A stretch of DNA of 64,000 nt from Ruania alkalisoli (lineage in GTDB: Bacteria; Actinomycetota; Actinomycetes; Actinomycetales; Beutenbergiaceae): contig NZ_CP063169.1 of NCBI RefSeq assembly GCF_014960965.1, forward strand, positions 3,195,581-3,259,580. Reading direction: 5' to 3'. The notes under the pieces are model-generated. The model did not search any database, had not been told where the DNA came from, and worked only from the letters and a program-made list of their open reading frames with translations. A program made the position numbers and the translations under genes. Of this stretch, positions 1 to 64,000 are shown piece by piece. Within the stretch, counting starts at the first letter, position 1. Each line of letters opens with the position of its first letter.

Positions 1-971
1 ACGCTGACCACCGGGCCCACCGTCTCCCGCAGACCCGCGATGGCCCACCACCCCCAGTACTGGTGCAGCAGGTACACCGGATAGGTCAGCACTCCGACCG
101 TGGTCAGCCAGCGCCAGTCCACCCGTGCTGCCGCCGTCAGTGAGATCAGCCCGACCGCCAGGAAGCACCCCACCACCAGTGATCCCAGCACCCATGGATC
201 CAGGGCGTAGGGCGTGTTCTGCTCCACCTGATCGCTGAGCCCCGGCACTGTGTGCCAGACCGCAAGCGCCACATTCCCCAGCAGCACCAGCCATCGCCAC
301 AGTGTGTGACCACGCGAGTAGAGCAGGTACAGCACCATCCCGCCGGCGAAGAACGGCGCATGCCGGTAGATCAGCCAGTCCCACAACCACGGCATCCCCG
401 ACTCGGCGAGCCCCCACGCGACGAGCGGCCACAGCGCCGCCAACCACATCACCCGCCGGGTCGTGACTCCCAGGGCCACAAGCAGCCCCATGATCAGGTA
501 GAACTTCAACTCCACCCACAGTGTCCAATAGACCCCGTCCACGTGCGGCACCTCGAACGCGGCCTGCCACATGGTCAGGTTCACAGCCACCTGCCCCGGA
601 CTCGGCGCACGACCCGGGTTCCACATCAGGATCAGCAGCGCACTCGTGGCGAGCACCGCCGTCCAGTACGCCGGGTACAGGCGAGAGATGCGGGAGGCGA
701 CGAAGTAGCGCCAACCCCGGCCCTCCGCCGTCATGAGGATCACGAACCCACTGATCACGAAGAACAGGTACGGGGCGAGCGCCCCGTAGCCGAACCACAC
801 ACCCACGCGAGCGGTGGCGGCCTCCACCGGCTCACCCCAAACAGGCCCCTCCACCTGGTCGAACGCGGCGTAGTGGTAGCCCAGCACAGCCACCGCCGCG
901 AAGAAGCGCAGGCCATCGAGCAGGCGCAATCGTCCGCGCGGAACCGCCGCCATCCCCTGGTGCTCGCTCAC
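1..971 (-). CDS. Acyltransferase 3 family membrane protein (partial, C-terminus off the left edge)
   Basis: The minus strand reads open from 971 to the window edge (about 323 residues seen). The N-terminus carries the family signature LRLLDGLRFFAAVAVLGYHY, with the conserved Arg and the His ten residues later that is thought to be catalytic in OafA/YrhL-type acyltransferases. Several hydrophobic segments follow, and RISRLYPAYW fits the family's second conserved patch. Such proteins move acyl groups onto cell-surface glycans or lipids across the membrane; the substrate cannot be read here. GTG at 971 is preferred because a TAGGGT box lies seven bases upstream (leaderless pattern). GTG at 980 would overlap that box, and ATG at 953 is an alternative. 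It diverges from the lipoprotein gene at 1021. Family is confident; substrate unknown. Confidence 0.85.
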   Translation of the reverse strand, partial: MSEHQGMAAVPRGRLRLLDGLRFFAAVAVLGYHYAAFDQVEGPVWGEPVEAATARVGVWFGYGALAPYLFFVISGFVILMTAEGRGWRYFVASRISRLYPAYWTAVLATSALLILMWNPGRAPSPGQVAVNLTMWQAAFEVPHVDGVYWTLWVELKFYLIMGLLVALGVTTRRVMWLAALWPLVAWGLAESGMPWLWDWLIYRHAPFFAGGMVLYLLYSRGHTLWRWLVLLGNVALAVWHTVPGLSDQVEQNTPYALDPWVLGSLVVGCFLAVGLISLTAAARVDWRWLTTVGVLTYPVYLLHQYWGWWAIAGLRETVGPVVS

Positions 972-978
972 GCGCGGC

Positions 979-984
979 ACCCTA
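979..984 (-). promoter_or_regulatory. -10 box of the acyltransferase gene (leaderless pattern)
   Basis: TAGGGT on the minus strand ends seven bases before GTG 971, so transcription would begin at or next to the start codon. No ribosome binding site is visible. Confidence 0.45.
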
Positions 985-1008
985 GCCGGACCACCTGGGA
1001 ACGCGACG

Positions 1009-1014
1009 TATCCT
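1009..1014 (+). promoter_or_regulatory. -10 box of the lipoprotein gene (leaderless pattern)
   Basis: TATCCT ends six bases before ATG 1021. There is no purine-rich ribosome site, so a leaderless transcript is predicted. No clear -35 box is seen. Confidence 0.5.
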
Positions 1015-1020
1015 GAGCAG

Positions 1021-1440
1021 ATGACGGCACGCATCCGACTCTTCCTCGTGGCTCTCGTTGCGCTGGCGCTCCCGATCTCGGGCTGCCAGTTCATTGAGGA
1101 GCAAGCCGGTGACGTTGTCGAGCATGCGATCGAAGAGGCCGTCGAGGGGCTCGATCTCACCGACGGCCTGCCGGAGACCTTCCCCGCGAGCGTGCCTGTG
1201 GTCGAGGGCCAGACCCGCGGAGCCACGCGCACCACCGCCAACGGGAGTGAGTGGGTGGCACTGGTAGCGGCCGAGGATCAGGGCAGCGCGGCGCAGGACG
1301 CGATCACGGAGGCAGGGTTCGAGGAGCAGCACGCCGTCTCCACTCAGTCCGGGGTGCTCGCCGAGTACTCCGACGACGACCATCACGTCACGCTGATCGC
1401 CTCCACCACGCAGGTGGTGTACGTGGTGCGGGAGGCCTGA
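1021..1440 (+). CDS. Small secreted lipoprotein of unknown function
   Basis: 139 residues. The first 22 form a lipoprotein signal: a basic start (MTARIR), a hydrophobic core (LFLVALVALALP) and the lipobox ISGC with Cys22 as the acylated residue. The mature part is short and acidic, with an amphipathic helix (EEQAGDVVEHAIEEAVEG) followed by an alpha/beta stretch that ends in beta strands (HVTLIASTTQVVYVVREA). I do not recognise the family. The compact C-terminal fold may be an extracytoplasmic binding or structural domain, but nothing catalytic is visible. It stands alone between a divergent acyltransferase and the convergent purE. Confidence 0.75.
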   Translation: MTARIRLFLVALVALALPISGCQFIEEQAGDVVEHAIEEAVEGLDLTDGLPETFPASVPVVEGQTRGATRTTANGSEWVALVAAEDQGSAAQDAITEAGFEEQHAVSTQSGVLAEYSDDDHHVTLIASTTQVVYVVREA

Positions 1441-1489
1441 GCACGTTCGGCAGGCCCGATTACCGGGCCGATCCAGCGCGCGGACCGCG

Positions 1490-1529
1490 CTGTCGCGTCG
1501 AGCCGGGGCGCACTGTCGCGTCGAGCCGG
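1490..1529. repeat. 17-bp direct repeat pair
   Basis: CTGTCGCGTCGAGCCGG occurs at 1490-1506 and again at 1513-1529, separated by six bases, in the gap between the convergent lipoprotein and purE genes. Confidence 0.8.
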
Positions 1530-1534
1530 TCCAG

Positions 1535-1596
1535 AACTGACGGCGCTCAGCGGTGCCGTGCCAGTAATGGCACGGTTCTCTCCCCAGCCGTCAGTT
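1535..1596. terminator. Nested hairpin, probable bidirectional terminator between lipoprotein gene and purE
   Basis: An outer 9-bp stem (AACTGACGG 1535-1543 with CCGTCAGTT 1588-1596) encloses a perfect 8-bp hairpin, CCGTGCCA-GTAA-TGGCACGG (1556-1575). It lies between two convergent genes. There is no U tract, as is common in high-GC actinomycetes. Confidence 0.6.
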
Positions 1597-1616
1597 GTGT
1601 CCTGCGACGGGCGACC

Positions 1617-2144
1617 TCAGCTGCCGAAACCGGTGCGGTGCGCGCGGGAAGCACGCAGTTTGGCGCCCTTCGCCTGCGCTGTCTCTCGCAACCCCTGCTG
1701 GAACTGCCCCATCTTCTCGCGGAGCTGGGCTGCGCCGTCATCGGCTCCGGCGCCGAGGATGCGGGCGGCCAGGAGGCCGGCATTGCGGGCCCCGCCCACC
1801 GAGACCGTGGCCACCGGCACTCCTGAGGGCATCTGCACGATCGAGAGCAGCGAGTCCATCCCATCCAGGTGCCGCAACGGCACCGGAACGCCGATCACCG
1901 GCAGTGGCGTGACCGCGGCCAGCATGCCCGGCAGATGCGCGGCGCCCCCGGCGCCGGCGATGATCACCCGCAGCCCGCGCCCGGCGGCCTGCTCACCGTA
2001 GGCGATCATCTCCTGCGGCATCCGATGCGCGGAGACGACATCCACCTCCACCTCGACGTCGAACTCGGCGAGCGCCTCCACGGCGTCAGACATCACCGGC
2101 CAGTCCGAGTCCGAGCCCATCACCACACCGACGATCGCGCTCAT
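1617..2144 (-). CDS. purE: N5-carboxyaminoimidazole ribonucleotide mutase
   Basis: 175 residues, the usual class I PurE size. It moves the carboxyl group of N5-CAIR to C4 to give CAIR in de novo purine synthesis. The start [14 protein letters not shown] is the family's phosphate-binding signature, and SAHRMPQ carries the catalytic His. [12 protein letters not shown] and the glycine-rich [13 protein letters not shown] complete the active site of the octamer. The ATG lies one base after the purK stop codon, so purK and purE are almost certainly cotranscribed and coupled in translation. The last 20 residues or so are a short basic tail. Assignment is firm. Confidence 0.97.
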
Positions 2145-2145
2145 G

Positions 2146-3279
2146 TCAACGTCCTCCCAGCAGCGCTGCTGCCTCTCGAGCCCGACGGCGCACCGTGGGC
2201 AGGTCCGTCCCGGTCACCGTGACGTGGCCGAGTTTGCGTCCGGGGCGCACCGACTTGCCGTACAGGTGCACCTTGGCCTCGGGGTACTCGGCCATCAGGC
2301 GGGGGTAGGCGCTCGAGGGGTCCTCGAGATCGGAGCCGAGCAGGTTCACCATGACGGCTACTTCGGCAGTCATGGCGGTCTCCCCCAAAGGCAGGTCGAG
2401 CACCGCACGCAGATGCTGCTCGAACTGGCTCGTCACCGCGGCGTCGATGGTGAAGTGACCGCTGTTGTGGGGGCGCATCGCCAGCTCGTTGACGAGGATC
2501 ACGCCATCGGAGGCTTCGAACATCTCCACCGCCAGCACGCCGGTGACGCCAAGCCCCTCGGCGATCTTCTCGGCGACGTCGATGGCGTCCTGGGCGACGT
2601 GGTCAGGGATGTCGGGCGCGGGAGCGACAACCTCCGCGCACACGCCACCGGTCTGGATCGTCTCGACCACCGGCCAAGAACGCATCTCACCGGTGGGGCG
2701 GCGGGCGACGAGCACGGCGAGCTCGCGGCGGAACTCCACGCGTTCCTCGAGCAGCACCTCACCGCGCGGGTGATCGAACCACGTGGCGACCCGTTCGGCA
2801 TCGTCAGGTGAGTCGAGCACCTGCACACCCTTGCCGTCGTAGCCACCGACGGGGGTCTTGGCCACCAGGGGCCATCGCACGACGTCCTGCTCGCGCAGCT
2901 CGGCCGCCGAGGAGACGGCGGTCCATCGCGGGCACGGCACGCCCAGCTCGGTCATCCGGCGACGCATGATGATCTTGTCCTGGGCGTGGCGCAGAGCCTC
3001 GGGGCCGGGCTGGACGTTCACCCCACGGGAGATGAGGTCGGCCAGTACCGGCTGCGGGACGTGTTCGTGCTCGAACGTGAGCACATCGGCACCCTCGACG
3101 ATCTGGGCCACTGCAGCAGCGTCGTCGGCGCGCCCGACCTGGGAGTACGGGACGACCTGCGCGGTGGCGCCATCATCAGCCTCGACCAGCGCCTGAAGCC
3201 GGATCTGCAGCGCCCCGGCGGGCTCGGCCATCATTCGGGCGAGCTGTCCGCCCCCTACCACGGCTACGACTGGTCCCAT
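2146..3279 (-). CDS. purK: N5-carboxyaminoimidazole ribonucleotide synthase
   Basis: 377 residues. It is an ATP-grasp enzyme that makes N5-CAIR from AIR, bicarbonate and ATP, feeding PurE encoded one base downstream. The N-terminal [17 protein letters not shown] is the PurK nucleotide-fold signature. [12 protein letters not shown] is the ATP-grasp loop, and [17 protein letters not shown] holds metal and substrate ligands. ATG 3279 follows a TAGGCT box eight bases upstream on the minus strand, which suggests a leaderless transcript. The gene diverges from gtrA with about 230 bp between them. Confidence 0.97.
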
Positions 3280-3287
3280 GGGGGCTC

Positions 3288-3293
3288 AGCCTA
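3288..3293 (-). promoter_or_regulatory. -10 box of purKE (leaderless pattern)
   Basis: TAGGCT on the minus strand ends eight bases before ATG 3279. No ribosome site lies between. Confidence 0.4.
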
Positions 3294-3499
3294 CCGACTC
3301 GGGCGACTCACCCAGCGACGCAGAGCTGACGTGCGGCTCCCCACTGCACCAGCCCCTTGGCTGCAGAGGCGTTCAGGGTGGGCGCGGGCGCGGGCACCCT
3401 CGACCGGAGCGACATGGATGCGTCGATTGCGGCAGCATCGCACCGCAGAGTGCCGTAGCCGTGTCGTTCCGGTCATCGGTTCGGGGTGGACCGGGCAGT

Positions 3500-3505
3500 T
3501 ATCCT
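3500..3505 (+). promoter_or_regulatory. -10 box of the gtrA-family gene (leaderless pattern)
   Basis: TATCCT ends six bases before ATG 3512. It is the same hexamer and spacing as the lipoprotein gene at 1021. Confidence 0.5.
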
Positions 3506-3511
3506 GGCTGG

Positions 3512-4135
3512 ATGGGCGCCATGAACTCACCCGATGGCGTCTCCGCTCGCGCCCGGACGGCCCAGAAGGCCCCCACGGCCGGGACCTGGCGCCGGCTGCG
3601 CACCTGGATCGGGGAACTGTTCCGATTCGGGACCGTCGGGCTCATCGCCTTCGTGGTCGACACCGGGCTGATGAACCTGCTGCGGTTCGGACCGGGCGAG
3701 CTCCTCGGCCACAAGCCGCTCACTGCCAAGGTGATCTCGGTCAGCGTGGCCGTGCTGGTCGCGTGGTTGGGCAACCGGTACTGGGCCTTTGCCGCCAAGC
3801 GCAGTGAGGAGACCCCGGCGGCACGCAGCAAGGAGCTCGTGCAGTTCGCGGTGGTCAACGTGATCGGGATGGCGATCGCCGTCGGCTGCCTGGCGGTCTC
3901 GCACTACCTGCTGGGCTTCACCTCGCCCCTCGCGGACAACATCTCGGCCAACGGGGTTGGCCTGGTGCTGGGCACCGCGTTCCGCTATGTCGCCTACCGG
4001 TACTGGGTGTTCACCGGGCCTGCCGAGGCAGGTCGGAGCTCGGAGCCGATCACGCCGGAGCCCGCCGGAAGCGAAGCCGTCGTAACGGAGTTCACCGCCG
4101 GCGAGACCGCGGCCCGTTCGAGTCCACATCCGTAA
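3512..4135 (+). CDS. GtrA family membrane protein
   Basis: 207 residues from ATG 3512. The frame stays open upstream to 3278, but the -10 box just before 3512 and the absence of family-like sequence upstream argue for the short form (ATG 3521 is the next option). Four hydrophobic segments fit the GtrA/PF04138 fold: GTVGLIAFVVDTGLMNLL, a second around VISVSVAVLVAWLGNRYWAF, a third around VNVIGMAIAVGCLAV, and the last before FRYVAYRYWVF. The repeated NRYWAF/YRYWVF pair is typical. GtrA proteins are thought to flip or help transfer polyprenyl-linked sugars in cell-wall or surface glycan synthesis. The C-terminal 35 residues are a polar tail. Confidence 0.88.
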   Translation: MGAMNSPDGVSARARTAQKAPTAGTWRRLRTWIGELFRFGTVGLIAFVVDTGLMNLLRFGPGELLGHKPLTAKVISVSVAVLVAWLGNRYWAFAAKRSEETPAARSKELVQFAVVNVIGMAIAVGCLAVSHYLLGFTSPLADNISANGVGLVLGTAFRYVAYRYWVFTGPAEAGRSSEPITPEPAGSEAVVTEFTAGETAARSSPHP

Positions 4136-4159
4136 CTCGACGCACCGGGAATTCAGCGA

Positions 4160-5467
4160 TCACCGACGCCGCCGGCGGCGCCCCACGACCACCAGCGACC
4201 CCGGCGGCAGCACCTTGTCCGGGTCCAGTCGCTTCGGCACGGCGTTGAGGAAGATCGCGAACACCGGTGGGCGGCGCTGGGCCAGTTCGAGCCGGCCACC
4301 GTCGGCAGTGACCAGATCGCGCGCGAGCCCGAGCCCGAGCCCGGTGCCTTTGCCGGAGGTGACGTGCCGTTCGAAGATCCGCGGTGCGAGGTCGTCGGCC
4401 ACGCCGGGCCCCTCGTCGGCAACCTCGATCACCACTCCGGTGTCGACACCTGACTTCGAGGGCCGCACCCGCACCGAGGTGGTGCCTTCGCCGTACTTGA
4501 GTGAGTTCTCCAGCAACGTCGCCAGCACCTGCGCCAGCGCACCCGGGGTCGCCAGCACCGAGGTGTCGCGGGCGTCTCCGAACTCGAGCGTGCGACCGAC
4601 CCGGGTGTAGCTGGGCACCCATTCGTCACGCTGCTGGTCGAAGACCTCGTCCAGATGCAGCGCCTCGGTGGTGCCGCCGTCAGCCTTGCGGGAGGCTTTC
4701 AGCAGGTCGTCGACCACATGGACGAGCCGCTCCACTTGCTCCAGGGAGATGCGCGCTTCCTCCCTGACCTCCTCGTCCTCGCTGAGCAGCTGGATCTCCT
4801 CCAGTCGCATCGACAGCGCCGTCAACGGGGTGCGCAGCTGGTGGGAGACGTTCGCGGCGAACTGCCGTTCCGCGGCGATCCGGCCGGCGAGACGGTCGGA
4901 GGTCCGCGCCAGCTCGGCGGCAACGAGGTCGATCTCCTCCACTCCGGAGGGTTCCAGGCGCGGCCGGACCTGCCCGGATCCGATCTGCTCGGCACTGGCG
5001 GCCAGGTAGATCAGCGGTGCCGCCAGCCGCCGGGCCAGGCGCAACGCCACCATGGCTGCCCCCGCGAAGGCCAGCACACTCAGTCCGGTGACGAGGAACA
5101 CGACCTGCGCTCCCCGCCAGAACAGCAACGACCCGCTGACCTCCAAGACCACCAGCGCGCCAGAGGGTGAGGTGCTGGAGGCGGCGAATGTCTCGTCCGA
5201 TGGGCCCACGTCCGGCCCGGCGATCACCACTTCACCGTTGGGCATCTCGATCGTGATCCGGGCCGGTGTGCCCGAGTCCTCGTCCACCCACCGGTCCAGG
5301 TAGTCCTGGTCGACCGGCGCGTTCAGCCCGATGCGCCCCTCGACCGATCGCGTCACCGACTCGGTCCGCACCTGCAGGTTCTGACGGATGCTCTCCTGCT
5401 CCTTGAGCGCCCCGAAGATCCCCATCGGAAGTCCGAGGAAGATCACGGCGACGGTCACAGCCGCCAT
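4160..5467 (-). CDS. Sensor histidine kinase
   Basis: 435 residues from ATG 5467. A first membrane segment (residues 1-20), an extracytoplasmic sensor loop of about 100 residues and a second membrane segment (about 121-143) are followed by a HAMP linker. The HisKA box FAANVSHQLRTPLTAL has the phospho-accepting His at 209. The ATP-binding domain has the N box ENSLKYGEG, G1 DEGPGVAD and G2 GTGLGLGLA. A possible earlier start is CTG 5494, one base after the response regulator stop; it would add LRRRVLTVA, a normal positive-inside start for the first membrane segment. The pair forms an OmpR-class two-component system with an unknown signal. The Arg-rich end (GRRRRRR) is unusual. Confidence 0.93.
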   Translation of the reverse strand: MAAVTVAVIFLGLPMGIFGALKEQESIRQNLQVRTESVTRSVEGRIGLNAPVDQDYLDRWVDEDSGTPARITIEMPNGEVVIAGPDVGPSDETFAASSTSPSGALVVLEVSGSLLFWRGAQVVFLVTGLSVLAFAGAAMVALRLARRLAAPLIYLAASAEQIGSGQVRPRLEPSGVEEIDLVAAELARTSDRLAGRIAAERQFAANVSHQLRTPLTALSMRLEEIQLLSEDEEVREEARISLEQVERLVHVVDDLLKASRKADGGTTEALHLDEVFDQQRDEWVPSYTRVGRTLEFGDARDTSVLATPGALAQVLATLLENSLKYGEGTTSVRVRPSKSGVDTGVVIEVADEGPGVADDLAPRIFERHVTSGKGTGLGLGLARDLVTADGGRLELAQRRPPVFAIFLNAVPKRLDPDKVLPPGSLVVVGRRRRRR

Positions 5468-5495
5468 CGCGACCGTCAGGACGCGTCGGCGCAGG

Positions 5496-6179
5496 TCAGC
5501 TCACCCCGTCCTCGAACCGGAATCCCATGCCACGGATGGTGGAGATGTAGCGGGGCGCGTTCGCGTCATCGCCAAGCTTGCGGCGCAGCCACGAGACGTG
5601 CATGTCGAGGGTCTTGGTCGATCCGTTGGGATCGGACGCCCATACCTCCCGCATCAGCGTGTCCCGCGAGACGACCGAGCCGGCCTCACGCACCAGCACC
5701 CGCAGCAGCTCGAACTCCTTGGCCGTCAGCTGCAGCTCGCGCTCACCCTGGAACGCGCGGTGCGCGGCGGCATCCACCCGGACGTCCTGGGCGCCGATCT
5801 CCTCCGATTCCACCCCGTCCGCTCCTGCGCGCCGCAGCAACGCCCGCACCCGTGCGAGCAGCTCAGCCAGCCGGAACGGCTTGGTCACGTAGTCGTCGGC
5901 GCCGGCGTCGAGCCCGACCACCAGGTCGACCTCGTCCGCGCGCGCGGTCAGGACCAGGATCGGGGTGGTCATTCCCTGGTTCCGGATCCACCGGGCCACG
6001 TCGAGGCCGTCCATGTCGGGCAGGCCCAGATCGAGCACGAACAGGTCCGCGTGGCTGGCTTCATCGATCGCCCCACGGCCCGTGCCGTGCACCGACACGT
6101 CATACCCCTCACGCGTCAGCGCCCGGGCCAACGGCTCGGCAATGGCCGGGTCATCTTCTGCTAATAGAACTCGGGTCAC
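5496..6179 (-). CDS. OmpR/PhoB-family response regulator
   Basis: 227 residues. The receiver domain has the acidic pocket AEDD (residues 7-10), phospho-acceptor Asp50 in LFVLDLGLPDMDG, Thr in VLTARA and Lys in YVTKPF. The C-terminal winged helix ends with the typical TLDMHVSWLRRKLGDD and ISTIRGMGFRFE. It is cotranscribed with the kinase downstream; the stop lies one base before the kinase's possible CTG start. GTG 6179 sits six bases after a TAGCAT box, so the transcript is probably leaderless. Targets are unknown. Confidence 0.96.
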   Translation of the reverse strand: MTRVLLAEDDPAIAEPLARALTREGYDVSVHGTGRGAIDEASHADLFVLDLGLPDMDGLDVARWIRNQGMTTPILVLTARADEVDLVVGLDAGADDYVTKPFRLAELLARVRALLRRAGADGVESEEIGAQDVRVDAAAHRAFQGERELQLTAKEFELLRVLVREAGSVVSRDTLMREVWASDPNGSTKTLDMHVSWLRRKLGDDANAPRYISTIRGMGFRFEDGVS

Positions 6180-6185
6180 ACTGCC

Positions 6186-6191
6186 ATGCTA
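6186..6191 (-). promoter_or_regulatory. -10 box of the two-component operon (leaderless pattern)
   Basis: TAGCAT on the minus strand ends six bases before GTG 6179. Confidence 0.45.
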
Positions 6192-6281
6192 ATGCCATGG
6201 CCCACCTGTCGTGCCAGATCGACCCGGCCGACTTCTCCGTTCCGCCAGGTCAGAGCCCTCCCCGGGGAGGGCGGAGGGGGC

Positions 6282-7322
6282 TCACCCCTCGTTCATTTCC
6301 CGACGGCGTACGAGGACCGGGTGCACCTCTCCAAGTCCCGGAACGGCGCGGCCGGCCAAGGGTTCCAGCACCACGCCCTGGGCGGTGGAGTCGCCTTCGA
6401 GCAATGCCGCGGAGACGTCGTCCATCAGGACGCTGCCCGGATCGGCGATATCGGTCAGCCGGGAGGCGAGGTTCACCACCGGACCGAAGATGTCACCGGA
6501 GCGTGACAGGACGCGCCCCCACACCACCGACCCGCGCACCGGCAGGTCCCGTTCGGCCATCGCCCCCACCAGCCCCGTCGCGGTGCGCACACCGGTGAGC
6601 AGGTCATCAGCCACGAACAGCACTGCGTCACCGATGGTCTTGACCACCCGCCCACCGTGCTGGGCGACGACGTCACGCGCTACGGTCTCGAAATCCTGAA
6701 CCAGTGTGGTCAACGCGGCCCGGTCCATATCGGCCGCACGCGTGGTGTAGGAGACGATGTCGATGAAACCGACGGCTCGTTCCAGCGGAAGCTGCCCCGG
6801 ATCGGGCGCCTCGTTGCCGAGCAGGGCGACGTCCTTGTCGATCCGGCCGAGCAGCGCCACGAGCTGGCGCCGCCAGGCGTAGTCGAGCTGCTCACGCAGC
6901 ATCGGACTCAGTTCGACCAGCCGATCCAGCACCACCAGCCGAGCACTGACGTCGTCCAGGGAGTAGCGCACGGTCGCGTCCTGCACGAGCGCCTCGACCT
7001 GCCACAGGACGAGCCGGTCCATGGAGTGCCCGAGCGCGCGCACCAGGTCCTGCGCTGTGGTCAGGCTCATCCCGCCCTCGGTGACGACGTCCACAAGGTC
7101 GCGCAATGCCGTCACATCGGCGTCGGTGAACGGGCGCGAGTCAGCAGGCACATCAGCGAACCCGAGGGCACGCCAGTAGTTACGCACGAGATGCTGCGGT
7201 ACCTCGGCGGCTGCGGCGAACTCCTCCACAGTCATCGTTCCGGGCCCACCGAGCAAACGTTCCTCGTGACGGCGGAGGGTCGACGGCGCGGCCTCAGGGC
7301 TCGGGTCGGTCTCCTCGTTCAC
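6282..7322 (-). CDS. Class III adenylate/guanylate cyclase with N-terminal regulatory domain
   Basis: 346 residues. The C-terminal half is a class III cyclase catalytic domain: metal-binding Asp188 (VGFIDIVSYT) and Asp232 (KTIGDAVLF), a Lys at 228 that fits ATP preference, and Asn284/Arg288 in GPVVNLASRL for the transition state. All key residues are present, so it should be active as a homodimer. The first 180 residues are a helical, MerR-like domain (MTVEEFAAAAEVP, FTDADVTALRDL) resembling the autoinhibitory domain of the mycobacterial pH-responsive cyclase Rv1264; that comparison is from memory. No membrane segment is seen. GTG 7322 follows a TACCCT box by seven bases. It lies 57 bp after the GntR gene but probably has its own promoter. 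Confidence 0.9.
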   Translation of the reverse strand: MNEETDPSPEAAPSTLRRHEERLLGGPGTMTVEEFAAAAEVPQHLVRNYWRALGFADVPADSRPFTDADVTALRDLVDVVTEGGMSLTTAQDLVRALGHSMDRLVLWQVEALVQDATVRYSLDDVSARLVVLDRLVELSPMLREQLDYAWRRQLVALLGRIDKDVALLGNEAPDPGQLPLERAVGFIDIVSYTTRAADMDRAALTTLVQDFETVARDVVAQHGGRVVKTIGDAVLFVADDLLTGVRTATGLVGAMAERDLPVRGSVVWGRVLSRSGDIFGPVVNLASRLTDIADPGSVLMDDVSAALLEGDSTAQGVVLEPLAGRAVPGLGEVHPVLVRRREMNEG

Positions 7323-7329
7323 ACCGCCG

Positions 7330-7335
7330 AGGGTA
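7330..7335 (-). promoter_or_regulatory. -10 box of the cyclase gene (leaderless pattern)
   Basis: TACCCT on the minus strand ends seven bases before GTG 7322. Confidence 0.45.
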
Positions 7336-7379
7336 ACCGGTCGGGCCGGGTTGCGGCTGGGACCTGAGTCCCGCAGCGC

Positions 7380-8045
7380 TCAGGAGCTGGCCAGCTTCTC
7401 CTGCAGGCGCTGCACGGCGTCGTCCAGGTGATGGCTGATGACGGCGTCCATCGCCTCGGGCGTTCCGGTGCGGATGGTCTCGCGCCAGTCCTCGTGCTCG
7501 CGGACCTGTTCGGCCAGATCCGGATAGGTGGTCTGCAGCTCGCCGAGGCAGATCCGGGTCTCGACCAGCAGGGTGCGCATCGCCCGGGCCAGCCTCGGGC
7601 TGTCCGCGGCGTCGACGAACACCTCGTGGAAGATCTGGTCGGCGTTGGACACGGCGGTGGCGTCCGCGCGATCAGCGGCACGGGTCATCGCCTGCAGTGG
7701 GCGACCCAGAGCCCGCCATGCCGCGTCCCGGTCACCGGCGAGGATCAACCGGCCGGCTCCGCGTTCGATCGCGGCCCTGGTGCGGTACACGTCCACCATG
7801 TCGGTCAGGGTCAGCTCGGGTACGAAGATCCCGCGATGGCGGACGCTGTGCGCGATCCCCTCGGAGACCAGTCGCTGCAACGCCTCTCGCACGGGTCCGC
7901 GGGAGACCTCGAAGCGGGTCGCGATCTCGGCCTCGCCCAGTTGCTCACCCGGGGCGAGGGTGCCGGTGAGAATCGCCGATCGCAGTTGTTCGGCGATCAA
8001 CTCGGCAGTGGACATCCGGTGCGCAGGTGAGGGTTCAGGCAGCAC
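7380..8045 (-). CDS. GntR/FCD-family transcriptional regulator
   Basis: 221 residues. The N-terminal winged helix carries the GntR signature LAPGEQLGEAEIATRFEVSR followed by GPVREALQRLVSEG. The C-terminal all-helical FCD domain (RTRAAIERGAGRLIL, FHEVFVDAADSPRL, ISHHLDDAVQRL) supplies the Asp/His metal-binding residues typical of ligand-sensing FadR relatives. GTG 8045 is supported by GGAGG five bases upstream; ATG 8015 has no such site. It overlaps the upstream isomerase-like gene by 11 bp and is the last gene of that operon, so it very likely controls the island. A matching operator candidate (CGGATTGTNNACAAT) occurs in both divergent promoter regions of the island. Confidence 0.93.
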   Translation of the reverse strand: MLPEPSPAHRMSTAELIAEQLRSAILTGTLAPGEQLGEAEIATRFEVSRGPVREALQRLVSEGIAHSVRHRGIFVPELTLTDMVDVYRTRAAIERGAGRLILAGDRDAAWRALGRPLQAMTRAADRADATAVSNADQIFHEVFVDAADSPRLARAMRTLLVETRICLGELQTTYPDLAEQVREHEDWRETIRTGTPEAMDAVISHHLDDAVQRLQEKLASS

Positions 8046-8754
8046 GGTCGCCTCCGAACAGCACCCCGAGCGCCGGATGCTGAGCCCGCAGGCCCACCAG
8101 TCGCAATCCTTCCCACACCGTCACCTGGTTGGCGGTGAGCACCGGTTTGCCCAGCCGCTCCTCCAGCATCGGCATCTCACGCAGGGTGTGCATCGCGGTG
8201 TCCGGGATCAGCAACGCTTCGGCGTCGGGGTGATCGTTCGCCTCGGCGAGTGTGAGCACCTGCTCACCACTCAGGCGCCCCACCTCGGCGGCCGTGTCGA
8301 TCCCAGCGCTGCTGGTGCTGACCACCTCAACCCCGGCGGAGGCGAGGAAATCCACGAACAGGGACGCGACGTCGTCGGGGTAGCTGGCTGCCACGGCCAC
8401 CTTCCTCACGTCCAGGGCGCGGCAGGCGTGGGTGAAAGCGAAACTGGTGCTCGAGGCGGGCACGCCGGCTGCCTCGGCGAGCTGACGGACCTGGTGAGCT
8501 GCGCCGTCGGGGCGGTAGACGAAGCTGCCGGAGGTGCAGGCCCACACCACGGCCTGCGGGTGTTCGGCCGCGAGCTGGTGGGCGCCGGCGGTCAGCCGCT
8601 GCGGGCTGCCGAGGTCGAGCAGTTCAGGGACGGCGTGCAGGTCGGTGCCGTAGATGTGGGTCACGGCCAGGTGTACCCCGAGCAGCCCGGCGGCGTAGGG
8701 GTAGTCGTCCTCGGCGGCATGGTCGGGGTAGATGAACCCGATGGTGGTGGTCAT
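8035..8754 (-). CDS. Asp/Glu racemase superfamily protein, maleate isomerase / arylmalonate decarboxylase type, one-cysteine variant
   Basis: 239 residues from ATG 8754, which overlaps the upstream paralogue by 4 bp. The frame stays open further upstream but that part is antisense to nothing real and lies inside the paralogue. The fold is recognisable from FIYPDHAAEDDYPY, the first active-site loop ACTSGSF (Cys73) and GKPVLTANQVTVWEGL. Where the neighbouring paralogue has its second catalytic cysteine (FVSCTNL) this protein has LIPDTAM, with Asp185 in place of Cys. It could therefore be a decarboxylase, lyase or isomerase working with a single cysteine, or a non-catalytic partner. Substrate is unknown; the context suggests small dicarboxylates. 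Confidence 0.8.
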   Translation of the reverse strand: MTTTIGFIYPDHAAEDDYPYAAGLLGVHLAVTHIYGTDLHAVPELLDLGSPQRLTAGAHQLAAEHPQAVVWACTSGSFVYRPDGAAHQVRQLAEAAGVPASSTSFAFTHACRALDVRKVAVAASYPDDVASLFVDFLASAGVEVVSTSSAGIDTAAEVGRLSGEQVLTLAEANDHPDAEALLIPDTAMHTLREMPMLEERLGKPVLTANQVTVWEGLRLVGLRAQHPALGVLFGGDRAA

Positions 8755-9590
8755 GGGCGGGGTTCCTGTACGGGTGGTGCCAGGTGGTCGGGGCGAGGGA
8801 CGTCCTCGGGTGAGAGGCCGTCGTCGGGGGCCGTGCCTTCTGGTGACGGCGCGAAGACGGAGCTGAGCCATTGCCCTGGCCCCATCATCGGCAGTCCCAT
8901 CCGGGCCAGGCAGGCCCAGATCGTCAGCTGGTTCGCGGTGAGCACGGGCTTGCCGAGGCGCTGTTCCAGCGGGTCGATCACATCGTAGGTGGGCAGGTTC
9001 GTGCAGGAGACGAACACTGCCTGCGACTCGGGCGCATCGGCGGCCATGATCCGCTCGGCCACGGTGCGGTAGTTGACCTTCCAGATCCCACCGCCCAGAC
9101 CCAGGTGGTTGGAGCGGACGACGTCCACGCCGAGCTCGGCGAGGTAAGCGTGCAGTCGCAGAGTGAGGGGCTCGTCGTAGGGGGTGATGACGCTGATGCT
9201 GCTCAGGTCCAGCGCCCGGATCGCCTCTGCGAGCGCACCGGAGGTGGTGAGCGCGGAAGGAGCACCCGCCTCCAGGATCGCCTCGACCAGGCCGCGCTCG
9301 TAGGCGAGGCCGTGGATGAAACTGCCGGAATTGCACAGGTAGGCCACGACTTCGGGCTCGGTGCCCAGCACGTCTTGGGTGGCGCGCCGTAGATGGGTGC
9401 GATCGGAGACCCGCTCGGCCATCTCCAGGCTCACCGGGACCGGCTCGAACGGGGTGCGCGCCAGATGCAGGCTCACCTCGAGCGGGCACCACCGCCACAG
9501 TTCCCGTTCCAGCGCCAGGTCGAACGGCGCGATGATTCCGATGCCACGTTGAGCCAGCGGTCCTTCGAACTCCGCGCCGTCCAGTTCCAA
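8751..9590 (-). CDS. Asp/Glu racemase superfamily protein, maleate isomerase type with both cysteines
   Basis: 279 residues. Both active-site cysteines of the maleate isomerase family are present: Cys86 in YLCNSGSF and Cys196 in FVSCTNLP. GKPVLTANQLTIWACLARMG closes the C-terminal lobe, and a 45-residue proline-rich tail follows. TTG 9590 is chosen because GGGAGG lies six bases upstream and no ATG fits. It is the first gene of a three-gene operon with the one-cysteine paralogue and the GntR regulator, transcribed away from the dehydrogenase/amidase pair. It may interconvert cis and trans dicarboxylates or racemise an acid; that is inferred from family only. Confidence 0.82.
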   Translation of the reverse strand: MELDGAEFEGPLAQRGIGIIAPFDLALERELWRWCPLEVSLHLARTPFEPVPVSLEMAERVSDRTHLRRATQDVLGTEPEVVAYLCNSGSFIHGLAYERGLVEAILEAGAPSALTTSGALAEAIRALDLSSISVITPYDEPLTLRLHAYLAELGVDVVRSNHLGLGGGIWKVNYRTVAERIMAADAPESQAVFVSCTNLPTYDVIDPLEQRLGKPVLTANQLTIWACLARMGLPMMGPGQWLSSVFAPSPEGTAPDDGLSPEDVPRPDHLAPPVQEPRP

Positions 9591-9626
9591 TACCGGCCTC
9601 CCGAGAACACGAACCCACGCCGGATT

Positions 9627-9641
9627 CGGATTGTTGACAAT
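9627..9641. promoter_or_regulatory. Operator candidate 1 for the GntR/FCD regulator
   Basis: CGGATTGTTGACAAT contains the inverted repeat ATTGT-NN-ACAAT typical of FCD-type GntR sites. It overlaps the -35 box of the rightward promoter. The same 15-base pattern recurs at 14866-14880. Confidence 0.6.
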
Positions 9642-9662
9642 AGTACGACCCGCTCATACGTT
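9634..9662 (+). promoter_or_regulatory. Promoter of the dehydrogenase-amidase operon
   Basis: TTGACA (9634-9639), a 17-base spacer and TACGTT (9657-9662). The -10 box ends six bases before GTG 9669, so the transcript would be leaderless. The -35 box lies inside operator candidate 1. Confidence 0.55.
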
Positions 9663-9668
9663 GTCAAT

Positions 9669-10649
9669 GTGTCCAAGCCAGCCCGCGTCCTCGTCCTGCA
9701 CGAGGGCCCCCAGCCCCGCTCCCCCGGCCTGGATACGGTCTCCGAGCTGGCCGACGTCACCTTCACCGATGAGGCCCATCTCGCCGGTGCCCTACCCGGG
9801 GCGGAGGTGCTGTACCTGCACCACTTCCTCAGTCACGCACTGCGCGAGGCCTGGCCGGCGGCCGATGCGCTGCGCTGGGTGCACGTGGCAGCCGCGGGTG
9901 TGGACCCGGTGCTCTTCGAGGACCTGATCGCCAGCGACGTGATGGTGACCAACTCACGCGGTGTGTTCGACGACGCAATCGCCGAGTACGTGCTCGGTCA
10001 GATCATCTCCGGCGCCAAGGGGTTCCGGGATTCGTGGGACGCCCAGCGTGAGCACCGGTGGCAGCATCGCGAGTCCGACCGGGTGGCCGGGCAGCGGGTG
10101 CTGGTGGTGGGCACCGGTGCGATCGGCCGCTCGATCGCGCGACTGTTGCGCGCGGTGGGGATCGAGGTGCGCGGGGCCGGGCGGCGCGTGATCACCGACG
10201 ATCCGGACTTCGGACACGTCACTGACGATCTGCTCGGCACCCTGCCGGAGTTCGACTGGGTGGTGGCCGTGGCACCGCTGACCGAGAGCACCCGCGGGAT
10301 GTTCGATGCGCAGGCGTTCGCCGCGATGGGCGAGCATGCGCGGCTGATCAACGTCGGCCGCGGGGAGCTGGTCCGCACCGGCGCCCTGGTGCGGGCGCTG
10401 GAGGATGGCGCCATCGCCGGGGCGGTCCTCGATGTGACCGATCCGGAGCCGCTGCCCGCCGACCATCCCCTGTGGACCCTGCCGGGCGTGAGCATCAGCG
10501 CCCACCAGTCCGGAGACGTGCGAGGCTGGCGGGACGAGCTCGACACGCTGTTCGCCGACAACCTCGGCAGATGGCAGCGGGGGGAAGAGCTGCGCAACGT
10601 CGTCGATACCGAGCTCGGTTACGTGCCCACCACGAGGAGCCAGACGTGA
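9669..10649 (+). CDS. D-2-hydroxyacid dehydrogenase (NAD-binding)
   Basis: 326 residues from GTG 9669. The Rossmann motif VLVVGTGAIGRSIARLL is followed by the family signatures VAVAPLTESTRGMFD, LINVGRGELV with the substrate-binding Arg, and DVTDPEPLPADHPLW. The usual catalytic HxxxxT-type ending is ISAHQSGD. It should interconvert a 2-keto acid and a D-2-hydroxy acid; the substrate cannot be read. The start is set by the promoter just upstream; the upstream in-frame extension to 9393 is antisense to the isomerase gene. The stop overlaps the amidase GTG (GTGA), so the two are coupled in translation. Confidence 0.9.
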   Translation: MSKPARVLVLHEGPQPRSPGLDTVSELADVTFTDEAHLAGALPGAEVLYLHHFLSHALREAWPAADALRWVHVAAAGVDPVLFEDLIASDVMVTNSRGVFDDAIAEYVLGQIISGAKGFRDSWDAQREHRWQHRESDRVAGQRVLVVGTGAIGRSIARLLRAVGIEVRGAGRRVITDDPDFGHVTDDLLGTLPEFDWVVAVAPLTESTRGMFDAQAFAAMGEHARLINVGRGELVRTGALVRALEDGAIAGAVLDVTDPEPLPADHPLWTLPGVSISAHQSGDVRGWRDELDTLFADNLGRWQRGEELRNVVDTELGYVPTTRSQT

Positions 10650-12016
10650 ACCCGAACGAGATGACCGCCGTCGAGCTGGTCACTGCCTACGGCAGCGGTA
10701 CCCTCAGCCCGGTGGAGGCCACCGAGGCCTGCCTCCAGGCGATCGACGCGCGCGATGACGAGCTCAACGCGTACTGCCTGGTCGATGCTGAGAGCGCCCT
10801 GGCGCAGGCACGTGAGTCTGAGCAGCGGTGGCACTCCGGGCACGTGCAGGGGCTGCTCGACGGCGTCCCGATCTCTATCAAGGACATCTTCCTCACGCGG
10901 GGGTGGCCCACGTTGCGCGGGTCGGCGGCCGTCTCACCGGACCAGCCGTGGGAGGTCGACTCCCCGGTGGCCGCGCGGTTGCGGGAGGACGGCATGGTCT
11001 TCCTCGGCAAGACCACCACGCCCGAGCTGGCGTGGAAGGCCACCACCGACTCCCCCGCATTCGGCATCACGCGCAACCCAGTGGATCCGGCTCTGACCGC
11101 GGGGGGCTCCTCGGGCGGCTCAGCCGCGGCCGTGGCGGCGGGCATGGGGCCGGTCTCCGTGGGTACTGACGGCGGAGGTTCCGTCCGCATCCCAGCATCG
11201 TTCTGCGGGATCGTCGCTCTCAAACCCACGCATGGGCGGATTCCGCTGTACCCGGCGAGTCCGTTCGGGCCGCTGGCGCACGCGGGACCGATGACCCGCA
11301 CCGTGGACGACGCTGCACTCTTGATGGACATCCTGGTGCTTCCTGATCACCGCGACCCGACCGCACTCGCCCCGCCGCGGTCGACGTATCGCGGAGAAGT
11401 GAACCGGGACGTGGCTGGGCTCGGGGTGGCGTACTCGAAGGACCTCGGATTCGCGCAGGTGGATCCCGAGGTGGCGGCCGTGGTGGACCGGGCGGTGCAC
11501 GCACTCGCCGGCGCAGGGTTGGTGGTGACTGAGGCCGACCCGGAGATCGAGGATCCGATCGAGGCCTTCGAGTTGCTGTGGGCGGCAGGCGCGGCGACGC
11601 TGCTGAACACCATGCCCGGAGCACGGAAGGGTATCGACCCGGGACTGGGGAAGGTCTGGGACACAGGGCTCGATGCCACGGCGGTGCAATTCCTGCAGGC
11701 GCGGGCAGTGGCCGCTGAGCTGGGGATCCGGATGGGCGCCTTCCACCGCACCCACAACGTGCTGATCACCCCCACGATGCCCATCGCCGCATTCGAAGCC
11801 GGGCACAACGTTCCCCCCGGCAGCGACCTGACGAGCTGGCCGCAATGGACGCCCTTCACGTACCCGTTCAACATGACCCAGCAACCGGCGATCTCCATCC
11901 CGTGCGGGACGACGTCGGCCGGGCTGCCGGTAGGACTACAGATCGTCGGGCCACGCCACTCCGATGATCTGGTTCTCGCAGTGGCGAGGTTCGCGGAGCG
12001 GGTGCTGGCGGGCTGA
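10646..12016 (+). CDS. Amidase (amidase-signature family)
   Basis: 456 residues from GTG 10646, with a GAGGAG-like site in CACGAGGAGCC upstream. The Ser-cisSer-Lys triad is complete: Lys79 (PISIKDIF), Ser155 (GGSSGGSAAAV) and Ser179 (GTDGGGSVRIPAS), with the normal spacing of 24 between the serines. It hydrolyses a carboxamide to acid plus ammonia in the cytoplasm (no signal peptide). The GatA-like Gln-tRNA role is unlikely, since no gatB/gatC is near and it overlaps a catabolic dehydrogenase. In this island it probably releases ammonia from a small amide, before or after the isomerase-like step. Substrate unknown. Confidence 0.92.
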   Translation: MNPNEMTAVELVTAYGSGTLSPVEATEACLQAIDARDDELNAYCLVDAESALAQARESEQRWHSGHVQGLLDGVPISIKDIFLTRGWPTLRGSAAVSPDQPWEVDSPVAARLREDGMVFLGKTTTPELAWKATTDSPAFGITRNPVDPALTAGGSSGGSAAAVAAGMGPVSVGTDGGGSVRIPASFCGIVALKPTHGRIPLYPASPFGPLAHAGPMTRTVDDAALLMDILVLPDHRDPTALAPPRSTYRGEVNRDVAGLGVAYSKDLGFAQVDPEVAAVVDRAVHALAGAGLVVTEADPEIEDPIEAFELLWAAGAATLLNTMPGARKGIDPGLGKVWDTGLDATAVQFLQARAVAAELGIRMGAFHRTHNVLITPTMPIAAFEAGHNVPPGSDLTSWPQWTPFTYPFNMTQQPAISIPCGTTSAGLPVGLQIVGPRHSDDLVLAVARFAERVLAG

Positions 12017-12024
12017 GACCAGAG

Positions 12025-12843
12025 CTACTGCGGCCAGCGCGCGTCGGTGGCATCGAAGTCACGCCAGCCGACGTGCCGTAGTTCGAGGATCCGCTTCCAC
12101 TCCTGCCGGTCGACCCCCTCGACTTCGGACCAGTATCCCAATGGCAACTCATTGAGCCTGACCTGATCATCGTCGTCGATGTCCACCAGGCGACGCTGAC
12201 GAAGGATCTGCAGCACCACGTCCCGGCCCCGACGCCAGCGGTCACGTATCCGCGAGCTGCGCGGGCCACGCCGGGGTGGCCGCCGCCTCCTCGGCCGACC
12301 CTCCGGGGTGGATACCAGACCGGCGATGAACACCAGAACGCCCGACACGATCGCAGTCAGGATGAACCCGAGCAGCAGCAACCCGGGCGGTGGACCGTCC
12401 GAGGCCAGCACCACGACAAGGGCCGCTCCCGAGCCGGCCGCGATCAGTGCGCTGGTGACCAGCTGAAGAGCGGCGCGGCGCCGGGATCTCCACCAATCCA
12501 CGAAGAACCCCACACCCAGGGCCGCTGCGAGAAAGAAGAAGAAGCGCGCACCCGTGAACCACCCCTCGGCTTCGGCGGCCCCTTCCGCGGCGCTTCCGAC
12601 GGCTACAAGCACCAGCCCGAGGACTGCCGAACCGAAGCTCGGAATCGCGAGAAGGGCGATACCGACCCACCCCACGATCCCGATTGCGGTCACCCAGGCC
12701 TTCTCCTCCGGCAGCCGTGGCAGGTCATGTTCGAGGATCGCCGCCTCGATCTCGCCCCATCGCAGCGGCTGCGAGAACTGCTCCGTCCTGGCCCACTCGC
12801 GCAGCTCCGGAGCCCACTGCTGCGCTTCCTGGCGTCGATCCAT
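12025..12843 (-). CDS. Multi-pass membrane protein of unknown function
   Basis: 272 residues. A polar N-terminus of about 45 residues is followed by hydrophobic segments around AWVTAIGIVGWVGIALLAIP, FGSAVLGLVLVAVGSA, ARFFFFLAAALGVGFFVDWW, LVTSALIAAGSGAALVVVLA and GLLLLGFILTAIVSGVLVFI. A very basic linker (RPRRRRPPRRGPRSSRIRD) leads to a soluble C-terminal domain of about 60 residues with many Trp, Arg and Asp residues. I do not recognise the family. It converges with the amidase gene (8 bp apart) and sits inside the catabolic island, but a link to the pathway is not shown. Confidence 0.75.
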   Translation of the reverse strand: MDRRQEAQQWAPELREWARTEQFSQPLRWGEIEAAILEHDLPRLPEEKAWVTAIGIVGWVGIALLAIPSFGSAVLGLVLVAVGSAAEGAAEAEGWFTGARFFFFLAAALGVGFFVDWWRSRRRAALQLVTSALIAAGSGAALVVVLASDGPPPGLLLLGFILTAIVSGVLVFIAGLVSTPEGRPRRRRPPRRGPRSSRIRDRWRRGRDVVLQILRQRRLVDIDDDDQVRLNELPLGYWSEVEGVDRQEWKRILELRHVGWRDFDATDARWPQ

Positions 12844-12896
12844 GCGCCTATCGTCCCGCCGGCGTCAACGCGTCGCATCGATCGCGCGGTCACCGC

Positions 12897-12946
12897 CGGT
12901 GAGGTTGTCGTCGATCACCGGCTCAGGATCGCCGACAACCTCACCG
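12897..12946. terminator. 14-bp perfect hairpin after the DUF3830 gene
   Basis: CGGTGAGGTTGTCG (12897-12910) pairs perfectly with 12933-12946 across a 22-base loop. It begins 20 bases after the DUF3830 stop codon on the minus strand, where a terminator is expected. Confidence 0.6.
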
Positions 12947-12965
12947 AAACTGCGGGTAGAGGAAC

Positions 12966-13460
12966 TCACTCCCGGGCGAAGCTGAGCGTCTCCCCCTCGA
13001 CCCCGCGCAGCCACAGGTCGTTGCAGGCGGCGGCAATCTCGTCCAGGCCGTCAGTGATGGTGGCGAAGACGTTGCCTGGCACCCACCCCATGTCGCCGTT
13101 GATGAGCAGGTTGTTGCGACCGTAGAAGATGGCCAGGTCGGTGGCCCCCTGCTCGGCGTGTGCGGCGGACCCGGTCTCGTACCCGTAGGCGGGGTTGCCG
13201 ATCTCCCAGGGTTCGAAGTCGAACAGGCAGACGTCGCCAGGAATCGGGGTGACGGTCGGGTTCTCCCGGTGCGGGGCCGCCGTCAGACGAGGCACGAGCG
13301 TGTACACCTCGTTCCGGGCGTACTTGGCGTGCAGCGCGGCACCGGATTGCGGCAGTGCCTCCCACACGGCAGCGCACGAGCCGGGCGCTTCGTCCTCGAG
13401 GAGCCGCGCGCGGCAGGTGACCCCGCGGGAGTCGAGGGTGATGGTGATGTAGCGAGCCAT
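12966..13460 (-). CDS. DUF3830 family protein
   Basis: 164 residues from ATG 13460, chosen for GAAGGA six bases upstream; the frame is open to 13532 but that part overlaps a hairpin. The sequence fits the DUF3830 (cyclophilin-like fold) family as I remember it: ITITLDSRGVTCRARLLEDE, CAAVWEALPQSG, ALHAKYARNEVYTLVP, and PGDVCLFDFEP followed by DLAIFYGRNNLL. Members occur beside amidases and hydantoinase-type genes in actinomycetes and proteobacteria, but no reaction is established to my knowledge. Here it follows the aminotransferase on the same strand, separated by a long hairpin, and fits the island's amide theme. Confidence 0.78.
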   Translation of the reverse strand: MARYITITLDSRGVTCRARLLEDEAPGSCAAVWEALPQSGAALHAKYARNEVYTLVPRLTAAPHRENPTVTPIPGDVCLFDFEPWEIGNPAYGYETGSAAHAEQGATDLAIFYGRNNLLINGDMGWVPGNVFATITDGLDEIAAACNDLWLRGVEGETLSFARE

Positions 13461-13494
13461 GGTGATTCCTTCGCAGTCAGCCGGATCGGACGCT

Positions 13495-13569
13495 GGATGA
13501 AATCGACGGTCATACTGCCACGGCTTGGCCATCGGGCCCTCGTTGGCAGTGTGACCGTCGATTTCATCC
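13495..13569. repeat. 26-bp inverted repeat (25/26 match) after the aminotransferase gene
   Basis: The arms are 13495-13520 (GGATGAAATCGACGGTCATA and six more bases) and 13544-13569, with one mismatch and a 23-base loop. It begins eight bases after the aminotransferase stop codon and ends before the DUF3830 ribosome site. It may be a terminator or attenuator that separates the two genes' expression. Confidence 0.85.
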
Positions 13570-13577
13570 GCGTGGAG

Positions 13578-14825
13578 CTACACAGCGGCGAGCACCTCTC
13601 GCCAGATCGCCAGCGCGTCCTCCACCTGCTCGGCGGTGACCACCAGCGGCGGGATCATCCGCACCACGTTCATGTGCGCCCCGCAGGTGAGCAGCAGCAG
13701 CCCCTTCTCGGCCGCGAGCTTCTGCGCCGCCGACGCTCGCGCGGTATCGGGCTTGCCGTCGGTGGTGAACTCCGAGCCCACCAGCAGGCCCAACCCACGC
13801 ACATCCCCGACGGCGGAGGTCGCCGCAGCGCGTGCACCCTGCAGCAACTGGGTGCCCCGCTCGGCCGCATTGCCCACGAGGTTCTCGTTCTCGATCACTT
13901 CCAACGTGGCCACCGCGGCGGCACAGGCCACGGCATTACCACCGTAGGTGCCGCCCTGCGAGCCCGGCCACGCCTTGGCCATCAGTTCCCGCGACGCCGC
14001 GATCCCCGAGATCGGGAAGCCACTCGCCAGCCCCTTCGCCATCGTGATCACGTCCGGGACCACGTCGAAATGCTGGTGGCCGAAGTACTTGCCGGTACGT
14101 CCGAATCCGGTCTGGATCTCGTCCATCACCAGCAGGATGCCGTGCTCGTCTGCTCGCTCACGCAGCCCCGCGAAGAACCGGGTGTTGCCCGGGATGTAGC
14201 CGCCCTCGCCGAGTACCGGCTCCACGATGAACGCTGCCGTCTCGGCAGGGGAGGTGAGGGTGGCGAAGATGTAGTCGAGCTCGGCCAGGGCGAAGTCGGT
14301 GGCTTCCTCCTCGCTCCAGCCGTACCGGTAGGCGGTCGGGAAGGGAGCCACGTGCACACCACCCATGAGCGGGGAGAATCCGGCAGAGAACCGCGTGCCG
14401 GAGGTGGTCATCGTGGCTGCTGCGACGGTGCGGCCGTGGAACCCACCGTGGAAGACGATGACGTTCGGGCGGCCGGTGGCCTGACGTGCCAGCCGGAGCG
14501 AGGCTTCGATCGCCTCACTGCCGGAGTTGGAGTAGAAGATCGAGTCCAGACCCTCCGGCAGCACGCTGCCCAGCTTCTCAGTGAGGGCGAGCATCGGCTT
14601 GTGCATGACGGTCGTGTACTGCCCGTGGATGAGCGAGCCCACCTGCGCCTGAGCAGCGGCGACCACGTGTGGGTGGCAGTGACCGGTACTCGTGACGCCG
14701 ATCCCGGCGGTGAAGTCGAGGAAGCGGCGACCGTCGGTGTCGTACAGATAGGAGCCCTCGCCGTGGTCGACGAGCACCGGGGTGGCCTGCTTGAGCAGGG
14801 GGGAAAGCTGGGTCAGGTGAGTCAC
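13578..14825 (-). CDS. Class III PLP aminotransferase (4-aminobutyrate type)
   Basis: 415 residues. The fold-type I class III signature is complete: GGFHGRTVAAATMTTSG, the cofactor-ring Asp in LLVMDEIQTGFGRTGK, and the Schiff-base Lys in VITMAKGLASGFPISG. It moves an omega-amino group to a keto acid such as 2-oxoglutarate. Divergent from it is an aldehyde dehydrogenase of the succinate-semialdehyde type, which together suggests a GABA-shunt-like pair (amine to semialdehyde to acid). Ornithine, putrescine or beta-alanine relatives are possible. The upstream region holds the second operator candidate, so control by the GntR regulator is inferred. Confidence 0.9.
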   Translation of the reverse strand: MTHLTQLSPLLKQATPVLVDHGEGSYLYDTDGRRFLDFTAGIGVTSTGHCHPHVVAAAQAQVGSLIHGQYTTVMHKPMLALTEKLGSVLPEGLDSIFYSNSGSEAIEASLRLARQATGRPNVIVFHGGFHGRTVAAATMTTSGTRFSAGFSPLMGGVHVAPFPTAYRYGWSEEEATDFALAELDYIFATLTSPAETAAFIVEPVLGEGGYIPGNTRFFAGLRERADEHGILLVMDEIQTGFGRTGKYFGHQHFDVVPDVITMAKGLASGFPISGIAASRELMAKAWPGSQGGTYGGNAVACAAAVATLEVIENENLVGNAAERGTQLLQGARAAATSAVGDVRGLGLLVGSEFTTDGKPDTARASAAQKLAAEKGLLLLTCGAHMNVVRMIPPLVVTAEQVEDALAIWREVLAAV

Positions 14826-14865
14826 AGGTCCTCCTCGGGGCGTTCGAGCACCCGATCGGCATTGT

Positions 14866-14880
14866 CGGATTGTCTACAAT
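14866..14880. promoter_or_regulatory. Operator candidate 2 for the GntR/FCD regulator
   Basis: CGGATTGTCTACAAT matches candidate 1 (9627-9641) at every position outside the two-base centre. It lies in the 130-bp divergent region between the aminotransferase and the aldehyde dehydrogenase. Confidence 0.6.
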
Positions 14881-14955
14881 TGATAGCATCTGTGAGTCAG
14901 GATTCCTACCCCTCGGACCGAACGAGTCCGACGACGCCGATCGAGAGCCGCAGCG

Positions 14956-16404
14956 ATGACACCCACCGAAGCGATCGCCTCCGTCCCCACTGACCTGTTC
15001 ATCGCCGGCTCCTGGCGTACCGCCGGGCGCACCATGGCGGTGGAGAACCCCGCCACCGGGGAGGTGCTCACCCAGGTGGCCGACGCCGATCCAGACGAGG
15101 CGATGGCGGCGCTCGACGCCGCGGCCGCGGCCCAGGCGGACTGGGCCCGCACCCCAGCCCGTACCCGCAGCGAGATCCTCTACCGGGCATTCGAGCTGCT
15201 GCATGCCGAGGTCGACCGGCTCGCCCTGATCATGACGCTCGAGATGGGCAAGCCGCTGGCCGAGTCCAAGGGCGAGATCGCCTACGCTGCTGAGTTCTTC
15301 CGCTGGTTCGCCGAGGAGGCGGTGCGTATCGACGGCGGACACATGCGCGCCCCTGCTGGTGGCGCCCGCTTCCTCATCAGCAAGCAGCCGGTGGGGCCGT
15401 GTGTGCTGATCACTCCGTGGAACTTCCCGATGGCGATGGGCACGCGCAAGATCGGTCCGGCGATCGCGGCCGGCTGCACGAGCGTGATCAAACCGGCCGA
15501 GGCCACTCCCCTGAGCACGCTCGCGCTCGCCGAGATCCTGCAGCGCGCCGGCCTGCCCGACGGCGTGGTGAACGTGGTCACCACGTCCCGGGCCGACGAT
15601 GCGATGAGCCCGCTGATCCTCGACCCGCGCTCGCGCAAGCTCTCCTTCACGGGATCCACCGGCGTGGGCAAGCATCTGCTGCAGCTGGCAGCGCAGACGG
15701 TGATGCGCACCTCCATGGAACTCGGCGGAAACGCTCCGCTGATCGTCTTCGACGACGCCGACATGGACACGGCCGTGGCGGGCACGATCGCGGCGAAGCT
15801 ACGCAACATCGGTCAGGCGTGCACGGCCGCCAACCGGATCTTCGTACACGCCTCGGTGGCGGAGGAGTTCACCCGGCGCATCACCGAGGAGATGGCCTCG
15901 CGCCGGATGGGCTCCGGGCTGGAGGAAGGGGTCACGATCGGGCCCCTCATCGACGATAAGGCCGTCGAGAAGGTCAACGGTCTCGTACGATCAGCCGCCG
16001 ACGGCGGAGCTCGGGTCCTGCTCGGGGGTGTCCCCGAGCCGGGGCCGGGTCACTTCTTCCCCGCGACCGTCGTCACGGACGTTCCGGAGGGGGCCGAGCT
16101 GGGCAGTACCGAGATCTTCGGACCGGTCGCCGCGATCAGCACCTTCACCGACGAGGATGACGTCATCGCGCGTGCGAACAACACCCCGCACGGGCTGGTC
16201 TCCTATGTGTTCACCGAATCGCTGCGGCGTGGGCTGCGAGTGAGCGATGCACTCGAGACCGGCATGGTCGGCCTCAACCAGGGCGTCGTCTCCAACCCGG
16301 CCGCACCGTTCGGCGGGATGAAGGAGTCCGGACTGGGCCGCGAGGGCGGACTCACCGGGATCGAGGAGTTCCTGGACACCAAATACATCGGGATCGCCGA
16401 CTGA
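14956..16404 (+). CDS. NAD(P)-dependent succinate-semialdehyde dehydrogenase type aldehyde dehydrogenase
   Basis: 482 residues. Aldehyde dehydrogenase motifs are all present: ITPWNFPMAM (cofactor site), the general base in MELGGNAPLIVF, and catalytic Cys289 in GQACTAANR. FGGMKESGLGREGG near the end is typical of the GabD subgroup. It oxidises a semialdehyde to the acid, most likely succinate semialdehyde given the divergent GABA-type aminotransferase. Cofactor preference is not decided. A perfect GC hairpin follows the stop. The divergent arrangement with a shared operator suggests joint induction. Confidence 0.92.
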   Translation: MTPTEAIASVPTDLFIAGSWRTAGRTMAVENPATGEVLTQVADADPDEAMAALDAAAAAQADWARTPARTRSEILYRAFELLHAEVDRLALIMTLEMGKPLAESKGEIAYAAEFFRWFAEEAVRIDGGHMRAPAGGARFLISKQPVGPCVLITPWNFPMAMGTRKIGPAIAAGCTSVIKPAEATPLSTLALAEILQRAGLPDGVVNVVTTSRADDAMSPLILDPRSRKLSFTGSTGVGKHLLQLAAQTVMRTSMELGGNAPLIVFDDADMDTAVAGTIAAKLRNIGQACTAANRIFVHASVAEEFTRRITEEMASRRMGSGLEEGVTIGPLIDDKAVEKVNGLVRSAADGGARVLLGGVPEPGPGHFFPATVVTDVPEGAELGSTEIFGPVAAISTFTDEDDVIARANNTPHGLVSYVFTESLRRGLRVSDALETGMVGLNQGVVSNPAAPFGGMKESGLGREGGLTGIEEFLDTKYIGIAD

Positions 16405-16420
16405 CCTGTCGACTACCTCA

Positions 16421-16449
16421 CCCGGGCGCCTGGCCAGCGGGCGCCCGGG
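16421..16449 (+). terminator. Terminator hairpin of the aldehyde dehydrogenase gene
   Basis: CCCGGGCGCC (16421-16430) pairs perfectly with GGCGCCCGGG (16440-16449) across a nine-base loop, 16 bases after the stop codon. Confidence 0.7.
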
Positions 16450-16504
16450 GTACGGGTGTGTTTACGGTAGGGGTGCACCACTTCCGATGTGAAGAAGGAG
16501 CACC

Positions 16505-17056
16505 ATGATGGCCGACGTGACCGGCAAGACCGTAGCCTTCCTGCTCACCGACGGATATGAGGACAGCGAGTTGACCAGCCCGTGGCAGGCGGTCACCCGC
16601 GCAGGGGCGAGTGCCGTCCTTGTCTCGCCCCGAGCTGGACGGGTCGGCGGGAAGAAGGGCCACTCGCAGACGGTGGACGTCCCCGTGGCCGAGGCGGACG
16701 CCTCCTCTTACGACGCACTCGTGTTGCCCGGCGGCACCGCCAACGCCGACGCTCTACGCATGAACGGTGACGCCGTGGCCTTCACACGGAGCTTCTTCAC
16801 CGAGCACAAGCCGGTGGGCGTCATCTGCCACGGCGCCTGGATCCTGGCCGATGCCGACGTGCTCTCAGGCCGCACCCTCACCTCCTTCCCGAGCCTGCGC
16901 ACCGACCTGAGCAACGCCGGCGCCACCTGGGTGGACGAGGAGGTCGTCGTCGACGAGGGCCTGGTCTCAAGCAGGACACCTGCAGACCTGCCAGCATTCA
17001 ACGACAAGTTCGTTGAGGAGGTCATGGAGGGCAAGCACGGGGGTCAGACGGGCTGA
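16505..17056 (+). CDS. DJ-1/PfpI family protein (YhbO/PfpI-like)
   Basis: 183 residues. The nucleophile elbow is VICHGAW with Cys108 followed by His109. The N-terminal TDGYEDSEL supplies the acidic residue that lowers the Cys pKa in this family, and LVLPGGTANADALR matches the subgroup core. Members act as general-stress proteins with reported glyoxalase III, deglycase or chaperone activity; those roles are debated. ATG 16505 has AAGGAG four bases upstream; a second ATG follows immediately. It is a single gene between the catabolic island and birA. Confidence 0.92.
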   Translation: MMADVTGKTVAFLLTDGYEDSELTSPWQAVTRAGASAVLVSPRAGRVGGKKGHSQTVDVPVAEADASSYDALVLPGGTANADALRMNGDAVAFTRSFFTEHKPVGVICHGAWILADADVLSGRTLTSFPSLRTDLSNAGATWVDEEVVVDEGLVSSRTPADLPAFNDKFVEEVMEGKHGGQTG

Positions 17057-17092
17057 CGCTGCTGCCCAGATCCGGCACACTCCCCATCCCGT

Positions 17093-17224
17093 CTCACGTG
17101 CGGGAGCTCCGTGCCACTGGAGCGAGCCCCGGCTCACGTGCGGGAGCCGGCGACGAGACGAAGCGTCATGTCGCTCGCGCTCATGCGTCGCTCACGCTGG
17201 GCCTGGACATCGCTCACGCTGGGC
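17093..17224. repeat. Two pairs of 15-bp direct repeats between the PfpI gene and birA
   Basis: CTCACGTGCGGGAGC occurs at 17093-17107 and 17133-17147. TCGCTCACGCTGGGC occurs at 17188-17202 and 17210-17224, where it overlaps the birA stop. The 157-bp gap looks built from short duplications. Confidence 0.75.
17129..17150. terminator. Probable bidirectional terminator between convergent PfpI and birA genes
   Basis: CCGGCTC (17129-17135) pairs with GAGCCGG (17144-17150) across an eight-base loop. It lies between convergent genes. Confidence 0.5.
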
Positions 17225-17999
17225 GTACGTGAGCCACATCCCCGGCGTGCACTACACGCTCTTCACTCCCAGCACGCACGCGCAACGCACCGTCGGTGGC
17301 CAGATCGACAGCTTCACCCTCGATCACCTCATCCCCGGGCAGGGTGACCCGCACGTGGGTGCCGAGGGTGAGGCAGGCCGGCGCCACGATCGACGTCGGG
17401 TCCTCGCCTGCCTCCCACGCGGCGATCGGATCCGAGAGACGGCTGTGGATCGCCCGCGCCAGGCCCTCTGGTGTGGTCCGCACGCCGAGTTCGGCGACCG
17501 AACCTGCCCATGGCACGGGCAACTCGTCACCGTCCAGGTTGATCCCGATCCCGACCACCACCCCCGACCGATCCGGCAGGATCTCGGCGAGCAGACCGCC
17601 GACCTTGCGCAGGCACCCCCATTCGGGAAGCACCTCGGTACCGCCGAGGTGAACGACGTCGTTGGGCCACTTCAGACCGCAGGCCACCTCGTGCGGGGGA
17701 GCTGCGCCGTCGGGCTGGAACTCGTGCAAGGCCTGGACCACGGCGACCCCCGCCAGCAGCGGCAGCCAGCTCCAGCGGTCGGTCGGCACGGCCGGGCGAA
17801 GGAGGATGGAGAAGGTCAGCGCATGGTGGGCATCGGTCGTCCATGCGCGCCCTGCACGCCCGCGGCCGGACACCTGCCGGCGGGCGAGCAGAACCGACCG
17901 GTCGGGCCAAGCGTCCGGATCGGCAGCCGCGCGGACCAAGAGCTCGGTACTGGTCGAGCCGACTTCGTCGAGGATCTCCCATCGGGGCTGGACGTGCAT
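17214..17999 (-). CDS. birA: Biotin--[acetyl-CoA-carboxylase] ligase
   Basis: 261 residues. It makes biotinyl-AMP and attaches biotin to the carrier lysine of acyl-CoA carboxylase. The biotin/AMP loop is SGRGRAGRAW, and CGLKWPNDV carries the catalytic Lys. KVGGLLAE and GIGINLDGD complete the catalytic domain, and the C-terminal SH3-like domain ends in HVRPA. There is no N-terminal helix-turn-helix, so it is a monofunctional class I ligase without repressor activity. It fits the presence of accD-accE (19.5 kb) and accA3 (44.6 kb) in this window. ATG 17999 follows CAGTCT by six bases, close to the leaderless pattern. Confidence 0.95.
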   Translation of the reverse strand: MHVQPRWEILDEVGSTSTELLVRAAADPDAWPDRSVLLARRQVSGRGRAGRAWTTDAHHALTFSILLRPAVPTDRWSWLPLLAGVAVVQALHEFQPDGAAPPHEVACGLKWPNDVVHLGGTEVLPEWGCLRKVGGLLAEILPDRSGVVVGIGINLDGDELPVPWAGSVAELGVRTTPEGLARAIHSRLSDPIAAWEAGEDPTSIVAPACLTLGTHVRVTLPGDEVIEGEAVDLATDGALRVRAGSEERVVHAGDVAHVRPA

Positions 18000-18005
18000 G
18001 CACCC

Positions 18006-18011
18006 AGACTG
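18006..18011 (-). promoter_or_regulatory. Weak -10-like box of birA
   Basis: CAGTCT on the minus strand ends six bases before ATG 17999. It lacks the first T of TANNNT, so support is weak. Confidence 0.3.
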
Positions 18012-18062
18012 CCACCAGCCCTGCTCAGCCGCTCGCCGGTCTCACGGCTGCACCAGGCCCCC

Positions 18063-18115
18063 AGGGGCCGATTATTCGACCCTCGGAGCGTTCAAGGGTC
18101 GAATAATCGGCCCCT
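18063..18115. terminator. 21-bp perfect hairpin (dispersed hairpin family, copy 1)
   Basis: The arms 18063-18083 (AGGGGCCGATTATTCGACCC plus T) and 18095-18115 pair perfectly across an 11-base loop. It sits 42 bases after the stop of the reductase gene on the minus strand and upstream of birA. Related copies are at 49390, 55350, 55454 and 63321. Confidence 0.75.
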
Positions 18116-18157
18116 CAGAGGGGTGCGCGGCAGATGGGCGGGGCACGACTCGCGAGC

Positions 18158-18784
18158 TCAGGCCGCGACGGACACGACCTTGCGCACCGCCGTCTGGTCC
18201 ACCAGCAGATCGCAGAGCGCGACGGCAAGGTCGCTGCGCCGGATCGAGTAGCGCCACCGCACGTTGCCGTCGCGCCGCTGGTGATAGGACCCGCGCGCCG
18301 TACCGTCGCGCAACATCGGTGGCCGCACGATGGTCCAGTCGAGGCCGGCTCCCCGCACGAGCCGCTCGGTCTCAGCAAACGCCGCGTTCTCCTCCCGCAG
18401 TACCCGAGCGAGGATCGGCTTGGCGAGGTACCGGCCGAGCGGGTCGTCGCCGTCCACGAGCCATCCACTCGCTGACACCACCACACACCGGTCAACACCA
18501 GCGCCGGCGGCTGCGTGGAGCACCACCTCGGTGATCGCCGACTGCACCTGGACGTCCTCGCCCTTGACCGGGCCCACACAAGAGATGACAGCCTCCACAT
18601 CGGCGAATGCGGCCGCGAGCGCCTCTGCGTCGCGCCCGTCCGCGACGGCCACCTGATCCGGTCGCAGATCACCGAGACGTTCGCGGTCACGCACGACGGC
18701 GGTCACATGATGCCCTCGTTCCTGCGCCTCACGCACCACTTCCGCTCCCGTGCGTCCACTCGCTCCGACCACGGCGACTTTCAT
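18158..18784 (-). CDS. NAD(P)H-binding atypical short-chain reductase (NmrA/YwnB-like)
   Basis: 208 residues. It starts with the Rossmann motif MKVAVVGASGRTGAEVVREA, then VTAVVRD and AVISCVGPVKGED. The family is NAD(P)-binding, often as a redox sensor or quinone/flavin-type reductase without the classical YxxxK site; no clear catalytic Tyr-Lys pair is seen. It is divergent from a TetR regulator across 86 bp, and such pairs usually mean the regulator controls the reductase, here probably through the palindrome at 18809. Substrate unknown. Confidence 0.88.
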   Translation of the reverse strand: MKVAVVGASGRTGAEVVREAQERGHHVTAVVRDRERLGDLRPDQVAVADGRDAEALAAAFADVEAVISCVGPVKGEDVQVQSAITEVVLHAAAGAGVDRCVVVSASGWLVDGDDPLGRYLAKPILARVLREENAAFAETERLVRGAGLDWTIVRPPMLRDGTARGSYHQRRDGNVRWRYSIRRSDLAVALCDLLVDQTAVRKVVSVAA

Positions 18785-18808
18785 TGTGCCCTCCCTGGGG
18801 TTAGTAAG

Positions 18809-18818
18809 TGTTCACTCA
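18809..18818. promoter_or_regulatory. TetR operator candidate between reductase and tetR genes
   Basis: AGTGTTCACT is an inverted repeat (AGTG-TT-CACT) in the centre of the 86-bp divergent gap. A TAGACT box follows at 18825-18830 on the plus strand. The position suggests control of both genes. Confidence 0.45.
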
Positions 18819-18870
18819 CCCCTAGACTGGGGCAGCACGCAGCGAAAGTCAAGAGCGAGGAGCGGCACAC

Positions 18871-19434
18871 ATGAGCGCACGAGATCGGATCCTCGATGCA
18901 GCCGCGTCCGTGCTGCGCGAACAGGGCATCGCTCACGCCACCACCAAGGAAATCGCCCGCGCCGCGGGGTGCTCCGAGGCCCTGCTCTACAAGCACTTCG
19001 CCGGCAAGCACGAACTGTTCCTCGGGGTCCTGTCAGAGCGCTCGCCGCGACTGGCTCGGCCCGACGAGCTCGTCGGCACACGCACAGTGCCGGAGAACCT
19101 GGCGACGCTTGTGGCCAGGCTCATGGAGTTCTATGTCCGGTCCTTCCCGATGTCGGCATCGATCCTCGGCGCACCCGAGCTGCTCGCAGCACATCGCCAA
19201 GGCCTGCGTCGTCTCGGCGCAGGCCCCGCCGCCCCGGCCCATCAGGTGCAGACCTACCTCGACGCCGAGGCAGCACTGGGGCGCGTGGGTCCCGATGCCG
19301 ACACCACCGCCATAGCGCGCACTCTCACCGGCGCTGCACTCTTCGAGGCCTTTCTCGCGGTGTACGAGGGCCGGGACGACGTGCAGGACACCACCGAGCG
19401 CGCCCGGGCGGCGGTGGCGTCCATCAGGCTCTGA
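18871..19434 (+). CDS. TetR-family transcriptional regulator
   Basis: 187 residues. The N-terminal helix-turn-helix is clear: RILDAAASVLREQGIAHATT, KEIARAAGCSEALLYKHFAG and KHELFLGVL. The ligand-binding part is helical and not assignable. GAGGAG lies eight bases before ATG 18871. It is divergent from the NmrA-like reductase and is its likely repressor. The downstream accD gene begins about 95 bp later with its own -10 box, so it is probably separate. Confidence 0.92.
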   Translation: MSARDRILDAAASVLREQGIAHATTKEIARAAGCSEALLYKHFAGKHELFLGVLSERSPRLARPDELVGTRTVPENLATLVARLMEFYVRSFPMSASILGAPELLAAHRQGLRRLGAGPAAPAHQVQTYLDAEAALGRVGPDADTTAIARTLTGAALFEAFLAVYEGRDDVQDTTERARAAVASIRL

Positions 19435-19516
19435 TGGATGCGGATTGTGCATCTCCTACAAATCTGACACGCCCTTGCGAGACCCTGGCGTCACCCACTT
19501 AGCGACGAGGCACAAC

Positions 19517-19522
19517 TAGAGT
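19517..19522 (+). promoter_or_regulatory. -10 box of accD-accE (leaderless pattern)
   Basis: TAGAGT ends six bases before GTG 19529. Confidence 0.5.
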
Positions 19523-19528
19523 GCTGGG

Positions 19529-21127
19529 GTGAGCACATCCGAGACTTCCGTCGACACGTCCACCACGGCCGGCAAACTCGCCGACCTGGACCGCCGCCGG
19601 GCCGAGGGCCCGCAGCGCCTGGCCGAGATCGCCGTCGAAAAGCAGGGCGCCCGCGGGAAGAAGTCCGCGCGCGACCGCATCGACGCCCTGCTGGACGAGG
19701 ACAGCTTCACCGAGCTGGACGCATTCGCCACCCACCGCTCCACCAACTTCGGCCTCGAGGCGAAGAAGATCTCCGGTGATGGCGTGGTGGTCGGCTACGG
19801 CACGATCGACGGGCGACAGGTGTGCATCTACGCCCAGGACTTCACTGTCTTCGGTGGATCGCTCGGCGAGGTGCACGGGGAGAAGATCACCAAGGTGATG
19901 GACCTGGCGATGCGCACCGGCGTCCCCTTGATCGGCATCAGCGACGGTGGCGGGGCCCGCATCCAGGAAGGCGTGGCAGCACTAACGCAGTTCGCCGAGA
20001 TCTTCCGCCGCAACGTGGCCGCCTCCGGGGTGATCCCGCAGATCTCCCTGATCCTCGGGCCCAGCGCCGGTGGCGCGGTGTACTCCCCCGCGCTCACCGA
20101 CTTCATCATCATGGCCGACCAAACCTCCAACATGTTCATCACCGGCCCGGACGTGATCCGTGCCGTCACCGGCGAAGATGTCGGGTTCGAGGAACTCGGC
20201 GGCGGGCGCACCCACAACGAACGTTCCGGGGTGGCGCACTACCTGGCAGCAGACGAGGACGACGCCTTCGACTACGTCAAAGCACTCCTGCACTACCTGC
20301 CCACGAACAACCTCACCGACCCGGAAACCTTCGACGCACCGGCCGACCTCGAACCGACCGAGGAAGACGAGGCGCTCGACACGCTCGTCCCGGACTCGGA
20401 CAACCAGCCCTATGACATGCACACTGTCATCGAGACCGTGCTCGACGACGGCGAGTTCCTCGAGGTCCAGGCGCTGTTCGCGAAGAACGTGGTGGTCGGT
20501 TTCGGGCACGTCGAAGGCCACCCGGTAGGCGTGGTGGCCAACCAGCCGCTCGCGATGGCAGGAACCCTGGACATCGCCGCCGCCGAGAAGGCGGCCCGGT
20601 TCGTGCGCACCTGCGACGCCTTCAACATCCCGGTGCTGACGTTCGTCGACGTGCCCGGATTCCTGCCCGGCACGGATCAGGAGTGGAATGGCATCATCCG
20701 CCGCGGCGCCAAGCTCATCTACGCCTACGCCGAGGCCACCGTGCCGCTCATCACCGTGATCACCCGCAAGGCCTACGGCGGTGCCTATATCGTGATGGCC
20801 TCCAAGCAGCTCGGCGCCGACCTGAACCTGGCATGGCCCACGGCACAGATCGCCGTCATGGGGGCCAGCGGCGCCGTGAACATCCTGCAGCGGCGCACGC
20901 TCAAGGAGGTCGCCGAGAACGGTGGCGACGTCGAGGCCGAACGCACCCGCCTGATCGACGAGTACACCGACGCCATCGTCAACCCGTGGGACGCCGCCCA
21001 GCGAGGGTACGTCGATGGCGTCATCCGCCCCTCGGAAACGCGTGCGCAGATCGTCAAGGGGCTGCGGGCGCTGCGCACGAAGCGGGCATCGCTGCCGGTG
21101 AAGAAGCACGGGAACATCCCGCTGTGA
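19529..21127 (+). CDS. accD: Acyl-CoA carboxylase beta subunit (carboxyltransferase)
   Basis: 532 residues, the usual size of actinomycete AccD/PccB subunits. It transfers the carboxyl group from biotin to acetyl- or propionyl-CoA. The N-terminal lobe has [22 protein letters not shown] (oxyanion glycines) and [16 protein letters not shown]. The C-terminal lobe has [14 protein letters not shown] and the second oxyanion region [11 protein letters not shown]. The accE gene overlaps by 4 bp, and biotin-carrying accA3 lies at 44.6 kb. Whether acetyl-CoA or propionyl-CoA is preferred cannot be decided by eye. Confidence 0.95.
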
Positions 21128-21399
21128 CCGGGCAGAACGGTCGGAGCAACAGCAACGGCCACTACGCCGGTCTCGGGGAGATTCCCTCGGACCTGGTGCG
21201 GGTCGTCAAGGGCGATCCGGACGAGGCCGAGCTCGCGGCACTGGTCGCCGGGATCGTGGCAGCCCGGGCGGCTGCCGCCGCGCACGAGGAGATCGACGAC
21301 GGCGCCCACACGTCGCTGTGGAGCGACCGGGCCCATCAGCTCGGCCGCCCTGCCCGCCCCGGGCGTGGCTCGTGGCGCTGGAGCGCCCTGCCTCGCTGA
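21124..21399 (+). CDS. accE: Acyl-CoA carboxylase epsilon subunit
   Basis: 91 residues from GTG 21124, overlapping the accD stop as GTGA. The core [20 protein letters not shown] followed by VAARAA is the short helical signature of the actinomycete epsilon subunit, which stabilises the alpha-beta complex and raises its activity. The rest is a low-complexity polar tail with [19 protein letters not shown], also common in the family. Such a small gene is easily missed in annotation. Coupling with accD is strong support. Confidence 0.85.
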
Positions 21400-21598
21400 G
21401 AGCTGCGGCTCACCGAACCGACGACGCACATGCCGCACGTCCAGCTCACGCCGTCCGCCGAGTCTGCACGTTGCCACCACCTCACGCCATCCCCGCCCGA
21501 CGCACCACGCGTTGCCGCAAACTGTCGTCTCCACCACCGCGCTGGCGACAGTTCGGGGCAACGCACAGGAGTGGAGGCCATCAGCGCCAGGACGCCCC

Positions 21599-22471
21599 TC
21601 AGAACATCTCGGCGAACCCGAGCTCGACGAGCCGCTCGCGGGACATGGTCAGCGATTCGAATGGGTCCCGGCCGTAGGTGGCGTCCTGCTCGATGAGCAG
21701 ATGCGCCGCACCGGCATCGATGCCCGCCCGCACGATCGCCGCCCAGTCGAGCGTCCCCTGCCCGACCTCGGCGAACTGCACCGGCTGGGCGAAGTGTTCC
21801 TGGACAGCGGAACGGTCACCGTCTGCGAGCACCTCGAACGCCTCGGCTGGGGGAAGGCTCACCCGGAAGTCCTTCAGGTGTACCAAGTCAACCGACCCCG
21901 CGAACCGCTCCAGGGTGCGAACGGGGTCGTGCCCGCCGCGCTGCACCCAGTAGACGTCGACCTCGAGCCACAGGTTCGGTGCCTCGGTGCGGATGGTCTC
22001 CAGCACCTCCCGGTCACCGAGCCGAGCGAACTCGATGTGGTGGTTGTGGTAGGACAGCCGGATCCCGTCATCGGCGAGCCGGCGGGCCATCTCGTCGGCG
22101 TCACGGCAGAAGCTGAGGAGCGCCTGCTCATCACGGAGCGCAGAAAACGGCAGCATCCCGATCCGGATCCGTTCGCACCCGAGGCGCCGGGCAGCGGTCA
22201 CGAGGTGGTCGTAGTCGCTCGGCAGTGACGGGTTGGCACCGCCGCCGGCCTCCATGGTGCCCGACAGCGCCGCATAGCTCAGGCCGAGCTTGTCACGACC
22301 GTGGGCGAAGCTGTCCAGGTTCTCGCTGGTGAGCGGCACCTGGGAGACCTCGATGTTCGGCAACCCGATCTCGCTGAGCCGCCGCAGCACCGCAGGCAAG
22401 CCGATCTCGTCCACCTCCCGCCGCACGGTCATGAGCTGAACGCCGATCCGGGCAGAGGTGTGTGCAGTCAT
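21599..22471 (-). CDS. Sugar phosphate isomerase/epimerase family TIM-barrel protein
   Basis: 290 residues from ATG 22471. The open frame extends upstream to 22768 but that part covers intergenic repeats. The AP-endonuclease-2-like barrel is visible: SARIGVQLMTVRREVDEIGL, NIEVSQVPL, YHNHHIEF with metal-binding His, WLEVDVYWVQRGG, DLVHLKDF and HLLIEQDAT. The metal site (Glu/Asp/His) looks complete. Relatives isomerise or epimerise sugars and inositols, or dehydrate keto-inositols. No sugar genes are adjacent, so the substrate is unknown. It is divergent from the DUF885 gene. Confidence 0.85.
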   Translation of the reverse strand: MTAHTSARIGVQLMTVRREVDEIGLPAVLRRLSEIGLPNIEVSQVPLTSENLDSFAHGRDKLGLSYAALSGTMEAGGGANPSLPSDYDHLVTAARRLGCERIRIGMLPFSALRDEQALLSFCRDADEMARRLADDGIRLSYHNHHIEFARLGDREVLETIRTEAPNLWLEVDVYWVQRGGHDPVRTLERFAGSVDLVHLKDFRVSLPPAEAFEVLADGDRSAVQEHFAQPVQFAEVGQGTLDWAAIVRAGIDAGAAHLLIEQDATYGRDPFESLTMSRERLVELGFAEMF

Positions 22472-22543
22472 ACGCCTATCTCTACCGGTGGCGACCCGCC
22501 GGGGTGAAGCGGTTGCCCTCTGTTGCCGACCACCGGAATCCGT

Positions 22544-22680
22544 CGTCGTTCTGGTCGTTGAGCCCACCTGACTCAACGACCAGAACGACGTGCAATTTCC
22601 GAGGGTGCGCCAAATCCATCGTCGAAATGGCGGTGGCGACAACCGGGCCAGCAACCAGAACGACGAGCAATTTCGGTGGG
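22544..22680. repeat. 19-bp perfect inverted repeat plus a third, direct copy
   Basis: CGTCGTTCTGGTCGTTGAG (22544-22562) pairs perfectly with 22572-22590 across nine bases. The right arm and its flank (CCAGAACGACGTGCAATTTC) recur as CCAGAACGACGAGCAATTTC near 22655-22674. The whole set lies between divergent genes, so it is not an ordinary terminator. Confidence 0.8.
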
Positions 22681-22700
22681 AGGGTGGCTCGCTGGGGCGG

Positions 22701-22706
22701 TAACGT
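22701..22706 (+). promoter_or_regulatory. -10 box of the DUF885 gene (leaderless pattern)
   Basis: TAACGT ends six bases before ATG 22713. Confidence 0.45.
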
Positions 22707-22712
22707 GCCGCC

Positions 22713-24422
22713 ATGACCGGCACCCCCGCCCCCGAGTCCCACCCAGGCACCGCGGCCCGCCCGCGCACCGCGACCGACGATGTCGCCGACGCCTACGTCC
22801 GCACGCTCGCCGACCTCAGCCCGATGTTCGCCACCGAGGCCGGCCTCCCCGGCCGAGAGGACGCTCTCGACGACCACTCCCCCGAGGGTCTGGCCGCGTT
22901 CACCCAGGCTGCACGCGCGGCGCTCACTGCCCTGGACTCGGTCACCCCCACTGACGAGGTGGACCGGGTGACCCAGCACGCGATGCGGGAGCGGCTGGGG
23001 CTGGAGATCGAGCTGGCCGAAGCGGGTGAGGACCTCGCGGACCTGAACGTGATCGCCTCTCCGGTGCAGACGATCCGCGAGGTCTTCGACCTCATGCCCA
23101 CCGACTCCGCTGAGGCGTGGGCAACGATCGCGGGCCGGATGCAGGCGGTGCCGGGTGCGATCGAGGGCTATGTGGAGTCCCTTCGCCGCGGCGCCTCCCA
23201 GGGCCGGGTGGCTGCGATCCGCCAGGTGGAGGCATGTATCACTGAGGCCGACGGGCTCGCCGGGGCGGAGGGGTTCTGGCAGCAGCTGGCCGACGGCGCA
23301 CGCATCGATGGCCAGGCACCGCCCGACGGGGTCGTGGCCGCCCTGGCTCAAGGAGCCACGGCAGCTCGCGCAGGCTACGCCGCCCTGGCGGATGCCCTAC
23401 GGGAGCTGGCGCCGGTAGCCCCGGTGAGGGACGCCGTCGGGAGGGAGCGGTACGAGCGGTTCTCCCGGACGTTCGTGGGCGCCGAGGTGGACCTCGATGA
23501 GACCTACGAATGGGGCCTGGCCGAGCTGAAGTCGATCGTCGCCGAGCAGCAGGTGCTCGCGGAGAAGATCAGCGGGCCGGGAGCGAGTATCGAACAGGCC
23601 ATGGCCGAGCTGGACGCCGATCCCACGCGGCTCCTGCACGGCACCGACGCCCTGCAGGAGTGGATGCAGACCACCGCCGACGAGGCAGTGACCGCACTGG
23701 CCGGAACCCAGTTCGACATCCCGGACCCGGTGCGCACCATCGAATGCTGCATCGCGCCCACCGAGAGCGGCGGCATCTACTACACGCCGCCGAGCGGAGA
23801 CTTCTCCCGCCCGGGGCGCATGTGGTGGGCGGTGCCGTCAGGAGTGACGGAGTTCGCCACCTGGCGGGAGAAGACGACGGTGTATCACGAGGGGGTACCC
23901 GGCCATCACCTGCAGGTCGGGCAGACCATCTATCGCGCGGAGACCCTCAACGACTGGCGGCGGATGGCCTGCTGGGTGAGCGGCCACGGCGAAGGATGGG
24001 CGCTCTACGCGGAACGGCTCATGCAGGACCTCGGCTTCCTGGACGATCCGGCCGATGCGATCGGGATGCTGGACGGTCAGCGGCTGCGCGCCGCCCGCGT
24101 GGTGATCGACATCGGCGTGCACCTGGGCAAGCCGTGCCCGCCGCAGTGGGGCGGCGGCACCTGGGACGCAGAGAAGGCGTGGCCGTTCCTGGACGCGAAC
24201 GTGAACATGCCCGAGGGGTTCAAGCGGTTCGAGCTGAACCGTTACCTCGGTTGGCCCGGGCAAGCACCCTCGTACAAGGTGGGGCAGCGGCTGTGGGAGC
24301 AGCTGCGGGAGGAGACCCGAGCCCGGGAGGGAGCAGAGTTCGACCTGGCGCGCTTCCACCGGCGGGCCCTGGACGTGGGGTCCGTGGGCCTGGACACCTT
24401 GCGGATGGCGCTGCTCGACTGA
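22713..24422 (+). CDS. DUF885 family putative metallopeptidase
   Basis: 569 residues, the normal family length. The zinc-type motif YHEGVPGHHLQ (an HExxHH-like arrangement) and the downstream HGEGWALYAERLM, which would supply the glutamate ligand, are present. EAGLPGREDALDDHSPEG near the start and ESGGIYYTPPSGDFSRPG are further conserved patches. Relatives are predicted zinc carboxypeptidase-like enzymes of the cytoplasm; activity is rarely measured. No signal peptide is seen. It stands alone, ahead of a lower-GC stretch. Confidence 0.88.
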   Translation: MTGTPAPESHPGTAARPRTATDDVADAYVRTLADLSPMFATEAGLPGREDALDDHSPEGLAAFTQAARAALTALDSVTPTDEVDRVTQHAMRERLGLEIELAEAGEDLADLNVIASPVQTIREVFDLMPTDSAEAWATIAGRMQAVPGAIEGYVESLRRGASQGRVAAIRQVEACITEADGLAGAEGFWQQLADGARIDGQAPPDGVVAALAQGATAARAGYAALADALRELAPVAPVRDAVGRERYERFSRTFVGAEVDLDETYEWGLAELKSIVAEQQVLAEKISGPGASIEQAMAELDADPTRLLHGTDALQEWMQTTADEAVTALAGTQFDIPDPVRTIECCIAPTESGGIYYTPPSGDFSRPGRMWWAVPSGVTEFATWREKTTVYHEGVPGHHLQVGQTIYRAETLNDWRRMACWVSGHGEGWALYAERLMQDLGFLDDPADAIGMLDGQRLRAARVVIDIGVHLGKPCPPQWGGGTWDAEKAWPFLDANVNMPEGFKRFELNRYLGWPGQAPSYKVGQRLWEQLREETRAREGAEFDLARFHRRALDVGSVGLDTLRMALLD

Positions 24423-24506
24423 GGGGCGGCAAGCAGCGTAGACGATGAGCCGGGGGCTGGTAGGGCCACACCATTCGTCATGAAGGCTCGGGCCGACCTC
24501 ATGGTT

Positions 24507-24525
24507 GAGTTATTTCTCATAACTC
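24507..24525. repeat. Short AT-rich inverted repeat
   Basis: GAGTTAT (24507-24513) and ATAACTC (24519-24525) form a perfect 7-bp hairpin with a five-base loop. It lies after the DUF885 gene and before the orphan secreted-protein gene and may end the former or control the latter. Confidence 0.5.
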
Positions 24526-24556
24526 GATCGGGCGTTCCATGTTATACGATTACTCC

Positions 24557-24585
24557 TTGACACAGGAATCACCCTCCCGTAAACA
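24557..24585 (+). promoter_or_regulatory. Candidate promoter of the orphan secreted protein
   Basis: TTGACA (24557-24562), a 17-base spacer and TAAACA (24580-24585), about 120 bp before ATG 24708. The leader in between contains GAGGTTTTAACCTC (24620-24633), a 6-bp inverted repeat. The region is clearly poorer in GC than its surroundings. Confidence 0.45.
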
Positions 24586-24707
24586 TGGACGAAATCGCCG
24601 CGATCCTTGGCTTCAGATGTGAGGTTTTAACCTCTAATTCGACGATGGCGGCGACGAAATCCGCGACCTCATCCAGCCAATGAGAGTTACAGGAAGGACC
24701 TCCAGTC

Positions 24708-25766
24708 ATGACGAAGCACCGAGGGTTTCATACGGCCTGCGCGAGCATTGCCGTCCTTACGGCCGGGTTAGTTGCAGCAACCCCAAGCGATGCTCACGCC
24801 GGTACGACAGCTATCCCACCTGGCACGACACTTGTTGTGCAGGACGAGACGACGACCTCCAGTGCCTCACTCGTGACGCTTGCCACGCATGTCGTCACCA
24901 CCTCGTACACCGACGAGGTCAGGCGGATAGCAACATCTCTTCCCGTCAGTCATTCACGATCGGGTTCTATCAATACCCCCGATCGGTTCTACTTCTACAC
25001 GCGCGTCGGATGCACGTCTCCAGTCACAGGATCATCCGCCATTCAGATCACCAACATCCTCGCAGATGAGTCGGCGACCCTCGCGCCGAACCTCCTGGTG
25101 ACGTTTCCTGATCCAGGTACATACTCGTGCGCCCTGACGTACAAGATCGTGACCGGAGGAACGTACGACAATGGGACAGATGACATGGTCGTGGGCACTG
25201 GCGGCGCGGTCATCGCGGACACACCGGTGACATCCACGTGGGCCACCCAATGCAATTGGGCTGCGCCGTACTCAACCGATCCCACTGCGTGTACTTACAC
25301 CTCGGCGAACGAGGAGGAAGCGATCGCGATCGAGTTCAGTCAGACGTCGCCCGCTCGAACGCCTGTGGAAACAACGATCCCTGCCGGGACCACAGCCTCT
25401 GTGCGTGCGGCCGCCTCATTGACTGGCTGCGGCGGATCGGGTGGCGGAAGCGACATGCTGCTGTGCGGCGACACACACGAGTCATGGCGGCCCTCTGGGG
25501 CTCGCAGCAACATTGAAGTGATCCCGGTTGACTCAACAGACCCGACGTGCGCACCGACATACTCGACCAACTCCCCCGAAGATGGGGTCGCCTACGCCAG
25601 TATTCCTCTCAAGGTCCACCACTCGCCGATCAACAATGCTCTGACTTTCACCACGAGTTCAACCGCAGGTTGCCCTACCGAGTACCGAATCGCACAGCAC
25701 ATCACGACAACGAGCGGTGAGACGATTGTGATGCACCAAAACGGGAGCCTACTCTACGTCTACTGA
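24708..25766 (+). CDS. Orphan secreted protein of unknown function
   Basis: 352 residues. A Sec signal peptide covers about residues 1-31 (hydrophobic CASIAVLTAGLVAATPSDAHA with an AHA-type cleavage site). The mature protein is rich in Thr and Ser, predicted mostly beta, and has several Cys spaced as if for disulfides (CTSP, YSCALTY, TQCNWA, TACTYT, TGCGG, LLCGD, PTCAP, AGCP). There is no lipobox, membrane anchor or sortase motif. I do not recognise the family. AGGAAGGA lies before the ATG. Base use is less GC-rich than neighbouring genes, and the gene sits between a housekeeping peptidase and the twin surface proteins, so acquisition by transfer is plausible. Confidence 0.75.
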   Translation: MTKHRGFHTACASIAVLTAGLVAATPSDAHAGTTAIPPGTTLVVQDETTTSSASLVTLATHVVTTSYTDEVRRIATSLPVSHSRSGSINTPDRFYFYTRVGCTSPVTGSSAIQITNILADESATLAPNLLVTFPDPGTYSCALTYKIVTGGTYDNGTDDMVVGTGGAVIADTPVTSTWATQCNWAAPYSTDPTACTYTSANEEEAIAIEFSQTSPARTPVETTIPAGTTASVRAAASLTGCGGSGGGSDMLLCGDTHESWRPSGARSNIEVIPVDSTDPTCAPTYSTNSPEDGVAYASIPLKVHHSPINNALTFTTSSTAGCPTEYRIAQHITTTSGETIVMHQNGSLLYVY

Positions 25767-25949
25767 GCAAGCGTTGGCACGATCCGGATCCCGGAGTGGC
25801 ACTGACCGCAAGCCAAGACTTCATACAGGCTGGCGCCACGGGGATCGTGACAACGGGGAAGTGCTACTCGCGTCGGCACCAGGCGCACCTTCGCAGTGCG
25901 ACGCACCTACGGAGCCGCCCCATCTGAGTTCCAAATAGGGCAGCTCCGT

Positions 25950-26624
25950 CGCCGATCAGTTGGTGCAGGTGGCGTAGTCCGGGCTCACGGTGACGTCGAC
26001 GCGACCACCGCCCGGTTCAAAGGCGATGCAGCGCGTTTCCTCCGCCGTTCCGTCAGGGCTAGTGCCGCGGTACTCCAACAACTGACGATCGGACCGCTTC
26101 AGGCTGAACGGCTCCGTGTACGAGAACCAGTCACCATCATCAAACCGGTACTCGAGCCCACCGATACCAGAACCACCATCCTCGGCAGACAAGGCCACCG
26201 TGACCCAGTTGTTCCCCACATAATGAGCAGTGGTCACCGGCGCCGCCTCCGGCTCCTCACCCCCGGCGCAGTCGGCACTGGCCTGACACGTCACCTCAAC
26301 CTCGAAGAGCCGCACCCGCCCATCACTGCTCGCGATTCCATCAAGTCGCAGGGCTGTGGCAGAAACCGCACTGAACTCATGCACCGTCCTCGCCGCCACA
26401 TTCCCCCGGATCTCGGCAACCGTGACCCAATCGCCATCAACCTGCGCAGAAATGTCATAGTCAGCCAGCTCATAATTCAGGTACTGGTACAGACTCACCG
26501 TGTCAACAACTGCCTCCTCCGCGAACACGATCTCCAACCACGGATCGACATCATCCGCAGCAGAAATCCACCTACTCGTCACACTCGTCGTGTCACCATC
26601 AATCACCTGACCCGGACCGTAAGC
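25950..26624. repeat. 675-bp direct repeat, copy A
   Basis: Matches 29092-29766 at an offset of 3142, with a single difference seen (25989 G versus 29131 C), which is silent. It covers the shared 3' end of the two surface-protein genes. Confidence 0.95.
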
Positions 26625-29012
26625 ATTAAGCACGCTCGAGGCTTCCGCGGACGCCCCGTTCGCCTCCAACGCGTAGTTGAAATAATCTCCCGGTTCCGGT
26701 TGGTTCTCCTCGGTGGAGAACTCGTGGGACCACTCGGTCGTGGCGCCACCCGCGAGCGCGAAGCAGTCCTGGGCCACCGCGGTGACCGTCACAGTGCCCG
26801 TGCCCGGATGAATCCCTGGCGTCAGGACTGCATCATCCACGAGATAGTCAACACCCGTGACGTCGGGAACTGTGTAAGTGTCAGCGGCGGCACCATCCTG
26901 GTCGTCGAACGTGACAGCCGCGGGAGTCACGACCCCGGGCTCGCTCCCTCGTGACAGAGTTGCCTGGAGGACCTCCGACCCTCGGGCGAAATAGAGCCTG
27001 CCATCGGTGTGCGGCAGCACGTAGTTGCCGTGGGTGAGCACCTCGTACTCGCCACTCACAGGGTCCAGGGAGAAGATGACCCCGCCCCCAGTCGATCCGT
27101 ACAACAGCCCGTCCGGGCCGAGGGAGAGCTTCGGGTAGCCGTGATTGCCACTACCTGCTCCCACGATCTCGACGCTCTGTTCCACCTCACGAGTCTCCGG
27201 GTCGAACCGGAATACCGTGCCGTCTCCAGTCAGTGCCCACAACTGCCCGTCGTCGCGCGCCACGAGGGACGAGATCGTCGACATCCCGGGAATCGGGGCG
27301 GCCTGCCACTCGATGGTGTCGGTGGTCAGATCCCAGGCGACGATGAGCGCCTCGTCTACGATCGGGTCGGCCCCAGGGGTGTTGTTCGAGGTGCCGATGT
27401 ACAGCGTGTCGCCGACGACGGCCATTGAGATGAGTTGGTGGCCGTGGAGGATCTCACCGAAATCCTGTACCTCGCCGGTCGATGGCGTGTGGAACACCAG
27501 TCGGCCGCTGGGGTGGCCGCGCTTGCCGAGGCTCCCTGCGGCGATCCGCTCACCCGCCTCCGCCAGCGCGAAGAGCCGGTCCTGGTTGTGCTCGTTCAGG
27601 CTGAAGACGACGCGCGGGTTGCCGTTGTTGATCGGCAGGGCCGGGTCGTGCCTGCGCAGCACCGCTCCGGTGTAGGTGCCCATGTAGATCGCATCGTCCG
27701 TGGTCAGGTACTGGTGGACCTGTGCGGCGAGCGCTGCCGACTGAACCCTCATCTCATCAGCGTCAGGGTCATAGGTGACCAGATTGCCGCTGTTAAAACT
27801 CAGCCCGACGTACACCTCACCATCGAGCCCACTTCCGAAGGCCCGCACGGTGATCGGCGTCATGGGCAACTCCGCGGTGGAGTCCACGTTGCCCCGACCA
27901 GTTTCGGGGTTGAATCGCCATATCTCCCCCCGCCTCCCCATGCCGACGATCGACTCACCCGGGTAGCTCTCGTCGTCAAGATCGATCAGGCCCATGCCAC
28001 CACCACCCAGGTAGTAGTTCACGGCCTGGTCCCAGCCGGCATCGGCGATCTCCCGGGTGGTGACGTCGAAGGAGTACAGCCGGTTCTCGACGTTGTTGGC
28101 GAAGTAGACCAACCCGTCCTCCGAGACCTCGGTCGGCATGCTGGGCGCACTCTTGGGTAGGTGGGCGACCCACTCCCCGACAGACGGATCGTAGACGTGC
28201 CACTCGAGCGAGCCGCCGAAGTAGGCGAAGATCAGACCGTCGCGCCAAGCCATCAGGCTGATGCGGTAGTCACCGGGCGCCATGGTGGGGGGCTGGGGGA
28301 TCTCGGTCCTCGCGCCAGTCTCCAGATCGAGCTTGATGACCCGGGCGGTGCCTTCGGTACCGACGTAGAGGCTGCCTGCTTCGTCGTACGCGACGGCGCG
28401 GGCGTAGTACTCGTTCGGGTCGACTTGGCCGTAGTCGGTGAATTGCTCTGTCGTCGGGTCGTAACTGAAGGCGTGCCCGTTCGGGAACGTGCCCCCGTAG
28501 AGAGTGCCGTCCTCTGCCTCGATGATGCGGGTGATGTGCGACTCGCCCGCGACGGCGTGACCGAGGTTCGTCATCGTGTCGGTCGCAGGGTCGTAACGGA
28601 AGAGCAGAGCCTCGGGCCCCCAGCCAGGGATGTAGACAGTGCCGTCCTGCGCCGTGATCATCGACAGGGAGTCGTTGAGCTCCTCGATTGCGTGGTGGCG
28701 CAGCTGTTCACCGGTCATCGGGTCAATCGCGGCAAACTGCACCGAGTTGCCCGGGCTCCCGCCCTGGACATAGAGGACGGGGCTGCCGTCCGGCAGATAT
28801 CCGGTCGCTGAGACGTTCATCTGCAGCTCGGTGACGGGCACACCCAGGCTCCTGACCGCCACCCCGGTAGTTGGCGGCTCGTCCTGGCATTGCGCGCTGT
28901 ACGGCGCGGGTTCTGCCCGGTCCTCGGTCTGGGCCGCCGCGGGAACCACCGCGCCCATCACGGCGACCGTGGCAGCCAGAGCCGTCACGAGCCATCGTCG
29001 TCGTTGCCTCAC
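25956..29012 (-). CDS. Secreted beta-propeller protein with C-terminal F5/8-type-C and OmpL47-like domains (surface protein 1)
   Basis: 1018 residues. A Sec signal peptide (about 1-27, ending PAAAQ) is followed by roughly 680 residues of propeller-like repeats with phrases such as LLFRYDPATDTMTNLG, EDGTLYGGTFPNGHAFSYD and GSLYVGTEGTARVIKLD. A linker follows, then a discoidin/F5-8-type-C domain of the CBM32 kind (YGPGQVIDGDTTSVTSRWIS, WLEIVFAEEAVVDTVSLYQ). The end is an OmpL47-like Ig-type module (VTVALSAEDGGSGIGGLEYR). No catalytic motif or anchor is seen, so it probably binds a glycan outside the cell. It is a paralogue of the next gene; the last 220 or so residues are identical at protein level. 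It runs opposite to the LacI operon. Confidence 0.85.
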   Translation of the reverse strand: MRQRRRWLVTALAATVAVMGAVVPAAAQTEDRAEPAPYSAQCQDEPPTTGVAVRSLGVPVTELQMNVSATGYLPDGSPVLYVQGGSPGNSVQFAAIDPMTGEQLRHHAIEELNDSLSMITAQDGTVYIPGWGPEALLFRYDPATDTMTNLGHAVAGESHITRIIEAEDGTLYGGTFPNGHAFSYDPTTEQFTDYGQVDPNEYYARAVAYDEAGSLYVGTEGTARVIKLDLETGARTEIPQPPTMAPGDYRISLMAWRDGLIFAYFGGSLEWHVYDPSVGEWVAHLPKSAPSMPTEVSEDGLVYFANNVENRLYSFDVTTREIADAGWDQAVNYYLGGGGMGLIDLDDESYPGESIVGMGRRGEIWRFNPETGRGNVDSTAELPMTPITVRAFGSGLDGEVYVGLSFNSGNLVTYDPDADEMRVQSAALAAQVHQYLTTDDAIYMGTYTGAVLRRHDPALPINNGNPRVVFSLNEHNQDRLFALAEAGERIAAGSLGKRGHPSGRLVFHTPSTGEVQDFGEILHGHQLISMAVVGDTLYIGTSNNTPGADPIVDEALIVAWDLTTDTIEWQAAPIPGMSTISSLVARDDGQLWALTGDGTVFRFDPETREVEQSVEIVGAGSGNHGYPKLSLGPDGLLYGSTGGGVIFSLDPVSGEYEVLTHGNYVLPHTDGRLYFARGSEVLQATLSRGSEPGVVTPAAVTFDDQDGAAADTYTVPDVTGVDYLVDDAVLTPGIHPGTGTVTVTAVAQDCFALAGGATTEWSHEFSTEENQPEPGDYFNYALEANGASAEASSVLNAYGPGQVIDGDTTSVTSRWISAADDVDPWLEIVFAEEAVVDTVSLYQYLNYELADYDISAQVDGDWVTVAEIRGNVAARTVHEFSAVSATALRLDGIASSDGRVRLFEVEVTCQASADCAGGEEPEAAPVTTAHYVGNNWVTVALSAEDGGSGIGGLEYRFDDGDWFSYTEPFSLKRSDRQLLEYRGTSPDGTAEETRCIAFEPGGGRVDVTVSPDYATCTN

Positions 29013-29091
29013 AATTTCTGCCCTCCGTTTACCTCATTGCTGGACCGAATTCCGTACTGCCGGTCTGAGATTCGTCTGTCCACGATTCAGG

Positions 29092-29766
29092 CGCCGATCA
29101 GTTGGTGCAGGTGGCGTAGTCCGGGCTCACCGTGACGTCGACGCGACCACCGCCCGGTTCAAAGGCGATGCAGCGCGTTTCCTCCGCCGTTCCGTCAGGG
29201 CTAGTGCCGCGGTACTCCAACAACTGACGATCGGACCGCTTCAGGCTGAACGGCTCCGTGTACGAGAACCAGTCACCATCATCAAACCGGTACTCGAGCC
29301 CACCGATACCAGAACCACCATCCTCGGCAGACAAGGCCACCGTGACCCAGTTGTTCCCCACATAATGAGCAGTGGTCACCGGCGCCGCCTCCGGCTCCTC
29401 ACCCCCGGCGCAGTCGGCACTGGCCTGACACGTCACCTCAACCTCGAAGAGCCGCACCCGCCCATCACTGCTCGCGATTCCATCAAGTCGCAGGGCTGTG
29501 GCAGAAACCGCACTGAACTCATGCACCGTCCTCGCCGCCACATTCCCCCGGATCTCGGCAACCGTGACCCAATCGCCATCAACCTGCGCAGAAATGTCAT
29601 AGTCAGCCAGCTCATAATTCAGGTACTGGTACAGACTCACCGTGTCAACAACTGCCTCCTCCGCGAACACGATCTCCAACCACGGATCGACATCATCCGC
29701 AGCAGAAATCCACCTACTCGTCACACTCGTCGTGTCACCATCAATCACCTGACCCGGACCGTAAGC
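29092..29766. repeat. 675-bp direct repeat, copy B
   Basis: Second copy of the repeat at 25950-26624, covering the 3' end of the second surface-protein gene. Outside it the two genes are clearly diverged, so the match points to recent gene conversion or segmental duplication. Confidence 0.95.
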
Positions 29767-31923
29767 GCCATATGTGCTGGACGCCGCGGCAGATGCTCCG
29801 TTGTCCGCCAGGGCGTAGTTAGTGGTCGGGTCCGTCGGTTCGGGTTCCGGATCCGGGTCCGGTGCAATCCAGCCCTCGGGGGTCCCCCGGAACACAACCG
29901 TGTCGCGGACGAAGAAGAACCGGCCGTCACCGGTCGCGGTCGCCTCGTTCCCCTCGGTGACGATCTCGACTTCCTGCGTGGCGACATCGATCGTGTAGAC
30001 GCTACCGGCGGCGTTCCCGAGGACCGTGTCCGGATCGAGCATGCTCAGACGGGATCCGGCCCACTGACCAGCTGAACGGGGCTCGCCGAAAATTGACGCG
30101 ACCTCAGTCGTCCGGATCGAGTAGGAACCCGCACCATCTCGCTCGATGTCCAGTTCCAGGATGGTGGCGTCGTTGGCGAACGCCCAGATCCGTTCATCGG
30201 GCAATTCCAGGATCTGGCTGATGCTCGTCACGCCCGACCGAGGCATGGTGACGAAGTCCGTCGTGAGGGTCTCGAGGTCGAAGATGAAAAACCGGGCTTC
30301 CGGATCCGGGTGTTCCACACCCAACTGGTTGCTGGTCGTGCCACCCACAATGACCTCGCGACCGTCGATCTCCTCGTAATGCAGGGATGCGACGGCGTGG
30401 CCCGGCACGGGCTCAGCGCTGTACCGAATGCTCCCGGTCACGGGGTCGAGGATCGTCAAGTGCCCGCCCATGCTCCCCTTGGGCCCCAGGGTGGTGACGG
30501 CCAGATGCTCGCCAACACCGACCATCGCCAGCACCCGCTCCTGGTCATAGGAGTCCAGCCGGGCGAGGCGGATCGGGTTGTACGGGTAGCTCCATTCGGC
30601 CGTGTGGTCGTAGCGCCACACACCGGCGTCCGAGTACCCGCCGATGAACATGGCCGGCGCCCCGCCCTCGACGTCGACCGTACCGATGAACTGGGACTGC
30701 GACGGGCCCGCCAGAGCTTCGGACTCCAATGTCTCAACATCAATCCGCGCCATGACTCCAGGGGTCAAGTAGCCGGCAGCGTACAAGTTGTCGTCGGACC
30801 CCATGCCCAAGGCAGCGATCTTCAAGGCGCCAGCCGATGCCTGGGTCTGCACCCAGCGGAACTCCGCCGTGTCGATGTTGTAGTGCCACATGCGACCGGT
30901 CAGTCCCATCCCCGCAATGGTCGACCCCGGCCACTCGGGATCTTGGAGACGGAGCACTCCGAAGCCGCGAGCACTATTCAGGGAAATCTGGTTGAGGTCG
31001 GTGACCTGAGCCGTCTCACCGGAGGTGAGGTCATAGCTGAACACATCATTCGGGGTGCGGTTCACGTAGTAGACCGTGCCGTCCACGACGTCCGTGATGG
31101 GGCTGGCCTGAACATCGGTGAGCGAATCGCGCCACTCCCCCGCGACGGTGTCGTAAACGACGTACGCATACGCGGGACTGAGGAAGGCGAACAGCAGTCC
31201 GTCGCGGTAGTACATCTCATTGACGTAGGTCTGCTGGCCGGCATACTCGGCGGGCAGTGCGATCTCGGTTCTCGCGCCGGTAGTCACGTTGAGCTCAAAC
31301 AGTCGAGCATTGGTACCGGTCCCGACGTAGAGAGTCCCCTCGCCGTCGAACGCGGTCGAACGTGCATACTGCTCACCCTCGGCGATGGGGCCGAAGTCTT
31401 GGAATCCGCGATCCGGGTGGTAGCTGAAGACATGCCCGCTCGGATACGTCCCGGAGTAGAGCGTCCCGTCGTCAGCGAATGAGGTGAGTCGAGAGATGTT
31501 GGACTCGCCCGAAACCGGGGCGCCAAGGTCGGTGACGTCGTCAGTCGCGGGGTCGTACCTGAACAGATTGGCCCCTGGAGTCTGCCCAGCAGCGTATGCA
31601 GAACCGTCCGGCGAAAGTCCGGTGTAGTTGGACGTCGTCTTGTCGCCGAGGTCGTGGACGGAGATCAGCTCGCCCGTCTCACCCTGGACCACGCTGAGAC
31701 GCGCCGGTTCTCCATACGTCGGGGCATAGACCACGGGCGTGCCGTCGGGCATTGCCCCCATAGCCGCGGTTCGGATGTTCACCGCACTGATCGGTGCCCC
31801 AACTTCATCGATCGAGTAGGAGCCCTCCTCGCTGGCACCCACGGCAGGGACACCACCGGCTAGCAGCGCCAAACCCGCCATCAGTACCACCGGCGCAACT
31901 GTCCTGCTTCTCCTTGTACTCAT
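29098..31923 (-). CDS. Secreted beta-propeller protein with C-terminal F5/8-type-C and OmpL47-like domains (surface protein 2)
   Basis: 941 residues with a signal peptide (about 1-30, ending AVGAS). The propeller region resembles that of surface protein 1 only moderately (NLFRYDPATDDVTDLGAPVS, DDGTLYSGTYPSGHVFSY, GTLYVGTGTNARLFELN). A short Pro/Asp linker (PDPDPEPEPTDPTTN) leads to the F5/8-type-C and OmpL47-like domains, which are identical to those of protein 1. Binding an extracellular carbohydrate is the likely role; no enzyme motif is seen. It is transcribed divergently from the LacI-led import operon, and its upstream region carries a 36-bp perfect palindrome, so joint control is likely. 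The gene for protein 1 lies 85 bp downstream and may be cotranscribed. Confidence 0.85.
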   Translation of the reverse strand: MSTRRSRTVAPVVLMAGLALLAGGVPAVGASEEGSYSIDEVGAPISAVNIRTAAMGAMPDGTPVVYAPTYGEPARLSVVQGETGELISVHDLGDKTTSNYTGLSPDGSAYAAGQTPGANLFRYDPATDDVTDLGAPVSGESNISRLTSFADDGTLYSGTYPSGHVFSYHPDRGFQDFGPIAEGEQYARSTAFDGEGTLYVGTGTNARLFELNVTTGARTEIALPAEYAGQQTYVNEMYYRDGLLFAFLSPAYAYVVYDTVAGEWRDSLTDVQASPITDVVDGTVYYVNRTPNDVFSYDLTSGETAQVTDLNQISLNSARGFGVLRLQDPEWPGSTIAGMGLTGRMWHYNIDTAEFRWVQTQASAGALKIAALGMGSDDNLYAAGYLTPGVMARIDVETLESEALAGPSQSQFIGTVDVEGGAPAMFIGGYSDAGVWRYDHTAEWSYPYNPIRLARLDSYDQERVLAMVGVGEHLAVTTLGPKGSMGGHLTILDPVTGSIRYSAEPVPGHAVASLHYEEIDGREVIVGGTTSNQLGVEHPDPEARFFIFDLETLTTDFVTMPRSGVTSISQILELPDERIWAFANDATILELDIERDGAGSYSIRTTEVASIFGEPRSAGQWAGSRLSMLDPDTVLGNAAGSVYTIDVATQEVEIVTEGNEATATGDGRFFFVRDTVVFRGTPEGWIAPDPDPEPEPTDPTTNYALADNGASAAASSTYGAYGPGQVIDGDTTSVTSRWISAADDVDPWLEIVFAEEAVVDTVSLYQYLNYELADYDISAQVDGDWVTVAEIRGNVAARTVHEFSAVSATALRLDGIASSDGRVRLFEVEVTCQASADCAGGEEPEAAPVTTAHYVGNNWVTVALSAEDGGSGIGGLEYRFDDGDWFSYTEPFSLKRSDRQLLEYRGTSPDGTAEETRCIAFEPGGGRVDVTVSPDYATCTN

Positions 31924-31980
31924 GCTGACCCCTTCCTCTGTTCAAGAGACTGGTGACCGATGGGGGCGCAGGCAGATCTG

Positions 31981-32016
31981 TCGGTCCGATTCGTTCGTAC
32001 GAACGAATCGGACCGA
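31981..32016. promoter_or_regulatory. 36-bp perfect palindrome upstream of surface protein 2
   Basis: Each half reads TCGGTCCGATTCGTTCGT towards the centre between 31998 and 31999, with no mismatch and no loop. It lies 58-93 bp before the start codon of surface protein 2 on the minus strand. A regulator-binding site is the simplest reading; a cruciform or mRNA hairpin is also possible. Confidence 0.7.
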
Positions 32017-32343
32017 ACACCCCTCGCTCGGGCGGCGTTGGGTGCGGTGCACCCGGTGTTCGCCACCCGCGCACGTGCTCGATCTATCCGATGTGGCCGC
32101 AATCTCAACCGGCCAGGTTGCCCGCCGGGCGCGCATCGTCGCATCTGTCTCAACTCCTATGTCGAGGGGGTTCGATACGGCGACCGTAGAGCGTTATACG
32201 ACATAACGACAGAGTGGTTATGCGGATAATCATCTCGGTCGCCCCCGAACCGCTCGTTACCAAACCGTAACCTTACTGTTCGAGGGCGATCTGGCCTGCA
32301 GTGTTGCTCATAACTAGGGCAGAGATGAGCCCTCCTCGATCGA

Positions 32344-32359
32344 TTCGGTCTTGACCGAA
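32344..32359. promoter_or_regulatory. Inverted repeat over a -35-like box upstream of lacI-family gene
   Basis: TTCGGTCTTGACCGAA has 7-bp arms and overlaps TTGACC (32351-32356). The half-site TCGGTC also occurs in the 36-bp palindrome, so the same regulator may bind both. Confidence 0.45.
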
Positions 32360-32437
32360 ATCATCCGAGTGGCCACAGTGTCCACCATCAGGTCCGGTCA
32401 GAGTCCGCTAGTGCGCATAACCAACGGAGGTGGAAGA

Positions 32438-33463
32438 GTGATACAGCGAGCGACTCAGGCAGACGTCGCCCGCCTGGCCGGGGTCAGCCAGGCCACCGTC
32501 TCCCTCGTGGTCAACAGCACTCCGGAGACGAAGTTGCGCGTGGGTGACGAGACGAAGCAACGCGTCCTCTCAGCCATCCAGCGCACTGGATATACGGCAA
32601 ACCCCTTCGCCCAGGGACTGGCCCGCGGGCGCAACCGCATCGTCGGCGTATTCACCTACGAATCGGTCTTTCCCAAAGCCAGCGCAGACTTCTTCTACCC
32701 CTTCCTCCAGGGCATCGAGGCGGGCGCAGAGCAACTCCGCCTCGACATCATGCTGTTCACGAGCGCTCCCGGCCGGAGTGCGGGACGGCGAACCCTGTCC
32801 GAGACCGGTTGGAACCGCGTCGCCATCACTGACGGCTGCATTCTGCTGGGGCGCCAGGACGACAAGTACGACACCGAGGCGATGCTGACCCAGCGATTCC
32901 CCTTCGTCTTCGTCGGACGACGGGAGTCGGGCAACGAACCTGTCCCCTTCGTCGGTGCGGACTACCGAGCCGCGACCCGCGAGGCGGTCGATCACCTGCT
33001 GAAGCTAGGGCACCGCCGAATCGCCTTCCTCGGCGATCTTGGCCAGTCCGAGTCAGCGATCGACCGAGTCGCCGGCTACCGGGACGCGATGACAGCGGCG
33101 GGTCTGCGCCCCATGCTCTTCAGCAGCGAAGCGTTCTCGGCAGACGAAGCGGTGAGCCTCATCATCGACAACGCAGCCACCGCCGCTGTGCTCGGAGCTG
33201 ACTACCGGGCCGAGGAGATCCGCACGGTGGCAGCAGCTCGCGGCGTGGATGTCCCGAACGACCTGTCGCTCGCCATCCTCGGTCAACCGACCACTGCACT
33301 AACCGACGAGCACGTCTGGACCGGCTTTCGCATTCCCCGAGAGGAGATGGGCCTGAAGGCTCTCCTCCTGCTTGCGGGCCAGATTGAAGAGAAAGCGGAC
33401 TTGGAGCTCCAACAACTCCTGCCGTGCAAATTTGTCGAAGGAGAGACGGTGGCTGCACTGTGA
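32438..33463 (+). CDS. LacI-family transcriptional regulator
   Basis: 341 residues from GTG 32438, with GGAGG seven bases upstream; the longer frame from TTG 32351 starts inside a palindrome and is rejected. The N-terminal DNA-binding domain is ATQADVARLAGVSQATVSLV with the hinge-side GYTANPFAQGLARGR. The periplasmic-binding-protein-like sensor domain follows (VGVFTYESVFPKASADFFYP, HLLKLGHRRIAFLGDL, GYRDAMTAAGLRP). It overlaps the oxidoreductase gene by 4 bp and leads the operon, so it most likely senses the imported or processed compound and controls this operon and the divergent surface proteins. Confidence 0.93.
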   Translation: MIQRATQADVARLAGVSQATVSLVVNSTPETKLRVGDETKQRVLSAIQRTGYTANPFAQGLARGRNRIVGVFTYESVFPKASADFFYPFLQGIEAGAEQLRLDIMLFTSAPGRSAGRRTLSETGWNRVAITDGCILLGRQDDKYDTEAMLTQRFPFVFVGRRESGNEPVPFVGADYRAATREAVDHLLKLGHRRIAFLGDLGQSESAIDRVAGYRDAMTAAGLRPMLFSSEAFSADEAVSLIIDNAATAAVLGADYRAEEIRTVAAARGVDVPNDLSLAILGQPTTALTDEHVWTGFRIPREEMGLKALLLLAGQIEEKADLELQQLLPCKFVEGETVAAL

Positions 33464-35076
33464 GTAAGGCTCTGATCACGGACATCCTGGTCGTCGGCGG
33501 CGGACTGGGTGGGGTCGCGGCGGCGCTCGCCGCGCTCGAGGCAGGTCGGGACGTCATCCTCGTCGAGCAGTACGACTGGCTGGGCGGACAGCTCACGTCT
33601 CAGGCTGTACCACTGGACGAGCATCCGTGGATCGAAGAGATGGGGGCGACGCGGCGCTACCGGCGCCTCCGCGACGGGATCCGCGACTACTACCGCGCGC
33701 ACTTCCCGCTGACAGCAGCAGCACGTGAGCATCCGCATCTGAACCCGGGAGCGGGCACGGTATCGAAGCTCTGCTCGGAGCCGCGTGTGAGCGTCGAGGT
33801 CATCGATTCGATGCTGGCTCCATGGCTGTCGGCCGGTCACCTGCGACTCATCCAGCCGGCAGTCGCGATCGGGGCAGATGTCGACGGCGATCGCGTCCGA
33901 GCCATCCAGGTGCGGCGGTTGACCAACGACGAAGAGATCACGATCTCCGCACGCTACGTGCTCGACGCCACCGAAACGGGCGAACTCCTCCCGCTGACTG
34001 GCACGGAGTACGCCACCGGTTTCGAGTCGCGGCACGAGACGGGTGAGCCCAGCGCTCCCGAGGAGGCCCAACCGGACAACTGGCAGGCGCTCAGCGTGTG
34101 CTTCGCGGTGGACTACGTGGACGGCGACCACACCATCGACCGGCCTGAACAGTACGACAAATGGCGCGCCGTCGAACCGGACTTCTGGTGGGGACCACTG
34201 CTCGGTCTGGTGTCACCGCACCCGCGGACCCTCGAGGCGGCGCCACGCGCCTTCGTACCAAACACCGATGAGGACCCGCTGACGATCGAAGCGGACCAGA
34301 GCAAGGACCCGGGGGACCTCAACTTGTGGATCTACCGCCGGATCGCGGCCCGCAAGCTCTTCACCCCCGGCTTCTACGACAGTGACATCACACTGGTGAA
34401 CTGGCCATCGATCGACTACTTCGAGGCCCCCGTATCGGACGTCCCCGCCGACGTCGCGGCCTCCCGCTTGCACGACGCGCGGCAGCTGAGCCTCTCGATG
34501 CTCTACTGGCTGCAAACCGAGGCCCCGCGACCTGACGGTGGCAAGGGCCTGCGGGGACTGCGACTCCGGCCTGACGTCATGGGAACCTCCGACGGACTGG
34601 CCCAGGCTCCATACATCCGCGAATCCCGCCGCATCAAGGCGCTCACCACGGTCACTGAGAACGACGTGTCGATGACAATCCGGGGAGACGCCGGCGCACG
34701 GCAATTCCTCGACTCGGTCGGCATCGGCATGTACCGGATCGACCTTCACCCGTCCACGGGCGGGGACAACTACATCGACGTTCCCTCCTGCCCTTTCCAG
34801 ATCCCGCTCGGAGCACTGATCCCGCAACGGATGCGCAACCTGCTACCGGCAAACAAGAACATCGGTACCACCCACATCACGAATGGGTGCTACCGACTCC
34901 ACCCCGTCGAATGGAACATCGGCGAGGCCGCTGGAGCCCTAGCGGCAATCTGCATCGAGGACGGCGTTGAGCCGGCGCAGGTCCACGAAGACCGCTCACG
35001 CCTCGAACAGTTCCAGAACGCGTTGGTTGACCAAGGAATCGAGCTCAGCTGGCCGGAGGGGGTCGTCGGCTACTGA
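33460..35076 (+). CDS. FAD-dependent oxidoreductase (FAD_oxidored / PF12831-like)
   Basis: 538 residues from GTG 33460. The N-terminal dinucleotide fold is ILVVGGGLGGVAAALAALEA with the ribose-binding Glu in VILVEQYDWLGGQL. YVLDATETGELLPLTGTEY is the second FAD contact typical of PF12831 proteins, and NIGTTHITNGCYRLHPVEWN near the end closes the FAD site. Members oxidise diverse alcohols or amines or act as unknown reductases; no signal peptide is seen, so it works in the cytoplasm. Its place directly after the regulator suggests the first step on the imported compound. Substrate unknown. Confidence 0.88.
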   Translation: MSKALITDILVVGGGLGGVAAALAALEAGRDVILVEQYDWLGGQLTSQAVPLDEHPWIEEMGATRRYRRLRDGIRDYYRAHFPLTAAAREHPHLNPGAGTVSKLCSEPRVSVEVIDSMLAPWLSAGHLRLIQPAVAIGADVDGDRVRAIQVRRLTNDEEITISARYVLDATETGELLPLTGTEYATGFESRHETGEPSAPEEAQPDNWQALSVCFAVDYVDGDHTIDRPEQYDKWRAVEPDFWWGPLLGLVSPHPRTLEAAPRAFVPNTDEDPLTIEADQSKDPGDLNLWIYRRIAARKLFTPGFYDSDITLVNWPSIDYFEAPVSDVPADVAASRLHDARQLSLSMLYWLQTEAPRPDGGKGLRGLRLRPDVMGTSDGLAQAPYIRESRRIKALTTVTENDVSMTIRGDAGARQFLDSVGIGMYRIDLHPSTGGDNYIDVPSCPFQIPLGALIPQRMRNLLPANKNIGTTHITNGCYRLHPVEWNIGEAAGALAAICIEDGVEPAQVHEDRSRLEQFQNALVDQGIELSWPEGVVGY

Positions 35077-35119
35077 TCAGCGCACCACTCATTCCCTTCA
35101 AGGACGAAAGAGGAGACCC

Positions 35120-36400
35120 ATGAGGAACAGGACAGTGATAGCCGCCAGCTTCGCGAGCGTGCTCGCGCTCGCAGCGTGCGGATCAGGTGACGACGGCGGC
35201 GGCGAGCCGTCGGGTTCAGGCAGTGACAACGGTGCCATCACCGGCGAGGTCACCATGTGGTACCCGCCCATCGCCGGCGAGGGCGAGCGGGAGTTCTGGG
35301 ACACCAAGATCGCCGAGTTCAACGCGGAGTATCCGGAGGTCGACGTCACCGTCGAGATCGTGCCCTGGGACGGGCGTGCAGAACGGTTGCAGACCGGGAT
35401 CGCCGGCAACACCACACCGGACGTCACGTACGTCCTGCCGGCAGACGTCTACTCTTACGGCAACGAGGGCATCTTCGCGGACGTCTCCGAGATCATCGCC
35501 GCGGAGCAGGACGACTTCCTCCCGAGCGCATTGGAGACGATGAGCCTCGACGGCACGCTCTACGCGGTACCCACACTCGTCGGGATGTCGACGACCATCT
35601 ACGTCCGGGACGTGTGGGACGCCATCGGCGTAGCCGAGGAGGACTATCCCACCACCTTCGAAGAGGTCCGCGAGTACGCCCCGATCCTCAAGGAGGAGGG
35701 CTACTACATCACCCAGTATGACGCAGCCCCGACGATGACCCTGAACGGCAGTTTCTACCCGATGCTGTGGGCATCCGGGGGCCGGGTGATCGACGAGAAC
35801 GGAGAGGTCACCGTCAATGGACCCGAGGGCGTCGAGGCCCTCGAGTTCCTCACATGGCTGGTCGAGAACGACTACACGCCGCAGGATGCACTCACCACGG
35901 ATCTCCCGGTCGAGACGAGCCCCATCGCGCGCGGCGAGGTGGGCATGCTCTTCGCACGCTCGGTCGCCTCGCTGACCCAGTACGGCGTCACCGAGGATCA
36001 GCTGGTCGTCGGTCCACCCATCGCAAACACGGAGTCGACGAGCTACGGGAACGTCGGCGGCTACGCTCTCTTCGCGGACTCCGCCGACAACGCGGCCGCG
36101 CACGAGTGGATGCGGTACATCACCAGCCCGGAGTTCCTCGAGGAGTTCCTCCCCGAGCGCGATCAGCTGTCCCCGCGCGTGTCGGTGACCGACCTATACC
36201 CGGAGGGCTCGCCCAACGCCGAGCTGGAGCAGTATCTCGATCGCGGGATCGTCGACCCGAAAGCGCCCGGTGGCACCGAGATCATGAACACCCTCAAGCC
36301 CGCCATCCAGTCGGTGCTGCTGGGCCAGGCTGAACCTCAAGCCGCCCTGGATTCCGCGGCAGAAGAGATCGAAGGCATTCTCGCCCGCTCCGGCGGCTGA
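35120..36400 (+). CDS. ABC transporter substrate-binding lipoprotein (sugar family 1 type)
   Basis: 426 residues from ATG 35120, with AGAGGAG before it. The lipoprotein signal ends in the lipobox LAAC (Cys19), then a Gly/Ser/Asp linker. The fold is that of family 1 carbohydrate-binding proteins: GEVTMWYPPIAGEGEREFW, IAEFNAEYPEVDVTVEIVPW, TPDVTYVLPADVYSYG, FYPMLWASGGRVID and YALFADSADNAAAHEWMRY. It should capture the substrate outside the membrane for the two permeases encoded next. The frame open upstream to 34967 overlaps the oxidoreductase gene and is rejected. Confidence 0.94.
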   Translation: MRNRTVIAASFASVLALAACGSGDDGGGEPSGSGSDNGAITGEVTMWYPPIAGEGEREFWDTKIAEFNAEYPEVDVTVEIVPWDGRAERLQTGIAGNTTPDVTYVLPADVYSYGNEGIFADVSEIIAAEQDDFLPSALETMSLDGTLYAVPTLVGMSTTIYVRDVWDAIGVAEEDYPTTFEEVREYAPILKEEGYYITQYDAAPTMTLNGSFYPMLWASGGRVIDENGEVTVNGPEGVEALEFLTWLVENDYTPQDALTTDLPVETSPIARGEVGMLFARSVASLTQYGVTEDQLVVGPPIANTESTSYGNVGGYALFADSADNAAAHEWMRYITSPEFLEEFLPERDQLSPRVSVTDLYPEGSPNAELEQYLDRGIVDPKAPGGTEIMNTLKPAIQSVLLGQAEPQAALDSAAEEIEGILARSGG

Positions 36401-36461
36401 TGACGGTGCGGCCGCCCACTGGCGGCCGCACCCTGACCCCGGACCTCGAGGAAGGAAGCCC

Positions 36462-37409
36462 ATGGCAGTACAGGAAGTGCGCGGGGTGGGGCACCCGGCA
36501 TCCATGACGGCGGCTGGTACCGACGTGCCGCGCCGCACCCCCCGACGAAGAGCCAGGCGCAAAGCCTCGGCCATCGCCATGATGTTCGTGCTGCCCTACC
36601 TTCTCATCTTCCTCGCTTTCCGGATCGTCCCCGCGTTCGGTGGCATGGGGCTGAGCGTTTCCGACTACTCCCTCAGCGGGGACCTCTCCTACGTCGGGGC
36701 CGAGAACTTCGCCCGGCTCTTCACTGACGACTTGTTCTGGAACGCACTGCGGGTCACCATCGTCTACTCGCTGATCGCCGTCCCGTTGGTCGTCATCGTG
36801 TCACTCTTCATGGCGCACCTGGCGTCCCGGTCGATCCGCGGCATCAAGGTGTACCGAGCCGCGTTCTTCCTTCCAGTCATTACCAGCCTGGTGACGACTG
36901 CGGTCATCTGGCAGTGGATCTACTCGTCTGAAGGGCCGCTCAACTGGTTCCTCGGCGTGTTCGGCATCGGCCCGGTGCCGTGGCTGGCCAGCAGTTTCGC
37001 GGTCTTGCCGTCACTGGCTGTGGTCGCCGTCTGGTCCCGTTTCGGTTACGACATGCTCATCCTCATGGCGGGCATGCTCGACATCCCGCAGGACTACTAC
37101 GAGGCGGCCGGCCTCGACGGAGCCAACGCCTGGCAACGGTTCAGGTACATCACCCTGCCAGGGTTACGACGACCACTGTTCTTCGTCGTCATCTTGGAAA
37201 TCGTGACCTCGTTCCAGGTCTTCGACCTCATCTACGTAATGACCGGCGGTGGTCCGGTCACCGCGAGTTATTCGTTGGTCTTCATGATCTACGACCAGGG
37301 TTTCGGGTACTTCAACTTCGGATACGCGAGCGCCGCTGGCGTGGTCCTGCTCGCGATCACGCTGGTCGTCTCTGCTGTCCAACGCCTCTACCTCAAGGAC
37401 GAAGACTGA
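36462..37409 (+). CDS. ABC transporter permease (MalF/UgpA-like)
   Basis: 315 residues, six membrane segments. The ATPase-contact EAA loop is YYEAAGLDGANAWQRFRYI followed by TLPGLRR. An Arg-rich cytoplasmic N-terminus (PRRTPRRRARRKAS) precedes the first segment. AAGGAAG-type ribosome site in GAGGAAGGAAGCCC. It overlaps the next permease by one base (TGATG). No ATPase gene is in the operon, so the transporter probably uses a shared MsiK-type ATPase encoded elsewhere, as is common in actinomycetes. Confidence 0.95.
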   Translation: MAVQEVRGVGHPASMTAAGTDVPRRTPRRRARRKASAIAMMFVLPYLLIFLAFRIVPAFGGMGLSVSDYSLSGDLSYVGAENFARLFTDDLFWNALRVTIVYSLIAVPLVVIVSLFMAHLASRSIRGIKVYRAAFFLPVITSLVTTAVIWQWIYSSEGPLNWFLGVFGIGPVPWLASSFAVLPSLAVVAVWSRFGYDMLILMAGMLDIPQDYYEAAGLDGANAWQRFRYITLPGLRRPLFFVVILEIVTSFQVFDLIYVMTGGGPVTASYSLVFMIYDQGFGYFNFGYASAAGVVLLAITLVVSAVQRLYLKDED

Positions 37410-38269
37410 TGACAACCGGCACCGTGACCTCTGCACAGAATCCGGCGAAGCGCCGTCCTCGACCGTGGCTGCGACGCAGTTCCGCACATCTGCCGCTCAT
37501 CATCACCGCGGTGGTGACACTATTCCCATTCTTCGTCATGCTCGTGATCTCCGTCCAACCCGGCAGGGCCATCGACCTGCCTGGTTCGTTGTGGCCCGAG
37601 AGTTGGGACTTCAGCGAGTTCACCAGGCTGCTCTCCCGTGGTGAGATGACGACCTGGATCGTCAACACGGCGATCTATTCCGTGGTGTCGGTCGTCCTCG
37701 TGCTGGCACTGGCTTCCATGGCCGCCTACGCCTTCGCCAAGCTGAGCTTCCCCGGCCGGAGAGCGGTCTTCCTGTTGATGGTCGCGATGCTCATGGTCCC
37801 CTACCACCTCACGCTGATCCCGAAGTTCATCATGGTCTCCGAGATGGGTGGCCTCAACAGCCACTGGGGCCTGATCCTGCCTACGCTCGCCAATGTCCAG
37901 GCGCTGTTCCTCATGCGCCAGTTCATTGCCGGCATCCCCAATGAGCTGATGGAGGCCGCGCGGATCGACGGCGCAGGAGAATTCCGAATATTCTGGCAGA
38001 TCATTCTGCCGCAGACCAAGCCGATTCTCGCGACGCTGGGGGTCTTCGTATTTCTATGGCACTGGAACGACTTCCTGTGGCCGTTGGTGGCGAACACCGA
38101 GTCAGCGATGTACACGCTCACGGTCGGCCTTTCGTCTCTCAACGAGGAGCAGACGTCGCTCGCAGTGACCATGGCCGGCGCCGTGATCACCTTTGTCCCG
38201 ATCTTCGTCATCTTCCTGCTCCTGCAGCGGTACTTCGTCCGTGGCGTAGCAATGAGCGGGATCAAGTGA
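37409..38269 (+). CDS. ABC transporter permease (MalG/UgpE-like)
   Basis: 286 residues from ATG 37409, which shares its A with the previous stop. Six membrane segments are seen, and the EAA loop reads LMEAARIDGAGEFRIFWQII followed by LPQTKP. It pairs with the preceding permease to form the channel. The next gene starts at GTGA over its stop, so the operon continues without a break. The open frame upstream to 36980 is a shadow of the first permease. Confidence 0.95.
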   Translation: MTTGTVTSAQNPAKRRPRPWLRRSSAHLPLIITAVVTLFPFFVMLVISVQPGRAIDLPGSLWPESWDFSEFTRLLSRGEMTTWIVNTAIYSVVSVVLVLALASMAAYAFAKLSFPGRRAVFLLMVAMLMVPYHLTLIPKFIMVSEMGGLNSHWGLILPTLANVQALFLMRQFIAGIPNELMEAARIDGAGEFRIFWQIILPQTKPILATLGVFVFLWHWNDFLWPLVANTESAMYTLTVGLSSLNEEQTSLAVTMAGAVITFVPIFVIFLLLQRYFVRGVAMSGIK

Positions 38270-39252
38270 CCCGGATCGATCTCTCCGCGACACCCGGGCT
38301 GCTCGAACTGCTCTTCACCGAGGGGCAACTCGAGGAGCTCCGGTCGCTCGGAGAGCTCCACCTGCATCTCGATCCCGCGCACCTCGCCACCGAGCTGGCG
38401 GGCAGCACGCTCGATGTGGTCGTCACCACGTGGGCGACGCCGCCCGTCCGAGAATGGACCGGCGGCAGGGCACCGAAGCTTCTCGCCCACACCGGCGGAA
38501 CGGTGCGTCCGCTGTTCGGCGACGACGGCGTCCCAGCGGGTTGCTTCGTCGTGCAGGCATCGGCTGCCATGGCCGATGGCGTCGCTGAGCTCGCGCTGGC
38601 AATGTGCCTCGTTCTGCTGCGACGGCTGCACACTTTCGACCGTGCATTGCACGGCGCGGAAGGCTGGTCTGCAGTCGCCGACGTGCACGGCCGCGAGCTA
38701 GCCCACCAGCGGATCGGCATAGTCGGCGCGTCCCGCACCGGACGAGCGTTCATCCGGATGCTGGCGGGCGTAGGCGCCCTGAAAATTCGGGTGTACGACC
38801 CCTACCTCACCATGGCCGAGGCTGCTCGGCTCGGAGTGGGCAAGTCCGACCTAATCGAACTGCTTGAGTGGACCGACGTGCTCGTGCTCCACGCTCCCGT
38901 CACGCCGGAGACAACCGGGATGATCGGCCCTGATGAGTTCGCGCTACTGCGAGACGGTGCCGTCGTCGTGAACACGGCACGTGCGGCCCTTATGGACGAG
39001 GCCGCACTGGTGGCCGAGGCCAGATCCGGGCGACTGCACTTCGGGCTGGACGTATTCCACCACGAACCCCTTCCAGTGAACTCCCCGCTGCTGGCTCTGA
39101 ACAATGTCTACATCGCACCACACCGTGGGGCAGCCACCGTCGAGGCACGGCACCAGCAGGGCCAGATCGTCCTCGACGAGATCGCCCGGTTCCAGAAGGG
39201 GCACCCGCTCCACCACCCCGTCACGCCGGAGCTGTACCACCAACTGTCCTGA
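38266..39252 (+). CDS. D-isomer-specific 2-hydroxyacid dehydrogenase family protein
   Basis: 328 residues from GTG 38266 (4-bp overlap). The nucleotide-binding motif is a variant: RIGIVGASRTGRAFIRMLAG. Other family motifs are present: DVLVLHAPVTPETTGMIGPD, VVVNTARAALMDEAAL with the usual Arg in place, DVFHHEPLPVNSPLL, and the catalytic-His region IAPHRGAAT. It should reduce a 2-keto acid or oxidise a 2-hydroxy acid. This is the second such enzyme in the window; the other lies at 9669. In both cases an amide-cleaving enzyme is encoded directly after it. Confidence 0.9.
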   Translation: MTRIDLSATPGLLELLFTEGQLEELRSLGELHLHLDPAHLATELAGSTLDVVVTTWATPPVREWTGGRAPKLLAHTGGTVRPLFGDDGVPAGCFVVQASAAMADGVAELALAMCLVLLRRLHTFDRALHGAEGWSAVADVHGRELAHQRIGIVGASRTGRAFIRMLAGVGALKIRVYDPYLTMAEAARLGVGKSDLIELLEWTDVLVLHAPVTPETTGMIGPDEFALLRDGAVVVNTARAALMDEAALVAEARSGRLHFGLDVFHHEPLPVNSPLLALNNVYIAPHRGAATVEARHQQGQIVLDEIARFQKGHPLHHPVTPELYHQLS

Positions 39253-39288
39253 GCAGATCCACGCAATCCCCGAGAGGAGCCCATCCAT

Positions 39289-40272
39289 ATGGCACGCCAC
39301 GTCACAGTCAGCTCGGTCTCTGCCTACCCGTTCGTGGCCGACCCATCGACCAGCCACAAGGCGCTCCTCGACGCGCTGATCAGCTTCTGGCGCGACCGCA
39401 TCGCCACCGTGTTGCCGGATCGCCCGGACCTGATCGTGCTTCCCGAGCACGGCGACCGGCCGTTGGCGCACTGGTACCCGCTCCAGCACTTCCCCATCGA
39501 GCAGATCGCTGATTTCACTGCTTACAAGGGCAACCTGCTCCGGGACGCACTCAGCGAGGTCGCCGCCGAGCACCGCACGCGCATCGCGTACTCGGGCTAC
39601 CGCATCGACGATGGCGACCGGCTGCGGAACTCGACCCAACTGATCGGCACTGACGGCAGCGTCGTCGGCGCCTACAACAAGAACTACCTCACTATCCCTG
39701 AACACAGAGACCGCGGAGTGACGTACGGCGAGCAGATGCAGGTCATCGAGACGGACATCGGTCGGATTGCACCGGTGATCTGCTTCGACCTCAACTTTGA
39801 GCAAGGTCTGGCCGAGCTGGCACCTCTACGTCCGGAGATCATCCTCTTCTCCTCCGCCTACCACGGCGGCTTCATGCAGCAGTATTGGGCCTACACCTGC
39901 CGGTCCTACTTCGTCGGCTCGGTTCAGCCACCCAACCCCTCAGCGATCATTTCGCCGGTCGGGGATATCGTCGCATCGTCAACCAACTACTACCCGGATG
40001 TCACGACCCGGATCAACCTCGACTATGCCGTGATCCACATCGACGAGAACCACAGGCGTTTCGCCGACATCAAGCGCGCGTACGGCCCGAAAGTACGCAT
40101 TCACGACCCGGGTCAGGTCGGGTTCGTGCTGCTCACCTCCGAGAGCGAGAACCTGTCCGTCGCAGAGGTCATGGCCGAGTTCGGGCTCGTGGACATCGAC
40201 GACTACTTCGGGAGAAGCGAAGGTGCCCGTCGCCGCAGCCTCACCGCCGGGCCGGTGGTGAAGTCAGGATGA
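39289..40272 (+). CDS. Nitrilase superfamily carbon-nitrogen hydrolase
   Basis: 327 residues. The Glu-Lys-Cys triad is complete: Glu53 (VLPEHGDRP), Lys131 (YNKNYL) and Cys165 (VICFDLNF). It hydrolyses an amide, carbamoyl group or, less often, a nitrile. AGAGGAG precedes the ATG. The C-terminal 50 residues (EVMAEFGLVDIDDYFGRSEG and a basic tail) are extra to the core. It is the last gene of the operon after the dehydrogenase. The subgroup cannot be assigned by eye. Confidence 0.9.
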   Translation: MARHVTVSSVSAYPFVADPSTSHKALLDALISFWRDRIATVLPDRPDLIVLPEHGDRPLAHWYPLQHFPIEQIADFTAYKGNLLRDALSEVAAEHRTRIAYSGYRIDDGDRLRNSTQLIGTDGSVVGAYNKNYLTIPEHRDRGVTYGEQMQVIETDIGRIAPVICFDLNFEQGLAELAPLRPEIILFSSAYHGGFMQQYWAYTCRSYFVGSVQPPNPSAIISPVGDIVASSTNYYPDVTTRINLDYAVIHIDENHRRFADIKRAYGPKVRIHDPGQVGFVLLTSESENLSVAEVMAEFGLVDIDDYFGRSEGARRRSLTAGPVVKSG

Positions 40273-40353
40273 TCTAGGTACCCCACCCGCCACTTTACGA
40301 AGGCGACCCCAGAGAATTGGCACGGCCACGGCGGCGACCCGGCACCGACGGCG

Positions 40354-40359
40354 TAAGGT
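40354..40359 (+). promoter_or_regulatory. -10 box of maf (leaderless pattern)
   Basis: TAAGGT ends seven bases before GTG 40367. Confidence 0.4.
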
Positions 40360-40366
40360 CACCCAT

Positions 40367-41059
40367 GTGAGCGCTCCCACCCTCATCCTCGCCTCTGCCT
40401 CCCCAGCACGGGCAGCCCTGCTGCGGACGGCCGGTATCGAGCCGGACATCCAGCCGGCGGACGTCGACGAGGAGGCACTCCTCGCTGACGCTGCCCACGA
40501 GTCGGGAGGACGCGCAGTGCCCGTCCGAGAGGCCGTTGCCCTGCTCGCCCGCGCAAAGGCGGAAGCGGTGGCCGGTCTGCTGGCAACCACCGGCCCCACG
40601 CCCGCTCCTGGCCCGGCACACCACACAGGCCCCGCCGGCGCGTCCGAGGAGGGTGACGCCGTCGTGATCGGTTGTGACTCGCTGCTCGAACTGGACGGTG
40701 AGGCCCTGGGCAAGCCGTACGAACCCGAGCGTGCACGCGCGCGCTGGCGCCAGATGCGTGGACGTTCGGGAACCCTGCACACCGGGCACCACCTGATCCG
40801 CGGTGGCGAGCGCGCCCACGCGGTTTCCAGCACCGTGGTGCACTTCGCCGAGCTGAGCGACGCCGAGATCGACGCCTACGTGGCCACCGGAGAACCACTC
40901 TCGGTGGCCGGGGCGTTCACACTCGACGGCTTCGGCGGCGCGTTCGTGACCGGCGTCGAGGGCGACCCGCACGGCGTGGTCGGGCTGAGCCTGCCGCTGG
41001 TGCGGGTGCTGCTGGCCGACCTGGGGTTGGCATGGACGGACTTCTGGAGAATCACCTGA
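40367..41059 (+). CDS. Maf family nucleoside-triphosphate pyrophosphatase
   Basis: 230 residues. The N-terminal signature LILASASPARAALLRTAGI is diagnostic, and VVIGCDSLLELDGEALGKP holds the metal-binding Asp. ARWRQMRGRSGTLHTGHHLI and the ending GGAFVTGVEGDPHGVVGLSLPL are also conserved. Maf proteins hydrolyse non-canonical or methylated nucleotides. A stretch near residues 72-95 (TTGPTPAPGPAHHTGPAGAS) is a low-complexity insertion. Neighbouring tricorn protease has its own -10 box. Confidence 0.93.
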   Translation: MSAPTLILASASPARAALLRTAGIEPDIQPADVDEEALLADAAHESGGRAVPVREAVALLARAKAEAVAGLLATTGPTPAPGPAHHTGPAGASEEGDAVVIGCDSLLELDGEALGKPYEPERARARWRQMRGRSGTLHTGHHLIRGGERAHAVSSTVVHFAELSDAEIDAYVATGEPLSVAGAFTLDGFGGAFVTGVEGDPHGVVGLSLPLVRVLLADLGLAWTDFWRIT

Positions 41060-41079
41060 CCGGCACGGGCCCGCGCGGT

Positions 41080-41085
41080 TACGTT
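41080..41085 (+). promoter_or_regulatory. -10 box of the tricorn protease gene (leaderless pattern)
   Basis: TACGTT ends five bases before ATG 41091. Confidence 0.45.
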
Positions 41086-41090
41086 GAGAT

Positions 41091-44000
41091 ATGGCCTATC
41101 TGCGCGACCCCCATCTCCACGGCGATCTGCTCACCTTCGTCAGTGCCGACGACGTCTGGCTCGCCCCGCTCACCGGTGGACGAGCCTGGCGCCTGACTGC
41201 CGATGCCGCACCGGTGCGGCGCCCGCGCTTCTCTCCGGACGGCCGTCATATCGCGTTCGTCTCCACCCGAGACGGGCACCCGGAAGTGATGGTGGCCGAC
41301 GTCGAATCAGGACAGGCACGACGACTGACATGGTGGGCCGGACCTGTCACGATCATGCTCGGGTGGCGCGATGCCGAGACGATCCTGGTGGCATCCAATG
41401 CGGGTGAAGCGATCATCCGACACACCGTGATCAAGGAAGTGCGCATCGACGGCTCGAGCGAGCGGCTCCAGATCGGCGCAGCATCTGGGCTAGCAATCCA
41501 TCCGGACGGGTCGATGGCGCTGAGCACGTTCAATGCACGCGGGCCGGCGCACTGGAAACGCTACCGGGGTGGAACAGCCTCCCGCCTGTGGCTCAGGCGC
41601 GAGGGGACGTGGACGCGCCTCCTCCCGGACGAGCACGCCGCACTCGTGGATCCGCTCTGGCTCGGTGACTCACTGGTGTTCACCTCCGACCGGGCCATCT
41701 CCGAGCCTTCTGCGGAACAGGCCAACCTGTGGTTGTGGGACACGCCCGGCCACGGAGAGCCGAGGCGCCTCACGCGGCAGGGTCCAGATCAGGGATATGT
41801 GCGCGACGCTAGCACCGACGGCGCCCGGATCAGCTGGCACTCCCGTGGCCAGCTGTACGTGCTCGAGAACCCCGACGGCGACCCTCGCCCTGTGGAAGTC
41901 ACGCTCCCAGGGAGCCGGCCGGCCACCGTCATGACACCGACCACGCGACTCGACGCCGTGGCTGCGGACCATACCGGTGATCACAGCGTGGTGATCTGGC
42001 GTGGCCGGGCAGCGTGGCTGGCGCATCGGGACGGACCCGCGCACGTGCTGGCGGCCGACTCCGGGATCCGCACCCGGGAACCGGTGGTGCTGGGACGTAC
42101 CGGACGGGTGGCGTTGGTGACCGACGCCGACGGCGAGGATGCCCTGGAGATCCACGCAGTGGACGGCTCTGCGGCGCCGGAACGCACCCTGAGCGGGCGT
42201 CTGGGCCGGGTCCTGCATCTGGCGTCCGACCCGGCCGGGACCCGGTTGGCCTCGATCTCCCACGACGGCTGGTTACGACTGGTCACGCTCCGGACCGACC
42301 ACGCGGACGTCCAGGTACGGGACGTCATCCGGTCCGCCTACGGCGAGTCGCTGACGCCGTCGTTCTCCCCGGACGGCCGGTATCTGCTGTGGTCCGAGCC
42401 GACCGAGCTGGAGTCGCAGCAGCACCGGGTGATGCTGCTGGACACCGCAGGGCAGCATGAACCGGTGGCTCTGACCACGGGGCAGTTCCACGACCGCGAT
42501 CCGCAGGTCACCATGGACGGCCGGCACGTCGTGTTCCTCTCCGACCGGACGTTCGATCCCCAGTACGACACGCATGCCTTCGCGCTCTCGTTCGCTGGCT
42601 CGACCCGGCCGTGGCTCATCCCCCTCTCCGCCCGGGAGCCAGCACCGTTCGGACCGACGGTGACGGGCCGGCCGTTGAACACGAAGTCGGACAAGGACGA
42701 CGGCGATGCACCCGGACATCCTCCTGCCTCCCCCGAGCTGGACCTGGCAGGTGTGGAGGAACGGATCACCCCGTTCCCGGTGCGCTCGGCCCGGTACCGG
42801 GATCTGCGGGTGGTCGACGATGGTGTGGTGTGGGTGATGCACAAAGACGAGACCGGCGAACTCGGTTCCCGCAGAGCTGGTGTGGACGGTGACGCGGATA
42901 CCGATGAGATCCAGCGATGGTCCTTCACCGAGCGCACACTCACCACGATCGTGGACAAGGCCACCTCCTACTGCGTCTCCGGCGATGGCAAGCAGCTGGT
43001 CGTGGTGCATGACGGCGCCGTGACGGTGGCTCCGGCGACCCGCAAGCCCAACGACGAGGACCACAGCGTCGTCCAGGTGGACCTGTCGCGGCTGCGCGTG
43101 CCGCTGGAGCCGGCCGACGAATGGCGGCAGATGTTCGACGAATGCACGCGCCTCATGCGCCAGCAGTACTGGCGCGAGGACATGAACGGGATCGACTGGA
43201 GCGCCGTGACCGAACGGTGGCGACCGGTCGTGAACCAGGTGAGCAGCCACGACGAACTCGTCGACGTCCTCTGGGAGACCGTTGCGGAGCTGAACACCTC
43301 CCACGCCTACGTCATCCCAGCGGAGGGGGCCGAGGGCGAGACTCCTGGCCGCCGACTGGGCCTGCTGGGCGCCGATCTGAAGCCGGCAGCGGATGGCTGG
43401 CAGATCGTGCGCATCCTGCCCGGAGAGAGCAGTGAGCCGGCAGCTCGCTCGCCACTGCTGTCGGCTGGTGTGGACGCGCGGGTCGGCGACCTGCTGGTGG
43501 CCGTGGATGGTGTACCGATCGGGAGTGCGGGGCCGGGACCGTTACTCGTGGGAGCGGCCGAGAAGCCCGTGCAGCTGACGCTGCGCAGAGACGGCCGCGA
43601 CCGGCAGGCGGTCGTGGTGCCACTGGCTGATGAGGAGGTGCTGCGCTATCAGGACTGGGTCCGGTCACGCCGAGAGTATGTCCATGACCGCAGCGACGGC
43701 CGGCTGGGCTACCTGCACGTACCGGACATGATGAGCAATGGCTGGGCACAACTGCACCGCGATCTGCGGCTCGCCGCCCGCGCCGAGGGGATCATCGCCG
43801 ACGTCCGCTACAACCGCGGCGGGCACACCAGCCAGCTGGTGATCTCGAAGCTGGCGGCCCGCGTGGTTGCGTGGGCGACGGCCCGGCACGAGGATCATGC
43901 CGCGACCTACCCGGATGCAGCCCCGCGCGGTCCGGTGGTGCTGGTGGCGAACGAGTTCTCCGGTTCGGACGGTGACATCGTCAACGCTGCCGCCCAGGCT

Positions 44001-44303
44001 CTTGGCGTCGGCCCCGTCGTCGGTGTCCGCACCTGGGGTGGGGTGATCGGGATCGACGGCAGGTACGACCTCGTCGACGGCACCACGGTGACGCAGCCGA
44101 AGTACGCCTTCTGGGTCGACGGGAAGGAGTGGGGGGTGGAGAACCATGGCGTGGATCCCGACATCACAGTCGAGCACACGCCGGACCAGTTGTTCGCCGA
44201 CGACGACCCGCAGCTGGACGGAGCGATCGCCGAGGCCCTGGGCCGGCTCGGGCGACGACCGGCGGCAACGCCACCACCACTGCCCCACCCCCGTCACAAC
44301 TGA
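41091..44303 (+). CDS. Tricorn protease homologue (S41 family)
   Basis: 1070 residues, full length for the family. Order: six- and seven-bladed propellers (about 1-670; FSPDGRHIAFVSTRDGHPEV and FSPDGRYLLWSE are typical blades), C1 helical domain, PDZ domain (about 760-860, VGDLLVAVDGVPIG) and the C2 catalytic domain. The active-site residues known from the archaeal enzyme are present: Ser737-His738 (ELNTSHAYV), nucleophile Ser959 (NEFSGSDGDI) and Glu1017 (WGVENHGVD). It is a large cytoplasmic peptidase acting on peptides released by the proteasome or other proteases. An insertion around residues 520-545 (GRPLNTKSDKDDGDAPGHPP) is low complexity. Confidence 0.95.
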   Translation: MAYLRDPHLHGDLLTFVSADDVWLAPLTGGRAWRLTADAAPVRRPRFSPDGRHIAFVSTRDGHPEVMVADVESGQARRLTWWAGPVTIMLGWRDAETILVASNAGEAIIRHTVIKEVRIDGSSERLQIGAASGLAIHPDGSMALSTFNARGPAHWKRYRGGTASRLWLRREGTWTRLLPDEHAALVDPLWLGDSLVFTSDRAISEPSAEQANLWLWDTPGHGEPRRLTRQGPDQGYVRDASTDGARISWHSRGQLYVLENPDGDPRPVEVTLPGSRPATVMTPTTRLDAVAADHTGDHSVVIWRGRAAWLAHRDGPAHVLAADSGIRTREPVVLGRTGRVALVTDADGEDALEIHAVDGSAAPERTLSGRLGRVLHLASDPAGTRLASISHDGWLRLVTLRTDHADVQVRDVIRSAYGESLTPSFSPDGRYLLWSEPTELESQQHRVMLLDTAGQHEPVALTTGQFHDRDPQVTMDGRHVVFLSDRTFDPQYDTHAFALSFAGSTRPWLIPLSAREPAPFGPTVTGRPLNTKSDKDDGDAPGHPPASPELDLAGVEERITPFPVRSARYRDLRVVDDGVVWVMHKDETGELGSRRAGVDGDADTDEIQRWSFTERTLTTIVDKATSYCVSGDGKQLVVVHDGAVTVAPATRKPNDEDHSVVQVDLSRLRVPLEPADEWRQMFDECTRLMRQQYWREDMNGIDWSAVTERWRPVVNQVSSHDELVDVLWETVAELNTSHAYVIPAEGAEGETPGRRLGLLGADLKPAADGWQIVRILPGESSEPAARSPLLSAGVDARVGDLLVAVDGVPIGSAGPGPLLVGAAEKPVQLTLRRDGRDRQAVVVPLADEEVLRYQDWVRSRREYVHDRSDGRLGYLHVPDMMSNGWAQLHRDLRLAARAEGIIADVRYNRGGHTSQLVISKLAARVVAWATARHEDHAATYPDAAPRGPVVLVANEFSGSDGDIVNAAAQALGVGPVVGVRTWGGVIGIDGRYDLVDGTTVTQPKYAFWVDGKEWGVENHGVDPDITVEHTPDQLFADDDPQLDGAIAEALGRLGRRPAATPPPLPHPRHN

Positions 44304-44388
44304 GCCGACGTGACCAACACATGACCGGCGACACACGTCGCCTTTGTGTCACCCGGACTACAGTTCCTCCCGGACACCCGGCGAAGCG

Positions 44389-44404
44389 CCGACACATTTG
44401 TCGG
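44389..44404. terminator. Short hairpin after the tricorn gene
   Basis: CCGACA-CATT-TGTCGG is a perfect 6-bp hairpin with a tetraloop, 86 bases after the tricorn stop and before accA3. The rest of the 282-bp gap shows no gene. Confidence 0.4.
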
Positions 44405-44585
44405 TAACCTACAAATTCGCGAGGACCCACTTGAGCGCGCGAACAGACTTCCGCCGCCCGGGCGCCGTGGTTGGGTAGGACGAACCTTCGAGTACTAGCG
44501 TGGGCTGACGCCCATCGCGTCGCTGGATCGTCGGTGCCCGCAACGCCCCGCCCAGCTGCCTGACCGATGAACACGAGGAGAATGC

Positions 44586-46421
44586 ATGTCGACGAGCGCA
44601 GCGCCGGAAGCATCGAAGGCCCGATGCGGCAAAGTGCTCATCGCCAACCGCGGCGAGATCGCCGTCCGGGTTGCGCGCGCCTGCCGCGACGCGGGCCTCG
44701 CCTCCGTCGGTGTCTACGCCGACTCCGACCGCGACGCCCAGCATGTGCAGCTGGTCGACGAGGCGTTCGCGCTCCACGGTTCCCGGGCCGCCGAGACGTA
44801 CCTGGACATCAGCAAGATCCTCGATGTCGCCCGGCGATCCGGCGCGGACTCCGTGCATCCCGGGTACGGATTCCTCTCCGAGAACGCCGATTTCGCCCGC
44901 GCGGTGATCAACGCCGGTCTCATCTGGATCGGACCGCCGCCGGCCGCCATCGACGCCCTCGGCGACAAGGTCAGCGCGCGGCACATCGCCCAACGCGCCG
45001 GCGCCCCGCTGGTCGCCGGAACCGCGGACCCGGTGTCCGATGCCGGCGAGGTGCACGCCTTCGCGGCCGAACACGGCCTGCCGATCGCGATCAAGGCAGC
45101 CTTCGGTGGTGGCGGCCGCGGCCTGAAGGTCGCGCGCACCGCCGAGGACATCGACGGCATGTTCGACTCCGCCGTCCGGGAGGCCACCGCCGCGTTCGGC
45201 CGGGGTGAGTGCTTCGTCGAGCGCTTCCTCGACCGTCCCCGCCACGTGGAGACCCAGTGCCTGGCGGACGCCTACGGCACCGTCGTCGTGGTCTCCACCC
45301 GCGACTGCACCCTCCAGCGCCGCCACCAGAAGCTGGTGGAGGAGGCGCCCGCACCGTTCCTCACTCCGGAGCAGGACGCCCAGTTGCGCGAGGCGTCGAT
45401 CGCGATCCTGAAGGAGGCCGGTTACCGCGGCGCCGGCACCTGCGAGTTCCTCATCGGCACCGACGGCACGATCTCCTTCCTCGAGGTCAACACCCGCCTG
45501 CAGGTGGAGCACTGCGTCAGCGAGGAGATCGCGGGGATCGACCTCGTGCGTGAGCAGTTCCGCATCGCCGACGGCGAAGAGCTCGGCTACACCGAGGTCA
45601 CCACCCGCGGGCACTCGCTGGAGTTCCGCATCAACGGTGAGGACCCGTTCGGCAACTTCCTCCCCTCCCCTGGCACGATCAGCTCCCTGCGCTGGCCGTC
45701 GGGCCCGGGTGTGCGCGTGGATTCGGGCATCGTCGCCGGTGACACCATCTCTGGTGCGTTCGACTCGATGCTGGCCAAGGTCATCGTCACCGGCGCCACC
45801 CGCACCGAGGCCCTGCAGCGGGCCCGTCGCGCCATCAGCGAGACTGAGGTCACCGGCATCCCCACCGTGCTGCCCTTCTTCCGTGCGGTGCTCGCCGACC
45901 TGGAGTTCGCGGCCGACCGGCTCGAGGACTTCTCCGTCTACACCACCTGGATCGAGAACGAGTTCGCTGCGCGGCTCGCCGCCCAGGCCGAGGGCGCCAC
46001 ACCCGTCCCCGCCGCGGCGCCGGCCGAAGCAGACAGTGACGTCGAGCGGGTTGTCGTGGAGGTCGGCGGCAAGCGCCTCGAGGTGGTCCTGCCCGCAGGC
46101 TTGAGCATCGGCGGCGCCGGTAAGGGACGTCAGGCCCGCCGCCCCGCGCGCCGCTCCAACGGCAAGTCCGCTGCCGCGGTCGCCGGGGGCAATGCTCTCG
46201 CCTCCCCCATGCAGGGCACCATCGTGAAGGTGGCTGTGGCCGACGGTGAGCTCGTTGCTGAGGGCGACCTGGTGGTCGTGCTGGAGGCGATGAAGATGGA
46301 GCAACCGCTGGTCGCACACCGGGCCGGGCGGGTGCACGGCCTCAGTGCCGCGGTCGGGCAGACCGTCAGCTCCGGCTCGGTGATCTGCCAGATCGACGAG
46401 ATGCCCGAGTCCGGCGACTGA
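44586..46421 (+). CDS. accA3: Acyl-CoA carboxylase alpha subunit (biotin carboxylase plus biotin carrier)
   Basis: 611 residues. The biotin carboxylase domain begins [20 protein letters not shown] and has the ATP-grasp loop [26 protein letters not shown], and [13 protein letters not shown] 100-residue linker leads to a C-terminal biotinyl domain with the carrier site EAMKMEQ, Lys570 being the biotinylated residue. This matches the AccA3/BccA layout of actinomycetes, which serves several beta subunits. Its partners are AccD/AccE at 19.5 kb and BirA at 17.2 kb. The start ATG has GAGGAG ten bases or less upstream. Confidence 0.96.
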
Positions 46422-46453
46422 CGTCACGCCCGGGACGAGCCGGGAGACGCAAG

Positions 46454-46459
46454 TACGCT
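46454..46459 (+). promoter_or_regulatory. -10 box of the Nudix gene (leaderless pattern)
   Basis: TACGCT ends six bases before GTG 46466. Confidence 0.45.
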
Positions 46460-46465
46460 GAAGAC

Positions 46466-47380
46466 GTGCCCGACCAGCGCCCCCATCCCAGCCGCCCAAC
46501 CGACTGGCGCCCCGAGGGTCCCTGGGAGGGCTGGGTGGAGTGCGGCTGCGGTGCGCGCCATTGGGGGCACAGCGGCGCCGCCGGCCTGCTGATCCTGGAC
46601 GCAGGTGACGGGCGAGGGAACTGGACGGACGCCGTCGGACGGGTTCTCCTGCAGCACCGCGCCAGCTGGACACACTTCGGCGACACCTGGGGCATCCCGG
46701 GTGGCGCCCTGCGCCCGGGCGAGACGCCGTGGGCGGGCGCGGTGCGGGAGGCGGCCGAGGAGGCCGGAGTGGACCCCACCTCGCTGACACTGCTCGCCAC
46801 CCGCACCCTCACCCACCCTGACTGGAGCTACACCACTGCCCTGGCGCTGGCTACGGGCCCGTTGACGGCGCACCCCACCGACGCCGAGAGCGCCGACATC
46901 CAGTGGGTCACCCAGGCGGAGGTGACCGGCAAGCCGCTGCTGCCCGCCTTCGCCGACGCCTGGCCGACGCTGCGCGAGATGCTCATGCGCCGGCCAGCGC
47001 TGGTGGTCGATGCGGCCAACGTGGTCGGCTCCCGGCCGGACGGCTGGTGGAAGGACCGCGCCGGCGCCACCGAGCGCCTGCTGGCGCGGTTGGAAACCCT
47101 GGCCCACGACGGCGTCCCTTCAGCCGTGCTGGATCTGCCCGGTGATCTGTGGTGGCCCGAGCTCGTCCTCGTCACCGAGGGGGCGGCGCGAGCGGCCGGG
47201 CCTGGGGATCGGGTGCGGGTGGTGGCGGCGCCCGGGGAGGGGGACGACGAGATCGTCGCTCAGGTGCAGGCGTTGCGCGAGGCCGGTGCCGATCCGGTGG
47301 TGGTGGCCACGGCGGACCGGGGGCTGATCGCCCGGGTGAGCGCACTCGGCGCCGGGCACACGGGCCCGCGCAGCGTGTAG
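46466..47380 (+). CDS. Nudix hydrolase fused to a C-terminal NYN/PIN-like domain
   Basis: 304 residues. Residues 1-170 form a Nudix domain with a full Nudix box, [20 protein letters not shown] followed by EAGV. The N-terminus has [12 protein letters not shown], a Cys/His cluster that may bind metal. From about residue 172 a second domain begins with [20 protein letters not shown] and contains [11 protein letters not shown] and [10 protein letters not shown], the acidic pattern of NYN/PIN-type RNases. The product would pair nucleotide hydrolysis with RNA cleavage or binding. The first domain is certain; the second is by pattern only. GTG start chosen for the -10 box six bases upstream. Confidence 0.85.
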
Positions 47381-47420
47381 ACGCGCGCTGGCAGCGGTCG
47401 GCTGGGCAGACTGCGCTCGG

Positions 47421-47426
47421 TAGTCT
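47421..47426 (+). promoter_or_regulatory. -10 box of dapD (leaderless pattern)
   Basis: TAGTCT ends six bases before ATG 47433. Confidence 0.5.
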
Positions 47427-47432
47427 GGACCC

Positions 47433-48380
47433 ATGACACGCACCGCCTGGGGAATCGGACTCGCCACCATCACCACCGACGACCAGACGCTGGACGTCTG
47501 GTACCCGAACCCTGGGCTGGGGGACGAACCCGCGCAGAGCAGCGGGCCCTACGGTGTGCCCGCCGATCTGGCCTCGCTCGCGACGATCGACCGGGCGCGC
47601 GGCACCCGCCAGGTGGTCGAGCACCGCAGCATCGATCTGGACGCCGCACCGGCCGACACCGCGGACGCCTACCTGCGCCTGCACCTGCTCTCCCACCGGC
47701 TCGTGCAGCCGAACTCAATCAACCTGGACGGGCTGTTCGGGGTGCTGCCGAATGTGGTGTGGACCTCCGCCGGGCCGTGCGCGGTGGCCGACTTCGAGAA
47801 GACCCGGCTGGCGCTGCGCGTGGCGCGCAAGGGCGCGCCGATCACCGTCTACGGCGTGGACAAGTTCCCCCGGATGGTCGACTACGTCATGCCGACCGGG
47901 GTGCGGATCGCCGACGCGGACCGGGTCCGGCTGGGTGCCCACCTCGCCGAGGGCACCACCGTGATGCACGAAGGGTTCGTGAACTTCAACGCCGGCACAC
48001 TCGGCGCCTCCATGGTCGAGGGTCGCATCTCCCAGGGGGTGGTGGTCGGCGACGGGTCGGACATCGGCGGCGGCGCCTCGATCATGGGCACACTCTCGGG
48101 TGGCGGCACCCACAAGATCGCCATCGGCCAGCGCTGCCTGCTCGGCGCGAACGCAGGGCTCGGGATCTCCCTCGGCGACGACTGCGTGGTGGAAGCGGGC
48201 CTGTACCTGACCGCCGGGTCGAAGGTGACGCTGACCGGCACGGGGGATGTCGTCGCAGCGCGGGACCTCTCCGGCACTCCCAACCTGCTGTTCCGCCGCA
48301 ACTCCACCACCGGTGCGGTGGAGGCGATCGAACGCAGCGGGGCGGGGATCGAGCTGAACTCCGCGCTGCATGCCCAGTAG
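47433..48380 (+). CDS. dapD: 2,3,4,5-tetrahydropyridine-2,6-dicarboxylate N-succinyltransferase
   Basis: 315 residues, the length of the actinomycete type. It succinylates tetrahydrodipicolinate in lysine and meso-diaminopimelate synthesis. The left-handed beta-helix is seen as repeated hexapeptides: [35 protein letters not shown] and [40 protein letters not shown] near residue 90 is typical of this subgroup. The next pathway enzyme gene, dapC, is also in the window at 57 kb on the other strand. The next gene overlaps its end by 11 bp. Confidence 0.95.
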
Positions 48381-49272
48381 GCGCTCGCGTACCCGGCGGG
48401 TGGTGCGGCGCGCGGTCGTGCTGCTCGCCGCGCTGGGACTCGTGGTCGCTGGTGGTGTGATCGTACTGAACCACGTGAACGACGCCCCGCCGATCGTGCA
48501 GCGGTGCATCGCCTCCGACGACGACCGGTCCGCGGCGCTCGACCCGGAGCAGTCCGGCAATGCCGCGCTGATCGCGGCGATCACCCTCGAACGGGAGCTG
48601 CCCGCCCGAGCGCTGACGATCGCGTTGGCGACCGTGATGCAGGAGTCGCGGGCGCGCAACCTCGACTACGGCGACCGCGACTCACTGGGCATGTTCCAGC
48701 AGCGCCCCTCCCAGGGCTGGGGCAGCGAGGAGCAGGTGCAGGATCCGCACTACGCCACGCACGCCTTCTACGACGCGCTGGTGCGGGTGGACGGCTACCA
48801 GGACATGGAGATCACTGTCGCCGCGCAGGAGGTGCAGCGCTCGGGCTTCCCGGACGCCTACGCCCAGCACGAGACGCTGGCGCGGCTGTTCGCCTCGTCG
48901 TTGACCGGGTATACCTCGGGTGGGGTCATCTGCCGGCTGGCGCCGGCGAGCCCGGTGGAGCAGGCGGAACTCGTCGAGGCACTGCCGGCCCGGCTCGCGC
49001 TGGACCTGCCCTCGCTCACGGCCTCACAGGAGGACCACGACGGCGGCCCTCACCTCCTCATCGACGTCACCGCCCTCGCGGGCGAGCCGGAGCGGCTGGG
49101 CTGGGCGGTGGCGTCGTGGGCGGTGATGACGGCGCAGGTCACGGGTGCCTCGGAGGTGTCCGTGGCGGGGCAACGCTGGGTCCGCGACGACGGGGCGGAT
49201 GCGGCGTGGGAGCCGGTGCCGGAGGGGCACCCGGCGGTGCGCGACCCGGTGGGGATCGTGCGCATCAGCTAG
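48370..49272 (+). CDS. Membrane-anchored lysozyme-like protein of unknown function
   Basis: 300 residues. A basic N-terminus ([14 protein letters not shown]) and one membrane segment ([19 protein letters not shown]) put the rest outside the cell. The region [20 protein letters not shown] and [15 protein letters not shown] followed by [13 protein letters not shown] looks like a transglycosylase/lysozyme fold with a Glu in the QES motif as possible catalytic acid. Proteins of this kind occur widely in actinomycetes, often annotated vaguely. It overlaps dapD by 11 bp, so the two are likely cotranscribed; a role in peptidoglycan metabolism would fit. Enzyme activity is not shown. Confidence 0.75.
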
Positions 49273-49389
49273 CGGGCGACCGCGTCCGAAGAGCATGTCC
49301 TTACCTCGCGCGGCAGTGCTGCACTACCGTTTGCGGCAGTTCTCCGCTACATCATGCGGCAGCACGCGCAGACGACGCTCTCCGATTCA

Positions 49390-49448
49390 CCCAGGGGCCC
49401 GAAACTCAGGGTCGAGCCGCTTCATGGGTCGAAAGTTCGGCCCCTGGG
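49390..49448. repeat. Dispersed hairpin family, copy 2
   Basis: CCCAGGGGCC (49390-49399) pairs perfectly with GGCCCCTGGG (49439-49448); the inner part pairs imperfectly. The right arm read in reverse, GGGGCCGAACTTTCGACCCA, matches copy 1 at 16 of 19 aligned positions. It lies after the lysozyme-like gene and overlaps the open frame before the Fic start. Confidence 0.7.
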
Positions 49449-49479
49449 AGTGCAATGCCTCTCCCCCGCCGCAACCGCG

Positions 49480-50607
49480 ATGGCGGCCGCCTCGGGCCCC
49501 TATCGTTCCCCTGTTCCCGCACGTATCGCGCAGTGGTCAGTGGATACGCCGTCGGACCTCGCCGCCAACGTCGAGGAAGCGGCAGCCGCACTCAGCAGAT
49601 TCGACCGCTACTCGGCGCAGGTCCTCGGACCGTCGGTCCCCGCGCTCGGCCCGATAGCGGCCATCCTCCTGCGTACCGAATCTGCGTCTTCCTCCCAGAT
49701 CGAGAACCTCACGGTCGGCGCACGACAACTGGCGCTTGCTGAACTCGACCAGTCGCGGTCCACCAACGCCCGTGCCGTGGTTGCCAACGTCCGGACCATG
49801 GAGGCCGCGCTCCGACTCGCCGATCGATTCGACACTAACGCGATCCTCCAGATGCACCGGACATTGCTGATCGGTCAGGCAGGGGCCGAGATCCACGCCG
49901 GACAGTGGAGGGATCAGCTCGTATGGATCGGTACCTCCAGCGTCAGCCCACGTGGAGCAAGCCATGTGGCACCTCAGGCTCCGCTCGTGCCGGCCGCGAT
50001 AGACGACCTGGTGCAGTTCACCCGTCGGAACGATCTCCCCATCCTCGTCCAGGTGGCGATCGCCCACGCACAGTTCGAGAACATCCATCCCTTCGTCGAC
50101 GGCAATGGGCGGACTGGACGGGCCATGATCCATGCCCTACTCCGCGCCAAGGGGCTCGTCACGAGTACGACGGCGCCCGTGTCGGCCGGGCTCCCGCTGC
50201 GCACCGAACAGTACTTCGACGCCCTGGATGCCTGCCGCGCCGGCGACGCACGCCCGATCGTCGAACGGTTCGCCGACGCGGCCCGGTTCGCTGCGTCATC
50301 GGGCAGTCGTCTCGTCGACGACCTCGCGGCACAGATCGAGGCCCCAAGCGAGCAACTGTCCGGGCTGCGCCGTCATGCTCTCGCGTGGCGGGTCCTTCCC
50401 CATCTCATTGCTCATCCAGTGATCAATGCCCGCTTCCTCACCGAGACCCTCGGCATGGCAGATCAGAGTGCGCAGAACGCCCTGCGACAACTCGCCGACG
50501 CCGGTGTCCTCGCGGAGTGCACAGGTCTCCGCCGGAACCGCGTGTGGCAGCACATCGGCATCCTCACGATCCTCGACCAGTACGCACAGAGGTTGATCCG
50601 CCGCTGA
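49480..50607 (+). CDS. Fic family protein (AMPylator type)
   Basis: 375 residues from ATG 49480. The open frame reaches back to 49354, but that stretch covers a dispersed hairpin repeat, and family-like sequence (GPYRSPVPARIAQW, a Fic_N start) begins just after 49480; GTG 49450 is another option. The Fic motif HPFVDGNGRTGR has catalytic His203, and all conserved residues are present. SSQIEN upstream matches the [S/T]xxxE[G/N] inhibitory helix, so it is a self-inhibited class II type. A winged-helix-like C-terminus follows. It transfers AMP or a similar group to an unknown target. No antitoxin gene is adjacent. Confidence 0.9.
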   Translation: MAAASGPYRSPVPARIAQWSVDTPSDLAANVEEAAAALSRFDRYSAQVLGPSVPALGPIAAILLRTESASSSQIENLTVGARQLALAELDQSRSTNARAVVANVRTMEAALRLADRFDTNAILQMHRTLLIGQAGAEIHAGQWRDQLVWIGTSSVSPRGASHVAPQAPLVPAAIDDLVQFTRRNDLPILVQVAIAHAQFENIHPFVDGNGRTGRAMIHALLRAKGLVTSTTAPVSAGLPLRTEQYFDALDACRAGDARPIVERFADAARFAASSGSRLVDDLAAQIEAPSEQLSGLRRHALAWRVLPHLIAHPVINARFLTETLGMADQSAQNALRQLADAGVLAECTGLRRNRVWQHIGILTILDQYAQRLIRR

Positions 50608-50647
50608 AGCCGGCTCGGTGAGTGAGTGACGCTCAGCGCCGAGATTC

Positions 50648-51127
50648 TCAGCGTCCCGAACTACTGAGCGCCTCACTCTCCTCATCGGTCAGCAGCCGCG
50701 ACCGGATCAGGAACCGTAGCCCCTCGGGTGCCTCGACGCTGAACCCCGCGCCTCTGCCCGGCACCACGTCGATCGTCAGATGGGTGTGCCGCCAGTACTC
50801 GAACTGCGTCCGGCTCATCCAGACCGGCACAGTGAACAGCGAGTCTGTGAACGTCGACTCAGACACTGCACCCGACCGACCCCCAGACTCCGCACCCGCC
50901 CCGGCCTGCACCACCAGATCACCCAGGTGCACATCCGCCTCGGAGGTGAGGAAGTCGCCCTGCGGGTAGCACATGGGCGACGACCCGTCACAGCACCCAC
51001 CGGACTGGTGGAACATCAGCTCCCCATGCCACTCCCGCAACCGCACCAGCAGGTCGGCAGCGGCCTGGGTGAGATCCACCCGCTGGGCCTCGACCTGCGG
51101 GAGGTGACCTGCGCCGTCGTGATTCAT
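50648..51127 (-). CDS. DUF779 family protein
   Basis: 159 residues. The core HQSGGCCDGSSPMCYPQGDF has three Cys and a His that could bind metal, and is the hallmark of DUF779. The ending TIDVVPGRGAGFSVEAPEGL followed by RFLIRS is also conserved. An insertion AGAGAESGGRSGAVSES (about 77-93) is low complexity. In many actinomycetes and proteobacteria DUF779 genes sit beside an aldehyde dehydrogenase, as here (67 bp upstream on the same strand), and the protein may assist that enzyme. Function unproven. Confidence 0.85.
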   Translation of the reverse strand: MNHDGAGHLPQVEAQRVDLTQAAADLLVRLREWHGELMFHQSGGCCDGSSPMCYPQGDFLTSEADVHLGDLVVQAGAGAESGGRSGAVSESTFTDSLFTVPVWMSRTQFEYWRHTHLTIDVVPGRGAGFSVEAPEGLRFLIRSRLLTDEESEALSSSGR

Positions 51128-51194
51128 CGCATGCCTCTCGTGGAAGCCGGTGCGCAGGCGAGGTTCATGCCCGGCCGCCTGCGCACCCGGCAGA

Positions 51195-52718
<1,524 letters not shown>

Positions 52719-52944
52719 GGGGATGTGCCTCCTCGCAGTCCTCACGAGCGCGTCCTCGCGCCCGCGTGTGAGCACGGTAGGGCGGCGGGGGTTGCATCCA
52801 CGTTGCAGTGACGCGACCGACACAGATGCGTGGAGCCGCACACACTGTTGCCGCGCCGGTACGCCGCCGTGTCGGTCCGGTCAGCGAAGGGTGGCGGCAC
52901 GCCAGCGGCAGCACCGGCGAGGGCCCCCGAAGGGGCCTGCGCGA

Positions 52945-54228
52945 TCAGGCGAGATCGGTCTCGAGAACGCTCAGATGAGCGAGAGCCCGGACGGCCTGCG
53001 GGCTTCCCGGGGCGGCCGCCGTCAGCAGAGCCCGCCAGGCCGGCAGGTCATCGCGCCCGTCGATCGCCTGCGTCCAGCGATCCAGTGCCTCCACCGATCC
53101 CGAGGTCACGACGGCGGAACGCACCTCTGCGGACAACTCTGCCCGGATCCGCTCCACCCCGGGCGCCACGGAGCGGGGCAGCACTGGCGCCCGATAGGCG
53201 CTCGCGGCCGCAGCCACGTCCCCTGCAGCGAGGTGGCTGCGCACTCGCTGAATGTCAGTGCACAGTGATCGGGTCAGCCGGTAAGGGCGAGATCCGGCCA
53301 GCAATCCCTCCGGCAACTGGCGGCCCACACGCCGCAGGCGCGAGATCTCCGCCCGGACTGTCACCTCCGACAGCTCCCGGCTGTCCAGCTGAACCGCCAG
53401 CTCCTCACCGGTGAGCCCGTCCGGATGCTCGGAAAGAAGAGTCAGGATCTCGGCGTGCCGAAGGGAGAGGTGAGGGTCGCCGTCGGGGGTGTGCAGGAGC
53501 GGATCGCCGAGCAGGCGCACCTCGGTGCGGTCGGGCTCGAAGACATGGGGAGAAGTGGCGGCGAGTTCGCGTTCGATCGTTCCCGCGGCAGCCCGGACGA
53601 GGGAGAGCATCATGCGTGAGCCGGCCGGTTCACCGCCAGTGATATCGAGTACCCCGAGCACGCGGCCGGTGGGATCGTGAATCGGAGCGGCCACGCAGTT
53701 GAGGGAGCGCACCGGACGCGCGAAGTGCTCGGCCCCGAGAACCTGCACGGCCCGGCGGGTGGCGAGCGCGGTGCCCGGGGCGTTGGTGCCCACCTGCTCC
53801 TCCCGCCAGAGCGCGCCCTCGACGAAGCCGACCCGGTCGACCGTGCTGCGGGTGCCATGGCTTCCCTCGACCCACAACAGCCGACCGACGTCGTCGGAGA
53901 CGGCGACCACGAGACCGTCGCTGGCGGCAGCCCCGACCAGCAGCTCCCGCACCACGGGCATCACCCCCGCGAGCGGGTGCTGGCTGCGATAGGCATCGAG
54001 GTCATCGCCGGGCAGGCCGAGGATGGCAGTGGCCGACTCCGGGTCCAGGCCACTGCCACGTGAGCGCCGCCACGAGTCAGCCACCACGGGGTCCACGAAG
54101 GGCGGAAGCTCGCCGGAGCCGAGGAACGCGTCCATTGCGGCCTGGACCGACCTGGCGTCGTGGCGCACAGGCAGTATGTCCTGCACGCGGCTCCCGCGCG
54201 TGGGAACGGGCCTCGCCCTCGACGCCAT
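52945..54228 (-). CDS. GAF-domain helix-turn-helix transcriptional regulator
   Basis: 427 residues from ATG 54228; the open frame beyond has no family match. An N-terminal region (PPFVDPVVADSWRRSRGSGL) is typical of AcoR-like activators, and a GAF domain spans about 95-230 (GFVEGALWREEQVGTNAPGT, LNCVAAPIHDPTGRVLGVLD). There is no AAA+ sigma-54 module. Instead a C-terminal winged helix (LSLRHAEILTLLSEHPDGLT, VTVRAEISRLRRVG) and a helical tail follow. This simplified architecture is common beside aldehyde dehydrogenase genes in actinomycetes. It likely activates the downstream aldehyde dehydrogenase and DUF779 genes. Confidence 0.88.
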   Translation of the reverse strand: MASRARPVPTRGSRVQDILPVRHDARSVQAAMDAFLGSGELPPFVDPVVADSWRRSRGSGLDPESATAILGLPGDDLDAYRSQHPLAGVMPVVRELLVGAAASDGLVVAVSDDVGRLLWVEGSHGTRSTVDRVGFVEGALWREEQVGTNAPGTALATRRAVQVLGAEHFARPVRSLNCVAAPIHDPTGRVLGVLDITGGEPAGSRMMLSLVRAAAGTIERELAATSPHVFEPDRTEVRLLGDPLLHTPDGDPHLSLRHAEILTLLSEHPDGLTGEELAVQLDSRELSEVTVRAEISRLRRVGRQLPEGLLAGSRPYRLTRSLCTDIQRVRSHLAAGDVAAAASAYRAPVLPRSVAPGVERIRAELSAEVRSAVVTSGSVEALDRWTQAIDGRDDLPAWRALLTAAAPGSPQAVRALAHLSVLETDLA

Positions 54229-54410
54229 GTCTCTGAGGGTAGATGACGGGTCCGGCACCTGCCAGCACTCAGCCCGGCGCAGGCTTCCGGAGGCTCCCCA
54301 CGGCCCAGGGAACGGTCCGTGCCGACTCTGCACATGTCGAACGCTGACCTGTTCGGCATTCGTTTCGCCGGACGCCGAACAATCCAGCGTTCGACGACGG
54401 GTGGTACCTG

Positions 54411-55148
54411 TCAGGGGGTGGGCAGGAACGGGTGCCACCCGTTCAGCCAGGGGAACGGCACCGTGGCCAGTACCGAGGCGACCACACCTGCGATGAGGAA
54501 GGCCCACCCACCGGTGAGTCGCCGATCCTGGTCCTCGGGGTTCGGGACCGGCTCGCGCTCGGCCGAGGCGAGACGCGCGCTGTGCCACAGCGGGCGTGGT
54601 TCGAACAGCAGGAACGCCAACCAGAGCACCGGGATGGCGGCGCCGAGCCAGAACCAGGCCCATCGGGTGGCAAACCAGGGTTGGGGCCCGGTGGCAAGCA
54701 CGATCAGGATGCCGGCACCGGCGAATAGGGCTGGGAGCGTGGACCAGCCGCCCATCAGATTGGCGAGCCAGCCGTCGTTGTCGATGAATCCGGCTGAGGG
54801 AGAGATGATCGTCACGGCGACGCCGTCGGCGTGTGCCCGCTCCACGAGCCCGGCTGCTTCGTCGACGTCCTCACGCCAGCTGTATTCATAGCGAGCGTAG
54901 GAGTCGAACGGGCCGGCATCCCACCGGACGGCGAACGTCCCCTCGGCCTGGTCGGCAGGACGTTCGATGGTCATCGCCGACACGTCACCCGTAGCGAGGT
55001 CGGCCTGCAATTCGTCGAGCGAGCTGGCATGCGGACGAGTGACTTCGTTGCTACCGGCCACGACGAGCAGCACCAGCAACAGGATCCGCACCACCACGCG
55101 CGTCATCGGCGAGGCGCCGGCCGGTGCCGTACGCGTCTCGTCAGACAC
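54411..55148 (-). CDS. Membrane protein of unknown function
   Basis: 245 residues from GTG 55148 (ATG 55106 is a possible later start; the longer frame to 55199 is less likely). A first membrane segment (TRVVVRILLLVLLVVAGS) is followed by an extracytoplasmic domain of about 85 residues (MTIERPADQAEGTFAVRWD). Three more hydrophobic segments follow (LPALFAGAGILIVLATG, WAWFWLGAAIPVLWLAFLLF, GWAFLIAGVVASVLATVPF). No motif is recognised. It stands alone between a regulator and gltA, with hairpin repeats upstream. Confidence 0.7.
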   Translation of the reverse strand: MSDETRTAPAGASPMTRVVVRILLLVLLVVAGSNEVTRPHASSLDELQADLATGDVSAMTIERPADQAEGTFAVRWDAGPFDSYARYEYSWREDVDEAAGLVERAHADGVAVTIISPSAGFIDNDGWLANLMGGWSTLPALFAGAGILIVLATGPQPWFATRWAWFWLGAAIPVLWLAFLLFEPRPLWHSARLASAEREPVPNPEDQDRRLTGGWAFLIAGVVASVLATVPFPWLNGWHPFLPTP

Positions 55149-55349
55149 TCTCCCGTTCGCCCTTACCCCTTGCGACTCCTGGACCTGGCCCCCATACATC
55201 CATCCACGGTACCGCCGCTGATCCGAGCCGGCGAGCGAACCGCGATGAACGCGCTCGTGGACCAGCGCACCACGGCCGAGTCGTAGCGCGCCCGGGCCAC
55301 TCCTCGTTCATCGGGCACCCTCGCACACCCTGGCCGCCCCTCGTCCACC

Positions 55350-55398
55350 GGGCCCGAAGTTCAGGGACAACCCCGAGAAGGGGCCGAAAGTTCGGCCC
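55350..55398. repeat. Dispersed hairpin family, copy 3
   Basis: Begins GGGCCCGAAGTTCAGGG and ends in GGGCCGAAAGTTCGGCCC (55381-55398), itself an 8-bp hairpin with a two-base centre. It lies in the 414-bp gap between gltA and the membrane-protein gene. Confidence 0.7.
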
Positions 55399-55453
55399 GC
55401 GGAGGGGCTGAGCGTCCGACTGGCAGCAACCATCCGACCCGTCAGCGCTCCAA

Positions 55454-55500
55454 GGGCCCGAAGTTCGGGGTCAAACCCGAGAAAGGGTCAATAGTTCGGC
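55454..55500. repeat. Dispersed hairpin family, copy 4
   Basis: Begins GGGCCCGAAGTTCGGGGTC and ends AGGGTCAATAGTTCGGC, the same two-part design as copy 3, about 55 bp after it and 62 bp after the gltA stop on the minus strand. CCCGAAGTTCGGG (55457-55469) is a small hairpin within it. Confidence 0.7.
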
Positions 55501-55562
55501 ACGTGGACGGGCCGCTGGGGCCGCTGAACAGGTGGGAGCGCCGGACGGCGGGATGGCCCCGA

Positions 55563-56858
55563 TCAGCGCTCGGCGACGGGCACGTAGTCCCGGGCCGCGT
55601 AGCCCGTGTACACCTGGCGCGGGCGGCCGATCTTCGTGGTCGGGTCGTTCATCATCTCGCGCCACTGGGCGATCCAGCCCGGCGCCCGGCCGACGGCGAA
55701 CAGCGGGGTGAACATGTTCGTGGGGAAGCCCATGGCCTTGTAGATCAGGCCGGTGTAGAAGTCCACGTTCGGGTAGAGCTTGCGCTGGATGAAGTAGTCG
55801 TCGGAGAGGGCGATCTCTTCCAGGCGCATGGCGATCTCGAGCTGTTCGTCGCTCTTGCCGAGCTTCTTAAGCACGGTGTCGGCCACGCTCTTGACGATCG
55901 CGGCGCGCGGGTCGTAGTTCTTGTACACCCGGTGGCCGAAGCCCATCAGGCGTACGCCCTTCTCCTTGTTCTTGACGCGGGTCATGAACGTGTCAACGTC
56001 GTCGTCGCTGGACTGGATGTCATTCAGCATCGCCAGCACGGCCTCGTTGGCCCCGCCGTGCAGCGGGCCGGAGAGTGCGCCGATACCCGCCGAGACGCTC
56101 GCGTACAGGTTCGCGTGCGCAGATCCGACGATCCGCACGGTGGAGGTGGAGCAGTTCTGCTCGTGATCGGCGTGCAGGATCAGCAGCAGGTTGAGGGCCT
56201 TCACGAGCTCCGGGTCGGTCTCGTACCCGCCACCATTGGCGAAGCTCATCCGCAGGAAGTCCTGGACGTAACCGAGGGAAGTGTCGGGGCCGATCATCTC
56301 CTCACCACGGGAGCGGCGGAAGGCGTAGGCGGCGATCGTGGGCAGCTTCGCCAGCAGCAGCACCGTGGCCAGCTCGACCGCCTCGGGGTCGAACGGGTCG
56401 ACGCTCTCCGGGTAGTAGCCGGGCAGCGCGGACACGGCCGAGGAGAGCACCGCCATCGGGTGCGCGTCCTGCGGGAAGGCGCCGATCAGGGCCTTGAAGT
56501 TGTCGTGCAGGTGCGTGTGGCGCTCGATCCGCTCGGTGAACGCCGAGAGCTCGGACTCGGTGGGCAGTTCGCCCTTGATCAGCAGGTAGGCGACCTCGAG
56601 GAAGGAGGACTGCTCGGCCAGCTGCTCGATCGGGTATCCGCGGTAGCGGAGGATGCCGGCGTCACCGTCGATGTAGGTGATCTTCGACTCGCAGCTCGCG
56701 GTGTTCATGAACCCGGAGTCGAGGGTGACCAGGCCGGTCTCCTTGAGCAGGTTCGAGATATGGACGCCGTCGTTGCCCTCCACTGCCGGGACGCGCGCGA
56801 ACTCCAGTTCGTGGTCGTCCACACGGAACGTGGCGGGGGTGAGAGTGGCGTCGGACAT
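55563..56858 (-). CDS. gltA: Citrate synthase
   Basis: 431 residues, the length of the bacterial hexameric type II enzyme. It condenses acetyl-CoA and oxaloacetate in the TCA cycle. Active-site motifs: LILHADHEQNCSTSTVRIVG (His), GALSGPLHGGANEAVLAMLN (His) and MGFGHRVYKNYDPRA (His/Arg), with the Asp in RLEEIALSDDYF. A typical N-terminal beta domain (SKITYIDGDAGILRYRGYPI) is present. AGGAAGGG precedes ATG 56858. Hairpin-family copies 3 and 4 follow its stop. Confidence 0.97.
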   Translation of the reverse strand: MSDATLTPATFRVDDHELEFARVPAVEGNDGVHISNLLKETGLVTLDSGFMNTASCESKITYIDGDAGILRYRGYPIEQLAEQSSFLEVAYLLIKGELPTESELSAFTERIERHTHLHDNFKALIGAFPQDAHPMAVLSSAVSALPGYYPESVDPFDPEAVELATVLLLAKLPTIAAYAFRRSRGEEMIGPDTSLGYVQDFLRMSFANGGGYETDPELVKALNLLLILHADHEQNCSTSTVRIVGSAHANLYASVSAGIGALSGPLHGGANEAVLAMLNDIQSSDDDVDTFMTRVKNKEKGVRLMGFGHRVYKNYDPRAAIVKSVADTVLKKLGKSDEQLEIAMRLEEIALSDDYFIQRKLYPNVDFYTGLIYKAMGFPTNMFTPLFAVGRAPGWIAQWREMMNDPTTKIGRPRQVYTGYAARDYVPVAER

Positions 56859-56996
56859 GGGCGTCCCTTCCTAGCGTCAAGAAGATCGTCTCTTCGGGCT
56901 CCCAGTCGAGTCCGATAGCAAAGATTCCCTACACAACGTACCTGCGGATCATGGCGATCGGGAAATCTTCGTAGGTATCCCTCATCACAGGCGTCA

Positions 56997-58124
56997 TCAC
57001 CGGGCCAAGCGGTCCACAGCCTGGTCGATCTGCGCGTCCGGCGCGGTCAGCGCCATCCGTACATGGTCATCGCTGACAGCCCCGTAGAACTCGCCCGGAC
57101 CCACGAGGATCCCACGCTCGGCGAAGTCGCTGAGCATCGACCAGCAGTCCCCGCCGCCGTCAGCAGGTCGTACCCACAGGTACAGGCCGGCTTCGGAGTG
57201 GTCCACGGCGTAGCCCGCTCCGGTCAGGGCCTCCAGCAGAGCCTCCCGACGGCGCAGGTACCGCCCGCGCTGCTGCTGCACATGCATGTGGTCACCCAGG
57301 GCGGCGATCGTGGCGGCCTGCACCGGTGCCGGCACCATCATCCCCATGTGCCGGCGCAGCTGCAGAATGCCGTGCACCAGGGCCGCGTCACCGGCGGCGA
57401 AGGCAGCCCGGTAGCCGGCGAGGTTGGACTGCTTCGACAGCGAATACACCACCAGCAGACCGGTGTGGTCTGCCCCGCTGACATCCGGCTGCAGCAGGCA
57501 CGGCACACCACTGGACGGTTCGGTCCAGGGCTGGACCCACGGCAGCTCGGCGTAGCACTCGTCCGAGGCGACCACTGCACCCAGCTCACGTGCCGCCGTC
57601 ACCACCCCCCGCAGGTGCTCGGCGCCGAGCACTGCGCCGGTGGGGTTGGAGGGCGAGTTCACCCAAACCAGACGCACGGCCGGGTTACCCGCCCAGGCTG
57701 CGACGTCATCGGCCACCAGCACCTGCGCCCCGGCCAGGCGTGCCCCGACGGCGTAGGTCGGGTAGGCCACGGACGGCACCACGACGATGTCGTCGGGCCC
57801 CAGGCCGAGAAGCGAGGGAAGCGTGGCGACCAGTTCCTTCGACCCCACCGTCGGTAGCACACCCTCAGGATCGAGGTCTGGCACACCGCGCCGCTCACGG
57901 AACCACGAGGCCACGGCCTCGCGCAGGGCAGGGGTGCCGTGCGCCGTCGGATATCCGGGGGCATCGGCGGCGGCCGTCAGAGCATCCCGCACCACCTGCG
58001 GGGTCGGGTCCACCGGCGTCCCGATCGACAGGTCCACCAGACCGCCCGGATGCCGGCGGGCACGGTCCCGGAAGGGAACGACCGCATCCCAGGGGTAGGC
58101 GTCGGTGAGCTGGACGAAGCCCAC
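56997..58124 (-). CDS. dapC: Succinyldiaminopimelate transaminase
   Basis: 375 residues from GTG 58124, five bases after the ferredoxin stop. It is a fold-type I PLP enzyme: VWVNSPSNPTGAVL, the cofactor Asp/Tyr in VVASDECYAELPW, and the Schiff-base Lys in VYSLSKQSNLAGYRAAF. The N-terminus TDAYPWDAVVPFRDRARRHP and GLVDLSIGTPVDPTP, and its place directly behind fdxA, match the actinomycete DapC (DAP-aminotransferase) arrangement. It aminates N-succinyl-2-amino-6-ketopimelate in lysine/DAP synthesis, two steps connected with DapD in this window. The longer open frame to 58334 overlaps fdxA and is rejected. Confidence 0.9.
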   Translation of the reverse strand: MGFVQLTDAYPWDAVVPFRDRARRHPGGLVDLSIGTPVDPTPQVVRDALTAAADAPGYPTAHGTPALREAVASWFRERRGVPDLDPEGVLPTVGSKELVATLPSLLGLGPDDIVVVPSVAYPTYAVGARLAGAQVLVADDVAAWAGNPAVRLVWVNSPSNPTGAVLGAEHLRGVVTAARELGAVVASDECYAELPWVQPWTEPSSGVPCLLQPDVSGADHTGLLVVYSLSKQSNLAGYRAAFAAGDAALVHGILQLRRHMGMMVPAPVQAATIAALGDHMHVQQQRGRYLRRREALLEALTGAGYAVDHSEAGLYLWVRPADGGGDCWSMLSDFAERGILVGPGEFYGAVSDDHVRMALTAPDAQIDQAVDRLAR

Positions 58125-58129
58125 GAGGA

Positions 58130-58450
58130 CTACTCGCCCTGCGGCGGCAGCGCGCTGATGATCGGGTGGTCCTTGGGGATCAGGCCGAGCTTGGCGGCGC
58201 CGCCAGGTGAGCCGATGTCGTCGAAGAAGTCGACATTCGCCTTGTAGTACTCGGCCCACTGCTCGGGCACGTCGTCCTCGTAGTAGATCGCCTCGACGGG
58301 GCAGACCGGCTCGCAGGCACCACAATCCACGCACTCGTCGGGGTGGATGTACAGGGACCGTTCACCCTCATAGATGCAGTCGACCGGGCACTCGTCGATA
58401 CAGGCCTTGTCCTTGACATCCACGCAGGGCTGCGCGATCACGTACGTCAC
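58130..58450 (-). CDS. fdxA: Seven-iron ferredoxin
   Basis: 106 residues. The first cluster region [17 protein letters not shown], with an extended spacing between the first two Cys, and the second, [16 protein letters not shown], fit a [3Fe-4S][4Fe-4S] ferredoxin of the FdxA type. The C-terminal extension ([20 protein letters not shown]) is typical. GTG/ATG choice: the frame starts MTYVIAQPC at 58450 with GGAAGGAA upstream. It is an electron carrier often upstream of dapC in actinomycetes, with a five-base gap here. Confidence 0.95.
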
Positions 58451-58606
58451 GGGCGATTCCTTCCATCACGGGGGCACTGACCCGGTCAGAGCCAGGCCAG
58501 ATGCGGTGAGCACCGCAGTGCACCGGCATGCTCTGTCTAGTATCCAGCATGAAGGCCCTGCCTTGCGATCTGAGCACCGATCCACTCCGAGGAATGAGAC
58601 ACATCG

Positions 58607-58837
58607 ATGGTTGACCGCTCTGCCGAACCACCCCATTGGCGAACCTGGCGGGCCGGCGAACGCGTCGTGGTGCGGTTCCGGATACCCGAAGGCGGCCTGA
58701 CCGATGCGCTCGGCGAGCTGCTGCGGGTTGACGATTCCGGTGTCGAGGTGGAGACCCGGCGGGGCGCGGTCACCGTACCCGCGGAGGCAATCGTGCTCGC
58801 GAAGCGGGTACCGCCGCCTCCACCGCGGCGCCGGTGA
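58607..58837 (+). CDS. Small SH3-like protein (resembles N-terminal domain of Rv0428c-type acetyltransferases)
   Basis: 76 residues. VGxR-type beta barrel pattern: WRAGERVVVRFRIPEGGLTD, ALGELLRVDDSGVEVETRRG and AVTVPAEAIVLAKRVPPPPP. It looks like the SH3-like domain found ahead of the GNAT domain in mycobacterial Rv0428c-type proteins, a comparison made from memory. Here it stands alone with a proline/arginine tail, and no acetyltransferase gene follows. It is divergent from fdxA, a place where the full-length fusion is also found in relatives. GAGG lies upstream at a long distance. Confidence 0.65.
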   Translation: MVDRSAEPPHWRTWRAGERVVVRFRIPEGGLTDALGELLRVDDSGVEVETRRGAVTVPAEAIVLAKRVPPPPPRRR

Positions 58838-58856
58838 CCGCGCTCAGGGCGAGGCG

Positions 58857-61070
58857 CTAGTCCTCGCTGGAATCCTCGCTGGGTTCCTCGGTCGGCTCTT
58901 CCCCGCAGATCACGCGGTTCCAGGGCGAGTAGGTGTGGCTGTAGGAGTCGTCCTCGACCACCTCACCATCGCGGGTGACCGTGCGGCTGACGGTCACGCT
59001 GAATCCCTGCTGGCCGCCGGGCTCGGCGTGACACTGCGGGTCGGGGTTGTAGAGCGTCTGCGGCTGGGTGAAGTTGTACCGGCCGCTGACGTCGATGTTC
59101 ACGTCGAAGACGTCGGTGCCCCACATCGTGACCACCACGTGGGAGTCGGTGACATAGGCCTGGATCAGCACCCCGTAGCCGGTGTTGTTCTCGAACACCA
59201 TGTCGATGCTGGGGTCGAAGACTGTCGCCTCGCGGCCCTCCGGGTAACGGGAGAACCAGCGCGAGTGCGGCTGGTGGGTGATGTCGGTCAGCCCGGACTC
59301 ATACGCCGCGTTGAACGTGGTGGTGGACACCTGCGAGAGGCCGCCACCGATGGCGTCACTGTGGAAGCCGTTCACTACCACCCCCGAGACGGTGTAGCCG
59401 TTGGCGGTGCTGATCGGCCGCAGCGCCTCCAGCAGCGAGAACTGCTCGTCGGGTTTCAGCAGGGTGCCGTTGATGTGGGAGGTGCCGGCGATCAGGTTCT
59501 CGGTGCGAACGGGGTCGGAGGGGTAGGGCGTGCGGTAGGTACCGATCACCTCGGTCACCCCGAGCGCCTCCGCGTCCTCGGTGGAGAACTCCGGTTCCGT
59601 CTGCGCCAGCTCGACGGCGGCCGTGCGCTCCTCGGCATCGCTCGCCACCGCAGCGCTCGCCACCGCGTCAGCCAGCTCGGCCGGGTCCAGGCCGGTCCCG
59701 GTGACGGCCGGGATGATCGTGGGCTCACCGCCCTCGAGCACGATCTGAGCGTCCTGCGGGCTCTCGCCCACGGACGGCACGCGTTCGGTGATGAGGTTGG
59801 CGAGCGGTTCACCATCGAGCACCAGCGTCAGAGTGGATCCGTCTGCCTGCATGGCGGCGGCAGCTGCCACCTCGGCCGCGCTGAGTTCCGTCGTCTCGCC
59901 GTTGACCTCGACGGTCACCGGTCCGGAGAGCATCGGTTCGACCTGGGTCGTCATCGCGTCCTCGATGACGGCATCGTCGATGGTCGGCGTCAGAACGGTG
60001 GCGGGGAGTTCGACGGTGCCGTCGGCGGTGAGCCATTCCTCGGCCAGGACCTCGGCGGCGCCGTCGACGTCGAGGCCGGTCCCGTCGACGGGCTCCGTGA
60101 TCACCGGCTCGCCGTCGGTGAAGTCGATCGCCCCCTCGACCGGGGGTTCGTCGAGGTTCTCAGCCAGTCCGCGCAGCGCGCCGGTGAGAGCCTCATCGTC
60201 GACGTCGAGAACCGGCGGCTGCTCACCCATCCCGAACAGGTGCCCGAAGACCCTCCGCGGGTCGAGGGTGAAGCCGGTGACGGAGTCGACGGTAGCGGCG
60301 GTGTCCAGCGCAAGGCCCGCACTGGTGGGATCGACCTCGGCGGTGATCTGACCGAAGGAGACGTCCACGGGTGCGGTGGTCTCCTCGGCGAGCCCTTCGG
60401 TGAGGACCCGTTCGGCCTCGTCGATCGGCAGGCCGGAGATGTTGACGCCGGCCACCGTCGTGTCGCCTGGTACCCGGTCGCCGAGGTACCAGGCGCCGGC
60501 CACGTACCCACCGCCGAGCAGCACGAGTGCACCGGCGGCGATGAGAACAGCGCGGCGCCCGCGGCGCCGCTTCTTCTTGGTGGGTGTCACGTCGGTCTCG
60601 TCCGGGGTGGGGTCGGGCTGAGCCGGGAGCACGATGGTCTCGGGTTCGTCGGCAGAGATGTCAGCGTCGCGGTCCGGCTGAGGTTCGGGTTCGGGGTCGG
60701 GCTCAGAATCCGGCGCGGGGGCGGGCTCGGGTTCAGGTTCCGAGGCAGGGTCGGTCTCTGGTTCCGAACCGATGTCAGAATCGAACTCTGGCTCCGGCTC
60801 ACCCTCACCCTCCGGCTCCCCCTCAGGATCGAGCTCCGGTTCAGGCGCAGCCTCGACCTCAGGGTCCGGTTCGGTCCCGTCGGATTCGGGCTCGGGCTCG
60901 GGCTCGGATTCGGATTCGGGCTCGAACTCACCCTCCGGTTCAGACTGGTCGTCGGGCAGCGCCTCCGCAGGCTGGTCGGACGCGCCATCGCCCGGCTCCG
61001 CACCGGTCTGCGCCTGTTCCGGATCCGTCCCCTCGTCCGGCTCCGGCGTCTCCTCGTCCCGCACACTCAC
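58857..61070 (-). CDS. VanW family protein with a long acidic cytoplasmic tail
   Basis: 737 residues from GTG 61070; GTG 61064 is better spaced from AAGGG. Residues 1-165 or so are almost wholly Glu, Pro, Asp and Ser in short repeats (EPEPEPES-like). A basic patch ([10 protein letters not shown]) and one membrane segment ([20 protein letters not shown]) follow, placing the rest outside. Two or more peptidoglycan-binding-4 type repeats ([34 protein letters not shown]) lead to the VanW domain ([39 protein letters not shown]). The C-terminus is again acidic. VanW proteins are linked to cell-wall metabolism or glycopeptide response; the exact activity is unknown. Confidence 0.88.
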
Positions 61071-61137
61071 GCCCTTCTGTTCGCCCCCGTCGTCTACGGC
61101 CGCCCGGCGCAGTCTATCGACGCAATCACGCTACTAG

Positions 61138-61176
61138 CTGTGACCATGCCCACCCCAACGGTCACAGCATGGTCAC
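61138..61176. promoter_or_regulatory. Overlapping inverted repeats upstream of the VanW gene
   Basis: CTGTGACC (61138-61145) pairs with GGTCACAG (61160-61167), and GTGACCATG (61140-61148) pairs with CATGGTCAC (61168-61176). Three GTGACC/GGTCAC units thus form two competing hairpins or a multi-site operator. It lies 68-106 bp before the VanW start and just after the flavin reductase stop. Confidence 0.55.
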
Positions 61177-61194
61177 AACGTCTCGCGGTGGCAG

Positions 61195-61677
61195 TCAGTC
61201 GATGGTCATCATCCGGCTCATCCGGTGCACCAGCGCCCCGGTACGGTCAGACTGCGTCCCTGACGCCAGAACCCTGCCCACAACCACGTCGTGCGAGCCG
61301 GCCTCCTGGATCCACTCCGTCTCGGCCTCCACCCAGGCGGCCGCGCTGTCGAGGATCGCCGCGCCGCTGTGCTCCCCACGGTGAAAGGCCACCTGGTCGA
61401 GCTGCCCGCGCGTAGGCCGGCCCGGGCTGGCCAGCCACTCCGCCTCCGACCGGCCGGATCTGCTCACCACGCTCACTGCCCAGCGGGTCACCGACTCCAG
61501 CGCCTCCCGCAACCTCGAATCCTGGTGCACGCAGAACAACACGGTCGGAGGTTCCAGCGAGACCGAGACGACGGAGGTCGCCGTGATCGCGATGTCGTGC
61601 CGGTCTTTGGCGGCCACCACGCAGACGCCGGAGGTCAGGCGGGCCATCGCCGTCCGGAACTTCTCAACGTCCGTCAC
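61195..61677 (-). CDS. Flavin reductase family protein
   Basis: 160 residues from GTG 61677, which overlaps the mshB stop by 14 bp. The FMN-binding split-barrel core is clear: FRTAMARLTSGVCVVAAKDR, ITATSVVSVSLEPPTVLFCV, SRLREALESV and FAVSV-type strand WAVSVVS. HDVVVGRVLASGT follows. Members supply reduced flavin to monooxygenases or act as small reductases. No monooxygenase is adjacent. It is the last gene of a two-gene unit with mshB. Confidence 0.88.
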   Translation of the reverse strand: MTDVEKFRTAMARLTSGVCVVAAKDRHDIAITATSVVSVSLEPPTVLFCVHQDSRLREALESVTRWAVSVVSRSGRSEAEWLASPGRPTRGQLDQVAFHRGEHSGAAILDSAAAWVEAETEWIQEAGSHDVVVGRVLASGTQSDRTGALVHRMSRMMTID

Positions 61678-63115
61678 GGAACCACCTCGCAGGAAGCAGT
61701 CCCGGAACTGCGGTCATCAGCACAGCCCCCAGCAACCAGATCGTGCCGATCGCCTCGTCCGTGACGACCACATCACCGCCGGGACGCACATACGCCAGGG
61801 CGATCACCGTGGCAGCTACCGCGACGGCGTGCACGATCACCCCGAGCCGGTCGGCAAAACTCCGGCTCAAGGTACCCGAGGCGACGATCGCCAGAAGAGC
61901 CAGCACCAGGCCAAACGGGGACTCCCATCGGTGGAACGCCGTCGTGGCAGCTGCCATCACCACCCCGAGGACGGCAGTGAAGGCGCGCATCAGCACCGCA
62001 TACCAGGCCGGCACCTCCTCGTCGTGCTCGCCAGGGGCCATCACGGGCGAGGCCTCACCGTTCCCCTCCAGCGGCTCAGCCGCCGCGAGCGCACCGCGCA
62101 ACGCGGTTGTACTGCCCCAACCCGGAGCCACGGTCAGGCCCACGTGGGCCGAGAACGGCTGCAGTACCTCGTTGCTCAGGGCGAACCACCCGAGCGCGCC
62201 ACCCCGCTCGGAGTGCCCGTCGGCGGATTCGCCCTCGATCTCCGCGAGCAACTGGGCGTCCTGGACCTGACTGCGGTGTGCGCGCATCGCTGCCGCGACA
62301 CGATCGGCTACACCAGCGGTGTCCACCACCAGGTCCACCTGCGCATCCGGGCGCACGATGGTCGCCATCTCAGCGTCCGGATCAGCGACCGTCAGCGCCC
62401 GGCCGAGGCTTGTCAGGCGAGGCCGGGACGGCGTCGTGGCCAGCCATGCGGCAGCAGCCCGCGCGGACGACTCCGGCCGCACCACCCAGGCAGCCACGGG
62501 CACACGCCACGGGTCAAGACCAACGCACGGGTCGTCGTCGGCGATCGGTTGGAGTTGTTCCTCGGCGGCCAGTTCGAGACTGTGCCGCATCAGCTCGTGC
62601 ATCCGGATGTGATCGGGATGGCCGTAGCCCCCGCCCGGTTCGTCGGAGAGGACCAGGTGGGGTCGCAGCCGGCGGATGTGCGCAGCCAGCAGGCGAGCGG
62701 CCACCTCGGAATCCTGCGTGGTGAGAGCGTCGCGCCCGGCGGCGGGGTCGGGGATTGCGCGTATGCGGGAGTCGCCGTCCCACTGCATCCCGGAGTCGGT
62801 GTAACGCTCCCGACGGCGTCCGGCCACCCCCGGAAGAGCGTCCAGGAAGGTGTGGCCCGCCACACCCAACGCATCGAGCGCCCCGGCGAGCTCGGCCACG
62901 CGCACCTCGGCCAAGGCAGGGCCGTCACCCTCCAGGTGGGCGATGTCGCCAGGGATCACCTCACCGCGCTCACCCCGGTTGGCGGTGACCACATGCACCT
63001 CGGCCCCGCGAGCGAGCCAGGCGAGGATCCCGCCGCCGGTGAGGGTCTCATCATCGGGATGGGCGAAGCCGGCGAGCACGCGCAGCCGCTCCGGCTCCGG
63101 CGAGAAGGAAGTCAC
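61664..63115 (-). CDS. mshB: Mycothiol deacetylase (MshB/PIG-L family) fused to a C-terminal membrane domain
   Basis: 483 residues from GTG 63115 (GTG 63118 is equally placed); the frame open to 63238 has no family match. The zinc site is AHPDDE near the N-terminus and GGGYGHPDHIRMHEL, and RGERGEVIPGDIAHLEG fits MshB. MshB removes the acetyl group from GlcNAc-inositol in mycothiol synthesis. After about residue 340 an extra domain with hydrophobic segments follows (VLMRAFTAVLGVVMAAATTA, FGLVLALLAIVASGTLS, LGVIVHAVAVAATVIALAYV, IGTIWLLGAVLMTAVPGLLP). That would anchor the enzyme in the membrane. Mca, the amidase relative, is an alternative for the catalytic part. Confidence 0.85.
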   Translation of the reverse strand: MTSFSPEPERLRVLAGFAHPDDETLTGGGILAWLARGAEVHVVTANRGERGEVIPGDIAHLEGDGPALAEVRVAELAGALDALGVAGHTFLDALPGVAGRRRERYTDSGMQWDGDSRIRAIPDPAAGRDALTTQDSEVAARLLAAHIRRLRPHLVLSDEPGGGYGHPDHIRMHELMRHSLELAAEEQLQPIADDDPCVGLDPWRVPVAAWVVRPESSARAAAAWLATTPSRPRLTSLGRALTVADPDAEMATIVRPDAQVDLVVDTAGVADRVAAAMRAHRSQVQDAQLLAEIEGESADGHSERGGALGWFALSNEVLQPFSAHVGLTVAPGWGSTTALRGALAAAEPLEGNGEASPVMAPGEHDEEVPAWYAVLMRAFTAVLGVVMAAATTAFHRWESPFGLVLALLAIVASGTLSRSFADRLGVIVHAVAVAATVIALAYVRPGGDVVVTDEAIGTIWLLGAVLMTAVPGLLPARWFRDGR

Positions 63116-63320
63116 CACCCCATCTTCCCTCAGGACGGGCCGTGCTCCATCGCATGCACCTGACCGCAGCCCGTCCTGCGCTGACTGCACCGACCGGAGC
63201 GACACAGATGCGTCGAACCGCGCAGTGTGGTGCTGCACGAGGTCGCCGTTGTGTCGATGCTTTCACGAGCCGGCCTCAGGACTGCCGGCAGCGGGCGATC
63301 CCAGCTCTCCCCGCCTCCGC

Positions 63321-63369
63321 GGGCCTAATAATCGACCCCTGAGCGGTTCAGGGGTCGAATATTAGGCCC
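63321..63369. terminator. 22-bp hairpin (dispersed hairpin family, copy 5), probable typA terminator
   Basis: The arms 63321-63342 (GGGCCTAATAATCGACCCCT plus GA) and 63348-63369 pair with one mismatch across a five-base loop. It begins 32 bases after the typA stop on the minus strand. Confidence 0.75.
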
Positions 63370-63400
63370 CTGAAGGGGGCTCGGCGCCCGCGGCTGCCGG

Positions 63401-64000
63401 TCAGCCCTTGCGCCGAGCGGCCTTGGTGCGCTCGTGCTGGTCGAGGATGACCTTGCGGATGCGCACCGACTCGGGCGTGACCTCCACGCACTCGTCGTCC
63501 CGGGCGAACTCGAGAGACTCCTCCAGGGTGAGCGTGCGCGGCGGGGTGAGGTTCTCGAACGACTCTGCCGTGGCGGAGCGGATGTTGTTGAGCTTCTTCT
63601 CCTTGGTGATGTTGACGTCCATGTCATCACCACGGGAGTTCTCACCGACGATCTGCCCCTCGTACACCTCGGAGGTGGGCTGGACGAAGAACGAGCCACG
63701 CTCCTGCAGGTTGAGCATCGCGAACGGCGTCGCCGCACCGGCGCGGTCAGCCACCAGCGACCCGGAGGTGCGGAACTCAATCGAACCAGCCCACGGCTCG
63801 TACCCCTCGGAGATCGAGTGCGCGATGCCGGTGCCGCGGGTGTCGGTGAGGAAGCGGGTCCGGAACCCGATCAGCCCACGCGCGGGCACCACGAACTCCA
63901 TTCGGATCCAGCCGGTGCCGTGGTTGGTCATCGTCTCCATGCGGCCCTTGCGGGCAGCCAGCAGCTGGGTGACCGCGCCGAGGTACTCCTCCGGCACATC
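63401..64000 (-). CDS. typA: Translational GTPase TypA/BipA (partial, C-terminal part)
   Basis: About 200 residues are seen; the GTPase domain lies off the right edge. The C-terminal region is characteristic of TypA/BipA: RMETMTNHGTGWIRMEFVVP, RGLIGFRTRFLTDTRGTGI, EFRTSGSLVADRAGAATPFA and RGSFFVQPTSEVYEGQIVGE. The ending TLEESLEFARDDECVEVTPE followed by SVRIRKVIL and a basic tail is the normal terminus. TypA is a ribosome-binding GTPase active in ribosome assembly and stress. A strong hairpin follows the stop. Confidence 0.95.
   Translation of the reverse strand, partial: DVPEEYLGAVTQLLAARKGRMETMTNHGTGWIRMEFVVPARGLIGFRTRFLTDTRGTGIAHSISEGYEPWAGSIEFRTSGSLVADRAGAATPFAMLNLQERGSFFVQPTSEVYEGQIVGENSRGDDMDVNITKEKKLNNIRSATAESFENLTPPRTLTLEESLEFARDDECVEVTPESVRIRKVILDQHERTKAARRKG

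What the first reader, a model, noticed from the sequence alone, without database searches (positions are those of the whole stretch)
25956..40272. Candidate uptake-and-breakdown locus: twin secreted propellers facing a LacI/FAD oxidoreductase/ABC importer/2-hydroxyacid dehydrogenase/nitrilase operon
Two giant secreted carbohydrate-binding-type proteins with no enzyme domain are divergent from a seven-gene operon with tightly overlapping genes. The operon joins a sugar-type importer without ATPase to an FAD oxidoreductase, a dehydrogenase and an amide hydrolase. No glycoside hydrolase is present. I know of no described pathway with this set; an amide- or amino-bearing polymer or sugar acid would fit.
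Basis: inference. Interest (0 to 1): 0.65.

Follow-up and report, generated by a model that had tools for sequence, protein, structure and literature searches.

The report
Glycan uptake island with secreted double-propellers
An actinobacterium carries a DNA island whose two secreted propeller-shaped proteins travel with a matching sugar importer and three enzymes, probably a system for feeding on an unidentified sugar polymer with proteins that the searched databases do not describe.

Summary
Two secreted-looking proteins (1018 and 941 aa) face a seven-gene lacI–FAD–SBP–permease–permease–2-hydroxyacid dehydrogenase–nitrilase operon; Pfam finds no glycoside hydrolase or polysaccharide lyase among ten genes scanned. 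The block lies in a ~16-kb lower-GC island (0.635 against 0.690), absent at that site in three of seven congeners and replaced by an alternative version in two. Occultella glacieicola has the whole arrangement, its two propellers fused into one 2011-aa ORF.

Propeller and importer are linked: in 24 family genomes, 13 of 13 permeases at least 49% identical to this one lie within 8.1 kb of a propeller; 0 of 8 at 42–44% do. Conversely, 14 of 27 propeller clusters lack that permease, and the nitrilase orthologue is in 2 of the 24 genomes. Nitrilase, dehydrogenase, importer and propeller also sit together in three Jiangellaceae-family genomes and Georgenia.

The propeller part is predicted as a double propeller (pLDDT 91.7) with invariant Tyr/Tyr/Arg and no conserved His, unlike PL24/25/42 lyases. 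Sister loci carry N-acetylhexosamine genes. Best reading: glycan capture or cleavage, import and oxidation. Substrate and propeller catalysis are unproven.

The parts
24423..40366 (.). Lower-GC island (acquired, or lost in relatives) between a DUF885-like gene and the gene at 40367
   Evidence: GC 0.635 vs 0.690; the two flanking genes adjoin in congeners G003, G005, G007; alternative content at the same site in G004 and G006
25956..29012 (-). P1: secreted-looking tandem beta-propeller + F5/8C + OmpL47-like protein, 1018 aa
   Evidence: 80% identical over 880 aa to the second part of the fused Occultella ORF
29098..31923 (-). P2: secreted-looking tandem beta-propeller + F5/8C + OmpL47-like protein, 941 aa; upstream of P1 on the same strand
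   Evidence: 76% over 817 aa to the first part of the fused Occultella ORF; model of residues 29-690, pLDDT 91.7
25956..26624 (-). 3' module (F5/8C + OmpL47-like) of P1, identical at 668 of 669 nt to the 3' end of P2
   Evidence: two copies in the genome; the parts before it are 31% identical in protein
29098..29766 (-). 3' module of P2, second copy of the near-identical 669 nt
31981..32016 (.). 36-bp perfect palindrome, 57 bp upstream of the P2 start codon
   Evidence: single match in the window with up to 3 mismatches, 0.00 expected in shuffles; no such palindrome in the Occultella interval
32217..32421 (.). Three LacI-type operator candidates (GTTATGCGCATAAC-like, at 32217, 32301, 32408)
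   Evidence: the only 3 matches with up to 3 mismatches in 64 kb (0.55 expected; 2 of 100 shuffles reach 3); one weak match each upstream of lacI in Occultella and G007; pattern chosen after looking
32438..33463 (+). LacI-family repressor, 341 aa
   Evidence: 79% to Occultella
33460..35076 (+). FAD-dependent oxidoreductase PF12831, 538 aa
   Evidence: E 1.6e-103; 85% to Occultella; relatives in 8 of 8 genus genomes, own included, those of G004 and G006 at this same site
35120..36400 (+). Sugar-type solute-binding lipoprotein, 426 aa (LAAC lipobox read by eye)
36405..36432 (+). G+C-rich hairpin (12-bp arms, 4-nt loop) between the SBP gene and the first permease gene
   Evidence: read by eye from the sequence printed; role inferred
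36462..37409 (+). CUT1-type permease 1, 315 aa
   Evidence: clade linked to propellers
37409..38269 (+). CUT1-type permease 2, 286 aa
38266..39252 (+). D-2-hydroxyacid dehydrogenase family, 328 aa
   Evidence: PF02826 E 1.3e-45; TAR, HHEP and APHRGA motifs present
39289..40272 (+). Nitrilase-superfamily hydrolase, 327 aa, E53-K131-C165
   Evidence: the three residues are invariant in 6 aligned homologues and present here

Best explanation
It is a variable, probably acquired, glycan uptake-and-breakdown locus without a recognised glycan-cleaving enzyme. P1 and P2 are secreted (inferred from signal-like N-termini), hold a glycan through their F5/8C modules and, by inference, capture or cut it with a conserved Tyr/Tyr/Arg/Gln site on the tandem propellers. 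The released pieces bind the lipoprotein SBP and enter through the two permeases, powered by an ATPase encoded elsewhere (MalK/MsiK type, inferred). Inside, the FAD oxidoreductase and the hydroxyacid dehydrogenase do redox steps and the nitrilase opens an amide, most simply on an oxidised N-acylhexosamine or a uronamide (inferred). LacI represses both divergent transcripts until an imported inducer binds (inferred). The link of propeller with importer is well supported; the substrate class (N-acetylhexosamine-containing, perhaps sulfated) is a moderate inference from sister loci.
For: Linkage: 13 of 13 permeases with >=49% identity in 24 genomes lie within 8.1 kb of a propeller match, 0 of 8 at 42-44%; three such loci are in the own genome, of which 2.2% lies within 10 kb of a propeller cluster. 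Whole arrangement in Occultella, with P2 and P1 fused in the same order. HADH-SBP-permease-permease-nitrilase plus propeller in 3 of 4 fetched regions of the Jiangellaceae family and, with HADH on the other strand, in Georgenia subflava. An HADH match ends within 120 nt before the nitrilase match in 9 of 80 nitrilase loci, eight of them Paenibacillus or Cohnella. Context of sister loci: NagB-family, amidohydrolase and NanE genes in L080; ROK kinase and NanE at the same site in G004, NagB-family and GlcNAc 2-epimerase genes in the G003 propeller cluster; GH123 in 8 of 84 nitrilase regions, 5 of the 9 HADH-adjacent ones (one scanned by Pfam, the rest by tblastn). Sulfatases (named by reading the translation) beside propellers in both paralogous own loci. 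One paralogous propeller ends in LPETG plus a hydrophobic tail. Two OB_MalK ATPases in the genome, both over 500 kb away.
Against: No enzyme domain is recognised in the propellers, and the folds match only generic propellers among the rows shown. 14 of 27 propeller clusters lack this permease clade within 20 kb. Of the ten genes scanned, none is a NagA, NagB, sulfatase or sugar kinase. In the DNA held (up to 10 kb each side, some contigs short) 76 of 80 nitrilase loci show no propeller, 63 of 80 no HADH, and 79 of 80 no FAD gene; G235 has the nitrilase alone of these genes. Operators were found post hoc, the matches in Occultella and G007 are each reached by chance in 25 and 35 of 200 shuffles, and genome-wide the pattern is no commoner than its reversed control.
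Confidence: 0.6

Rival explanations
1. The propellers are not enzymes but surface or secreted glycan-binding/capture proteins (SusD-like in role); depolymerases are encoded elsewhere, and this locus only captures, imports and processes oligosaccharides.
For: No alignment column has His in more than half of 33 rows, whereas PL24/25/42 propeller lyases share a His-His-Asp triad (passages of PMC10951650). Among the best profile matches in the PDB are double-propeller sensor domains, 3ott and 4a2l. F5/8C modules are attached; a paralogue has an LPETG tail.
Against: One cluster holds five propeller genes (G003) and none of the neighbours that were scanned there (3) or compared by blastp is a depolymerase, though not all were scanned; Tyr158, Tyr402 and Arg435 are invariant and Gln381 is in 32 of 33; at the same site in G004/G006 DUF4127 proteins replace the propellers, one carrying a similar F5/8C module.
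Confidence: 0.45
2. The operon enzymes are a stand-alone pathway for a small amide-bearing or hydroxyacid compound, and their neighbourhood with the propellers is a by-product of island traffic.
For: Nitrilase+HADH occur without a propeller in the held DNA of Paenibacillus and Cohnella loci; LacI-FAD lie next to what reads as a peptide-type ABC importer in G007 (by eye); FAD relatives are in all 8 genus genomes.
Against: The same permease clade tracks propellers; Occultella, three Jiangellaceae-family genomes and Georgenia join nitrilase, HADH, importer and propeller; Paenibacillus/Cohnella nitrilase loci contain GH123 and beta-helix proteins.
Confidence: 0.2
3. The locus serves recycling or remodelling of the cell's own wall or capsule (muropeptide-like, D-lactyl and amide groups) rather than feeding on an external polymer.
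For: The dehydrogenase matches VanH/D-lactate models among others, all below cut-off and below PGDH and glyoxylate reductase; an amidase is present, and NagB/NanE-type genes are in sister loci.
Against: Patchy distribution (nitrilase in 2 of 24 family genomes), island GC, empty sites in congeners, sulfatase-like genes in paralogous loci.
Confidence: 0.08

Closest known systems
Actinobacterial sugar-uptake loci with a CUT1 importer and shared MsiK ATPase (CebE/MsiK and DasABC-MsiK of Streptomyces; starts of abstracts of PMC4890002 and PMC6167110 seen in a search listing; LacI-type control recalled)
   Same: LacI-type regulator, SBP, two permeases, no own ATPase, secreted glycan-directed proteins beside the importer
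   Different: No recognised GH/PL/CE in the locus; double propellers without a dedicated Pfam match; FAD oxidoreductase, 2-hydroxyacid dehydrogenase and nitrilase in place of a glycosidase
Seven-bladed propeller polysaccharide lyases PL24, PL25, PL42
   Same: Propeller fold, conserved Tyr and Arg
   Different: Tandem double propeller of ~660 aa; no conserved His, so no His-His-Asp triad (triad from passages of PMC10951650)
Double-propeller sensor domains of Bacteroides hybrid two-component systems (BT4663, BT4673)
   Same: Two propellers in tandem; BT4663 senses heparin/heparan sulfate by its PDB title
   Different: No kinase part found; free protein with F5/8C and OmpL47-like domains
ong pathway for oxidised chitin (GlcNAc1A deacetylase OngB, deaminase OngC, KdgK; passages of PMC9537276; abstract of PMC12017989)
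   Same: Logic only: oxidised N-acylhexosamine, amide removed, keto acid formed, repressor control
   Different: OngB has a D-aminoacylase-like fold and the importer is SSS type; here a nitrilase and an ABC importer. The analogy is a hypothesis

Membership tests
Propeller lyases PL24/PL25/PL42 | Seven-bladed beta-propeller catalytic domain | tested here: inconclusive
   Double propeller predicted with high confidence; no such lyase among the 50 rows shown per search, which excludes nothing
Propeller lyases PL24/PL25/PL42 | His-His-Asp triad | tested here: not met
   No column of A3 has His in more than half of 33 rows; the maximum is 15
Gram-positive polysaccharide-utilisation locus | Regulator plus dedicated importer | tested here: met
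   LacI, SBP, two permeases
Gram-positive polysaccharide-utilisation locus | At least one recognised glycan-cleaving enzyme | tested here: not met
   Ten genes scanned with Pfam, none GH, PL or CE
CUT1 ABC importer | SBP, two permeases and a MalK-type ATPase | tested here: inconclusive
   First three met; no ATPase in the operon; two OB_MalK ATPases elsewhere in the genome, their use not testable
Nitrilase superfamily (CN_hydrolase) | Glu-Lys-Cys triad | tested here: met
   E53, K131, C165 invariant in A2, present here; roles recalled
Nitrilase superfamily (CN_hydrolase) | Amide or nitrile hydrolysis | not testable with these tools
   Needs an assay; nearest solved structure only 27.5 bits
D-2-hydroxyacid dehydrogenases | NAD-binding domain and Arg/Glu/His catalytic set | tested here: met
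   PF02826 E 1.3e-45; TAR, HHEP, APHRGA; residue roles recalled
PF12831 FAD_oxidored | Score over the curated cut-off across the whole domain | tested here: met
   347.6 bits against 27, profile positions 1-416 of 416
HTCS double-propeller sensors | Histidine-kinase part | tested here: not met
   No kinase domain in P1 or P2 by Pfam or NCBIfam
ong oxidised-chitin pathway | D-aminoacylase-type deacetylase, PLP deaminase, SSS transporter | tested here: not met
   None among the ten genes

The most novel reading that the evidence does not exclude
The tandem propellers are a new family of glycan-cleaving enzymes using a Tyr/Tyr/Arg/Gln site without His, and their imported products are handled by an undescribed oxidative route in which FAD oxidoreductase, nitrilase and 2-hydroxyacid dehydrogenase open an oxidised N-acylhexosamine or uronamide.
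Probability: 0.25. Interest if true: 0.75.

Novelty: new variant of a known kind. Interest (0 to 1): 0.5.

Why it matters
A large secreted-looking protein family without a dedicated Pfam match, with five genes in one cluster of a congener and tied to one permease clade, is a concrete place to look for unrecognised glycan-cleaving or glycan-capturing proteins in actinobacteria. A nitrilase next to a hydroxyacid dehydrogenase in Actinomycetota, Paenibacillus and Cohnella loci with glycan genes points to an amide-opening step in glycan catabolism; two literature searches aimed at it listed no paper that by title or abstract start describes it.

Tried and rejected
Known propeller lyases by structure: Foldseek and VIA-align 2 for the double propeller and the second propeller alone return generic WD40/YncE/Lp49-like propellers; no PL family is in the 50 rows shown, which excludes nothing. 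Model coordinates are not in the Python box (listing), so whether Tyr158, Tyr402, Arg435 and Gln381 meet in one pocket was not tested.

Sequence search of the PDB: P2 alone gave only noise; the profile matched HTCS and WD40 propellers; FAD only by its nucleotide-binding stretch; nitrilase only NIT2-type.

The 36-bp palindrome as a LacI operator: set aside; its centre is TA, it has no second match within 3 mismatches in the window, and it is absent from the Occultella interval.

Muramic-acid (D-lactyl) pathway: considered because of VanH-type scores; PGDH and glyoxylate reductase models score higher, and sulfatase-like neighbours do not fit.

Literature: nothing for DUF4127; Ruania/polysaccharide, propeller-lyase/sulfatase/Actinobacteria (no paper), FAD oxidoreductase/polysaccharide, nitrilase/polysaccharide utilization/hydroxyacid dehydrogenase/ABC (one paper that lacks the word nitrilase) and carbon-nitrogen hydrolase/amino sugar/FAD (nine papers) listed nothing that looks like this gene set. 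Only listings were seen. A claim of absence rests on these searches alone.

Limits and rows dropped. In one search the first look gave more candidates than were scored in 13 of 24 genomes (94 scored), so weaker permeases may be missed; in the own genome one search scored all 132 and gives the same three at >=49%. One search scored at most 5 candidates per genome. The 24 genomes are related, so the 13 are not independent; one propeller row can be a piece of a gene (the own 1262-aa protein gives three, and two G004 rows look like halves of one broken gene), so clusters, not rows, were counted. From alignment A3 I left out propeller matches with an internal stop (those at L060, L063, L066, L069, L070), one that crosses my locus boundary (G000 506524-508563), the near-duplicate L056, and those without a usable locus.

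Full report
WHAT IS THERE. The window is G000:C1:3195581-3259580 of a 4.45-Mb single-contig genome. The finding holds: P1 (25956-29012) and P2 (29098-31923) on the minus strand, and lacI, FAD oxidoreductase, SBP, permease, permease, 2-hydroxyacid dehydrogenase, nitrilase on the plus strand. Junctions of the operon: -4, 43, 61, -1, -4 and 36 nt, so half overlap. A hairpin with 12-bp arms can be read between SBP and permease genes in the sequence printed.

ISLAND. GC is 0.635 in 24423-40366 and 0.690 in the rest of the window. In G003, G005 and G007, three of seven congeners, the DUF885-like gene of the left flank adjoins the gene of the right flank. In G004 and G006 the same site holds another version: lacI (46-47%), FAD (68%), SBP (24-25%), permease(s) (32-35%), and DUF4127 proteins (Pfam for G006, similarity for G004), one with an F5/8C-bearing end 47-51% identical to P1/P2. 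G004 also has a ROK kinase and NanE there. The right flank of G006 was matched by eye. G001 and G002 gave no match to the right-hand protease gene at E<=1e-100 and their sites were not examined. So this is a variable site for a family of such loci; acquisition here or loss elsewhere cannot be told apart with certainty.

P1 AND P2. The last 669 nt are identical at 668 positions and occur twice in the genome, while the parts before are 31% identical in protein: recent copying or gene conversion of the F5/8C + OmpL47-like module. In Occultella one 2011-aa ORF carries a P2-like part and then a P1-like part, the order found here; a third propeller ORF lies beside it. An alignment of 33 propeller regions has invariant Tyr158, Tyr402 and Arg435 (P2 186, 430, 463), and Gln381 (P2 409) in 32 of 33; the other invariants are Gly and Asp, the Asp in repeated blade-type motifs. 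No column has His in more than half of rows. AlphaFold2 gives pLDDT 91.7, pTM 0.89; the second half alone 91.6. PDB matches are generic: best VIA-align Z 28.7, 2.6 A, 294 residues (3bws). Pfam hits of the 33 members are mostly repeat or propeller models, DUF6923 most often (22 of 33). That each half is seven-bladed is inferred from match ranges and lengths; coordinates could not be read.

LINK TO THE IMPORTER. In 24 family genomes (own included) the propeller profile gives matches that I grouped into 27 clusters at E<=1e-15. Permease 1 has 21 matches at E<=1e-65: all 13 with at least 49% identity lie 1.0-8.0 kb from a propeller match; of the 8 at 42-44%, five have none on their contig and three are 144 kb or more away. 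Three of the 13 are in the own genome, of which 2.2% lies within 10 kb of a propeller cluster. Conversely 14 of 27 propeller clusters have no such permease within 20 kb; some of these lie on short contigs.

LINK TO THE ENZYMES. Among 59 genomes, own included, only own and G010 have the nitrilase above 50% identity. Three of these four have HADH-SBP-permease-permease-nitrilase plus propeller; G235 has none of these around its nitrilase. In their held DNA, 4 of 80 have a propeller match (Occultella, Georgenia subflava, two Paenibacillus), 17 of 80 an HADH match, 9 of 80 an HADH match ending within 120 nt before the nitrilase, and 1 of 80 (Occultella) the FAD gene. Recurrent neighbours by clustering are permeases, Gfo/Idh/MocA and enolase-type proteins, beta-helix proteins and GH123.

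SUBSTRATE HINTS. Jiangellaceae-family region L080: NagB-family, amidohydrolase and NanE genes, Gfo/Idh/MocA. G003 propeller cluster: NagB-family and GlcNAc 2-epimerase genes; G004 at the same site: ROK kinase and NanE. Paralogous own loci near 0.49-0.54 Mb and 3.05-3.09 Mb: propellers with sulfatase-like and NagB-like proteins (by reading) and DHDPS-family proteins. Paenibacillus/Cohnella loci: GH123 in 8 of 84 regions. Together these suggest an N-acetylhexosamine-containing glycan, perhaps sulfated, but the window locus itself has none of these genes.

REGULATION. Three sites like GTTATGCGCATAAC lie in 32217-32421, the only ones in 64 kb with up to 3 mismatches (0.55 expected; 2 of 100 shuffles reach three). 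A half-site pattern gives 2 matches, both here, against 0.73 expected (18 of 100 shuffles). Occultella and G007 have one site each upstream of lacI (25 and 35 of 200 shuffles reach one). The pattern was chosen after seeing these sequences; genome-wide its count equals that of the reversed control. This is a hint of shared control, no more.

MECHANISM. Shown: gene content, island, conserved linkage, conserved catalytic-type residues. Inferred: secretion, glycan capture or cleavage by P1/P2, import powered by one of two distant OB_MalK ATPases, redox by FAD and HADH, amide opening by the nitrilase. The nearest described logic is the ong pathway (passages of PMC9537276), whose enzymes are different. 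Whether P1/P2 cut or only bind is about even in my view.

Noticed in passing
31981-32016: A 36-bp perfect palindrome upstream of P2, with no second match in the window, absent from the Occultella interval.
   Followed up: partly
25956-26624 and 29098-29766: 3' modules identical at 668 of 669 nt in two genes that otherwise share 31% protein identity: gene conversion or recent copying with sharp borders.
   Followed up: yes
L177:6907-8826 and 14935-17355; L174:4138-6864: DUF4127 proteins (no paper found) take the place of the propellers at the same chromosomal site in two congeners, one with a similar F5/8C module.
   Followed up: partly
L041:7368-8558 and L042:3438-4628: Two identical 396-aa ORFs that look like IS110-type transposases (recalled, not scanned), in opposite orientation, flank the sulfatase-importer-HADH block of the paralogous locus near 0.52 Mb.
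   Followed up: no
L041:2469-6257: A 1262-aa paralogous propeller protein ends in LPETG plus a hydrophobic stretch, as for sortase anchoring.
   Followed up: partly
L116:13295-15765, L029:11145-12368, L181:8083-9315, L182:15639-16865: Proteins of ~410 aa that read alike and end in an HTH-like stretch lie near propeller genes or importers in four genomes; the one scanned to E 0.001 (L181) has only sub-threshold HTH/MarR matches, two scanned to 1e-5 have none.
   Followed up: partly
24708-25763: A 352-aa secreted-looking protein of low GC3 (0.67) inside the island, without Pfam match; in 24 family genomes only one other, weak match (E 5.4e-4).
   Followed up: yes
L043:13886-15975, L132:4-1610, L153:6306-8363: A pair of an NAD-epimerase-like protein (no Pfam match at 1e-4) and a DHDPS-family protein lies in a propeller locus and, in Caldilineae and Phycisphaerales records, beside the nitrilase.
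   Followed up: partly
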